Positions 1 to 64,000 of a stretch of DNA of 64,000 nucleotides are shown here, piece after piece. The notes under the pieces were generated by a model that was given only the letters and a program-made list of their open reading frames with translations, was not told the origin of the DNA and did no database searches. The position numbers and the translations under genes are program-made. The stretch's first letter is position 1; each line of letters starts with the position of its first letter. This DNA comes from Allacma fusca (Eukaryota > Arthropoda > Collembola > Symphypleona > Sminthuridae): the NCBI GenBank assembly GCA_947179485.1, contig OX359246.1:39597632-39661631 (forward strand). Direction: 5' to 3'.

Positions 1-2522
1 CTTTCCCTCATCTCTCCTCATCTCTATCCTGTATTTTCTTTTAATGGATCTTCCGAGAAAAACATTTCTATTATAAAAATATATTAGGAAGTTCTGAAGT
101 TGAAAGCTCGGATAATATATTAGTGTAAGTAATTATGGGAATTGTTAGTATGTATGTATTATCTATTATTGTATATTGGGATTTTTATTTGTCTAGAGCA
201 TTTAAACGCTCCGGATCTTCTTTGACATTGACAGCTCGGATTTGAAAAAAATGTAGCATTTAAATTGGTATTTACATTTTTCTAGAGCCTAGCGCCATGC
301 CTGACAGTTCTTTGAATTTGACAGTATTTTTAGAGTCACCTTTTGATGTGTGTCCTTATGGATTTACGTATGATGATCATATGTATGTACATATCTAGAT
401 ATATGATGACAATGAATACTTAAGGACTTGGGGGACCATGTCAGGATATTACATGATGTTGTAATTTGTAATAATTACTTGATGCGTATTTTATTTTATT
501 TTTGCACGTGCCGAGGACCTGAGACTCTCTTCTACTTTAGTAGCTGTGAAGGTTTTGGTTTTAGTTATAGTTAATTATCATATTTTGCTCTCGTGCTAAA
601 ACTACTACTACCTATTCTATATATCTATGTATATGCTGCTATTAGTAAATATATAAGTACTTATCTACTCATACTGTAATATTACGAACCCTCTCCATTT
701 AAAAATACATGCTGGGTGCTTTGCTTGGCCCATAAGTCATAATGTCCGAGTCCATGTAATAATTACAAGGGATGTATAATAGCCATGCTCTGTGTAATTT
801 GTAACCTCTATGTGCCATGTATAGATTTTTTTTAGTGGTGTCAATTCCCACTACTACAGCTGCTACTACTGTACTACTCCAACTTCCATGAATAATAATA
901 ATAATCATAATAATAGATATATGTACTTACATAAGCCTTACATGTAATTATTATACAGATCTACATACATACATGCAAACTATAGCACTGCCTATCATAT
1001 TTAAAAAAAAGTAAATCTCACCAAGATACTACTGCTATGCTAAAAGAGTGGTAATGGTATCCCCAGCAATAATCTCTGGCATGAGTGAATGTGCGAAACA
1101 AATCGGTAATTGATTTGGCATTCAACTGACTACTTACTACTACTCCTGCTACGTAAAATACATGGAGTGTGTGTGTGTCACACCATGTACCAACACCAAC
1201 TCTCTTTCTGATCTCTCTCTCTGTCTTTGTACGTCCGTCCGTCGGTCCGTCTATTCGTCCATTGAGATCTAAATATCTAAGATTTAGATAGTAGATTCTA
1301 TGGAGTATGTAATTACTTATATACCTATAGCATATTGCTAATTGTAAGTCCATCTCTTATTTCTCTTCTCTTGGGTTGACGATTGATATGTGTGTCAGTC
1401 ATTACAGTATTATTTTTATTATGGTTAGGTATGGTGGAAGTAAAATGAATATACTAGGAGTGTAATGATATTTTACAGTAAATAGAGATCCTGTGTACAT
1501 CAAAATTAAATATTAAATTCATGCCTGTATAAATTCATTTTGAGTTACCCTCCTCCTCTTCTTCTTGTTCTTCAGCCCGCAAAAATAGGGATAATGACTG
1601 AGAATAGGTATCTTTGAGTTGCTGTTATTTTACTGGAAGGACACAGGACAGCAATACCATTTAGAAAATGGGATGAGGGAAGAGATGTGTGAATCTGTTT
1701 ATTTTGTATTAATTATATATGTAGATATATATTAAGTACATAAATATATTATATGTCAGAGTGTTATGTAATTATATTTATAATTACACTTTCATCACGA
1801 GGACCCTTGAGATCCTATAATAATTATTACAGCATCTTTCTCTCCATTCTCTCAATATAATATGTGGGTGTAGATATGTACCTAATATGTAAATATTGCT
1901 CCTAATGATTTATATAATATGCAATTTTTTTTTTAAATCCTCAATGGCATTCCCAATTACATGTCCGTTGATGCTCATAGTTCCAGCATCCAGTCCCATA
2001 ATATACATAGAATATAAACAGACACGTTGGAGTCTTCCTCAGAGCATTCAGGAATGATCAGCCTCCACTTATTCCCATCAATTGAAGTCAATTTGAGCTT
2101 AAGCACACTCTGTGGCCCTCCTAGTACTTATATTATATAATATTTTAGGGATGCATACTCATAATAGAATCCAGGGTTATTTTATTTCTTTTTTAGAAGT
2201 TAATGGGCGTGTCAGGATTTTCTGGGAAATACATATAACAGTATATTTGCATATGTATGTATCTATATCTACTTGTTATACATAATTACATGAAAATGTT
2301 ACACACACAAAAAACAAATATATATATAATTATATATATGAGAGGTGATTTTAATTTTTAAAAAAATATAGAAAAGGACTTGATCTCTGTAATAGGGAAA
2401 TACCAGCTCTTGGGTTCTCTTCTTCAATTCCATGTAAAATTTCCTACATGGCATTTTTCCTCATCTGTGTGACTACGGAGAGAGTTTTAAAAATGTGAGT
2501 ATCCCAGCCCGTCTTTCTGGTA

Positions 2523-2578
2523 TCATCTCTGTGTGTGTATGTGTGTGTGTTTGTGTGTGTCTCTCTCTCTCTCTCTTT
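2523..2578. repeat. (GT)n(CT)n compound microsatellite
   Basis: GT-rich half followed by nine or more CT units. Confidence 0.9.
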
Positions 2579-2644
2579 CCTCACTCATCTTGTATCCCTA
2601 TATTTGTGCCTGTGTAGATTTTGTGGATGTGAGTAAGTCAAGTA

Positions 2645-2682
2645 TGTAGTATGTATGTATGTATGTAATGTATGTATGTATT
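2645..2682. repeat. (GTAT)n microsatellite
   Basis: Tetranucleotide run with one interruption; similar GTAT runs recur through the window (for example 2756-2772). Confidence 0.9.
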
Positions 2683-4948
2683 CATGTGTGGTAGGGTTTT
2701 AGCCTGACTTTCCTTCTCGGCTCTCTACATATGTATAGTACTTACATATATTTATGTATGTATGTATGTATGAGTATAAAAAAGCTCTGAGGAGATTTTC
2801 ACATGCGAATATCTGTCTCTATCTATATGTGTGGTGTATCTTTTACTTTTGATGTGTATGTACGTCCATAGGTTTGTTCCATGTACTTGAGAAAAGTTCA
2901 CTTAGAACTTAGTATATATATATAGGAGAGAGGGAAGTGAGGAAAGAGGAGAGCTGCGCCTTTTATACACTTGTCTAGAATATTTTTACCATTAACTCTA
3001 GTAAGGTCTCCGTGTTAAATCCGTGTGTGCTTTTTTCAGTTTTGGAATTTTCCTTTTTTTTTCTTTCTCTCTCTCTCTCTCTCTCTCACTGTTCCTTCCT
3101 TGTGTCTCTCTATCTACTACAACTTACTCCTACTATTAACAGACTCTGTGGTGTGTGTGTGTGCTACTATTACACTAGGACTAGTGCTATTTCTACAAAT
3201 ACCTTCTCCAACACTAGTACAACTGTTGGCTCTTCCTACTACTACCAGCACTACTCCTGCTGCTACTACTACTTCCCCCAAAATTAGTAGTTTTATATTG
3301 TAGAATAGTAGTTGTTGTAGAGAGGCCTGTGGCTTCGGTGAGGATTTGTCACGATGTGAACGACTACATACGAACTTTATTTTTCTCTCATCCAATGTGT
3401 CTCTTTTCACGTAGACATGAATTTTTCGTCAAAATTCATATGGGACAAACCCGAATTCCACGACACACCAGTGCTCCACGATTGCTATTTCACACTCACC
3501 CCACACTATAATAATTTCTAGCTCTGTCTCTCTCTCTCTCTCTCTTGCTAAAAGAGATAGATATAATTATACTTATAGAATTTCATGTCGAGTGGGGTCT
3601 TTTCCAGTATTAGTAGTGTCTGATACATAATTATATAAAGTGAGAGTGAGTCCCCATTATATATATATATATATACCTTAAAATTAATTGGATGTGTATA
3701 TACTTATATATATAATTATGTGAATGACTTTTGAGTTGGAACTTGGATCAAGTATGTAATTACTTTACTTAAAGTGTGGGGATCCCAGTATATACTACTC
3801 ATTGGATTATGATGTGAAACTCAGTCCCTGGAATAATTATCTAGTATTATTGAATTTCTAGAATCTGTTGAGATACTACATTCTAATACTGTATCGGAAA
3901 ATATGGGAAAAACACGTTTGGGGAATTTACAATTAGGGAAAATAAAATTTGCTCTACATTGACAAAAAAAAAGAAACTGTGCTTAACGAAAATTAATTAT
4001 TTGATTCCCCATTTATTATCAGACGTGAGGAGGAATGCTTCAGGATGAAATAATAATCAATAATCCCTCCTATTTGAAATTTGAAAATAAAGTGAATAAA
4101 TCTAAAGTTGTACATTTGAATTCTTTTTTTATTTATTTTGGTGCGTGTGTGGGTGAAAATTGAATTATCCGAAAATTACGTATAAAATTATTACACTTGA
4201 CTTGTACAGAAATAATTTTACAGTGATTTTGTTTTGGAATAACTATTTGTGAAGAGTTTCAAATTGAATTATTATCTTTCCCCTACAAAAATCTGACTGG
4301 AATTTCATCTCCGTACTTTTCATTTTTTTTTTGTGTTTTAGCAATTTCATTGTGAGCAATAATTATTAGTGAGTCAACTCTAGAATTTCAGAGAATCCTA
4401 AATCCTTATGCAATAAGCTTAGGCTTTTTTGTGAATTGAGTGTGTCGTCTTCGAATTTTTGTTCCCAAGTCTCAATACTATAATCTACACAGGCGATATA
4501 TGTCTATATGGATCTGTTGTCTGAGTGTGAGTCAAAGTGGAATTATTATTGTATGGTGTGTGGTTCCCTTCAACTTTGATGAATCATTACATTTAGGTAA
4601 TAAAATTTTTGTAAAATTATTTTAATTTGTAAAATATATACATAATTATTTTAAAAAAAATGAATGAAGTGAATTTAGTAAGTACGATAGGAATTTACTT
4701 TGTGGGGAATAATCCCTCTTAAGGTATTTTTGGGGATGGAATTATATCTACAGATAAAGGGATGCCGGGACGCGGATGGTTTTTGAATTTAAATCTATCA
4801 GTGAGGAAGGTTTGTCATTGGGTAATCGACGACCGCATAATAAAATCAAGCCGCCTTAAATATAGGGAGAGTGACGGACTGACTCAAAGTGAGAGAGAGA
4901 GAGAGAACCGAGGATTTTGAGTTCGTATGGAAAAGAAGCAGATGAACA

Positions 4949-4952
<4 letters not shown>

Positions 4953-4996
<44 letters not shown>
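4953..4996. repeat. (GA)n microsatellite
   Basis: About 22 perfect units, in a GA-rich cluster at 4887-5100 that is followed by a (CT)n tract at 5147-5177. Confidence 0.95.
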
Positions 4997-5000
<4 letters not shown>

Positions 5001-5145
5001 GACGGGAGTGCATTTCCATGAGCTAATTTTGGTTTGTCGGGTAACACCGAGTGAGTGAGTGAGAGAGAGAAAAAGAGAGAGAGAGAGAAAAGACACAGAG
5101 ACAGAAAAAAACCGGGAATTTCTATGTTGTAAAAACTTACTTGTT

Positions 5146-5146
<1 letters not shown>

Positions 5147-5177
<31 letters not shown>
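5147..5177. repeat. (CT)n microsatellite
   Basis: About 15 perfect units; inverted relative to the GA tract at 4953. Confidence 0.93.
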
Positions 5178-5179
<2 letters not shown>

Positions 5180-5727
5180 GGAACCCTCTCTAGTATTATA
5201 ATAGTGGAGTGTGTAATTTTTTCTCATAGACCTAACCCTCCTGTCTCACATAATATTAAACATACAACGAGATGACTCTCATATAATTTCCTTAGAATTT
5301 GTGATATGGGCTGTGACTTTTGGGCTGTAATAATTATTATTACTGATTATGAGATGACGGAGGATTGAATTTAGGAAATTGTCAGGAATTTCTCTGGAAG
5401 TATAAGATGTTATTTGTTGTAGAGGCCTATGCTCATATTTTAGTGGATGTTCATATAGACAGATATATAGATGGAGGAGAGATGAGACAGTGTATGTATG
5501 TCTAGGGAGATTGCAGACATAGGGGGATCTTCTCCTGGGTTTAACACTCCGTTCCGGGGCATTACTCGTCAAAAAAAAAGAAAAAAAAGAAGAGGCTTGG
5601 CTTAAATGACGGGATTTAATTTTAGCAATAATATTGTAAGTAAGACACAACTATCCATACTGTATGTGAACCAAGGTTACTTTTGTTTTGACTTGGTCTC
5701 TCGTATCACCTCCTGTTGATGTCATAA

Positions 5728-5734
5728 GTGTGTA

Positions 5735-5760
<26 letters not shown>
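5728..5760. repeat. (GT)n microsatellite
   Basis: GTAT/GT repeat; a second pure GT tract lies at 5829-5855. Confidence 0.93.
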
Positions 5761-5769
<9 letters not shown>

Positions 5770-5827
5770 GCTCCTTCTCATTTCTCTCTCGAGTTAGAGC
5801 TAGTGATCCAAATACTATGTAATTATT

Positions 5828-5858
<31 letters not shown>

Positions 5859-7962
5859 TGTAGGAAGTATCTGAGGATTTTTTTTAATGATTTAAAAAAA
5901 AAAATCTAGCCTGATATATTTTTTTTACTATTTGTATTTGAAAAAAGGTGTGTTTGTTCAGGATCAAGTTACTTTTTTTTAAGTATTATTTATTTTTTTA
6001 TCGTTTGCATTTTCCTTCCTGGTCCACTTGTAGAAGTGCCGAACTTTAATAAGGTGTGCTTTCTCCTGTCTTTCTCTTCTTCTGGAGAGAGGACTGAGTT
6101 CGAGTTCTCATCCCGGCATGTGGGGATTATTTTAGAAATGAGATTCCTGGGGATATTTTTTTGATAATTACGTGTTGAAATGGTTTTTTTTCTCTAAGGA
6201 AAATTTGCAATGATAATAGTGTAATTATACATAGGATGGGAATATTTTGAGCGTTGTTTGGATATAGGGATTTCTTTTCTTGGGGAAAGTTATAATTGAT
6301 TGTGGTATTATTATGGGACAATAGTATTTTTTTTTCTATATTTTTTTGGTTTGTTTTTGAAATACAAATTTGAGGATGAATTGATGAGTGTCTGGATATA
6401 TTGGGAGTGTTGGGAGATGAGGGACGGTTTGAGATACAAATGTTCCTATGAGGAGGATTTATTTTTCTCCTTTGCTAATACGAAACTAATAACTGATGAT
6501 TGTCTCAACGAAGTTTTCTTGTTGATTTTGGCAACTCTTGCTCGGTTTTTTTTTCTCTCTCTCTCTCTGACGGAAATCCTCATTTCTGTTCTACGAATAG
6601 GACCCCATGGCTTTGTACTCTAGGAGACCTTAATACAGGGATCCTTAATTATGAGGTGGATAGGCATGGAAAGGAGTATTTTGTAGATGTAGGCATTTAT
6701 TTATGTATATTTATGTAATTATTTCTAATGCCTGGTTTTCCCGTGCTATTTGGTTGGTTCATGGATAAAAGCACTCTCTTGTGAGAGGGTAGACGTAGTA
6801 GAGCATTGCTGTATTTAAAATGAAGCTCCTCCTGGATAGGTATAGTTATAATTACCAGAGGTTGAAGTGAGTTTTTATGTGAAATGTGTGTATATGTATG
6901 TAATTTTATTTTGCAAGACATTTGAAGATTTTATTGCAAAATTCGGAGATGTGTATTGTGAAATGGAAATGAAAGCGTTTTTGAAGGTTCAAAAGAATTT
7001 GTGACATGGATTTGTATTAATTTTTTCTTCTCATTAGAGATGGATACCTAATTTTACGTATATTAAATTCTAGAGAACAGTCAAGGAAATTAAGGGTCAT
7101 CAGGTATGGTATATTTATAGGATAGGGTCCTGACCAAAGCCTCTCTGCTTCATATATCTAGGCATTCGGAGGAAGCAAGGGTCTCATACATTGGAATGAG
7201 TTCCTGACTCATAATTCTTATATTATATAGGTATAAGTATGTACATATGAGCTCGTGTGTGACATGATAACCTTAAGAAGAGTGAAAGCTCCTAGTTATT
7301 GGTAATGATGCAATGACTTTGGGTATAGACCAGACTAGGTTGTGTAATTTCTACTTATAATTTTTTGAATTTATGGATGTAGCCAAGTGTCCTATGAAAG
7401 ATGTGGATATTTGTGCACATGGGGATTTTAAATGTATGGATATGCTTATCTATAGATACTTATAGACGTATTATATTGAAGTGCTCCGTCAATGCTCATC
7501 CTCCGCCTGTCTACTACTACTACTACTACATATATCTTTTCTACATGTATGTATCTATCTATCTATTTAAAAGTATAGAGAAGAAATCCATTGTAGGCTG
7601 GAGACACTACATCATATAGTAATAAAGACTCAAAGGAAATGGCAAGCCAGGGACCCAGACTTTTGGGAAGGCAGGCAGGCATGCATGCATCATATGTATC
7701 TATGTATGTACATATGTATGTGTACGTATATCGAGCCAAATACCAAATATCTACTAGGAGTTCACCGAAAAGGAAAATGTCTCTGGTATTTTCACTTTTC
7801 AATGGATGTCTTCCCTCTGACAATTAGTCATCAGTCATCATCCCTATAGGCACGATAGTCATAAGTTGTCTCCGGTCTGTGTTTCCCTATCCATGGCTGA
7901 TATGGAACCTTTTCCTAATATAAGACACTCACGCAGACACAAATAGTAAAACAGACCCACAA

Positions 7963-8021
7963 GACACACACATACACACACACAGGCATACAGAAATACA
8001 CAAACACACACACACACACAC
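7963..8021. repeat. (CA)n compound microsatellite
   Basis: CA-rich run with several interruptions; the purest part is at 8003-8021. Confidence 0.9.
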
Positions 8022-9555
8022 GTTGATTTGATTTAGTTCCTGGCCTATTTTAAAATGTTAAAAGGGTTTTGAGAAAGTGCAAGAGAGTAAAAATTAAGCT
8101 TTAAAGACCTTTCCTGGGATGAGGAGGAGTCATTTGAGGGGACATACATAGATACATATCTACACATACATATATAATTAATTATACGTATAGATAATTA
8201 TTAGGTGTAGAGTTGGATATAGCTATAGGGATATTATATTATAAGTATGGACGTACATATGGATTATAGGTAGATACATATATGTAAGTAGTAAGTAGGC
8301 CTACACCATAATGCTGAGGGTCTCTGGACCGGGATTGGTTATCGTTTCAGTCGACAATTTAATCCCGTTTTGTTTGTTTGTCTCTGTCTGGCTGGCTGGC
8401 TGGCTGTCTGTCTTGTGTCTAAATGGGGAAAAGGGTTAAGTGAGCTGGAATTTTTACTAATGATTTTAATTATTATTGTCCCATGTGCTTTTACTACATG
8501 TGTGTGTCTTTGTGTGTGTGTGTGTGTGTCCCCTAAAATTTGTCCCCTTAATTGTGGTATCTAGATAATTATATATCTACATATAGTTATATATATATCT
8601 ACATATATATGTGGACACGTGATACGCTTCGAATTGTTGAAGGAAAAACAATACTGTGGACTGTGATTGGTGTGTTCTTCATTCATTTTTTTGAAAATAA
8701 TTTATTTCGCTATTTCGTGTATAAATGGGATTAAGGTTTTTTCTTGTTTGAGTTTTTTTGTGGGGAGTACGCACAGACTCTGTGGAACAAACAAGTGAAA
8801 GAGCAAGAGTAAAAATAAGTATTACAGGAGGGACGACTAATCACGAAGGATTTCATGGTATGTTGTTAATTTGTGTTTTTTTTTTTGGGGGGTTACAGTA
8901 CAATGTGAGCGCTATTAGATTGCACGAAGGCTAGTATAGGAGAGCAGATTTAATACACGAGGATCTTTTGAAGGGCTTCCCTAAAAATTATTTCATATAA
9001 TTTGATATAAGTTTTTGCAGATATGTATAGCGGAAATATGTATGTGTAGTGATTGTTGTTGTGGTGGAGCTGAAAAATTTAGAAGGATGTGGGGATAATA
9101 GGATATTGGACAGAAAAAATTTTCCATAGGCAAATGAGATGAGAGGAAGAAACAAAAAGCTGGATTCATATATCTACTTATATGAGGAACAATTTTTTTA
9201 TTTATTTCGAGACTGTTGTAAACTACTGACTACTAATAAATACTGTATTGTACCTCTATGTACAATGTACATATATGAACCAACACATGAAAAGAACCGG
9301 AAATAGTTTTTCCCCCCTTTCTACTTGTGAAATTTTCTGAAGTTTTTTTTTTACTTAAAGTTTTATGTAGATACATACATGGGCACGTTACACTATTGTA
9401 GTAATATAGATCCTATTTACTCTATATGTTGGGAAACTATAGACTGACATTATTCCCTGAGCTGTATATTTGTAAAGACAGGAGCACCGTAAAATCTAAG
9501 GTCAATAGACTGACAATTCTCGGATACTCTTCATTCTTTTTTGTGTTTTGTGTCC

Positions 9556-9556
9556 C

Positions 9557-9598
<42 letters not shown>
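9556..9598. repeat. (CTGT)n(CT)n compound microsatellite
   Basis: Four CTGT units grade into about 13 CT units. Confidence 0.93.
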
Positions 9599-12500
9599 AA
9601 TGCTTGTTTGTGTGCATCCTCTTGTGTCTCTCTCTCTCTTTGCTCCTTCTCTTGCTCTGATCTTGTTTGCTACATGTATTTTTATATCCCTCCCTGTTAT
9701 ACATACATACAACTCAGAGACTATGGTAACTGTACCCGTTGAGATAGACAATAAAAGTGAGATGAACCATTAAATCAGAGTTGGAGCATTACGGCATCAT
9801 TGTGGTGATGCCTTTTCATCTGTAAATTTGGGATATTTTTTTTTTACCGTAAAAAAAGAAGATATAGACGATATGTTTAAAAGTATAGTGGCATTTGTAC
9901 TTGCTATGTACACTGGATCAGTGAATGATGATGATGATAACTTGTGATCGTCTGTAGTTTAGGGTAAAGGCTATTGACAGCGACAGGAAAAATTAAGGAT
10001 TAATAGTTTTTTGGGGGGGAGGCGGGAATGGTGGGGGTTTAAAAAATATATGGAAGGAAAAGAAAGTATGTATTGAAATTTTGGAAAATTTCTGTGAGTA
10101 CTAGTTGAGAGTATTTTGGGAAGATTGTGTGTATGAATTATATAAGGAATATTGTTGGGGATGTAACTTTATTTATAAATTGTGTATATATGTAATTATT
10201 TATGGAGCACTACTGTGACCCCGCGAATTGGGATAAAAATGTGTAAAAATAGACAGGCGGGCGATTCTGGCTAATCAAAGCATATGAGTGAGTGAGTGAG
10301 AGAGAGAGAGAGAGAGAGAGAAACTAATGATATCTTTGACTTTTCCCTTCCCCCATAATATACCAACTACTATATATATAATGTGAATGTACATATGTAA
10401 TCTCTGTGTAGACTTGGACTATATGTGTAGGAAGAAGATGAGAGAGGATTGCAAGGGCGCGGGACTTTGTACATTAAGGAAATTGAAATGTAATCAGTGC
10501 GAGGATAAAAATGCACATCGATGTGGATATGTATGTAGATACATGTGTACATATAAGAACTCTGTATGCAATAGTATGCATACACTTTTACATTCATAGA
10601 TACATGGGTTAAGGTATGTGAAGGCTCTCTCGCCTCATCACGTTCCACATTGACTTGAGTTTTTTTTTCTCTTGAGTTTACGTCTTCTTCGTCTTCTTCT
10701 TCTACTTCTCGACTTTTTATATTTTTAAGGGAAAGGGATATATGTATATCTACATATGCATAAGTTTGTAGGGGAGTTCGGATCGGAAAACTATTTTCGT
10801 ATCGGATTTTCAAGGATTTGGGATATTCCACACGCCATAGAGTACTAGGGCTAGAGACAGTCTGGTGTTGCTGTTTTTGCTTTACTGCTACTGTTACTGC
10901 TACTAGTAATTACTTGTACTGCATCCACGAACCTATAACCTCATTTCTTGGGATGCCTTATTTTTTTGTGTTTTTAAAAATTCCTACATCTATAGAATTT
11001 AATTTGGGCTTGATTTTATAATTATTTCCACGTTTTGACTTCCAATAATAGGGATATAGGGGATACACATCTGTCTGTATTTTTTAAATCCTGTATTTGT
11101 ACAGATATCTATGTATGTACATAATAATTGTTACAGGACTTACATTACTTATAGCATCTCCTCCGAGTGTGAGTCTTAGTCTTGGTCTTATAAGGCTTCC
11201 TTTTTGGGGCTAAAATTTTGGGGATATGTCGTAGTGGAAAAGAAAAAGTCTGTTCACCTTGTCTGTTTCTTCTGTTTTTTTTTGTGGGTGCATTAAAAAT
11301 AGTTTTTGGGGGTTATGTTCTCAGTCTCAGTTCAGACAGAATTTTTTTTTGTGTTTGGAGGGGTAGGGGGGAATTTGATAGTATGCTATTAATGTTGTTC
11401 TCTGTTATATAAGTACAACAGGAATGTACACAGATATCTACATATATATATATAGATACATATCTGTACTTGAGAAGAGTGGGTTTTGTTGTGATTTGTA
11501 ATCCCTTCCGATTTTACAGCGGAATCAGTTCCTTAGTCCCTTCCCTACGAACGAGATATATGCAGAATACACACGCACAAGAAGACCATCATGGGACCCC
11601 ATCATGTCATTGTATATTGTACATTTAAATCCCAATAGGTGATGATAGGTATTTTGGGAGTAATTTGATGTATTTATACATATTACGTATACTCTATTAC
11701 ATAATCTTTGTCCGGACTCCTTGACAGTGAGATACATATAATTATGTGGATACTTGTATGATTGATATGTACCTACATGGGAACTCTGTACCTGTTAATA
11801 GAAGAGCAGTTTTACTTGGAGCATCATCTCAAGACATGGATACTTTTTTAATACACTACTCGGCTTCCTTCAGTCATTTATTTCAATATCATATTATAGA
11901 GCAAGGGAGTGCATAAAAATTGAGAGAGAGGGGGGGGGAAAATGAAAGAAGTGTATATGGAGATAGATACTGAATCCTAAAAATAAGCATGAAGTCAAGG
12001 ATGAAACAATAATAAATGTTTACATGGCTTCTTTTATTGAGCACCATCACTTTCATTTTTTTCCCCTACTGATTGGTTGATATATTACATATATCTACTT
12101 ATCTATAGATAGATAAATAGATACATACACAAGTGGAAATATATTCTGCAAATGTAATGTCATGTACACACATACATGCTCCATGCTCCATGTGATTACA
12201 TGATATAATATAATGACGTTACCTTGAAATTTTTCTCGATTGGTTGGTATTTTAAAAATTAAATTGGAGAAAGGTCTCTACTGTGGTATACAGTAAACTA
12301 TACTAGAGCCCTCATTCCTGATTGTGAGTAGTGGGATTGAATGAGTGTGAGTGAGTTCTGAGCTCCTTGTCACAAGGAGGTCTTATCATCGCTCACATTT
12401 CTCTACGGAATATATGTAATTATGTATGTATCCCTTTTGGAGCAATTAAATTTCCTGGATTTGGTGCATTTAAATAAAATAGAGAATGCTAAGATTTTTG

Positions 12501-13408
12501 TGGGTAGTAGTCATGAGTTGAGGGATTTTTTTTAAAATTGCGCTCATGTGCTTAAATGTAGATAATTACATATGCTTTGTTTTGTATTTATTTATTTGCT
12601 AATTGAGTGGGGATGGGAATAGGAAATGAAAGTCAGGCTTGTATGTATGTAATTCCATATGTACAGATACAGACGTATTGAATGTAAATGTGTGGGTTGA
12701 GAGTTATCTATCTACTTTATGCATTTAAGGGATAAATTCTGAAGTTGGGATATATAGAGTGTGATGGATGAAGTGTGTATATCTACTATGTACTATATAC
12801 TTTACATAGCTGTATGCTCCATTTTGTCCCAATGTCGCGGAGAGTCTCTTATATATTAAAAGAATTATTATTAAAGAGTCCATGAAGGAGCCAAGTTTTG
12901 GTAGTGAGGAAGTTAGTTGTGCTGTAATACTATTATTGCAAATGCATAATTATTATGTGTACTTATGAAGTCAGGTTTATGTACATACATACATGTGTAG
13001 ATATATGGAGGGTAATATAAGGCTTGGACATTTTTTTTTCCCGATGAAGATGACATGATAAGGTTTCACTCCAGCTCTAGTATCTACTCCTATAGTAGAT
13101 ATATGAATTCTGAGATTTGAGATGAACATGTCATATGGGATTTGTGGGATGTCGTCTTTTATATAATTGGGTATATAGAACTTATAGTTGATCATAGGAT
13201 ATATGTACCTATATCTATCTATACACTTGTCACTTCTTGTTCTGTGCATGTGTGTGTGTGTGTGTGTGTTGTGTTTGTTTCAATGTCGAGTCTCTTCAAA
13301 TGGAATGGAATGGATGGATGGGAGATCTAGAGATATTTCCTATCTGCTCAAGTTAAACGGCCACTTTACATGACAGGTCTTGTGGCTTTTGCCACACTAC
13401 TAGTAGAT

Positions 13409-13431
13409 ACTACTACTACTACTACTACTAC
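13409..13431. repeat. (ACT)n microsatellite
   Basis: About seven to eight ACT units, noncoding. Confidence 0.93.
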
Positions 13432-14981
13432 CTCTGTTTTGTTATATGTATGTGAACAAAGTGAAGACTATAGGGGGCAACCTTTGCAACTATCTATTGC
13501 TTGAGTGGATTTAAATATTCATCCACATGTGAAAATATGTATAGGTATATAGAGGTTTTTTGATGCATATGACGTCTAAATGCTTCAAGTCCCTATCACG
13601 TAACATTGGGCTTTTGGCCCGGCCCTGGCCTTGTCATCTGTGCACTTAATTTCCCGGCCCATGTACATATATTATACAACGTGGATTTCCCAATGAATTT
13701 TCCAATCAATCCAAAAAATATATAAGTAAATATTATAGACACTCATAATTATTATTATTATTTTTGCTGAGTGAGGATTTTTGGAAGTATTAATATACTT
13801 ATAATATGTATATATATTTCTTATCGAATTCACAGCCTCGGATATATTTTTAATTTATACAGTAATAATTTCTCACCCTGGGAAATATTCTAGTTTTGGT
13901 ACATATTTCCATAGTGTGTGCATATATGTATGTGCATTATGTATTATTTGCGTATATTGCGCATATGAGGAAAGAGCATTGAAGGAGTGACATTCACACA
14001 ACATTTAGTATCATCAAGGGAAGTGTCAACACATGCGCTAATTTTTTCCCAGTTAATAATAATTATTATTAGTTTTAGTTCCTCCCTCCCCCCCCTCTCT
14101 CTCTCTCTCTCTCTGTCTCTCTCACTCTCTCTATTGAAATCTTAATACAATCTCAGATGATTCAAGACAGCTTGCTAGTTAGTATATAGTTATGATATAA
14201 ATTTTCCGTATTTATTTATTTTGTGTCACTCGGACGTTGGGTTCTGGAACTCAACAGTCAGTTCTTGTTATATTAGAGCGTGATATTGAAAAAGAATAAA
14301 ATGTTTATTTACATTTTAGTTTTTCTACATTCCCCATCACGTGTTCTTATTGATTGGATTTTTTTTTGTAGTTAATTAAAAAAATTATTCTGAGTGGAGT
14401 TATTTGATTTCAGTGATTTGACTGCTTGGGATAGAATTTGAAGGGGTCTTGTTGTGTAATAATTAGACACGGATGCACATATATGTATGTAGGGGACGTT
14501 GAATCAAAGTAAAGTTTATTCTGGACCCAATCTCTATATCCTGTGACATAAATAGTCAACATTATATAGAGATGATTGTAATGTTCACTCCAACTCCAAG
14601 GATTTATTATTGGAGTGATGATGATAAGGAATTACTCCAACTATTACTGGAGCCCGGGCTGAAATGTGTAAGGTGGTGATTAGTATTTACTATTATTATT
14701 GAGATTATTACTCATGGATTTGTATGATGTGAGGAAGTATATAAGACAATTGACAGGTGAGTTGAGCCGGGTCTCTGCTCCACATTGTGTCCCCTCTCTG
14801 TTGTGTGTCTGTGTGTATTGTATTGGAAAAGTCAAGTGCTTTTTTGTACGCTCTATTATATAAATACATGCAGGTATAAAATGTATATGAGGTAAAGGAT
14901 ATATCTAGAATTAAATAATATGGGCTTGTTTTTGTATGGAAATTATTTGAGATTTGAGACTGACTCTTCTGAATGCATGAC

Positions 14982-14982
<1 letters not shown>

Positions 14983-15047
<65 letters not shown>
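14983..15047. repeat. (GA)n microsatellite, 65 bp uninterrupted
   Basis: The longest perfect dinucleotide repeat in the window, about 32 units. Confidence 0.97.
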
Positions 15048-15051
<4 letters not shown>

Positions 15052-15693
15052 TAGGGAATGACCACCCGTGTGGTAGGAGATTGATTGCCATTTGACGGGA
15101 AAAAATTAGTTCCTTTTTGTTCATACGGATAGGATAATTATGTATGAAAATATGTGCAGACGGATAGAATTTAACTATTATTATTATATAATACTTCCTT
15201 TTTATATTTACTTTATACTTATATACAAATTAATGTGACCCTAGAATACGTGTAGATACTTATATCTATGTACGTGAGAGTTAACATAATTATTTGCATT
15301 TGGATCCATATGTATGTAAATATGTAGATACATACATACGTATGGGTTCAAGCCTGTATTTTCCCAGTCGGTCCTTATGCACTGTCAACTGTTTTTCTGT
15401 TATATGTAATTACATATGTATGTCCATTGTACATGGAGGATTTGTAATAGTTTTAGTCAAGCTGGTTCTTCTTATGGCTTCAGTTTGGATTGGCTTTATT
15501 CCACTCTCTATATATAGTTACAGGGTGTGTGTGTGTGTGTGCAGAGTATAGTAGTTGGATTTGATATAATAAGTCATAGTCATGCATCATTATGAAGATG
15601 ATGGGGACAGGGGGAAAAGGTGATGTGTTTTTGAGAACACATGAGTAATTACTGTATTGTACATGCCCTTAATACTATAGGAACATAGGGATG

Positions 15694-15725
<32 letters not shown>
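15694..15725. repeat. (GT)n microsatellite
   Basis: 16 uninterrupted units. Confidence 0.95.
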
Positions 15726-15728
<3 letters not shown>

Positions 15729-18631
15729 GATGAGAGACATAAGATTTGATATAAGATGAATTTATAAAGGCAAAGCCGAGGCAGAGTTTTTAAAGGATGG
15801 TGGTAACATGGTGGGTTTTGACATTGCCATTTTCCCCTTTGATTTGCTAGTCCTCACTCTCAGAGAATCAAGTACTTACTACTTTTACAGGCACAGGAGT
15901 GCGTTCAGTTTCCACGTGTCTTTCTAGAGGTAAGGACGTCTGTGCGTGTGTGTGTGTGAAAGAGAGAGAGAGAGAGAGAGAGAGTGCGTTTTTGCATTTA
16001 CATATGTACTTATATGTAACTAGAGGGATATTTCCCAGTGCGTGGAATTCATTTGTTACTTTGAGGAGTACACTCTCTGTACATATGTGTATGTGTACAC
16101 GTACTTACTTATTCTATATGCTACGCAGGACGTAGGGATACAGTTAAAGTTTTTAGCTTCACATTTGTTATTGGATTTTGTGTATGTGTGTGTGTGTGTG
16201 TTTGTGTGCGTATGTGTGTGTGAATTTGTGTGAGGTGAGGTGAGGTGTGCATCCAGTCGTACAAACTAATAGGAGGGAGGACATATAAGTAAGTAAGTAT
16301 CTAATGTAAAAGTCAAAGTGAAACGCAACTTTGTTGTTGGTGACTCTGGACTCTGACTGTGAGTGTGAGGCAGTGTGAGTAGTGAGGACGTTGAGAGAGA
16401 TGATGAGGATATAGCTTTTTTTGGAATATTTTTGCTCTCTCTTTTGTACTTATATGAAAGGAATAATAAAGTTTTACCTTTGGAATGACAATGTCCTAGA
16501 AAATGTATGAGGAGGGATGAGAAGCTACTAGAAGGGAAATTAATGTGATTACTATTTGTTTGTTTGTGGATTATCATCTACTACTTACTACTTGTGAGCT
16601 GTAGTGTTTCTGTGTGTATTTTTTATTTTGGGATGGATATGGGAAGAGGAAAAATGTGAGTTTTTTAATCACCTTCAAGCTTATGTTATTCCAACTCAAT
16701 CGTAATTTCATACATGTAAGTATAGGTACAGTACATATAGTGTGGACTGTCATTAAAAGTGTTGAAGAGTCAAGAAGATACATTGTAATTTTTGGTAGAA
16801 ATTAAAGCTTGAATCCCTTGTGTTTTTACAGAGTTTTTATTATGTCCCTGTAATTATTACACTTTAACTTGTAATTTTGTAATTACTTGTTACTGACGGA
16901 CTCCTATCTCTTTGCTAAAATTTCAGTAGTTCTCTTGAAGACACTTTCAATTTTTTCCCCTCTCTGTGTACATTGTACATATATGTAATTATGTGTATCT
17001 ATGTATGTACACACAGGAGCTCAGGAGCTTTTTGTCGTCCGTCAAATTCTGTTTTTTGTTTTTTTTTGTTGACAAGGTGAGCTTCTGTTAGTTGGATAGT
17101 GTGAGTGTGTGGATTGGATGCTTTTATGTATGAATGTACATATGTCACGGGATGATTTGATGGAGCTTCTGTTATTTTTTTCAAAGGTGAAGAATTCTTT
17201 GAACTGCTAATGTGTGAAGTTGGATAGGGAATAAAAAAAAAGATCTTAGTAGGTACGGATGTATATTACTATGTGTCTGGTTCTAGTGTAAAAATTAGAG
17301 AACAGTGGGGATGAAATTTGAGAGCGGATTTTAACTTAAGTGTCTGTCTGTACATACATACATACGCATTCGTGAGAACTGGGGATTAATGATTTATCTG
17401 GAATTATTGGATTTTGACTTGTTAAGGGAATTGTGCAATTTACTTGAATCCTTTTTAGGGGATTGGAATTATTAAAATTATTATTGTTATTATTATGTCG
17501 ATTGGGAAAAATATCTATATAGATGTGAGGTTTCGTTTTTAAATATGGAGATATTGGGGAGGAGGAATTGATATATATATATTGGGGAATTGAGAATATG
17601 TGCAGTGTTTATTAGGGCTATGGTAGGAAATGATTATTGATTTATTGGGCAGTCACTGGAACTAGTTTATTGAAATGGGGGGGCAAAAGTGATAACAAAA
17701 GTGGTGTCATAAATAACACTTGAGGAGCCGTAAATAAAGTTTCAGGGGGAAGTCAATTACCAGAAAAATCGGAAATTAATGGTCGTTTTGCTAGTCATCA
17801 TACATGCACACTCACACACAGTCAACCATTAACACACACGTACATATCTATCTATACTTACTTATATGTACGTACACAGACGTATGTATCTATCTATACT
17901 ACTTACATCAGGAGAGAATTGAGAGGAGTCCCTATTAAAAAAAAAACATACTGTCCATGATATGTGATAGGAGTTTAGGAGTTTTTTGATTGGAGGCATG
18001 AAGAGAAGTTGTTTGGGTGTTGTTTTAATGCATATAGTGTTATTTAATAGGGACGCTTACACTTACACATATATACGTTTGTGTGTAATAATTTAAATTA
18101 TTTTTATGTACTGCCACTCAAGACATGATGGCACTTTTATTAAATCTATGAATTTTGACTGGAAGTCACTTTTCCCTCTATTTACAGGGGTAAAAAAATG
18201 GGGTACATAATTATAAATGGTTTAGTATTATTTTGTAGCGTACTGGGTCTGGGTACATACATACATACAGTATGCGTATATCTATAGATAGATATGTATA
18301 AGGTACATTGCATGCCTTAGGAGATATATGTATGTACATACATATAGATAGGCGAGCGTAATTTAGACTCGCGAGTAATTTTTTCCGCTGTAACGAATTA
18401 GCGAGGCAGTCCATGAAAAATATGATAGGCGTGTAGGATTTTATATAATAAAATGATGAGGACGATGATGGCATCATGGGATATTATGATTGTGCATATG
18501 CTGGTTCTCTGTATGTGTGTGTAGAGCACTGATTTGAATTTTATGGGATGGAGTTTTCCACGAAAAAAAAAATCTTGTGGTTGGTTCATATCATCTGATG
18601 CGTTACGATGGAATAGGGAGTGAGTGAGTGA

Positions 18632-18634
<3 letters not shown>

Positions 18635-18674
<40 letters not shown>
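18635..18674. repeat. (GA)n microsatellite with GAGT leader
   Basis: 20 units, preceded by GTGA repeats at 18618-18634. Confidence 0.95.
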
Positions 18675-18677
<3 letters not shown>

Positions 18678-18952
18678 TGATAATGCGAACAGAGGTGATT
18701 TTTAATGGAGGACCCTCCGGCAAAAACTTTTTTATATCTGTATCCTCCTTTAAATAATTTTACACTATTATTTTATTTTGCAATATGTATTTGCATGGGA
18801 TGATATTATATAGATATATGTAGGACATTTGTATTTGTAAGGACAAGCTTTGACATTTAAATCTGGACGACAGTTACAGAACTATACTGTTTTGTTACAC
18901 ACAGTAGCTACTATTGTTGATGGTTTGTGTGTCTCTGTGTATGAAGTGTATG

Positions 18953-18953
<1 letters not shown>

Positions 18954-18983
<30 letters not shown>

Positions 18984-19012
18984 TTCTCTCTCTGACTCTC
19001 TGTCTCTGTCTC
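18954..19012. repeat. Imperfect (CT)n microsatellite
   Basis: CT/CTGT-rich tract of about 59 bp. Confidence 0.9.
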
Positions 19013-19680
19013 TCATCACTCCCTCAGCCTTGCAACCAACATTTGTACATATATTGAACAATAAGCTCAGTGGGTAGTAGCTTTTGTACAGGTAGATAGA
19101 TAGATACCAGATGATGATGGAGGGGTACATATCCCATGTATGTACATACATATGAAGCTACAACAATACTACTAGTAGTACATTAGTCCTACATCTCTTT
19201 CGACATGGAATTCTGGTGCAGGTTCTACTATTGTATTATTATTATTATTACTATTGTAGAGACTAACTACTACTACTACTAGAGACTAGGACTGGCTGTA
19301 AGCAGCGGGTTTTATTATTGTTGTTGTTCCATTTTGAGGTGCGTGCGTGGATTATTGCGTAGGCTTATTGTTGTAGTTAGTGTCTTTTATATCTATGCAA
19401 GGGAAACCCATATACGATTACGATGGCTCTGTAACATTGAGTTTACAATGTTCAAGCGTACCTATGTACCTACCTACACAGGTACCTCTCTGTCCTATGT
19501 ATGTATACATATGTAGTTGTAATTTTGATGTTAATTTTCCTCCTAACTGAAATAAAAATAGACACTTACTTTATAGGCTTAACTATGCTGGGAATATAGG
19601 GGTTCCTGTAAAAGCTACTACTTTGAACTACTGAGTCAGAGTCTCTGTAACGTCATAATATGGTGCTATGAAGGGGTATA

Positions 19681-19703
19681 ATGATGATGATGATGATGAT
19701 GAT
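19681..19703. repeat. (ATG)n microsatellite
   Basis: Eight trinucleotide units in noncoding sequence. Confidence 0.93.
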
Positions 19704-20730
19704 GAGGATAAGATTTCCTGAGTAGAATAGCAGTATCTATGTGTGTGGAGAGTTTGGAGTTGCTAATAGGAACTTACTAGAGAATGGTGTGCCAGGGCAG
19801 TGTTGACTTGGTCTTTATGTCGTAGTGTTGTCGTGAGTGTTGTTATTGTTATTGCTGTTGTTGTTTCTAAGTATTTCTTTTTTTTTTTTTTTTACAGGAT
19901 CTTTAATTTTGTAAAGTGTTTAAGATTTAAAGATTAACAGTAAAGGGTTGGGATTTCCAAGCCTTTTTTCCCTCTTTTAAAAAGGGACGACTGCTTTGTG
20001 TATTTTTTTTTGTAGTAGTACGTCAATGATTTCAAAGTAAGTGTGTGTTTGTGAATTTGCAGTTTTTTTTAGTACGTTGACATGCATGGTGGAAAATAAA
20101 TAATTTTGGGGAGAGTTAATACTAATTACTTATATTTGTGTTAAATATCTGTGTTTGTACAGGAATTTTGTGCACATAATTTTTGAAGGGATTTTTTGTT
20201 GTAAATCCTCCTGTGGAACTTGATGATATAGGATATGGTGCTTCTTGTCAGACTGTGTTTAAACTTTAAAGCTTTGAAAGCTAACTTGTGAGGTTACTCT
20301 CAATTCTTTTCCAGGGTTTTAAAATGAGGGCTATAGTTCCTGAACTTTTAGTAGGAAGTGTTGGGTTTGATTTGATGTGAAGTGAGTGTCTTTTTAAGGC
20401 AATGACTCTTTGAGAAGTAAGTACTCATGGTGAGATGAGGAAGTGCGTACTGTATAAGTATACATATTTAGATATTTCTATACAAATGCAAGGGCATGGA
20501 TGGATGGAGGGCTGGAGGGAGGATCTTGACATTTTTTTTTAGTTTTGCTTGATTTGAAGCAGTAATGAAGCGTTTCGGGTTTTCTCACATTTTTCAATTG
20601 ACGGAAGATCGGTGGGAATCAGGTCGATTTGACTGTAATGTTGGTTGTGCCGGTGTGTGTGTGTGTGTGTTGTGTGTAGTATGTGCAAGCTGCTGTATGG
20701 AGTGAGCAGTTAAACTCCTGTTGTTCCTTC

Positions 20731-20770
20731 CTTTATGTACCTTTATGTACCTTTATGTACCTTTATGTAC
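20731..20770. repeat. Four exact tandem copies of a 10-mer
   Basis: CTTTATGTAC is repeated four times without mismatch, followed by a degenerate fifth start (ctctataa). This is a small minisatellite, unlike the 2-4 bp repeats elsewhere. Confidence 0.97.
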
Positions 20771-23245
20771 CTCTATAAGTGTATGTATATAGTGCAAACT
20801 GTAAAATAATGGGATAATATCATCAGGTCTTGTGTGTTTGTGTATCTCTCACAATTTTTGCAATATATATATAATTTTTTTCTCGTTTCCTGAGACCGGG
20901 ACATTGGACAGGGTTTTATGAGAGTATACTTACTATATCTATCCATCTCTATATGATTTTTTTTATAAGAACTTTTTGAGTAAGTAGTGGAAAGTATACG
21001 TGTGTTCTTTACTACTAGCACACTACTGTTACTCTTCATATGAGAGGGGTTGTGCCTGCCTCTGTAGCGGACACATTATGGCAGTATACTATGTACAGGA
21101 GTAGACAGGACTTATTAAAAAAATCTACACTCTTCTTCTGGTCTTGATGATCGGAAAGTTGTAAAAATATTTTATTGTGGGACAGGAGAAGAACAGAAGG
21201 AAGGTGTGTGTGTGTATGTGTTGTGTGAGTGAGTGTGTATTGTCTAGCGTGCACTCTTTCATGCACTTTTTTTGTGTTCTGTTCATTGTCACGTCAGTCG
21301 TACTGGTTTTTCCTGGGATGGAATTGGGTTTATTCCTTGTCATATTTTAAGGTGCTGTTTTGTTACTCTTGTTTGTTATATTATGGCAAAGGCTCTGTTA
21401 TTTGTATGTGTGTGTGTCTCTCTCTGTGTTTGTGTATGCGTGTGTGAGAGTCTGTGTGTGTTTCTGATGATCTCCCAGTTTTTATAATTATTTTTTGCAA
21501 CTTCGTGATATACTACTGTATAGTAGTGTTGACTGTGTTGATGCTCTGTGAGTTTGAGATTTTGAAGGGATTTTGTGAAATTGGGACTCTTGGAAGGAGA
21601 CAAGAAAAAGATTGGGACATTTTACCGTTATTTTGCTGTTTGGAATAATAATTATATTTAGATACTACTGTGGATACTGTTGTTGGGGTTTTTGTGCAAG
21701 GGCTCTCATATAAATAAGTATTTACATTCTAAACAATTTTTTTTTCTGGGCTTGAAGTCAAAAGAATAACTTTGGTAGTGTTTTTGAAATAATTACACAC
21801 AAAGATACACATTATGTGGACGAGTTGTGTGTGAACAAGGAGTGTGTTGGTGTGCTTGAGTGGCGCAATTTGTGATAATCGCACGTTTCCTGTAAAAATT
21901 TGTCAAGTGGAAGGTCATGTAAGGAGGCATTAGGCATAGATATGTACATATGTGTGATAAAATAAGACAGTGGACTATAATTATTATGTGAACATATGTA
22001 CGTATCTCTCTCTCTCTCTCTCTCTCTCTACGTGTTTGAATTTTCAAAATATAGTGAAATATTATGTATATTTACCTATAGCTAGGGAAGGATTTTATAT
22101 GAAGCTTAATTATTGCTATACTTATGTATCTATGTATGCACTCGTATATGTATAATTACACATACATATGCTCTTATGAAATTGGCCCTCAAGGGGTAAT
22201 TACATTACTGGTGTTGATTCTCTTTTTGTTTCTTGTTTTGCTCTTGGTGGGCTGGAGACCTTTATGTATGTATGTAGGTATGAGTCTTCTGCTGAGGGAC
22301 TCTGTTTTTAAAGATAAATAAAATAAAAGGTGCTATTAACGCAACCGTTGGAGTTCACTCTGTGGGGACAAGGTTAATGGTTCCCTTGTGTAATTAGGTA
22401 CACTGTGAGACTATGATGACTCTGAGAGTTGACTAAGAGTAAGAGAGTATTTATTTTGGACTGTTTTGGGGTCTCAGGACTAATTACGTAAAAGTTAATG
22501 TGTTAGTACTCTGTGTTTTGACGATATATTTCTCCTACCTATGTAGATGAATCCTACGTCTCTCTCTCTGTCTCTCTCTATCTCTCGCTATATTGGTCTG
22601 CTCTTCATCTTTAGTTGGGTATTAAAAATAAAGCAAGTAATTAGTATTTACAAGTGTATCCGTGGAAATTGAATAATGGGCTGATAATAGGCTCTTGACG
22701 GAAATGAGCTTGACTGTTGTGTTGAGTTGCAAAACACTATATAGGATTTTAATTATGAAGTGAAATTTGGTTTTAAGGCTCTTTGATGTATTTATGCATA
22801 TGTATTGAGTCTATATTATGGCTATTTTGTGGGGAATGGATTTTAAATACCAGTGGGGAAGGATACTCTGACGAGTCTTCCTTCTTCCGGTTCATAATAT
22901 ATTAATGTGGTCACTTAAAGCAAGGCTGACTTGTATGTACAAATGTATGTTTATTTATTTTGTGTGTGTGTGTGTGTTAGGGTGTGTAAAATTTATAGGG
23001 GAATAATTAATATTTTTACTGGCAGTGTTATATTGATGAAAACCTTGACATCACTGGAGCGTCGAAAAATATATTAGAAACAGCTGGTTGAGTTATTACC
23101 TATGGTGGTTTAATTAATTATTACTAGGAGTGAAACAATTTGTTTTTTAATTGAATTGTTATAAGAACCATAATTATTATTATAGTCTGGAGGTTTAATT
23201 TCAAGGGTTGATTCTAAATTGGAAATATTTTGATTTGTTTTACAG

Positions 23246-23359
23246 AATTCTCATGGGCTGGTCGTGAGATGTGTGTATATTCCTCGGTATCAGAATAGTT
23301 TCGGATTCACCCTACGACATTTTATCGTGTACCCGCCCGAGGTCTACGTGAATAGTAAT
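23246..23359 (+). CDS. ARHGAP21: RhoGAP exon A: start of PDZ domain
   Basis: 38 codons, phase 0 in and phase 0 out. The acceptor is tgttttacag and the donor aat|gtgagtg. It encodes NSHGLVVRCVYIPRY followed by SFGFTLRHFIVYPPE, the PDZ carboxylate-binding loop typical of ARHGAP21/23. No start codon of its own is needed: the frame is open to the acceptor, so an upstream coding exon is expected. Confidence 0.93.
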
Positions 23360-26300
23360 GTGAGTGCAATGGCTTTTTCGGTATATTTTTTAAATTTAAG
23401 TAATCATAGTACATTTTGTATTTGCATGTTTTTCTGTAAGTATAAATGTATAAAAGTATAATCTAAACAGACTGAATGCATGCAAATCCTGTGTGAATCA
23501 TGGACGTATTGTTATTATTTATTGGACACGCTGTAACTTTTGTACTATTTTCAGTCTCCAGACTCGTAATAAAGCCAGGTTGTATGGATATTGTGCATCA
23601 TGGACTTAAGTATGAGATTTGACATGGATTTTCCCTTTCCCAGCACTGTAGCGTTCCTAGCATCCTAGCCCTGCGACGTTATCAGACTGAGAGACAGTAC
23701 TGACGTACATATGTAATAATATAACTGTGATGTATATAGCTTGGAAAATGTTGATAGGAGTTGTTTTTGGTATATTTTGGTATACTTATAATCAGAGTGC
23801 GTGTGTAGTAGACCCAGTCAGGTGATATAGTAATATTATATAGTTACCAATGGCACTACTTGTGTTTTATGGGATGGTAACGTGCATGTAAGTAATTAGT
23901 CATATGTATGTATGTATAAATTTGGGACAATCGGATTTTCTTTTGATTCTATGTAGAGATGTGCGCATGGATTTGATTTCAGTGATTTGTGAATATAATA
24001 TTTTTTGTATTAACTGGAAATAGTTTGTTTGATATAGTATATAAAAATACAGGTAGATATAAGAGTAAGTAAGTACTACCATAAATATGCAATTTGGATA
24101 TTGAAAGTTCAGCCTGGTCCTGTTGGAGGCAGAGGTACATAGGAGATAGATATTACTTATACCTCCATTATTATTATTTTGAATGCCATATGCCATATTC
24201 CTTGCCCTTATTTTTTTTTATGATAGTCATCTTTCTTGGAGTTGTACTATTGGAAACGTAATAATGGTAGTAATGATTGATAATGTAATGATGAAATTGC
24301 TACTTTTTTGGGGATATATATTATGCTGCAGTATTATTTGACTTTGTATTATTTAATTCCGTGTATCGAGGTATCTATGTATATGCTCACACTCAGACAG
24401 ATTCCCAAGTGCTGGTAGTTCCATTGATGGACAGGTAGAGAGGTAGAGAAATAAAGAAAGAGGTGACAATAAAATTGTGTTTTGTACCTGGGCTATGCTA
24501 TGACTATGGGCTCAATGATGACGGAGCCTCTATTGTTGAGAATTATTGTGTTTCTTTTAATTTATGCGTGTGGGCAAGGTAATAATAAAAAATAGAGTCA
24601 TGGGTAGATAAACACATAGCGGTATGTACAAACTGCAATTAGTACTGTTCTGTCTGTCAGTCCCTGCTGTATACCTGTAATAATTAGTCAAGTGTATGTA
24701 TGTAATTATTACATATGTAATTTCAGAGATAGAACATAGTGAAGGAATATCCGATACTCTCTGTTCCCTTTTGTTGTACAATGCTATTAAAAGAGACTGT
24801 TGACAATGTTGACTTGGAAAAGAGAGTTTTCCGCTCATATTTTTGGGTCTCTCGTGGTATGACAGACATTGGTAGATAGATAGTAAAGTGTGCTAATGTT
24901 AGTATTATTATAATTCACAGATTCCCAGTTTGTCAAAGATAGATTGTTTTTTTTTGTTGTTGTAATTATTACTCGTGGATGTTCTCTATGTCAATGCACA
25001 TGTAAGTGGTTGCACACTGATGCATGCATAACGTGTATCGTTCAGTAATTTTTACTAACTGTAATTACGTATGTACGTTTTTTGGGTATCTCAGTTTTTT
25101 TTGTTGAGGATGTATCTATGTATAATTATGTCCTGGTTCCTGCATATAAATAGCTTTTGATGTTTATCATTGAAATCATTGAGGTCACTTGTAATGTTTT
25201 ATTGATCTAGGGAAATAGATTTTTTGTCGGTGGACCAAGTACAGGATTATGTATGTATTGTATCTGCAGGCTCTAGCTTATAAATGAATAGGGGCAAGAT
25301 ATAATGTATATGAGAATTTTTATGTTGATTTAATTCCTGGGACGGCGCTGTTATTTAGTAATCAGCTCTATCCTCATTAAGCTGTGCCTAATGCCTCCTA
25401 TACTGTCTCTACTGTGTGACAAGCGTGATAAATATTTTTTGTGTGGTTGAGAATGTAGTCTTCTCATTTGAGACTCATATATATGTTCCCTTGTACTTTT
25501 ACTGGTTATGAATTATTTCCATGAAGGGAAAGAAGGGGAAAGTACCTAATTAATAGTTAATTATTAGTAATAATCAAGTTTTAAAAATAAAAATAAAATC
25601 AGATGGTTTTATTTATTTTTATTTTTGGGAAATTGTCACAGGATGGGAGTTACACTGGTGAGAGCATCCCACAGTCTAAATTGGGGCAAGTAACTGAGCC
25701 AGTGGATACAATTTTTGTGAAGAGTGTTCGAGAAGATGGACCTGCAGCCCATGCTGGTCTCTGTGTAGGTGAGTGTCCGGTTTTTTGTTTATATTTTTTG
25801 AGATTTATTTTTCTAGCTGTAAAAAATAGTGCTTAAAAAATCATATAGTAATTAGTATAAGTACGTACGTACGTATGTATGTATATGTACAAGCAGGTCA
25901 AATTGTGTATCGTAATTATTTTTTTTCCTGTAATAATTACATATACACAGAACGCAGGTAGGGCTATATAATAAAATTGACCATATTATAATTATCTTTT
26001 AAGTATCAATAGAATTTTTTTGGGGGGAAGGGGGCTCTTATTATAATCGGGGCTTGAAATGTGATATATGCACATTAAATAGATATGTAGTTACACATAA
26101 TATAGGTATATATCCATTGTGTAAACGGTAAGTGCGTGAGAATGGGACCCAGGTTTGTCCAATTATGTATGTATATATTGAGTGTATGTATTTAAATTTA
26201 AATTTTTATATATGGCGAGTGTGGAGTAAATTGATTTTTCAAGGTGTACTTTAATATATTGCATGATATGTGTGTGTTTTTTGTGTGTGTGTATGTTCAT

Positions 26301-27458
26301 GTACGTATCAAGATCTTAGTAATATATTTAAAGAGAACGAGACCGTTACATCTCTGACCATATCTTTTGGTCGGATCTATTGTCAATAATGGGTTACATA
26401 TTATATGGGTTATGTAGGTACTTATTGGAAAAGGATTTTTCAGGAACATTATATCATCCCAGCCGTCTCAACTTATAGAGAGGTATAATTTTCTCCAATG
26501 ACTGAGACGGTATCCTATATGTGCGGGGAAGAATAATAAAGACGTTATACGGCAGATTTTTTCCCTATATAATATTTATATATATTATGTATAAGTATAG
26601 AATTCTATACTGAACAGCCACTATGTACTTATTAATAACATCCCTGACAAACTGACAAAATCTCAGTTGGTTTATGTAAAAGTAGATCGTGAAGTGGTAA
26701 TTTTTCAAGTAGTAATTTCTTCATAACGAAGGCTTGCAATTTTTTCTGGTTTGGTCTTTTTCCCCCATTTTTTTGTTGTTGTTGCTGCAAGGATGTACAA
26801 CGTAGAAACATAATTCTCCTCTGCGGTTTACTTATTACTTATAGAATGAGCTGTGATCATTAGTATTGAGAGATGCAATTTTCTCAATATAAATTGCCCT
26901 CTAAAGCTATTAAAGTAAGGTCTGAGATTATTATTATTATTAATGGAAGGAATTTTTCGCGTACTTGCCATGTATTCATGTTAAGAAGGGCTTCATATGT
27001 AAAGTAGGTATAAGTACATGGGATTCAAAATTGGCGTTGTATTTTTTTTTTCAAACTCGTATCTTTTGAAACATATTATAGTTAAGGAGACGGGGAGAAA
27101 CAGATTGTGGAGGGGGATTTTCTTCTAGTCTAGTAATATTAGTAGTAGTAGTAGTTGTTGTAGGAGTAGTAGTGGTTTAGTAGATAGTATTAATGGCCCT
27201 AATTATGTTTATTATAAGAAAATGAAATGACCCCAAGAAATTTGAAACGATGGGTTATTCCGTGAAATCGCTCATTTCGTCTCCGTCTAATCATGATGAT
27301 TAACTCTGTTTTGGAGTGTAATTTCCTCACGATTTTTCCCTCTCGGACTCTCTTGCCTATCTATTTAAATGTGAGGATAATGTGTGCATAAGTAATTGCA
27401 TGTGTGTGCACTTTTTATTTACGTTCAAGGATGAAGTCAATCGTTTTCAATGGAATTT

Positions 27459-27489
<31 letters not shown>

Positions 27490-30400
27490 GCTCCCTTACC
27501 TCTCGATTTTGCAGCCCATTCTCAAATTTTCCATTGTGTACGAAAGTAGATATAATTAGAATATAAAAATGACTTATTCCTATCTCGGCAAGTATGCAAA
27601 AGAAACCATTGTTATGGTATCCTGTTATAAGTATATGGGCAAGGGTATGTTTTATAAATTTTGGGCGGACTGTGATTATAGATATTTGAAGTTTGAGCAA
27701 ATGTTCATATTAAATGTAGATAGATATGTACAATGTACAATTTCGTTTTTGTGTGAAATATTAACAAATAAGGGAACTGATCTATGCTCACACTCTAAAG
27801 ACATAATTATAGATGGGAATTTGAGGGAAAAACAAGGGCTTGTTTATATATTTTTCATTATTAATGCATATATACAAATTTGTTTAGAATATCCATGTAA
27901 TTACACATGTAAGTGCATGCATATAGTACAATGTATCTCTATATTTTGGTATTTTTGTATGTAGTAATTATTACTAAACGAGTGTCATAATTTTGGAAGT
28001 AGGTGAAATATTATTGAGGGGCTGAATTTTTGATTTTACATTGTGTCCTGTGTCTATTTACATATAAGTGCATATGTATGTTGAATTATTTCGTATTTTA
28101 GGAAATTCAACGTTGGAGTAGATATGATTTCACAGGGAATGGGGACAAGCTCTGTAATATTATTATTTGACTGGAGTATTAATTGTTAGTTTTGAAGGTT
28201 GTTGAGAAATTATTTACTTTTGGAGCACAAACTGTAGGTATGTATATAGTAAGTGGAGCGGAAATTGAATTTGTGCCTAATTATTTGATTCCCCGGAGGT
28301 TCCCTGCCTTTATTTCAGCCTGAGTTTGGTCCGTCAGGTTGAGTACCTATAAAATGTAATTATAATAAATTCTATTCTACAGACATACATGTGTATAATG
28401 TACTATTGTGTGTAAGGAGTGATGATAGGAAGGCGAACATTCCGGACAACAATATACATGCATGTATGAGGATCTGAGGGAAATGATTATTATTATTATT
28501 ATGGAAGTTAGATTTTCCGCTGTTGTACGTATGTATGTATATTATCTTAGAAAGGATCTGTAACAGTATTAATTCCGGTGTTGTTTTTCAATTATTCAAT
28601 TCACTCTCTTATCAGGGGGTGGACAATGCTAGAGCAATGTACGCAAGCAGTACCTACTACCTACATTGTATGTATGTATGTTGAATGTTTTAGTATCTAG
28701 TATCTACATTATATAAAGGCTTATGATTCTTATCAGCTTGTAATGAGCTCCTATGTTCGTAGTATAATTGTGTGTATTTAAGTGTAAATATATAATTATA
28801 CTGTAAAAGGTGTTCAAATTACTTACTTTTAAATCAAATTCAAGTTTCCAGTGAAGTTATTGACATTGACTGAGAGACTGCTTCTGTGGGAGTTTCGTGT
28901 AGGAAAAATAATCATAATTATTATTCTTACTGTTAAAAGATAGGGGAATAATAATGTATTTATTTATATAAATAGTGTGTAGTTAGACGGAGGGAAAATA
29001 ATAGTTTTTTTAATATCTACGTCGCATTCTTCCCGCACATGTAACGTACACGGATATCTATGGCTTTGTGTACATACATAGTTTTCTGATACGAGAGTGT
29101 TGAGGGTTTAGGGTATGAAATAATAATTATTGCTGTCTTGCTCTGCATGTGAATGTGTCTCTCTGTGTGTGTACAAATACATAACAGGATTTTGACTCTG
29201 TAAGTGGCAGGAAGGAAATTGAACTGGAACTCTTGAAAGAATTTAATTATGGATGTTTGTAAGTGTCTACCTATGTACATATGTGCGTGTACATTGTAAG
29301 TACATATATGTACTTATACATACGTGTGTTGTGTATGTACGATCGTGAATCTATTTTTACATATCTTTTGAGACAAGACACTGTTGATACGAAGGAGGTG
29401 TTTGTCCGTGTGCACATACTATGTGTATTGGTGTGACTGTATCTACTTACATATTTGAGAAAGACGTAAACCGTAAGGAAAATATTTAAAAACAGAAATA
29501 AATACTGTTATATTGTGTGAGTGTGTCTGGAATCCGAGTTAGTTCCATTTCCAGTAATAGTGTTGGATTCAAGTAAAAGATGATTGGAGTCTCCTCGTTG
29601 TTGGAGTCTGGACCGAATCCTGTCTTAGAACGGGGCAGGAAGGAAATGAGGATGTGAAATGTGAGGTTAAAAGGGAGATGATAGAAAAGTTATTCCAGGA
29701 TTTATGACTTTTGAGATTTTACACACACATATATAGGTATACACACACAGTCCCTTCTATTTACTATAGGACTTGAGCCCATTGGATTTACATACGAAAT
29801 AGTGTGCAAAAGAGATAAAGACTTATTTTATATAAGTAAGTATAAACAAAAATGCACGGGAAGGAAAATGTGAAAAGCATATGTCACGTTGCCTTCCCTT
29901 GCACTTTGCACGGGGAAAAGGGAAAAGTAATGGATGGGATCGAGGGTCTCTGAGCAGAACACGCACAGTCACACGTTTACCCGTAACTTATAGTTTAGAC
30001 AGTCATGTAATAACGTGCAGGTTCTGTGATTGAAAAATTGAGATGTTGTCACTGAGACTGTGTGAAATATGATTTAGGAAAATATTTGAAGTTGGATCCA
30101 GAAACCATGGAGCAGGCACATAATATGCAAATAGGGTATGTATAGTAAAAAAAAAATCCGGGATACACAAAAAAAAACAAGAAAGGTGTAGACAAGTCTA
30201 ATAATATTGAAAGAAAATTCATGTAAAAATATAGAAATCCATAGAGTTTGAGTCATCCTATCCTACCACAGTATTTTCCTTGGAATCCTCTATAAATATT
30301 GTAAGTTTTTGTTTCTCACGGGAGGGGTCCTTACTCATGTTGTTGATGACACATTGGTTATTATGACATCTCCATTTGTGATGGGGAGAAGATTTGAAAT

Positions 30401-33400
30401 TAGGAGAGGAATTCATTAATTTATTTTGACTCGTGTACTATGTATATGCTCTGGTTGTATCTATGTACGGAGAAAAAGGAAATTTATGGAATATAGGAAT
30501 GTATTTGTTGTGGTGTAGTTTTTCAAAGAAGAATCCGTCTTGATATGTTCTAGGGTTGGGGAATACTGGAATAATGACAAATACTTACATATGTAGTTAC
30601 ATGTAATTATAAGTATAGGTATTTTGTATGGATACATATTTACACATATGACGTAAAATAGTTCTATATAGGCCGAAGCCCTACCTATAGAGTAGGTTAA
30701 AGCAAAGCTGGAGACTGTAGATGTAGGGGATAGTCGTTCATGTAATCGTTCCTAAAATGGAATTAAATACCCGGGAATCCTTCCTCATGCAAAGGAGGGA
30801 TTCCGGGAAATTTGTATGACTTGTATGTTATTGAGCTGTATTTATAGATACTTATATCTACATGCACGGTTATTATGACCATATGTCACTTGTAATGTAT
30901 AGTTCTAATAGGACGGAGTTCCAGGAATTCTCATCTGTGTATATACACTTTCTTATGTACCGAGAGAGAGAGAGAGAGAGAGAGTGATGTATGTATCTAT
31001 GTGTAATCATATGTTTGCATCACTGGTAATGATCGTATGTATCTATAGGTACATGTATATACCCTTGTCAATAAGCCCTGAGCTCTTGGGAAGAAAGTAA
31101 CCATGTAAATGTTTTTTAAACACGTAAATATCTTAATAACATAGCCGACATGAGAAAGCTCCGTGGAGAAGTCCTACATGTGAAGTGAATTTGCTCGGAT
31201 GAACCCCGACATACCGGAACCACCGTAAATATAGAAATAGAAACTGTGTACAGTGCACCTGTGTATCTATCTACATATATATATAAATATATACAGCATA
31301 TATATATCAGCACATACATATGTGCGCGTCTTTTTCTTGTATTATTAAGAAATTGAATTTTACTTGAGAGGGCTCAACTCCCGCTTGACTACATACATAC
31401 ATATATAATGATTTTACAGTTAGATAGGTATGTGTGTGTTTAGTATATCTAGATGATAGATCTCTGTATACTAAAAACAAGGAGGGTGGAATCAAATCCC
31501 CAGTCCTATTTCTGTCCTTTCTCTGATCATATTTGAAAAGACTAGAGGCCATTGTGACTGTCATAGAAACCCCGTAGAAGGAGTTAAATTTAAATGATTT
31601 TCAGGCTGAGACTTTTTATGTATGTATGTATTTGAGGGGAAAGTGCTCCTTGAAGAGGTGTCTCTTGTATCGAGAAGAATCTCTGTGTATGTGTGTGTGT
31701 GTGTATTTAAGTCAGTGCTAAAGTGAGGATTGTGCTCACTCTCTGTGATGTGATGCTTAAATTTAAATCTCTCTCTCTCTCTCCCTCTCCCTCTCCCTCT
31801 CTTGGTCTCTCTCCCATGTTCTCCTCTGATGTTTGTAGGATAGAGAGACAGAGACACGGAGTCACATCAGCTACTCCTGTGGTTGGGGAAAGGGGGGTGA
31901 GGATTAAGTAATTTGGTTTCGTAAATGAAGGATGTTATTTTCCCCGCAAGAAATTCTTCGGTCTTTTAAATTGGATTTTGTCAAGTAATTTACTTAAGGA
32001 CGGCACATTCCTCCCTACGACGATGGGACTGCTTCCGTTTTGAGTTTTGACTATAATATGATGATATACTTATATATGTATGTAATTACATATGTATGAA
32101 ACTATTTACTCTTAAAGGCCCGTATCAATGGTTTGTACTTTTACACTGTAGTATACATAATAACTCCTTCAAGGGAAACGACCAAATTTTGGCAAGGTTG
32201 AGGATTTGGTGTGGGAATTCTCTCTCTCTCTCTCTCTTTTTAAAATATTTTGTATTGTAATAAGTACAATCATATGTACAAAGAGAAACTGTAATTATTT
32301 GTATTTATGGTTTCAATTTTCAATGATGTGCATTCATACAGAGTTTCTGACTTACTCTACCTCTTTTATTTTTAAGGAAAAATTCCTCCGCAAAAAATGT
32401 ACAGATAGTACTTTTTTTGGACATTTTTCTTTGACAATGGGTCACACAGTGGTGTCTCATGAGGACAGTACTTGTACTTATGTAAATCTATGTATGCTGT
32501 CCACGTTGGACGGACCAAGTGTCACGTTGATATTTCCCTGCACATTTTTTCTGTGTAGGTTGCATCTTTTAGGAATTACACTCTAGTTGTACATACAGTA
32601 GATACAGATATGTAAGTAGTACATTTAAAGACAAATAGAGGAGATGCTATAGATATGTTGTCTTTTAGTCCTTTAACCAGGACAGTAGGATTCTCTCACA
32701 CACAACACTTTTTTTTTGCCCCGGACTTGTGCTCCTCATACAGACACGGTAAAATCATTTCAACTATAAATGACACTTTGAAATACCACTAGACTTAAAT
32801 TGAAGTGAAGGGAAGACGCAAGTAGTCTTTTTAAAAGTCAATGGAATTTTGTAGTTTTATGCCTTGAAATGTTTGAGCATGTAGTATCTATATATACATA
32901 CATATATGTGTATCTATCTGTAGTTGAGGACTCATCGTGAAATAAGTATATGAGCCTCAAAGTCACTATGTATATTTATTTATTTGCTGTACAGTAAGTA
33001 TAGTAGGGAGAGATGCTCCTGCTCTTGTTTACGTTTATCCTTCCTCTCTACTTGTATTCCTTTTGGATGGGGTCTTCCTTTTTGCCATTTATTTTTCCCT
33101 GGGAAAGTGTACCACATTTTATTGTATTACTGTTATGGCTACTTAAAGTTAGCAAAATAACTTGGAATATAGCCTGGATGACTTTTCCAGACGTGTAATA
33201 ATAATATCTCCATTGAAGGCACGATATATCATTTGTTTTATAGAGATATGTATCTAAATAATTATAAGGGTATATATTATATAGGTAGGATATACTTATT
33301 TTTATATATATAGGTATGGTATAGAATTATATCCACTTGCAAAACCTCACTAGGGGCTTTTACACTACTAGTGACTGACAGACTGACTGAGAGTGAGTGA

Positions 33401-35838
33401 GTTTGAGCTGAAAGCCTTGTAGTTGTAAAAAAAACGGTGTAATAGTAAAAGTCATGTGCTTTTTCTGTAGTAGTGTTTTTTTCCCCAGCCGGGCATGTAA
33501 ATAGAGAAACTTTTGTGTAGGAAGAAGAGACTTGTACTTATAGATTGTAGTAGTGTACTGTACTGTATAGATATGTAGATAGAACCTTATATAGTATCTA
33601 TCTACTTTAATACATGGAGGTATAAATTCTAGGTATTTACATTTCCTTGTACTATAGTGTAGGGACTAAGTATATCTAAGTATAGGGAGAAAAGGCTTAT
33701 GAGTACTATTATGTTGTTGTTGTAGGAGCATACATATGTATGGTATGTATGTAGTGTAGGATGAGATGGTAGGAGAGCCTCTTTCTTTCAACTTTTACAT
33801 AAGTACTGGTTATGTATTCCTATATGTATGTATCTATGTATGTCCGCAATATACATAGATACTATAAAGGTATCGTGTAAGACTACTACTAAAAGGTTTG
33901 AGAGGAAAAAAGAGAGCAAGCCCAAATGGCTTTAGTTGGTTTCGTAAGGACCTTTTGTTGACAGTACGGGAGTTTTGCTCAAGAAGTTTGTATGAAAAGG
34001 AGGCTTCTTCTTCTTCTCTCCTCTCCTAAACTACTATTATTATCATTATTATTATTGTTATTGTTATTATTAATATTAATATTACTTATTATATAAAGTT
34101 CCCGAGATTCCGCTCCAGAGTAAGTGCATGGTCACTCTCTTAAATTCTGTGTATAATAATAGTTCCAGTCATCAGCATCATATCAGCATCTCATCATGGA
34201 CGATAGTACAATAATGTGGACTACAGTCAGTAGTAGTTGCAATTTTGAGTCGGTGTGAACTCTCTCAGTCACTCTCTCTCTCTCTTTGTGACTCTCTCTC
34301 TCTGTGACTCTCTCCCTCTCTCTCTCTCTCTCTTTGTCTCGGTGTCTCTTTCAAGAGAATTAGTTATGGAACACCTGATGGTGAAGATCTTAGATGAGGG
34401 GGATTCAGAGTACTCCTCTCGGAAATTCTCATGTAGTCCTGAGTCCCCTTGGAGTGCTCCGGTGAAGTGTCAGTACTGGGAACCGGACTTTACACCTTCA
34501 AATACTAGTAATACTAATAGACGGAGGAGTGAAAATATCTCAGGGAAATTAATTGGTTGTTACTATGATGGTGGGGCTAGTAGTAGCACTACTACTACTA
34601 CTACTACTAGGAGGGATTCAGAGTGGAGGGACTCACTTCGGAGGAGTAGTCAAGGTCCCTTGACTACTCCTGGCAGTAACAATAGTACGAGTCGAAGGAA
34701 TGAGCTGACAATTATAAGGGAGAAGAGGACGAATAAAAATAATGTTCAAGTGATCCCTTGTGTGAGGGTGGCAAGGTGCTGGAGTGTTCAGGAGGATAGG
34801 AATCATTGTCTCTTGAAACATTTTTATGTCCCGCCGGCATCTAAGGATCGGACCAGAGCTTTGATTATGGTGAGTGACGGAATGTCAAAAATTGTGAATG
34901 GACTTCGAGTACCGAGTACACGTACATACAAAAATGAGGAGACTCCTTGACAGGAAGAAGAGTAATTAATAATACATTAAAAATGTATGTACATATGTAG
35001 TCGTTGTGTACGATTAGGTTCATGGTAATCACTCACGTATTATTAATAAAGACACGGCTGTTGGGAAATCAACGGGGAGCAGATAATTTAAATGAGGACG
35101 AAAGGGAAGAGAGGTGTTTATGTAGGATGTGTGTGTGTGTGTGTGTGTGACAGTCTATGATGTGGACATGTACATGCATATAATTATGTATGTACGTAGA
35201 TGTGTAATAATTATTATACATAAGTAAGTACTTATATCTACTTATAATTATTTATGTGTAGTTTTTGTTTAGTCCTGTAGCAGTGCTCCTCCGACATGTT
35301 GAAAACGGAACAGAAGAAGGGAAATGAGAGAAAATGAGTGATCTAATCGGAGCTCTGGAATTGGGTCAAGAGTGTAATGACAATAATAACTCTATTCTAG
35401 CGGGTGATACGATACACTTACAGTAAAAGTACAAGGAGGAGTAATATAAATGGTATTAATGGAAATTCTACACTTTTACAGAAACGTGTGGATTTCCTTT
35501 TAAGTTCTGAGAGTGTGTGTGTGTCTGTGTGTAATTACTTATAGAATCACATTTCCGATCCTTTGGACGCGTACTCACTACTCAGTACTCGTGCTCACAT
35601 AGTATGTTAAGACTGGATACATGGGACGTAGGCTTTTTGTAACATTTGCAAATGTTTTTTTGTTTACAACATAATGTCAGCTTTGAGACGTTTCGAATCG
35701 GTTCTATTTAGGAAGAAGGTCGGTATAAATGAACCAGCTTGGTAGGATTTACATATAGGGTGAGGTACATTTTTTTATGTATGTAGATACGTGTATAATT
35801 ATTACATTTGTAAATACTTACTTGACTTTTACTCAACG

Positions 35839-35871
<33 letters not shown>

Positions 35872-37199
35872 ATCTCTCTCTCTCTCTGGGGATCTTCAAA
35901 GTGTCCGGCGTTTCTCCTTTGCGGTGTATAGTTCCGAGCCGTGGAGTAGATATTTTAGTAATAAGGGATCGTACATATGTATGTATCTACATGTAAAGGT
36001 ATATAACTGTAATTAAGCAGTATTTCTGTGCGTGTAATAGGTATCTAGTATCTACATATCTGAATATTCTTTGAATGTATTTTTATATGTGTAAACAGTA
36101 GTTTGGTTATTTTAAGATAAGATTTTAAGATCTTGAGAGTTATTTATTCCCTGAGGGTTTTCAAAGGGCAAAGTTCATTCATTATTTAGGGTATTCAAAT
36201 ATGTGGGGAAGAAATGTTTGTGTGTATTGGTTCTTGATTTCGGTATTTTACAATTTTGTGTGTGTCAAATATTACTTCTGTTATTATTATACAGATAATT
36301 ACATATGTATGATGGGATTTGCTGAGTAAATTTGGTGATATGATGTAACGGTCTTGTTCATCTCTGTGAGAGTGTGTGTGTGTGCTTGTGTGTGTGATAT
36401 TTGATAATAGGCTAGGAGATAAGGAAGATTTATTTGCTTAATATTTCAAGTATCATGGAAATCAGGGATCCCTTTCGAGGGATTTTATTTTTACTTGTAA
36501 AGCACAAATATTAAAGTAGTTATGTTTGATATGTTCGGTGTATATTTGGTATTGGTATCATTGTATGTATGTATGTGTAAAAGGATTATTGGTTGTATCT
36601 AATATATTTGCAATGCGGTTTGATTTTTATGGTATGTTAGAGCTTGAAAGGAATTTATAATTTGAAGCTACATATATTTAATTATTGTAGATATTTACTT
36701 AGATTTACTTATAATTTATTATACATAAACATACTTACATATAAGTATAGTGACATATTTTTGCTAATGATTTGAGAATTGAAATTTGAAAATTTGATTT
36801 TTTATTAATTTGGTTTGGTTTTTGCCTTTGTTTGTTTTTTTTTTTCATATGTTGGTTTGGCTATAATGTAAACCTCTCTCTGACACTCTGGATCGGATTC
36901 GCCTTTGCAATTACCTGCCTGAAAAACTCTGGTTTGCTGCCTGTTTTATGTTTTTGAAACGAAAATTTTGCGTTGAAATGTTTTGACTTGGCTCCATACT
37001 ACGCTGTACATCCCCGATTTTCTGTTTGGCCTGGATTTTTTGTTTTTTAAAAAACATCCATGAATTCTTGATGGACTGATGGTTGATGACGATATGAATC
37101 TCCGTGGCTGTATTTACTATACTACCAAAACTACTATTACCACTACTACTACATTGCTGTGTTCTTACTCCCTGATTTTTATTTGAACTCCTTCTCTCT

Positions 37200-37239
<40 letters not shown>

Positions 37240-40200
37240 GTCTCCTCTGTGTCTTTCTCCACATACATAAACTTGTTAAAAAATGTCGGTCATGATGGAA
37301 ACATCACTCGACATGGCTGCTGGTCGTATCGATGGGATGTGCGCTCTTTCAGGAGATCGTGTTGTAAGCGTAAATGGAGAACCGATTGTCGGGAAGAGCT
37401 ATGATCAGGTGGTCCACCTGATTCAGACATCTGCCTCGACACTATGTTTGGAAGTGACTCCTAAGCAATACGATACACTCCAGCTGGTAAGTTCTCTCAT
37501 GATCATGCCTTCCTCTTTTTTTTTTTTTTTTTTTGCAAACCATTTTGTTTTATTTTTGAGCTTATTTTTATTTTTATTATAGCGTAATCTTCTTTTGCAT
37601 TACATATGCATTATGGTGCATATTATGGTATCTATACATATATGTCTGAGTAATATATACATGAAATTGTATATATGGCATGCAGTATAGAATTTAAACT
37701 GTAAAACTGTTGTTAGTTTGTAGAAATAGAAAGGTATCCACAGATACTACTTTTAGTTTGCGTGTATAATAATGTCCTTGTAGTATCCAATTGGATATAG
37801 CATGACGTTTGGTTTCATTATGGTACTCTTTACTTTGAGAATGACGCTAATTTGATTTACTTGTAGTTACCAAAAAATATGTAGATACTTGAGAGAAGCA
37901 TAATACAAATAATATGCGCTTGTGTGGATTTCTGAATTTAATTATTAGAGTTGTCTGTATAGACGATATTGTTGGATAATTTGTAATTAGAGCTAATTAT
38001 TTGAACGGAATGTCCTGTGACATTTGTGTAAATGAACATATATCTACTTTTAATTAAATCATATTATGTGTTCGTAGGAGTTGCTGAAATTTTTTATTTG
38101 CTGTAGTAGTGACTTAGTGACGGTGTGACTGTGTGACGTCCATATCGGGTGGTGTCTGCCAAAGCCAAGTAGTATTTTGACGTTTGTATGTGAGAGGAAT
38201 TTATTTGATTTTGTATGATCTCTCAAGGTAGTTTTTTCCTTCCTGTGACAAGTTTTGGTCTTATACTGTAAAGAAATTTTGTGTGTGTGTGTCTGTGTTT
38301 TGCCTGCCTGCGTTACACACAATGTAATTCTTTGTGTTACTTTTTTTTTGGAGGAGAGTAAAACGTAGCAAATGAGAATTGTTATGGATTTTTTTTTGTG
38401 TGAGGACGTGAGACACACTTAAACAAATGACCTTACAACATAAAAGAATTGGTTGGATGCTGAGAAAATTCAAGGTGTGATTTGATATTTTTGACTTTGT
38501 TGTGTGACAAGCTGACCAGAGATATAGTATGTATAATTTTAGGTAGTTAAACGTCTATATATGCACACTTACAGTAATGATGACAATTTTTACTCCTAAT
38601 TTCACCATACAATAAGCACATGTACGTGTTTCGCGACTTCTGTTAATTTTTTACACTTTTTTTTATACCTATATATTTGCCAACTCTCAACCTTGTACAG
38701 TACATACAGGCATGTACAGCAGTAATAGGCTTGAGCCTTACTAAAAAAAATGTGTGTGTGTTTTAATGTGTGTAATAATTTTTATTTGATGAGGGATGTA
38801 GAGTTATTTTTTGAATCTAGTTATTTAATGTGACATATTTTGTAAACCTTTATATTATTCCTTTCTGGGGTGGAAATGACACTTGTGTCGTAGTGTGACA
38901 GACTTGACAAAATATTGACATGTTTGACCTTTCCTTTTTAAGCAAGTATAAGTAAGTAACGCTTCTTTGAGAGTGACGACTGACTTGAAATTTTTGTTTG
39001 TTCCTCGTTTTCATTTTTGCGAATAATTTTTATGGCTGTACTTAATGGTTGAGATTTCTGTTGAAAGAAAATACTTTATAAAGGAAAATCTGGCAGAGGT
39101 TAGTCTTAATATGGGCATTAACCTCGTTTTTTTTAATATTTTCTTTCCTACTACCTTTTTCCGCTCATTATAATTTTTTTTATTTGAAGATGATTGAAAG
39201 GAATTTACTGATTTAATTCGGAGTCCTGAATGCATTTCCTTCCTATAATCACCTCAGTTTCCGTTGGGATAGTTGCATTTTCTTTTGTTTGAGGTCTATT
39301 TTGCATTTTTGGATCAAGTTCAGTGCAGGAACTGATTCAGTACAAATATATATATAAATATAATTATGCAGTTGCTACTTACAGTCAGGTATGGATGTAT
39401 TTATGTCTCTAATATCCGTGCCTATGTAACGTGCTATTGTTTACAGAAATAGTGCGCAGTGCTCATTAAAAGTGTAACGTGTTTTCTAAGTTTCTTAAGG
39501 CGACGATTTACTATTCATGTATTCTTTCCCACTCCTCTCTCTCTCCTCCGCCGACTTAAAGTAGATATCTAAATCTACAATATGTATAAGTATATAAGTA
39601 GATACTTACAATTTTAATAATAATTCTTGCCCTGTAGCTTCTTCACATGCAACCTGCAATCCTTCATCCATCTACATTCTTACAAACAAGCATTTGGGAG
39701 ACTGCTGCATTATTTAATAAAATTACGATTATTTTAATTTTATTCCTGAATGAAAAAAATTTTAATAATGGAACGGTCCAAGCTAAAATATCATTGAGAT
39801 TTGCAAAATACTATGTCATTTTTTTTCATGGATACAGTCATACTTTAATGAATGTTTTGGAATTACAAAGAATTTAATGTTTAATATTATTAACATGACT
39901 ATGAGGACTTGTGTGTTTTGCAAAAGAAATTGTAGTTTGACTGAAATACCCAAGATTGTTCTGTGTTGGCTGTCAAGGAGCTTTTTATTGAGTCAGCTTA
40001 TATGAGATTTTTTTTGTTTAAATTACCTATGAATTGTGTTTTTCCTTTGTTGATTACATATTTGAAATGTGATGAGGCTAAGTGGATTTATTTCTATGAA
40101 TTGGCCTGTAACTCATAAAAGTTAATTAATTTATACAGGATGTAAATATTAGGAGTGCTTATGGATGGAGGATATTTTGGGGTTGTTAATAATTTGTTGT

Positions 40201-41267
40201 GAATAGATAGTATCTATGTAAATGACTTTTTTATTTCCCTGTTTCTCTTGGATAATGACTCCTTTTGTCCTGTTTTGCATTTGACTTTGAATTTGAGTGC
40301 GGCTTAATAAAATGATGTACAGGCGTTCTGGTTCTTTCCGTGTGTGTAAGGTGCAGAACACATTATGAATAAATTTATAGTATTTGGTTGGTCCTGACAG
40401 GAATGCAATTGTAATAAATTATAATAAAGAGTTAGGAAAAATTGGGGAACTGGGTGCTTAAGTGTTGTTGGACAGTGTTGATGAAAGGTGAGGGATAATT
40501 CCGTGAGATTTGTTTTGTAGCTGTGTGGGTTATGCTTACACGTTATATAAGTAGATACACACTATCTACTCACAGTACTCACGGAGCATTACGATACTTA
40601 TTGTATCCTAATAAATAAGAAGGAGTAAATGAAGATGAGGTAGGATGACTACTTGCTTAAAAAAGATGGTGTAGCGATGACGATATATACAATTTGTGTG
40701 GACGTGGAGGCAAATACAGATATGACGATTCTGGCGATGATGAAGAGCTTGAAAAAGTGTACAAGAAGAGCGAGTGGAAGGGAGCTGATTTGAAATTATA
40801 ATTAATACTAAATAATAGTGAAAAAATCAATCTTGTTAATGACAATCTTTATGAGTGCTAAGCTAATACCTTTTAGGTGTCTCTAAAAGAGGGTAACTCT
40901 TTCCTAGCACGCTGGTATCATATGTGTACATTATATTTCAAGTGACATGTCTTTGTTAGGTACTTGGTAACTCTTCTTCTTAAGGAGGAATAATAATTAT
41001 ATTTAGGCATGCGGTTATATTCAGGCTAATGGTTATTCATCAAATGTGGTTATTACTTGTTCTAATCCTCCTCTTTCCTTGTTGTTTTGTCATTTGAAAT
41101 AGTTTTATGAAGAGAAGGCCTACCGCCCAGAAACAAATCAGCGTCCATCCTCCATCGCACCTCCAACGATTAGTAACAATAATAGTTACGGCGTGACCAC
41201 AAATTCCAATCACGTTGTTTCTATCCCCGTAAAATCCTCATTACTAGTGCAACAACAACAACAACAT

Positions 41268-41298
<31 letters not shown>

Positions 41299-44200
41299 CG
41301 AAGCAGAAGCAGAACCACTCTTCGGATCCTCCATACCCCAATAACTATCATCAAGTTCATCCTCCGCGTGGGAAATTAAATCATCAGCAGTTGGTAGTGA
41401 AGAATAATCACAATTTCTACCATCACTACCACCAACAACACCAACAACATCCTCATGGTCCGGGTCAACAAGGCTACTCCTCCTCAGGTCCCCTAGCAAG
41501 TTACAACTCTTCCTATGAATCTGTTTTCTTGCCAGATTCCCATTCAAGTTTGAATTTGGGGGGAAATATGTCGGGGAATTCCACCTTCCAGCCAAGTTCC
41601 CAACAATCACAGCAAGTGGCAGGTCAGCAACAGCCCAAACCATCCCAAACCCCACCCCAGCTCCTATCACATCTACCCCGACCTACCCCGTACAAAAGCA
41701 CGGTGGTCTGGTCTCACCTAAGTTCCAATCAACAGCAACAGCAGCAACAACAACAACAACATCAACAGCAGCTACAGCAATTACAGCAACAGCAACAACA
41801 ACAGCAACAACAGTTGGTGCAGCAACAGCAACTACAGCAGCAGCAACAGCAGCAATTGCATCATCAGCAGCAGCTCCAGCAGTATCAACTGCAACAGCAA
41901 CAACTAGCCAAATACTATGGAAGTAAAAGTCATCAACCGCAAACGTATTATCCCTTTAATCAAAGGACAGGTGTGACACGGGGGATAGTAGAAGTTCCTA
42001 GCAATAGTAATGTTCCCAGTAGTAGTAACAACACACAGAGTGGGGGTGCCAAAAGTCATGAGAGTATCCTAGCCGTGTCCGCCCATGAGCATGAGAGTTC
42101 TGGAGGGAATCGTTATGGAAGTATGGAGTGCTTACCCACATCAGGGGCGGACGCTCTCGGGTCCGGGATCACGGGGGAACCCTCCTGGAAAAATATTGTG
42201 GGATATCGGTACAGTATTAGCACCGGACCGGACATTGACTACCGGAGAGAGAGTACAATTTCCTTGCCGCCGGCAGCTTACAACAATGGTAACCAATCAT
42301 CCGTTATTTCAGGTGTAAATGTGGTGGGTGGGGGACACTGTAAGGTACCTTTGAAGGACATGGGTGGCTATAGTTTAGACTACAGTACTGTAAATAGTGA
42401 CATGGACCCTAATACTTTAGGCTATGAAGTCAAAATGGTGGATCGGATACGGAGGAGCACGGAACAGAAAGAGGAGTTCCTTCGCCGACCCAACCAGCCC
42501 ATGCTCTGGGCCCCCATCATACCCAATTCCGCCGCTGCAGCGGGGTTTCCTAAAGAATTATATGCTCAACCTCAAAAATTTCAGAAAGTTCCATGGCCAC
42601 CAGCAAATGTGCTAAGTAGTAGTGGGGGAAATCTTCAACAAAGTGCTTCCACTCCTGTGGCTAATTCCGCAGCAGCGGGCGCTGTGGGAACGAACCCTAA
42701 TAATAATATACCTAGGGCATCTAGTGCAAGTGAGTCGGGACGCTTTGCGGATTCAGTGAATCAAAGGTCAAGTATGAAAAATATTAATCCGGACGGTAGT
42801 GGTAGTAAAATTGGGGATTGGAGCTTGTCGGACTATGGGAGTGCAAAGAACCGGCTAACGGTGGTGGGGAGTGGGAAGTTACATTGTGATCCGCCGCCGG
42901 ATTGGAAACCTCCCCCATCAGTGATTATTCATACTACGGGAGGTGGGAGTAGTGTCCCGGGTAGTCATAGTCATGAATCCAGTACGACCCTTAAGTCAAA
43001 TAGTGGCACGACCTCAAACGATGAGACTGAATATTTCCTTCAAAATCGCAATGGTAAGTTAATGATGCTCTACGTCACATTTACTTATAACTGTTTGTTT
43101 TTTTGCTACACGTCTGTATTTATTTGCACACATTTGCATGGTTACGGTTACGTATAATTATGTGTAGTGTGTACATGTACATGCATTTTTATGTATGACA
43201 TGTATGAGAATATAATTTACGGGTTTTATCCTATACATATGTCAAATATGCTTTTGTAAACAAAAATTCTTTTGCATTCTTCTTGTTAATAACACTTTTA
43301 TTTATTCGCTTGAAATATTTGCTATTTTAAGTACATATATTACAGATTTTCGTATTAAAAAAATTATATAGTTTAAGTTTATAGTTTCAGCTACTACTGC
43401 GTTATAGATAGCTGTATGTATTTTTGAGCCTAAATTCATTGTTTTTTTTTGGTTTAGTGTAATTAATTAATTAATTAGGTATGTAAAAATTGTATCATTT
43501 GTTTTTGACTGTTTTTTTTTGTTCACGGAGAAGCCTTTGCATTTGCACAACCTAATCTAGACGGTACGTCACCGAGTAGCTTGCCGCCTTACACTGGTGC
43601 TCCCGTTGTTGTTGTAAATAATCCTTGTAATAACGTCTTGACGACGAGGCCTACTCCGCCAAATTCACTTTCGTTACGACCTGAGCATAGTCATGATCAT
43701 GAACATAAGAAAAATAAATCTTCTTCTTCTTCCTCTTCTAACTCATCTGGAGCTAAGCACTCGAGGAAGCCACGTTTGCCTACAAGATTAGGTCCTTGTT
43801 TTTCTTTTAGATATTCTTAATTCTTTGCTATCTGACTTATTACTTTTATGTATATCTACTTTTTTCTTGAGTTTACTGCAATAATAATTCAACTGTAATC
43901 CATTTCTCATGGAGGAAATACAATTTGCGCTCTTTGCAATTTCGAATCCATATTCGCATGTTTAGAAATATTTTTTTTTTGTATTTATGAAATATTTGGG
44001 TGGGCGGATATTTTTGCGGAAATATATATTGTAATATATTGCACTTTGTGGAAATCCTGTTTTTTTTTGTTTGATGTGAATTTAAGTTTTAATTTTTTAC
44101 ATAGCACTTTATGTTGTATGTATATATTTTGTTTATATGTATCTGGGACTTCAAGCTGTTTATATAGTGTTGTTTTAATGTTGGTTTTTTGAGTTTGAAA

Positions 44201-47200
44201 TTTTGTTTGCAAATTTTACGCCTGGATAATGGTTTCTGATTTTTTTTAACTCAATGAATGAATGTAACGGTTCGATTATTTTGAAATGAATTGGAGAGTT
44301 TTTTTTATATATAATAATATCAATGTGTGTTGTTTTTTACGCAACCTGTTGTGCTGCAGATGCTGATGTGATATTACGAAAACGCGAGAGTGACCCTGGT
44401 AAGGACCTCCTACATAACAATTAACAATGACAATGACTCCTTGTAGCGGAAACTCTGTATATTAGATGTCTAGAAACAGTAGAAACTCATTGTTGTAATT
44501 TTCTGTTGCGTATTCATTGGAACGTAAAACATATATTTATGTAACGTGGATAGAGACAATTTTTTTGCCTTTAGTTGGGGTGCAGATTTGCAAATATTCT
44601 GTACTACATATAGTTGTAAATGTGTATATACCTATAGGTAAATAGTTAATGCAATTATTGATGAGGAGATGATAAATACTGTATCCGATTTTATATTGAA
44701 TGTATATTTTCTTATAGTAGGAATGTGTTTATCATGTGTGTACATTTTTTGGATTGATTGAATATATGAACTCCATGAAAATTTGTAGAGTCGCGATGAA
44801 TTTACTAATCCTTTTTGTAATATGGTTCCAGACTACGATAACGACCGATTAGTACGAAGAGTATCGTACCTTAAAGCGACCTCATCCCCGATTGATATGG
44901 AGAGAAAGAGTTCCAGTCCTACATCCCCTACGAAAAGGTAAATTTTTTTATTTTGTTTTTTACTAACAAAAACTATCAGTCAAAATGTATCATAATCTAC
45001 GTGTACACACATTTAATAGACATTAGGCATCTCAAGGGTTTTTTACTCATATATTTTTACACATATACTTATATAAGCATATTCTAGCACACAAATTTTG
45101 ACACACATTCTTGGTCATAAGTTCCACTTTTTAACTATTATGTGAAGTTACTAATTACAAAATACTACATTGTAGAATTTCCATTAGTTTCCGGGAGTTT
45201 ATAATTAAGTAATTATTACTTTTGTTGTCCAGTAAATATTACCGAGCCGACCACGACTATAACATACGGCCTTAAAAATGATAATAACCTAGTACAACAG
45301 TAGTGTACGACTCCTAGAGATATGTACACACAGTACCTACTAGGGTTGGTCATAACGATATAACGATACGATATTATCGTTAATATCGTCCAATTTGGAG
45401 GAACGATATGCTACGATAATTCTCGTATATTTCACACGATATATCGGGCTACCGTAATATCGTTCTAAGGAGGTAGAATAGTCAAAAATTGCATACTGTG
45501 GCCATCTGACGTATTTCATGTCCTAGAAAGTGTCATATGAACCGGAAGGAGTGGTCAAAACCGTTCAATTCAGTTCAGTAAAAATTCATTCATTTCATTT
45601 CAGTTCAAATTTTTGAATTGAACTGAATCGAAAACAACGGTTTCCGCATATAAACTTAAAGAATACGCTTTGTAGACACGAAAGCAGTATTTTCCAAGCG
45701 CACAACAGAAGGAAGTTAAACTAAGGGCACAGATCCTTACTTTTAGGATCTGTGCTTGTAAAAGGTAAATCTGTTGCTGAAATGTTTGGGGCAGAATGAA
45801 TCGTTTGAACTTTAATAAATTCAAGGAAAACGATTCAATTTAATTCAATGTTATGAACTGATTGAGTTTCATCTTAAATCGAAAAATTAGTGAATTGAAT
45901 TGAACTGAACCGAAAATTTCCAATTCAGAATTGGATTAGTCCGAGTACTAGAAGGAATTGTTAAACAGACAGTTGGAAAAGTGAATAAGTGAAATTGAAG
46001 CATTATTTCGGCTTATTTATATTGCTTATGTAATTTTTAATAAGTTAAATACTTATTGAGTACTGTTACTGCTTACTTTCATTATTATTTTAATTTATAT
46101 TGTATATCGTTTTTATCGTTCTACCATATCGTTATCGGGATTATTTTTGTGAACGATAACGATATTAACGATATTTCGAAAGGTAACGATATGACCAACC
46201 CTAGTACCTACTGAAAAGTTTACACTGTAGATAACCCATTTAGAAAGAATGAGGAATTTATTATTATTAAAAAATTGGCAGTAGTGTCCTTTTACTTAAT
46301 CACGGTTTTTCGATTATGATTAAACTATATGATATTATGATATGAGTAGCATTTGAGAGCCTTAAACATGATACCTGATGTATAATATAAATTATAATGA
46401 TAACGATGAGTTACCATGCAGTTTACCATAGCATCATACTGTACATTGTTGTAACTTGTATGAGAGCAATATTATTCCGTTTATGAAATAAACCCGCCGT
46501 GTTGAAGTAATGTAGTTGATATATGTACCTATAATTGGTTGATCTTATAATTTTTTTTAAATAATGATTTTTCATGTTTGAATGTAAAAATGACTTTTGA
46601 GAAGACAGAGGGAGAATAATATTTGTTTTCCAGCGTATGTAAATAGCTTTTGGTTACTGAATCCATGCTTTAAAATCACAAGCTTCAATGTCCAAGAAAA
46701 TTCCTCAATTATTATTTTTGATAATTTTTTTTAAAATTAAGATGAATTTGTTTATTTTTTTGGAGTTATAAAAGAATTAATTGTATTCTGTTCGTGAGAG
46801 TCTGACTAGCTATACTTTTTCTTGTTTTCTTTTTTAACTATGACGTTGACTTGTGGGGCATTACCTCTATTCTTATTATTGTTTGGTTCAGTTGCGATGA
46901 TGGTGATGCGATTGTGGTGTTACCCCTGCCTACTGCTACTTGTACTGTTCCTTCGTTGCGTAAGTCGACGACGGATCCTGGGACGAGTCCCGGACGACGT
47001 CGAAGTATGGCCAACAAACTCAGCTCAGATTTTTTACACAAAGGTCGAATCGTCCGACTCAAACAATTTTTCGAGGAGCGTACCCAACCTTCTTCCCTCT
47101 TCAAATTTCATTCCAATAGGTCAATTATTATTTTATTTTTTTTTGCAAAGGACGAGTTATATACAACTATGAGTTTCCCAACGTATTATTTTTTTTGCTT

Positions 47201-50200
47201 TGTATTATTTGAATGAGTACAGTTACTTACAAATTTTTGGAAATAATCCCAGTGCAGTATAAGTATACCAAGTTTTGCAATACCTTTTTATTTTGATGAG
47301 CCATACTAATTAACATGACATTTTTGTGATTTTTCTTATAGTCTTGAGATGCTGCATTTTAGTTTTTTTTTTAGATTACACAGTAGTATTTATTTTTTCT
47401 TTTCTTTTTTCTTGGTTTAATAATCCCCTTTTTATTATTATTTTGAGTCTCGTAAACCCGCAGTAGGCTCAAGAGTGTAATGATTTCCGAGTGAGTTTTG
47501 TTTGGACACTTGAGTTGTTTGGTTTGTAGTGTATGTAGTTAATCATAAATTGATTTTGGGAACAGTCGCACCATACCTAACCTGAGACAGATTTAAAGAC
47601 AGTCGACAGTCCTCGAGTTTGTCATTATATACTAATCATTCAAGTTTACTTACTGACCTCATAATTATTATTATTACCTTGGTTCTGTAAAGTTTACTCA
47701 CCCAAACATTAAAAACTAAATCGTACAAATACACAGTACATATAGGCAAATACGCACTCACACACGCACACTATTAATTATACCTACATGAAATAATTCA
47801 CATATATGAGCATTCCGGTACGCAACTTACGAATATTAGGTAAATAAATAGCTTAGCTTACGGATTATTATTCTCACAACTGTGCTTTTACATCTCAGAA
47901 GAAAGGGTAATTCATTACACATGCATCAGTCACTGGTCCAGGAATTTAATTTTGCGCCAGTTTAATAAGGAGTCTTCTAGAAAAAAGTCAGACATCCTTC
48001 CCCCCTAGGCTAGGAATGTTTCCGTAGGATTTACGCCGTGACAAACCTTATTTTATCCCGGACATTATGCGTATATGTGACGTAACCTGCGTGTGTGGGG
48101 GATGCAATGGAAGCATATTCCAGAGAGATTTTTTTTATATGACCGCTATTACGCACTGTGTGATCCTGGCACACAAAATCCAAACGCATGTTTTTCCACG
48201 CTTGTTTATGCGTACCTCACTATAAAAGTGTCATATGTGGATGTGCTTCCCCTGATCTTATATAGAGGTACAGCAGTTACCGGTTAGCTTCATTTGTACC
48301 CTACCTTCGAACATTAAATGAGCGAAGTTGTAGCACACATATTTTGATTTTATTATAGTAACATGCTGATATGTAGAAATCAGTTATTATTACTAATGTG
48401 AATACATACATACGGTGGTGCTTAATAATAATACTCTGCTGACATGTACATATCTATGTATAACTAATGTGTCAGTTATCAGTGATTGAAGAAGCTTTAA
48501 AAAACTAGGGAGAAAGTTGGTGTACATGTTATTATTGGTCAAAATGGGTCTACCGAAACATTTTCATTTTGGACATTACCATTCCAAAACGTATCATGTC
48601 ATAGCAGAACCAAATAGGTAGATATATAATTATTGCTCAAGTTTTTCGTGTGAAAGTAATTTTTTGATAGTTTTTAAACCAAGAAATTAATTAATTTAAT
48701 GAGATACCGATTGTGGATTGAAGTGTGGAATAATAATTTATAATTTGTAATTTCCAATTTGGGAATAAACGTATAGCAGAATGTTTTGCGTGTTTAAGTT
48801 GTTTATGCTATGCATACAAAAGCTATACATAAGTATAAGTACAGTGGATTTGACTTTGGTATTTTTTTTAAAAGTGTGATGTTAATTTTTACGACTGATT
48901 TCCTGATGTAATGTAAAATTTGTTTGCCTCTTGTTCCAGTCCTACAACTGAGTTTCGACATTTCGGCTCTTTCCGCTCCGAGAAGAGTCCTGATGACTCG
49001 GAAATCATTAAGGATGGTCCTGTTCATTTTAAGGTCCGTGCCAGTGAGAGCAAGGTAAGAAAAATGAGTCAATATTTTGCAGAAGAGTAGATTTTGAATA
49101 GATGTAGTAAAATGTAGTGTTGGGTCTAAATGATGAGTATTTAGAATTCAGTAAAGTTGAGGAGTTATGTATCTATTATTTTTTTTTACTAAACATGTAC
49201 AGAAAGTGGGCTATTACCGTTCCTGGAGACAAGGTTGGGCTCAAATCCGTCGTAGTGGATGTTTGTACTTGTCGAAGGAGCGAATCACGAAGGACTCGAT
49301 CTCAGGGATGGAGGAGAATGCTGCAATATTATGTGTGGGTTTGAAGGATGGGATTTCTATTGATCCGGCTGAGGACTATTCAAAGAGAAAGCATGTCATA
49401 CGACTCAAAACATGTTCCTCAAATTCAAACAGTCCTAGTGGTGGAGCTACTGGCTCTTCGTCTACGACGATTGTACCGGTACAAGCCAATGTGACATTAA
49501 TAACATCCCCTCATGCTAGTGCCTCAACGGACAGTCAAAATCCTTCTTTGCTGAGTCAAGTAGAAATACTTCTCCAGGCAGAGGACCCTTCTGAAATGTC
49601 AAGTTGGTTGAAGGCGCTCCAGCAGCAGCAAGACAACAATAATTATTACAATAGTGCAAATAATAGTAATAGTAAAAGTAACAATAATGCCTCTGCCAGT
49701 AACACTAGTGCCACGAATGAATTGGTAACACCCAAGTCCTCCATTCTCAAGTCAATTTCCAGTGGGTTTCAGTCAGTATCCTCCTCTTCAACAACCTTAG
49801 CTAACAATCATCATTTAACTGTGAACCAGCAGCACTTAGGAGGTCCGAATCCTACCTCGCCAAAATCAAAAACTTGGAAGAGCAAAGTGGCGAAGCAACT
49901 ACAGAAAATGCATATTCCAAGTGGGTCTTCGAGAAGTAACAGCACAAGTGGTTATAATCCGCAGGGTACAATTCCCGAAAGTGGAGCTACATTCGGTGTG
50001 CATTTAGAGGATTGTCCTGTGACTGAGGCCAATCCTTCCGTACCAAGGGTCTTGGAATTTTGTATAAACACTATTGAGACCCGAGGGTTGACGATGGTGG
50101 GAATTTATCGGATTCCTGGAAATAATGCAGCTGTGGCTGCACTCATGGACTCCCTTAATAAAGGGAATGAACCCAACCCTGATCAAGTAAGTGACGACAG

Positions 50201-53200
50201 ATATTTTCGACTAATTTCAAATGATTAAATGAACAGTTAACTTCGATAGACGTTCAACAATCAACTCCAAATTGCATTTGGAGCTGGAGCACTAGAATTC
50301 GAATGTACAAATTGTTAGTTAGAAAAACTAAACAGTACTTGAAAATTAATGTTAAAAAAGTGATTATCAGCAAAACATTTATAAAAGTACAGTTTTGCTG
50401 GATGTGAATTTTTCTGGAAGATGTTGTTCAGCTTCAAGTGATTACTTTTGAGTGGATTACTCTCCCTTCGTTGATATTTTTCTATTTTGTTTTTTTCGGT
50501 GAAAAGTAATTGCTTGATGTTTAGGATTTTAGGTAAGACTTGACTGAAGGACTATTGTGAATCAATACGGAAACTGTATGATTATTTTCAGGACTCACGT
50601 TGGAACGATGTGCATGTGATATCAAGTATGCTAAAATCCTTCTTGCGTAACCTTCCTGATCCACTACTGACCTCGGATAAATACGAGGACTTCATACGTG
50701 TAGTTTCCACTGAGACGGACGTCCAATTACAGCTGGAGAGAATCAAAGCCCTCATTGATAGTTTGCCGGACATTAATTACGAAACACTACGGTATTTGAC
50801 ATTGCACTTGAGGAAAGTAAGTGAAAACTCGGAGAAGAATCGAATGGAATCCAAGAACTTGTCCATTGTCTTTGGACCCACGTTGGTTCGACCAGGGGAG
50901 AATTCCGCGGCTAATATGGTTCAACATATGAGCTTTCAGTGTAAATTGGTGGAACTGCTAATAAATAATGTGAGGATGAGGTTTTTTTTTAAATCTCAAA
51001 AATTCATTTGTATTTCTTTATTTTGTTTTTAAATTCCTTGTTATGGTTGATTTTATCCATCGTTTTATTTGTAGGCATATGAATTCTTCCCATCCCGAGA
51101 TCAGGATCAGCCGTCTCCTCCTGTTGAGCCTCCGGAATCTGCAGGCTCGCAAGCAGCTACTCCAGTTGCAGTCATTCCGGATCCAGTCGCTAAGTTTGAA
51201 AGTAAGAAGGATATATTTGCCCAGTTCTAAAGAGATAATTATAAATACCCACAAACACAAGTGTGTGGAAGTAAGCGTGCATTAATTGGTTACTTCACTA
51301 TGCTGTTAAATAATTATTGGTGGAGTTACTAATGTTCTGATCATTTTTAGGTGACATTAGAACTTCACTAATTCAAGCGGCTCAAAGGAAAGTGAGTAGG
51401 CAGCAGTTGCAACCTGTTCATAATACCTACGTAAGTTGCAGTGATTAATTAATTAACAAGTTCAGTGATGGTCAATGTGGCTATGGACTGTGGACTCAAG
51501 GAATGATGCTAATATACTTAAAAGATACGCGGAAACGTTCCTAACACTTCTTTGACTTCTTCCTTGCAAATGCTATTTGATGTGAATGTTGAAGATTTAT
51601 TGAATAACTGTAAATAGATTCTTAAAACTTAACTTTATATTAACGCTGCGTGTTTTTTTTACTTGTTATTGACTATATTCACGTACTGGCTTATTTTCAC
51701 TAAATTATTGTGGGTAAGATATGATTATTTTAAAATTTCCAGGGTCTCCCTTTAGCACCGGCACCTCTGAAATCGAATGAACGTGCCATCGATGAGTCAG
51801 GACTCATCCGTTCCTACGCTGGCTTAGGTGCGGAAACGGAGCAGAGGGTGAGACAATTTGAACTGGAGACACGTGCCATGTTGACCAGGGACGGTCGATC
51901 GCCCAATCCAAATAATTCAGCTTTTGTAGCTGCAAGTGTCCCAACAACTATTACCAGTTCCATTCCAAGTAAACCTGTGGGACAACAGGGTATTTCACCT
52001 CAGAGCAACCAACCTGAAGAGGAACGCCGACTGGAGAAACTGAGACTTGAAGCTGAGTGGAGAAAAGCAAAGGACGATCTGGAGAATGAAGACTTTTATG
52101 ACCAATTAGCTGATAATCCTTCTAGTGAGTAGTGTACTTAAATTTTTCATTTATTGAAGCTCAAATAGGTGTTTAAATTATTGACTGGAACAGGGCTATG
52201 TTCATGTGCATTCTTCGTACATAGATCATTTCGAACTTGTAGTAATTTGTAAATGTTCGTGATTTGAAAATGAGTCTATTATTGTATTTTTAGGTATTGT
52301 TCATCACAGAGAGCACGGGTTACCTCCTTTTGCCCTGCTCTCGCACAATGTGAGCAGCAGTAGTGTAAGTAGTTCAAATAGTGCGGGTGGAACGACGGCG
52401 GATGGTTCTGAGGTTCCTGGTGCCCTTTCTCCAAATACAACTTGGCCCATGAAATTAGGTCCCACTCCTTTCAAACCCTATTCTCCCTCTTCAACTACCA
52501 CTCTACTCTCACAACAACATTCATCCTCACCCGTTTCCATCCCATCACTTCCACCAAAGCCGCCTTATGCTAATGTGAATACTAGTTCCAGTGTCTCCAG
52601 TAGTTCCTCCACGAAAATGACCAAAACTCTAGTTGTTACTCCTCCTCCACATCCTCCTCATTTGAATATCTTAGGGAATCCTCTACGGAAAGTTAGTTCA
52701 GTAGAACAGTTAGTGCTGCCCAAGCTACGTCAACAACAGCAGCAGGGTTACCATCAATTACCTGCAAGCACCAGTTCAGGGGATAGGTTTGACCATTCAA
52801 AAGTTACCGGGAGGGAGACCTTAAAACGACTCAAAAAACCTGAAAATCAGACTGCAACTCCGTATGACCCGAAATTATGCGGATCGTTGGATTCTCTCAG
52901 GGACATAGTCAATGGAGGATCCAGAGAAGATGTCTCACTGAGGTCTTCCAACGGTGAGACTTTTTTAGCATTTTTTAGTCTACATTTTTAAGAAAGTATA
53001 TGCTTACAACTAGAAATAATTTCAATGAAATGTTTTTTAATATTGGGATATTTTGGCTAGAATGTTGGACAAATTTGTATATCCCATAGGTGGTTTCGTA
53101 TCTAATCGCATTGCAATTGAGAAGGGTTTTGGTTTTTAGTTCATAAAGTATTTGCTTAAAGACTGCTTTGAAGAACACGTTCGTCGTCACATAAAGTAAT

Positions 53201-55357
53201 AAGATGTTTTTCTGGTTGATTAAAATTCCAAACAATTATCATTGGAATATAATTTCAGTAATAATGAGACGTCCGCGCGTTTGGTATCAAAATTTTCGCC
53301 ACATGACATCTTAAAATTTGAGTGTAGCAAAAGAGCGGAAGATATTGGCACACAAGAAATACAGTGAAAACCGAGGTCAGATTATCATTGCCGGAATCCT
53401 TGTCGTTTTAATCGTTTGTCCTCCCTTCTGCAGTAATGCATAATCAAACTAAAATAAATGTCAACCCTTATTTGCTCGATCGTCAGTAATTTAATCATTA
53501 ATGCCCATCACTGTTTTAATGTCGTTCACCCATTAAAAATCACTAGCTTTGAATAGTTTTAGTTAGTTAATAGCTTTATTAGATTAAATCTTCACAGTGC
53601 AAAAAGCACCGTTTTCCCGACTGGGATAAAAAATAATTCCGACTTGCAGTGATTTTTTTGTTTAACTTGAGAGTTATTAATTTTTGAAAATAACAATAAT
53701 TATTATTGTTGTATGTACATTGTTTATTAGATAGCAGATAGCATAAAAAGGTGTCCAGGCACATTTATGAAACATTTACCTTATTACCTTCTAAAATTAG
53801 AAGCGCTATTTACTTTTAGATGAATTAGCGCAGTTAGTACTAAACGTAAACTTAACATCTTACCTTTTTCAGGAATATTAATTTTTATGCATGAAAGTGA
53901 TGGTGATAACTTGGTGTTAATACTGCTCCGTAAATAATACTAGTGAAATATATTTTGGGAAGGATTCTTATTTTTAAGATAAGCCCTCGCCGTTAAATGT
54001 GTAATATTTTCGTATATATAAATGGTAACAGTTATAAGCATGATTCTGCATTTTCCGTGTTTTTTTAAGCTCAAAATAATAAGCAAGGAATCGATAGCTG
54101 GAATGTTTTGTATGACTGTGATATTAATGTGATATTAATAAAGTTTAACCTGTCTTAAAAAGTGTTGGTAATCTTGGTATCAACTAAAACTTGATCGTAA
54201 TACCATATGAAGTTGACACTGACTAACTGGGGTGCTGGTTGCTTGTTATTCACAGGGAGTGACTTAGTAGCAGCGATGAGTCGAGAGTATGAGGAAAAGC
54301 TTGAAGCCCTTCGTCCTAGTTTGCATTTACAAAAAGATGAAAAAGAACATCAAGACGAAGAAGAAGAGGCAGAAGCTAATAATAATATTAATGGTGGGAA
54401 TGGAAAAGAGGATTCAAACCCCATCGAAGAGGAGGATAATAAAAGTCGAGAGAAAATTTGGTTGAAAAAAATGGAAGGTGAGATTACAAGCACGACTGAC
54501 GTCCCCAACTTGAAAGACACCATTCCATCTGTTCAGAGCAATGGTTTCGTACTATCCGCAACTCCTAAGGGCAGAAGTAAAAGTATGATAGATCGAAGAC
54601 GTCCGAGTTTGGAAGTTATGGAGGGCTTTGATAAAAACTCCGAAAGTCACGGGAACAAACTGGCCAGCTACAGGGATCCAAGCTTACACCGTGTTACCAA
54701 TAATGTACGTTGATTTAGAAATGGAATATTTTGCAGCTTTTTTTTTGACTGTTAGTTTTTATACGAAAAAATTGAATTCATTATTATTATTATTGTTGGT
54801 GCTTGGCAATGCTGAAAATGTTGCATTTAGTTTATTTTAGTTTTTGTAGGTATGTAGGGTTGTATGGGGGATTATAATGGGAATTATGGTGTATTAATTT
54901 ACCACTGATATTAATTTAAAGCTGCCAATAACTCATTTGCTTTTTTGTACTAACTTTTGTACAGAGTGGTGGTAATGATGATTCTTCTTCATGGGTATCA
55001 TCTCCAGCAGGTGAAGAGGGTGAGGAAGCGTCCCTGTCGCCGGAGTCACAGCACGGGCTCAGCTCTCACCAACATCACTATCGTGAATCTTCGACGAGCT
55101 TAAGTAAGGAAGCGAAAACTGCCTCAAATAATCGTATCACCAAAGAAAGTAAGCGTCGGCATTCGTTGAGTGGAACAGCGGATATCCTTCGTTTCATGTA
55201 TGAGGATCACCATGCTCATCATCATAAAAACTTGACAAATCGTTTGACAACTGTTTCTTCATCGACGCATCATCCTCCGGGAAATGTGAAAAACCTCTCC
55301 AACGACGCTTTAGCCACTGCCCTTGCTGCCAACAATATCCTTGAATCTCACGTTTAA
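23246..55357 (+). CDS. ARHGAP21: ARHGAP21/23-like Rho GTPase-activating protein (PDZ-PH-RhoGAP), 17 exons, N-terminus missing
   Basis: This is the gene span; exons are listed separately. Joined exons give 6,300 nt, one open frame of 2,099 residues plus stop, and every splice phase agrees. Numbering starts at the first visible residue. Domains in order: PDZ about 4-122 with the family-specific run FGFTLRHFIVYPPE; a low-complexity Q/S/N-rich stretch about 126-775; a motif-rich linker; PH about 932-1090 (KKVGYYRSWRQGW, closing WLKAL); RhoGAP about 1211-1410 with the arginine finger R1252 in GIYRIPG and KNRMESKNLSIVFGPTL; an S/T/P-rich tail ending ESHV. The family stimulates GTP hydrolysis by Rho-type GTPases (Cdc42/RhoA for the vertebrate members) at Golgi, junctions and cortex. 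The domain order and the PDZ motif distinguish ARHGAP21/23 from other RhoGAPs. The first coding exon(s), expected to end in phase 0, lie upstream and were not recognised. Family assignment is firm; individual exon edges are less so. Confidence 0.93.
23360..25641 (+). other. RhoGAP intron between exons A and B
   Basis: 2.3 kb, AT-rich, GTGAGTG donor and TTGTCACAG acceptor. Nothing coding seen. Confidence 0.85.
25642..25768 (+). CDS. ARHGAP21: RhoGAP exon B: middle of PDZ domain
   Basis: 42 codons plus 1 nt, following aattgtcacag and ending before gtgagtg. It encodes EPVDTIFVKSVREDGPAAHAG, the beta-strand and GPAAxAGL turn of the PDZ fold. Phase 0 in, phase 1 out, matching exon C. Confidence 0.93.
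31769..31813. repeat. (CT)n/(CCCTCT)n tract
   Basis: CT repeat grading into CCCTCT hexamers in the large RhoGAP intron. Confidence 0.9.
34090..34097 (+). promoter_or_regulatory. TATA-like box upstream of the intronic frame
   Basis: TATATAAA lies 276 nt before the ATG at 34366, with a CA dinucleotide (ctccagag) about 25 nt downstream as a possible start point. The region is AT-rich, so chance occurrence is possible. Confidence 0.3.
34366..34950 (+). CDS. Unassigned 194-codon reading frame inside the large RhoGAP intron
   Basis: Begins at ATGGAACACC with G at -3 and +4 and runs to TGA. I do not recognise the protein. It is S/T/N/R-rich with MEHLMVKILDEGDSEYSS, SPESPWSAPVKCQYWEPDF, a seven-threonine run, RRSENISGKLIGCYYDGG, RVARCWSVQEDRNHCLLKHF and YVPPASKDRTRALIM. 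Codon use resembles the coding exons rather than the microsatellite introns. There are two readings. One is a small single-exon gene (TATA-like box 34090, AATAAA near 35045). The other is an alternative first exon of the RhoGAP: ATG|GTGAGTGA after 34869 is a strong donor in phase 0, which fits exon D at 41103 but not exon C. That isoform would lack the PDZ domain. A CT tract before it could also act as a polypyrimidine tract. Confidence 0.45.
   Translation: MEHLMVKILDEGDSEYSSRKFSCSPESPWSAPVKCQYWEPDFTPSNTSNTNRRRSENISGKLIGCYYDGGASSSTTTTTTTRRDSEWRDSLRRSSQGPLTTPGSNNSTSRRNELTIIREKRTNKNNVQVIPCVRVARCWSVQEDRNHCLLKHFYVPPASKDRTRALIMVSDGMSKIVNGLRVPSTRTYKNEETP
35045..35050 (+). terminator. AATAAA near the end of the intronic frame
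   Basis: The hexamer occurs about 95 nt past the TGA at 34950, in attaataaagac. This is compatible with a short transcript ending here; the position is approximate to one or two bases. Confidence 0.3.
35838..35887. repeat. (CT)n microsatellite
   Basis: 50-bp CT tract with two small interruptions, in the large RhoGAP intron. Confidence 0.93.
37192..37245 (+). repeat. (CT)n tract upstream of exon C
   Basis: A 54-bp CT-rich run in the sense orientation, about 108 nt before the exon C acceptor. No AG dinucleotide occurs between this tract and the acceptor, so it may serve as a distant polypyrimidine tract. Confidence 0.9.
37353..37486 (+). CDS. ARHGAP21: RhoGAP exon C: end of PDZ domain
   Basis: 134 nt after gctctttcag and before gtaagt. 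With the split glycine codon it reads GDRVVSVNGEPIVGKSYDQV and closes the PDZ domain; it ends in phase 0 after YDTLQL. The 11.6-kb intron before it is the largest in the gene. The reading frame stays open for 70 nt upstream of the acceptor (to an ATG at 37283), see findings. Confidence 0.92.
37487..41102 (+). other. RhoGAP intron between exons C and D
   Basis: 3.6 kb, GTAAGT donor and AAATAG acceptor. It is AT-rich with T-runs, and no coding exon was recognised. Confidence 0.8.
41103..43053 (+). CDS. ARHGAP21: RhoGAP exon D: 650-codon low-complexity exon with polyglutamine
   Basis: 1,951 nt, phase 0 in after ttgaaatag and phase 1 out at atg|gtaagtt. It begins FYEEKAYRPETNQRPS, carries two polyglutamine regions (41250-41297 and 41730-41903), then less repetitive blocks such as DYRRESTISLPP, VDRIRRSTEQKEEFLRRPNQ and the final ETEYFLQNRN. 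Such an exon between PDZ and PH is expected for the family, where this region binds partners and is poorly ordered. The 149-residue frame on the opposite strand (41221-41670) is a shadow of this exon. Confidence 0.92.
41250..41297 (+). repeat. Coding CAA/CAG repeat, first polyglutamine tract
   Basis: Mixed CAA and CAG codons encode two glutamine runs split by histidine, in exon D. The mixture of codons should make the tract more stable than pure CAG. Confidence 0.9.
41730..41903 (+). repeat. Coding CAA/CAG repeat, second polyglutamine region
   Basis: About 58 codons, mostly glutamine with interspersed H, L, V and Y. The sequence is imperfect, with many CAA interruptions. Confidence 0.9.
43531..43791 (+). 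CDS. ARHGAP21: RhoGAP exon E: 33-nt short form or 261-nt long form
   Basis: Acceptor gttcacggag at 43529-43530. The best donor is g|gtacgtc after 43563, which leaves a 33-nt microexon (EAFAFAQPNLD). The frame stays open to 43820, and 43564-43791 looks coding (PPYTGAPVVVV, a run of serines, KHSRKPRLPTRLG). A second, weaker donor after 43791 (g|gtccttg) has the same phase 1. Both forms therefore keep frame with exon F and differ by 76 residues. Coordinates given are for the long form. Confidence 0.6.
44360..44398 (+). CDS. ARHGAP21: RhoGAP exon F: 39-nt microexon
   Basis: Follows gttgtgctgcag, ends g|gtaagg. It encodes DADVILRKRESDP in phase 1 in and phase 1 out. Skipping it would keep the frame, so alternative inclusion is possible. 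Confidence 0.75.
44832..44937 (+). CDS. ARHGAP21: RhoGAP exon G: basic/serine linker
   Basis: 106 nt after atggttccag and before gtaaat. It encodes DYDNDRLVRRVSYLKATSSP followed by IDMERKSSSPTSPTK. RRVSYL resembles a basophilic kinase site (inference). Phase 1 in, phase 2 out. Confidence 0.85.
45333..45340. repeat. Left 8-bp target-site duplication
   Basis: GTACCTAC immediately left of the element's TAGGG terminus; identical to the right copy. Confidence 0.88.
45341..46203. mobile_element. Non-autonomous hAT-like DNA transposon in RhoGAP intron 7
   Basis: The 863-bp element begins TAGGGTTGGTCAT and ends with its reverse complement ATGACCAACCCTA. It is flanked on both sides by a perfect 8-bp duplication, GTACCTAC (45333-45340 and 46204-46211). 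An 8-bp target duplication with short terminal inverted repeats is the hallmark of the hAT superfamily. Both ends carry many copies of an ACGATA/TATCGT motif. The interior has two palindromes and no transposase-sized frame; a 74-codon frame on the - strand (45600-45824) shows no recognisable domain. It lies wholly within an intron. Confidence 0.88.
46204..46211. repeat. Right 8-bp target-site duplication
   Basis: GTACCTAC immediately right of the CCCTA terminus; identical to the left copy. Confidence 0.88.
46892..47119 (+). CDS. ARHGAP21: RhoGAP exon H: linker with RLKQFFEERT motif
   Basis: 228 nt. The acceptor is tgtttggttcag and phase 2 is maintained at both ends. It includes GRRRSMANKLSSDF and KGRIVRLKQFFEERT. 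The donor tag|gtcaat is a weak consensus, but the phase fits exon I. An overlapping frame from 46822 is open too but does not fit the splice phases. Confidence 0.78.
47120..48939 (+). other. RhoGAP intron between exons H and I
   Basis: 1.8 kb with no recognised feature; small open frames (for example 48093-48287) look random. Confidence 0.75.
48940..49054 (+). CDS. ARHGAP21: RhoGAP exon I: start of PH domain
   Basis: 115 nt after cttgttccag, ending aag|gtaaga, phase 2 in and 0 out. It encodes EFRHFGSFRSEKSPDD and then IIKDGPVHFKVRASESK, the first strand of the PH fold. Confidence 0.88.
49203..50186 (+). CDS. ARHGAP21: RhoGAP exon J: PH domain and first half of RhoGAP domain
   Basis: 328 codons, phase 0 at both ends, between aacatgtacag and gtaagtg. 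It starts KVGYYRSWRQGWAQIRRSG (PH). A low-complexity insert separates the PH strands (S/T-rich near 49420-49540), and QAEDPSEMSSWLKAL closes the PH helix. After a Q/N/S-rich linker comes ATFGVHLEDCP, then VGIYRIPGNNAAV with the catalytic arginine finger at 50109-50111. Confidence 0.95.
50592..50969 (+). CDS. ARHGAP21: RhoGAP exon K: core of RhoGAP domain
   Basis: 126 codons after attattttcag, ending before gtgagg. It encodes WNDVHVISSMLKSFLRNLPDP, PLLTSDKYEDFI, YETLRYLTLHLRKVSENSEKN and the conserved KNLSIVFGPTLVRP. This is the most conserved part of the gene and contains the residues that contact the GTPase switch regions in the family. Confidence 0.96.
51075..51201 (+). CDS. ARHGAP21: RhoGAP exon L: end of RhoGAP domain
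   Basis: 127 nt after atttgtag. AYEFFPSRDQDQPSPPVEPP closes the GAP domain and opens a proline-rich tail. The donor gaaa|gtaaga gives phase 1. Confidence 0.88.
51351..51430 (+). CDS. ARHGAP21: RhoGAP exon M: short tail exon
   Basis: 80 nt between tcatttttag and gtaagt. It encodes DIRTSLIQAAQRKVSRQQLQ after the split serine. Phase 1 in, phase 0 out. Confidence 0.85.
51743..52124 (+). CDS. ARHGAP21: RhoGAP exon N: tail, charged helix
   Basis: 382 nt after aaatttccag, ending a|gtgagt. It contains RSYAGLGAETEQRVRQFELE and later EEERRLEKLRLEAEWRKAKD, which looks like a charged helix or short coiled coil. Phase 0 in, phase 1 out. Confidence 0.9.
52294..52953 (+). CDS. ARHGAP21: RhoGAP exon O: serine/proline-rich tail
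   Basis: 660 nt after gtatttttag, ending g|gtgaga. It begins IVHHREHGLPPFALLSHNV and continues with long S-rich and PPHPPH stretches (possible SH3 or WW ligands, inference). Later come KVSSVEQLVLPKLRQQQQQG and LCGSLDSLRDIVNGGSRED. Confidence 0.9.
52954..54255 (+). other. RhoGAP intron between exons O and P
   Basis: 1.3 kb. It contains acagtgaaaaccgaggtca near 53360, which resembles a pogo/Tigger-type transposon end, but no matching inverted copy was seen. Confidence 0.75.
54256..54704 (+). CDS. ARHGAP21: RhoGAP exon P: acidic tail segment
   Basis: 449 nt after gttattcacag. It begins SDLVAAMSREYEEKLEALRP, then an acidic run (HQDEEEEAEANNN) and KGRSKSMIDRRRPSLEVMEG, with likely basophilic phosphosites (RSKS, RRPS; inference). 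The donor aat|gtacgt gives phase 0. Confidence 0.9.
54965..55357 (+). CDS. ARHGAP21: RhoGAP exon Q: terminal coding exon
   Basis: 131 codons including TAA, after acttttgtacag. It encodes GGNDDSSSWVSSPAGEEGEE, SKRRHSLSGTADILRFMYED, a histidine-rich patch, and ends ALAANNILESHV. The last four residues fit a class I PDZ ligand (x-S/T-x-hydrophobic). Confidence 0.92.
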   Translation, partial: SGGNDDSSSWVSSPAGEEGEEASLSPESQHGLSSHQHHYRESSTSLSKEAKTASNNRITKESKRRHSLSGTADILRFMYEDHHAHHHKNLTNRLTTVSSSTHHPPGNVKNLSNDALATALAANNILESHV

Positions 55358-56305
55358 TTTTTATGAAAATAATTATAGTAATAATTTAAAACAAAGGGAA
55401 ACGTACGCAGCTGTAGCATTTGTTCAAAAAGAAATATTACTAAATTGTAATCAGTGTTGTTGTTGGTGGCGATGATGGTGGACCGCTTTATGTTTTTGTG
55501 CTGTGTGTGAAGATGCAAAAGAGAGTGACTTCAAAAAGGGGCAGAATTATTTTAAGGTGTGGTGTTTTCCTTCATACACAGTGTCTTGTGGTGGGTATTT
55601 TTGTCGGAGGGATAAGTTTAAAAAAATTGGAAATTATTGAAGCAAGGTTTAGGATTAAGTACCGTGACGAAAACAAATACTTAGGACTAAGAGTAATGTA
55701 CATGTTAAGTTAAGAAAAAGAAACTATAGCTGTGGTATACAATTTAATGTGAATTTACTTGTGTATGTGTAATGTAATTATTAGCGTGTCGTTATATTCG
55801 TCATCGTCGTGTCAAGTAAAAAAAGTCAGAGTTTTTGACAGTATTTAAGGCGGTAGATAGTTCGTACTACGTGCGTCGTGCATGTATATGTATATGCATA
55901 AAATAATCAATTACTGTAAGTTATTTTCGAAATTTTTTTTAAAAATGTAAAATAATAATGGAACTCTCATCGTCGTCGGGAGTTGTCGAAGATGTCAGTA
56001 TTTGGGAGACAAACTGTAATATAGTGCATATATTGTAGCCAATGTTGTTGTAATATGCATAAAAAAGTGTACATATATAATTATATTATCCTGAATTGTT
56101 TTAATTTGTTGCTACTCCTGGTGTTACGTTATGATTATTTTGAGTAGCATGGAGGAGAATGGCGAAGAATTAGGGAAAGAGTGCAAGTGTTCTTTATATA
56201 TGTGCTATTATACTATACATGAGTATGCAGTGTTAGCTCGTTTTTTCCTCTTGTGTTATACCGTTTTAATTTCAACACGATCAATAAAGTCTTGTTTTCT
56301 TCGTC
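55358..56305 (+). other. 3' untranslated region of the RhoGAP gene
   Basis: Noncoding sequence from the TAA to shortly after an AATAAA at 56283-56288. It contains GT-rich and AT-rich stretches and no supportable frame; the end is inferred from the poly(A) signal. Confidence 0.6.
56283..56288 (+). terminator. Poly(A) signal AATAAA of the RhoGAP gene
   Basis: A canonical hexamer 926 nt after the stop codon, followed by T/GT-rich sequence (cttgttttcttcgtc, then gtggttc). Cleavage is expected about 10-30 nt downstream. Confidence 0.65.
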
Positions 56306-56894
56306 TTTTTACATATATGCATATTGTGGTTCATAGCAGTAGTGTTTGATTTATCTCCAAATATAGTAACGGTCACAACTGCAACTAAATGAGATCAGAG
56401 CTCTATTTAAAATTTCCATGCCACTATGTTTAAAAATTTGAAATTAAAAGATTAAAACTGAAGTTTAAATATGGGAACACGGACAAATCGTTGTCATAAC
56501 GATTATTAGTTCGAAATCAATTTTTCGGACCCTAATTAGCCTATTTTAAAGGAGTGTCATCTAGGATGGAAAAGTGCAACTTTAATTTTATCTAGTACTT
56601 ATATTTTATTATCAAGAAATACTTAACAAAACATGATATTATTACGCACGCAAGTGCCTTTTACCCATACATTTTTAAACATCAGTAAAGTTTTTAAAAA
56701 TGAAAACACATGAAATAATAATTACATCCTGGAACATAAAATTTTTCGAGGAACAAGCCCGCCATATTTTCAACAAACGAAACAAATTGATAACAGAATA
56801 ATGTAGCACCATCCACGTTTTTTTCAAACGAAATCTGAAAGCCTGACAGACAGCTGATGTTGAGTTTTTTTTCTCACGGTTTAAAAAAATGAGG

Positions 56895-57056
56895 TTAAAA
56901 TTGATATAGTTGTGTAACCCTACAGACCAGCTCTGCAGGTAATGTTTCAGGATCATCAACATAGTCTTCTTTATGAACTTTAAGAATAAAACTTCTTTTA
57001 TAATCAAGTCTTTGCGTACACATTTTATCTGTAGTCGCATAAGTAATTCGGGCCCC
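56895..57056 (-). pseudogene. Coding-like block, 53 codons, possible terminal exon or gene relic
   Basis: On the - strand, after an acceptor-like ttaactttag, an open frame reads ITYATTDKMCTQRLDYKRSF, then ILKVHKEDYVDDPETLPAEL and ends at TAA. The amino-acid composition is balanced, unlike the surrounding AT-rich noise. I do not recognise the family. A different, longer frame overlaps it (56675-57103). It could be a 3' exon of an unseen gene, an exon relic, or chance. Confidence 0.25.
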
Positions 57057-57838
57057 CTAAAGTTAAGTAATATTTCCATATGATTCATTTTTTTGCTGTG
57101 CAAACAGCACCGTTAGTGCGATAATTTAGGGAACATTTATTCTCTTCATGCTCACAATGTTAAAGCCATTAGTTATATTAGGACTCTTGTTTCGCTTGAT
57201 GGAACGGCTGGGTGAATTTTCGTGTTTCACTTATCCAATTTTCTTTTCAAACATTTAATGCCTAGCAACTCAAAAAATTAAAACAATAATTACATGAAAT
57301 AGTCAGAGATTACAACAAAAAATTAATTCCTCTCAGTTCGATCATAGAATATTTTGTTTACTTACAAATTCGAGTACCATATGTCAAGCTCTTATTCCTC
57401 ATTTAAAAGTATTTAAAATCTAAGTTCATATAGGTATGTATATGCATCTATAGATCATCACTGAGCATACAATTTCCAATCATCCATCTTAAACCCCTTA
57501 AGGAGTTCTATTGCAAACAAAATGTACTGTAGTCTATCTTTGGCAAGTATTTATATTCACAGAAATTATCCTCGACATTGTTAGTATGTGCAGGCCTGCA
57601 AAATTGCTCACATACATACATACAAGGGTCCATAGACATACAATTACGAGAGATACGATTAAAACTAGCAGGTAACAGTGAACTTTTCTGCTGTCCGGGG
57701 TAAATGCAAACGCTAGAGATTACATCAATAAATATTAAACCCACAGGTCAGACTCTGACCGTCAGAGCAGTACAGGCCGACACGTCTCACAATCACTCCT
57801 AGGTTGTTTGTAGGTACGTCAGTTTAATCCAGGTAAAA

Positions 57839-57844
57839 TTTATT
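57839..57844 (-). terminator. AATAAA overlapping the synthetase stop codon
   Basis: On the - strand the stop is written ggctaataaa, so an AATAAA hexamer shares two bases with the TAA. If used, the 3'UTR would be only a few tens of bases. It may simply be chance in AT-rich sequence. Confidence 0.3.
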
Positions 57845-57985
57845 AGCCTCTTAAATTTTTCATTTTATTCAAATTTATGACCATCCTCAATACTTCGGAT
57901 CTAGATATTTTCCCATCTTTGTTTTTCGGCAAGTCATCCATAAAAATCACACCCCCTCGTAACTTTTGATACTCCGCTACGCGAG
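57843..57985 (-). CDS. Acyl-CoA synthetase exon 9: terminal exon with catalytic lysine
   Basis: 143 nt after taattttcag, to TAA. It encodes RVAEYQKLRGGVIFMDDLPK and NKDGKISRSEVLRMV. K611 is the adenylation lysine. The protein ends KNLRG. Confidence 0.93.
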
Positions 57986-60900
57986 CTGAAAATTATTAAA
58001 AAAAAATTACGACAACAATCTTTGATATACAAAATGCATAAAATATTTTCCTCGTCTGTATTTTAATTCGCATTCCCTTACAGTCAACAAATTCCTTTAT
58101 TTCTGTAGTATTATTAGATGCTCCAAATCTTCTTGAGACGACGGCGCAAGTCACAGCACCAGAATTATTATCCGGAACGCCCACAACAGCACATTCAGTC
58201 ACATCTGGATGGTCCAGAAGCACCGACTCCAGTTCCGAAGGTGATATCTAACCACACAATAATTTCCAGCAAAAGCGTATTTTACTAGTAACATTTTGAT
58301 ACACGCATGAGTTGAAGTATCTACATATGAGGATGTAAATGTAAACCGGCGGAAGTTCATTTCTCAAAATTGTACAGGAAAAACGAACACCTTTTCCATA
58401 GTCCCAAACCATTGGGAATTTCTAGCCCGAAATATTTTTAAATTGAAGAGAAATATAATATGCAATATTGGCACAAAATTTCTAAAAATCCAGGCTCAAT
58501 AATTTGTTTTCACCCAATTCTTATACCAACTTCCGATGCTCTTTGACCTTTAGGATTTTACCCATATATAACCCTTAACTAAGAGTGAAGGTTAAGAGTA
58601 ATTTATTTTGAAAGGAAACGAATTGCTAAAAACATTGGCTTATCCCGGCTTGTATCTCACCTCTTCATACGCAAATAATAATGCATGTACAATTATTGTG
58701 TATTTATACGTAATAATTATGCTTTGTGGGGAAGGCAGTCTCAATTACTTATAATTGCCTCTGCCTTGATTATACACGTATTTTTCTCGTTTACAATATT
58801 CCACATGCATGGAAGAAAGTGAGTAATTTTATCACTTACGTATCGTCCATCGCATTTGAAGACTTCGTTCAAGCGACCAATGACGTAGATAATTCCATTT
58901 GTGTCAAAGTACCTGAAATGCATCAAGGATTTAGTACCACTACAATTAATATGTCGCATGAGTATTTAATATTATTTACGTCTCCATGTGCTCATGTACA
59001 AAATCCCAATAGCTTATACCTATGGGAATCAAATTACTATTCCCATCCCATGTTCTGACTATACTCTCCAGTTGTTTTGAATGTCACAGAGGAGGAAACA
59101 TTTTAAATTAAAGGTTACAACAACTTGGAAATGACAAATTTACCCGCAGTCCCCAGTGTGAATCCAGCCGTTTATCAAGGTCCTTTTAGCAGCCTGCTCT
59201 TGCTGTACATAGCCTCTCATGATGGAGTGAGTACGAAAGCAAAGCTCTCCACTCTGGTTGTCCTGGAGCATTTGGCCGTTGTCAGGGTCAATGACCTTGG
59301 CAGAAGAGTAGCAGGAAAGCATCCCAATCTGATTCTCTTTCCCAACTTTAAAATTACGACAAAATTCTAGTAGCTGTTTATGGCGTAAGGAAGCTAAAGC
59401 AAGGGAAAAAAGGGCTACGAATAAGTAGATGCACTCAAAGCTCATGCAGCGAAAAATTCCAGACTCAAAAAATTTCATTAGAAATGCAAATCCTGTTAGG
59501 TATGTCACGTAAAGGCTATGTCAGTATCTGTAATTATTATACTTTATGTACGTACCTGGAGACAGTAAAGTATTGTCAGGCTCATTGTACGGAATGGTTG
59601 AAGTGACACTCAGGAGCTCCGTCAACACATAGCTCACATCTACCTGAGTCAGGTTCGGAAATGAGAGTTTCAATTTCTCCAGCCCAGAACTATTTATTGT
59701 TTCCCCGCTTGTCACAACGGACGTGACTGAGGGACAAGTATTCCCATTCTCATGTAGTTTCAGAGCCAGGGTCACAACGAAGGAGGGGAAACCACAGAGG
59801 GTCCCAGGAACGTACTCTTGGATGGCGTCAAAAATCCCTACTGTGCTGATGGTTTCCGAGACGAGACAAGATTTCCCTTGGATAATACTTGCTATTGGCC
59901 AGATCACTCCAGAGAGGTGGTAGATCCTCATGGGCATCATCACATACTGGGAGGTTGAAGATCGGAGGAAACTGTGTGAGTCAAAGGATTGTATGTACAA
60001 GTTTTAAAAATTGATAAATTTCTACGTTTAAAATTTGTTATAGCCCAAAAACATGTTCAAAATTTCATATAATTATGTAAGTATCCACTAATGAAATAAT
60101 TCTGTATCACAGTACCCCCCTTGCATGAATCCAGCAACGAGAGTTTTGTGAGTGTGGAGAGCCCCCTTGCTTTGCCCACTGGTTCCCACGGTGCAAGGGA
60201 TGAATATTATGTCATTGTTTACATCCAAATTAAAGTCTTGAAGATCCCCCGGAAAGCCTGCATTTTGTCAAAAAAATACACTATTTACACTGGAATAACA
60301 AAAACACAATAATTATGACTATCCGGTGATTAAATAAAAGTTCAATAGCCAAAAGTTTAACGACTATAATAATTTGTATTTATGTATAAAGTAGTTATCT
60401 AAAGTTAATAACAATTATAAGGCATTCCCATGAACTCTCGTTGGTTCATAGCAATGGCTTCAAGGGATTGTTTCAAAACTCACTATCCCCCGAATCCTTG
60501 AAAAATTCCAGGATGTCAACGGTCTCTCCGATGGTAACTGGGCTGAGGGATAAGAGTGTGACTGGAATCGAGCTCCTTCTTTGAGCTTCACTTCCCGCTT
60601 TTGAAGTACCGTCATCACAGACTAGATATTGGGCATTACTTTCGCTAATCCTCCTCTGGAGAACGTCTATGGTTGTAATTGGAAAAAGATAATAATAAAT
60701 TGATGTTAACGGTTTTAGTGTATGAAATAGCCGGATGCATTATTATTATGGTAGTCGAATAAGGACATGCCAACTTCACAGTGTAGACTCATCCAACATG
60801 TTTTTAAATCGAAGGACCGTCATCGTGGCAGAAGAGGCAAAATGAATTTAATTTCCACAAGGAAATAAAAACATATTGAGCTAAATTCTTTACAAATAAT

Positions 60901-63200
60901 TGTTTACAATTATTACTCCAGTTTGTTTTTACCTTGCAGTTGCCTAATTATTATAGATTGCTTCCTGTATCTATATTTAATTAATTATATATACATAAGC
61001 CTTAAATTTTCCACTCATTTTGCCCCTTCACCAACAAAAACGGTTGGAGAAACTCACCCGCCGAATCTTCAGGGAAAGCAACTTTCACTGTGACGTTGAG
61101 CCTCCATAGAGCGAGAAGAACCAAATATGAGTAGGTAGTATTCGTTGTCAAAAGAAGAACTACATCATGAGCTTGCATCCCTTCCCTGTAAAAGGCTGAG
61201 GCTAGGGATCTAGTCTTAGGTTCGATTTCTCCATATGTAATCACGACTTTGGTGGAGGCATCTCTCTGTGGAGTGTTCAAGCTTGAGTTAATGTCATTTT
61301 TTGAATATATGCAATAAATTATTTATATGCTCTATAAATAATTATATTTATCAGAGATACTCTTGGGTTAAAAGATTTTTCTTTAAAGGAAATATTCAAT
61401 CTTAACAAAATTTATAAATCCTAAATCCGCTATATTGCTCTTTGACATCTAGTGCTTTTATGAAAGTCCTTGAAATTTATGCGTATTAAATTTCCAAAGA
61501 AAATTTAATCTGAACATCCATCTGTATACTGCCTTTTTGAGGAGAATTCATTCCAAGAGAAATTTATTTGTGTGGATAAAAATATTGTATTGTAGGATAT
61601 CTGCTTACTGGAGCGGATAAAATTAAAATCGGTATTTCAGTTATGATGTTCTGGAAGTGATTGTAATAGAATTGTATCGTTCAAAATAGTATTAGTATAA
61701 GCGTATGGGTTTAACTTAACGACTGAGCCTCCACAACCAATTTTTAAGTGTCCAATTTTATTACTTATGAAAAATAGTCAGACATTGCGGAACTATGGAA
61801 ATGGAGCAGACAGACCCTTGTCTGTAGTTTCGTACAGTGCATAATTTACGGGAGGAAATATGTTTTACATACACTTCACTCCGTATCACCAAACAACTTC
61901 AATGTTACTACATTGTGTAAAGGACAATTATTTGGCTTTATAACCTTACGTTGATTCTCGTTAATTTTCGACGATTCTCGCTAAATAATTTACAGAGAGT
62001 AGTTCTACACATGCAGGGCTACTTGAATATTTGGTTGCATTTTTGGGATTTACATTTTTTGGATAAAAAAAATATTTTCTCTGGGTATTCGAATTATATT
62101 GGAATTTTATTCAGGTATTTAAATAAATCGGAAGTGGAATTTTTATTTTGAAAAACTAATAGATTGCAAATCGGATTGGTATTCTTGTTTGGTATTGATA
62201 TTCGATATCATATCCATAATTTAAGAATACACCATCCTTCCTGCTTACGACGATTCTAATTTATTACCTTTAAGAGCTTGTCATTTTCAGAATCAAGTTT
62301 TTCCAATTAACTCCAACTTTATTGTCTGATGAAGGTACATATATACGTATCTACATATATGATTGCTACCGAAAGCTCGCAAAAATTAAGCTTTAACTCT
62401 ACGGAAACTCCAGAGAAACCAATGACATACATATACATTCACAAATAATTATCTTCCCTCTTAAAGTTGCTTATTGAGATTTGCACAACTTCCAGTTATT
62501 TTTGTACGCAAGTAAATCATTTTGCTCTTAACGGACGATGTATTTTGTGCTTTACAGGCATGCCATTTTAGTTATCATGTGTTATCAAGTACAAGTTTTT
62601 CTAAGCAAAAAAGCTAAAAAGTACTTTATCTTCCACAAAACTGAATTTACAATCTCAACCTGAGCTGGCGGGCCGATTTGGCCTTGACCCCATTCAAGAA
62701 GATTATGTAAAATTAGGAAGAGTTTTAATGTAGTGAAACTTTTTATATGGAAGCGATATATGTAACTTTCAAATAGCAATTTAAACCAGTTGTGTACATC
62801 TTATATTGAGAATGGAACTCTTTAAAAAACTCACCAGCCACACAAAATCTTCATTATTCTTCTCAATGACCTTGTCAATGTATCCCTTAATAAATTTCCA
62901 AATAGAAATATTAGGAATAGGCTTCCGATACTGATTGTAGGGTGAAATGACAATTCCTTTTTTGACTCGCAACAGCGACCCCGGAAGAGCGCTATTATTT
63001 TTATTCTCCGGACTTTGATTCTCATCCGTCGGAGCTGGAGCGACCGTTAGTTGCTTATGATAACCATTAGTTTTGATGATGTCTACATCTTTCACTAAAT
63101 CCCCAGGATTGACCATAATGAATTTGGCATCTGTCACGGACGCTGTCGGGGCATTGTCAGACGTGGTGACAACGGCGAGATTGGAATTCCTACAGCCCAT
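57843..63200 (-). CDS. ANL-superfamily acyl-CoA synthetase, 4-coumarate-CoA ligase/luciferase-like, complete, 9 exons
   Basis: This is the gene span; exons are listed separately. Joined exons give 1,899 nt, 632 residues plus stop, with all phases consistent. Family members activate a carboxylic acid as acyl-AMP and transfer it to CoA; luciferases also oxidise the adenylate. Visible motifs: AMP-binding loop TVGTSGQSKG (275-284), YVLTE (414-418) where YGxTE is usual, TGD (502-504) with the ribose-binding aspartate D504, hinge arginine R519 in GRLNE, and the catalytic lysine K611 in KNKDGKISR. The start is ATG at 63200, with an in-frame TAA shortly upstream. The first about 85 residues exceed the usual family N-terminus and start MGCRNS. 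The C-terminus is NLRG, so there is no SKL-type peroxisomal signal. Substrate cannot be told from sequence. The gene converges on the RhoGAP. Confidence 0.93.
58082..58247 (-). CDS. Acyl-CoA synthetase exon 8: C-terminal lid
   Basis: 166 nt after gtgtggttag, donor t|gtaagg. It encodes ISPSELESVLLDHPDVTECA followed by VVGVPDNNSGAV, the conserved lid domain. Phase 0 in, phase 1 out. Confidence 0.92.
58248..58839 (-). other. Acyl-CoA synthetase intron 7
   Basis: 592 bp with GTAAGT donor and GGTTAG acceptor; nothing else seen. Confidence 0.85.
58840..58912 (-). CDS. Acyl-CoA synthetase exon 7: hinge region
   Basis: 73 nt after tgcatttcag, ending tac|gtaagt. It encodes YFDTNGIIYVIGRLNEVFK and CDGRY, including the hinge where the C-terminal lid rotates between half reactions. 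Confidence 0.92.
59144..59345 (-). CDS. Acyl-CoA synthetase exon 6: TGD motif
   Basis: 202 nt after aattttaaag, ending gg|gtaaat. It encodes GKENQIGMLSCYSSAKVIDP, SGELCFRTHSIMRGYV and NGWIHTGDCG. The aspartate binds the AMP ribose in the family. Confidence 0.9.
59556..59971 (-). CDS. Acyl-CoA synthetase exon 5: central AMP-binding domain
   Basis: 416 nt after ctcacacag, ending g|gtacgt. It encodes MPMRIYHLSGVIWPIASIIQ, YVPGTLCGFPSFVVTLALKL, SVVTSGETINSSGLEKLKL and VDVSYVLTELLSVTS. The motif usually written YGxTE reads YVLTE, losing its glycine. Confidence 0.92.
60116..60257 (-). CDS. Acyl-CoA synthetase exon 4: AMP-binding P-loop
   Basis: 142 nt after caaaatgcag. It includes IIFIPCTVGTSGQSKGALHT, the signature loop, then HKTLVAGFMQ. 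The proline usual before the lysine is a serine here, which the family pattern permits. The donor gg|gtactg is weak but is the only one that gives phase 2 into exon 5. Confidence 0.88.
60484..60666 (-). CDS. Acyl-CoA synthetase exon 3
   Basis: 183 nt after acaaccatag, ending a|gtgagt. It encodes DVLQRRISESNAQYLVCDD, corresponding to the family's substrate-independent helix and strand before the AMP loop, and ends EFFKDSGD. Phase 1 at both ends. Confidence 0.9.
61058..61265 (-). CDS. Acyl-CoA synthetase exon 2
   Basis: 208 nt after ctccacag, ending g|gtgagt. It encodes RDASTKVVITYGEIEPKTRS followed by LASAFYREGMQAHDVVLLL, the TYxEL-type helix and first Rossmann-like strands. Phase 0 in, phase 1 out. 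Confidence 0.9.
61266..62834 (-). other. Acyl-CoA synthetase intron 1
   Basis: 1.57 kb, AT-rich, GTGAGT donor and CCACAG acceptor; nothing coding seen. Confidence 0.85.
62835..63200 (-). CDS. Acyl-CoA synthetase exon 1: N-terminal extension and domain start
   Basis: 122 codons from ATG, ending ctg|gtgagt in phase 0. Residues 1-10 are MGCRNSNLAV. Glycine 2, cysteine 3 and serine 6 match an N-myristoylation plus palmitoylation signal. A hydrophilic stretch (APAPTDENQSPENKNNS) follows, then IVISPYNQYRKPIPNISIWK, where the ordinary family N-terminus begins, and NNEDFVWL. Confidence 0.88.
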
Positions 63201-64000
63201 ATTTATTTAATTACATGCACAACAAGCTACGGAGTCACTACAAGTCTATAGCAAAACCGAACGAACTATTTCCTCGGGATTACATGGTGTCACTCCATAG
63301 ATGCACAAATTTGCAAACAAGTTACAATTCCTCCAGCAATTCTCTCTGCAATGTCCAGATTTCACCGGAATGTTCTTCTTTTCAAATATCCCTTGGCTAT
63401 TTACTCCATTCCCACGCTCCAAGGGAAAGCAGTATATTTACACTTGCTATATCTATCTCAGAGTAAGGTTCCTCGTCAAATGTCGTCTATAATGCCTGGA
63501 ACCAAATGAAGCCGAAACACGTATACGTAGCTTAACTACTATGTAAATATGGGAGACCTTCCTTTGCATTAGCACACTGGACTCAAATCCAATACTGACA
63601 CTGTGAGGTACATTTATGTACTTTCTATACATACAAGTACAGAGGCAGCCTTCCAAAGGATTTGAAATGCAAATCAATAGGAAAATAGCCCCAAGTTTCC
63701 ATTTTACTAAAATTCAAGGTCCGTGGAGAATACCTTGTTCTTCCTAATGGCCAAATCAGAAATCAATATTTAACAGTTTTGGCCCAATGTTTACTTATTA
63801 AAGCAACTGATTTGGCTTTCATAAATCTAACCAATTTCTAACTCCTTTGTTATCAAAATTCTGGGATCTATGTATCTTTAAAGGAGCAATACTTTAAAAA
63901 AAATTTAGACTCTTTCTCAATCAAACACATCACAGATGCTTCTATCAGCAAAAAAAAGGCTTGAGGATTCAACGTCGGAGGAATAGGACAGAAAGGCCCA
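63201..64000. other. Upstream flank of the acyl-CoA synthetase
   Basis: About 800 bp containing 5'UTR and possibly promoter. No clear TATA box or upstream coding exon was recognised; short frames on both strands look random. Confidence 0.5.

Follow-up and report, generated by a model that had tools for sequence, protein, structure and literature searches.

The stretch of DNA analysed here, a window of 64,000 nucleotides from the springtail Allacma fusca, carries an ARHGAP21/23-type RhoGAP, a polarity gene with PDZ, PH and RhoGAP domains. The window spans C8:39597632–39661631 of the assembly; for the genome of this species PMC10427803 gives the accession PRJEB53479 and mentions that RNA-Seq data exist. 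Matches to all three domains bear out the preliminary description of this DNA, which had called the gene a RhoGAP. PDZ exon B (25642–25768, plus strand), which ends in phase 1, has a match in human ARHGAP21, to its PDZ domain (PDB 2yuy, E = 9.3e-6), and PDZ exon C (37353–37486, plus strand), which is entered in phase 1, is matched in its frame by PDZ models of Pfam (E = 2.1e-5 and 6e-5). The two exons are separated by an intron that had been put at 11.6 kb and measures 11,584 bp (25769–37352). Further along, exon D (41103–43053, plus strand) is entered in phase 0 and encodes long glutamine-rich tracts; an exon at 49206–50186 (49.2–50.2 kb) has Pfam matches to both PH (E = 7.6e-8) and RhoGAP (E = 8.3e-9), and the exon after it matches RhoGAP at E = 4.9e-36. 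Among the best candidates scored, the PH-bearing exon resembled one other place in its own genome, with 42% identity over 52 residues. The minus strand of the window carries exons of an AMP-binding enzyme (59143–60003, Pfam PF00501) and more coding-like stretches at 61014–61298 and 62910–63188, as well as a 62-codon coding-like stretch at 36965–37150 (LLR 9.0, corrected score 0.04) that lies in the same intron of the RhoGAP.

Wholly inside this intron, between the end of exon B at 25768 and the beginning of exon C at 37353, is an open reading frame of 194 codons plus stop (34366–34950, plus strand), which we treat as a candidate for the coding part of a small gene nested in its host. As previously described, the frame is complete and translates to 194 residues from start to stop; it is also open upstream of its ATG, back to 34249. 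The ATG at 34366 has G at −3 and G at +4, which agrees with the good start context attributed to it, and a CT tract lies just 5′ of the frame. The accompanying claim that the composition is not that of a microsatellite is right only in part, as the frame contains a run of seven ACT codons and further patches of Ser/Thr/Asn triplets.

Directly after codon 168, in phase 0, we found the strong donor-like GTGAGT that had been pointed out before (34870–34875, plus strand). By a metazoan donor matrix it scores 10.25 bits, a value reached by five of the 915 GT sites in the intron, this site counted in, and it is as strong as the nine donor sites of the host gene, which score 5.3–10.9 bits. Use of this donor would make 34366–34869 (plus strand) a first coding exon of 168 codons and would leave 26 codons 3′ of it (34870–34947, plus strand). 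The phase arithmetic that had been proposed also holds: joined to exon C at 37353, the donor gives ATG GAG ATC GTG TTG TAA and hence a stop, and joined to exon D at 41103 it reads on in frame.

Around the frame are several motifs that could serve as transcription signals. A TATATAAA at 34090–34097 (plus strand) is a possible, weakly indicated core promoter, and an AATAAA at 35045–35050 (plus strand), 95 bases past the stop, is a possible and equally weakly indicated poly(A) signal. Both had been listed earlier and both are present, but they carry little weight because they are common in the window, with 9 and 57 copies, respectively, on the plus strand. If transcription starts at the TATA motif, three ATGs (34128, 34196 and 34214) precede the one at 34366. 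At the edge of the CT tract stands the hexamer TCAGTC (34265–34270, plus strand), a weakly indicated initiator-like element; on the plus strand it occurs once in this intron and 14 times in the window. The G+C content falls from 0.45 ahead of the stop to 0.25 over the first 60 bases past it and is back at 0.43 over the second 60. Confined to one 60-base bin, this drop marks no clear end of a gene and does not tell a single exon from a spliced one.

Searches for relatives of the frame

A search of the springtail's own genome (a 392.7-Mb assembly) by DNA returned only one other match, to 38 bases of the triplet run. By protein, the next match among the best candidates scored had an E-value of 2.13, and no full-length second copy or paralogue was found. 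The best Pfam match had E = 0.069, with 13.2 bits against a cut-off of 27.2, and no PDB chain matched at E up to 10. No relative turned up in prokaryotic and viral contigs either, a result that says little given that they are an unlikely place for a springtail protein.

Three other identities were considered and set aside. A mobile element or repeat is not supported: the genome searches gave no second full match, and Pfam gave no element domain. For an RNA gene, no Rfam family reached the gathering score within 25000–45000. The third, a half-copy of the PDZ domain, was not adopted as the main reading. The segment 34768–34836, which encodes residues 135–157, resembles host PDZ exon A (23261–23335), and a GTGAGT in phase 0 follows both. 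This likeness was noticed post hoc, its score of 30 was reached in 50 of 2000 shuffles, and our scan of the plus strand between the frame and exon C showed no coding-like stretch that could replace exon B.

The predicted product has a mass of 22 kDa, a pI of 9.45, a net charge of +9 and a GRAVY of −0.93; it is rich in Ser, Thr, Asn and Arg and contains several Arg-Arg-x-Ser sites, which may be phosphorylatable. AlphaFold, run on the single sequence, gave a mean pLDDT of 32.5 and no confident fold, which is uninformative in itself. The product is probably disordered, and the most that can be said is that it would be a disordered, basic, phosphorylatable protein.

Coding statistics

Taken together, we consider it moderately likely that 34366–34950 codes for protein. 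The frame is longer than simple chance would give: 194 codons were never reached when the local 760 bases were dinucleotide-shuffled 2000 times (maximum 160) or when the whole window was block-shuffled 60 times (maximum 171). Of the 37 stop triplets counted over the region, none lies in frame 0 and all are in the other two frames, and this is still so for the 23 stop triplets that are left when the three patches of Ser/Thr/Asn triplets are excluded. Once 14 codons around the Thr run are taken out, the frame has a period-3 ratio of 6.1, which was matched in none of 630 noncoding windows (maximum 4.1) and lies within the range of seven host exons (2.5 to 16.6); the part after the Thr run alone gives 5.55, again matched in none of 467 noncoding windows.

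Codon statistics learned from the host gene point the same way. A model trained on eleven trusted host exons, with a correction for base composition, gives the 168-codon part a score of 0.024; not one of 381 noncoding windows had any frame as high, and 5 of 36 exon windows lay at or below this value. When the correction was omitted, 3 of 1562 noncoding windows equalled the frame. Scanning the window gave 49 listed stretches, eight of which, the frame among them, had both an LLR of 25 or more and a corrected score above zero; the other seven were six host training exons and the minus-strand stretch at 62910–63188. The codon use and the Ser/Thr/Asn-rich make-up of the frame resemble those of host exons, and the support from this model may amount to recognition of that make-up.

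A sample from elsewhere in the same genome (twenty 10-kb stretches, 200 kb in all) contained 17 ATG frames of at least 168 codons. Eight had a Pfam match at E ≤ 0.001, from which it appears that genes and mobile elements of this genome commonly have frames of such length; the other nine are unproven as genes. As a separate observation, six kinase-domain matches with equal scores recur every 2,141 bases at C8:49982416–49993648, outside the window, and form a tandem array.

Models built from such other genes do not favour frame 0. One trained on five of the 17 frames ranked the 168-codon part fourth of six frames and found a frame as high in 100 of 381 noncoding windows, and it also separates host exons poorly. 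Later classifiers used 13 of the 17 frames together with two AMP-binding exon pieces of the window; the four frames omitted were a reverse transcriptase, one with DUF1759, one of glycine-rich repeats and one of the two in L022. Ten kinase stretches were added in a test against 792 noncoding frames, and seven of the eleven trusted exons made up the host class. Without the host gene, frame 0 scored −1.93, a value equalled or exceeded by 175 of the 792 noncoding frames and not exceeded by 18 of 256 coding windows, and the classifier favoured another frame, one with 23 stops. Adding the host gene to the training lowered the count to 25 of 792, with the 23-stop frame still ahead. Position contrast alone, again without the host, left 790 of the 792 noncoding frames as high, by a measure on which host exons also do poorly (AUC 0.68).

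Other features of the frame are similarly awkward for a coding sequence. Even under the host-trained model its second half of 84 codons comes only second among the six frames, and in uncorrected scoring one minus-strand frame with 15 stops beats frame 0 per codon. Second-position G amounts to 0.28, higher than in any of 22 comparison stretches (0.12–0.24). Masking the triplet patches yields a period-3 ratio equalled in 19 of 642 noncoding windows, which is marginal, and the first 66 codons alone carry no such signal, their ratio being equalled in 127 of 819.

The frame could be read as noncoding, that is, as G-rich, triplet-rich intron DNA made of degenerate ACT/AGT/AAT tracts, whose stops happen to fall into the other two frames. 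The indifference of models from other genes, the abnormally high second-position G and the large share of the periodicity that comes from triplet patches all speak for this reading, as do other frames of 120–153 codons in presumed noncoding parts of the window, while the length of the frame, its avoidance of stops outside the patches as well as within them, its periodicity and the host-trained codon statistics speak against it. We hold the noncoding reading to be a real, if doubtful, possibility, and a stronger one than the preliminary description had allowed; chance as an explanation is weakened but alive. Such statistics could fit a young or fast-evolving protein, and they could equally fit degenerate triplet-repeat DNA.

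The sequence past the donor

If the frame is coding, the 26-codon tail past the donor bears on whether it is a single exon or the start of a spliced one. The tail is open, and its LLR was equalled by 25 of 16,334 noncoding stretches, 3747 of which were open (scoring an open stretch required at least 18 codons outside amino-acid runs). In shuffles of the tail, 3 of 3000 were open with a corrected score as high. Its host-trained corrected score is +0.117, whereas the continuations past eight host donors into their introns all score below zero, from −0.15 to −0.60. The tail is coding-like by host-trained codon statistics only. The tail alone shows no period-3 signal, its ratio being equalled in 351 of 1025 noncoding windows, though this is a weak test on 78 bases. 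In the classifier, 35 of 396 noncoding windows were as high as the tail when the host was part of the training, and 166 of 396 were when it was not.

Mainly because these post-donor codons are coding-like under the host-trained model and the eight host-intron continuations are not, a nested gene of one exon fits somewhat better than an isoform in which the PDZ domain is swapped. The preliminary description had put forward the isoform and named the one-exon gene as its competitor; the phase arithmetic and the donor on which the isoform was built are sound, but it is not the best fit.

Nested gene and alternative exon readings

Our preferred reading, a tentative one, makes 34366–34950 the coding part of a small single-exon gene nested on the same strand between PDZ exons B and C. 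A promoter in the 34.1–34.3 kb stretch would start transcription, translation would begin at the ATG at 34366 and cover 194 codons until the stop at 34950, and the transcript would end past the AATAAA at 35045. That this gene is transcribed and translated, where its transcript starts and ends, and that it has a function are all things we infer from the sequence.

An unlikely but coherent alternative is the isoform, in which an internal promoter gives rise to a first exon at 34366–34869 that is spliced to exon D at 41103, yielding a RhoGAP minus its PDZ domain and plus 168 new residues. The strength of the donor and its fit to the phase of exon D are what such an exon would have, as are the Ser/Thr/Asn-rich make-up and the host-like codon use, and the tail that follows is not coding-like when the host is kept out of the training. 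Among 330 GT sites inside trusted host exons, only 2 match this donor in strength, which is again in favour of the isoform; however, that rate (2 in 5811 bp) leads one to expect about 0.2 donors this strong in 585 bp of coding sequence, with one in three of these in phase, and for this reason the donor is not decisive. The isoform must also skip exon C, since joining it gives a stop, and it leaves the frame open, and coding-like under the host-trained model, beyond the point at which it should end. We rate as improbable a broader proposal, according to which a springtail-specific internal promoter exchanges the PDZ domain for a basic, phosphorylatable N-terminus and so moves the action of the GAP and PH domains on Cdc42 to places other than the one to which PDZ would guide them, with the same exon, when read through, doubling as a small independent gene. 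More improbable still is a role of the frame as an alternative last exon, or a cassette, of the host, with exon B spliced into the frame 5′ of its ATG and the transcript ending at the AATAAA at 35045, so that the PDZ domain is cut. The frame is indeed open 5′ of the ATG, and two AG sites there would let exon B be joined in frame, at 34358 or 34364 as the exon start, but as acceptors they score −1.3 and −6.8 by an acceptor matrix, against 6.0 for the acceptor of exon C, a score reached by 2 of the 681 AG sites in the intron. The same matrix gives the host acceptors B, PH1 and D only −0.6, −2.2 and −3.4, near the −1.3 of the site at 34358. The good context of the ATG would, in a last exon, be a coincidence.

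Intronic genes and first exons that swap domains are both well-known kinds, and the finding is thus of local value: the nested-gene reading would mean that a polarity regulator of this springtail may contain a small gene. It would gain greater importance if junction reads showed a PDZ-less form of this Cdc42 regulator in springtails. Alternative first exons that have internal promoters and remove an N-terminal domain are likewise well known, and our limited literature search on ARHGAP21, PDZ and an alternative promoter found no paper. Like such exons, the frame has its own ATG and a phase-compatible donor and is a candidate internal exon of this type; unlike them in general, its post-donor sequence is coding-like under one model.

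The kin of the host gene are ARHGAP21 and ARHGAP23, RhoGAP19D of Drosophila and PAC-1 of C. elegans, and the host itself has PDZ, PH and RhoGAP domains; for the 194-codon frame, unlike these kin, no PDB chain or Pfam family gave a significant match. The springtail host has a PH domain, whereas RhoGAP19D is said to be without one (PMC7927664). A loss of the PH domain in the fly lineage is possible. Genes within introns are reported to make up about 6% of Drosophila genes (PMC3786989). The Drosophila gene 2mit lies in timeless2 on the opposite strand, whereas the springtail frame is on the same strand as its host, has no known relative and is only putatively transcribed; common to 2mit and to the frame, in the latter case as a candidate, is a small protein-coding unit that lies wholly inside one intron.
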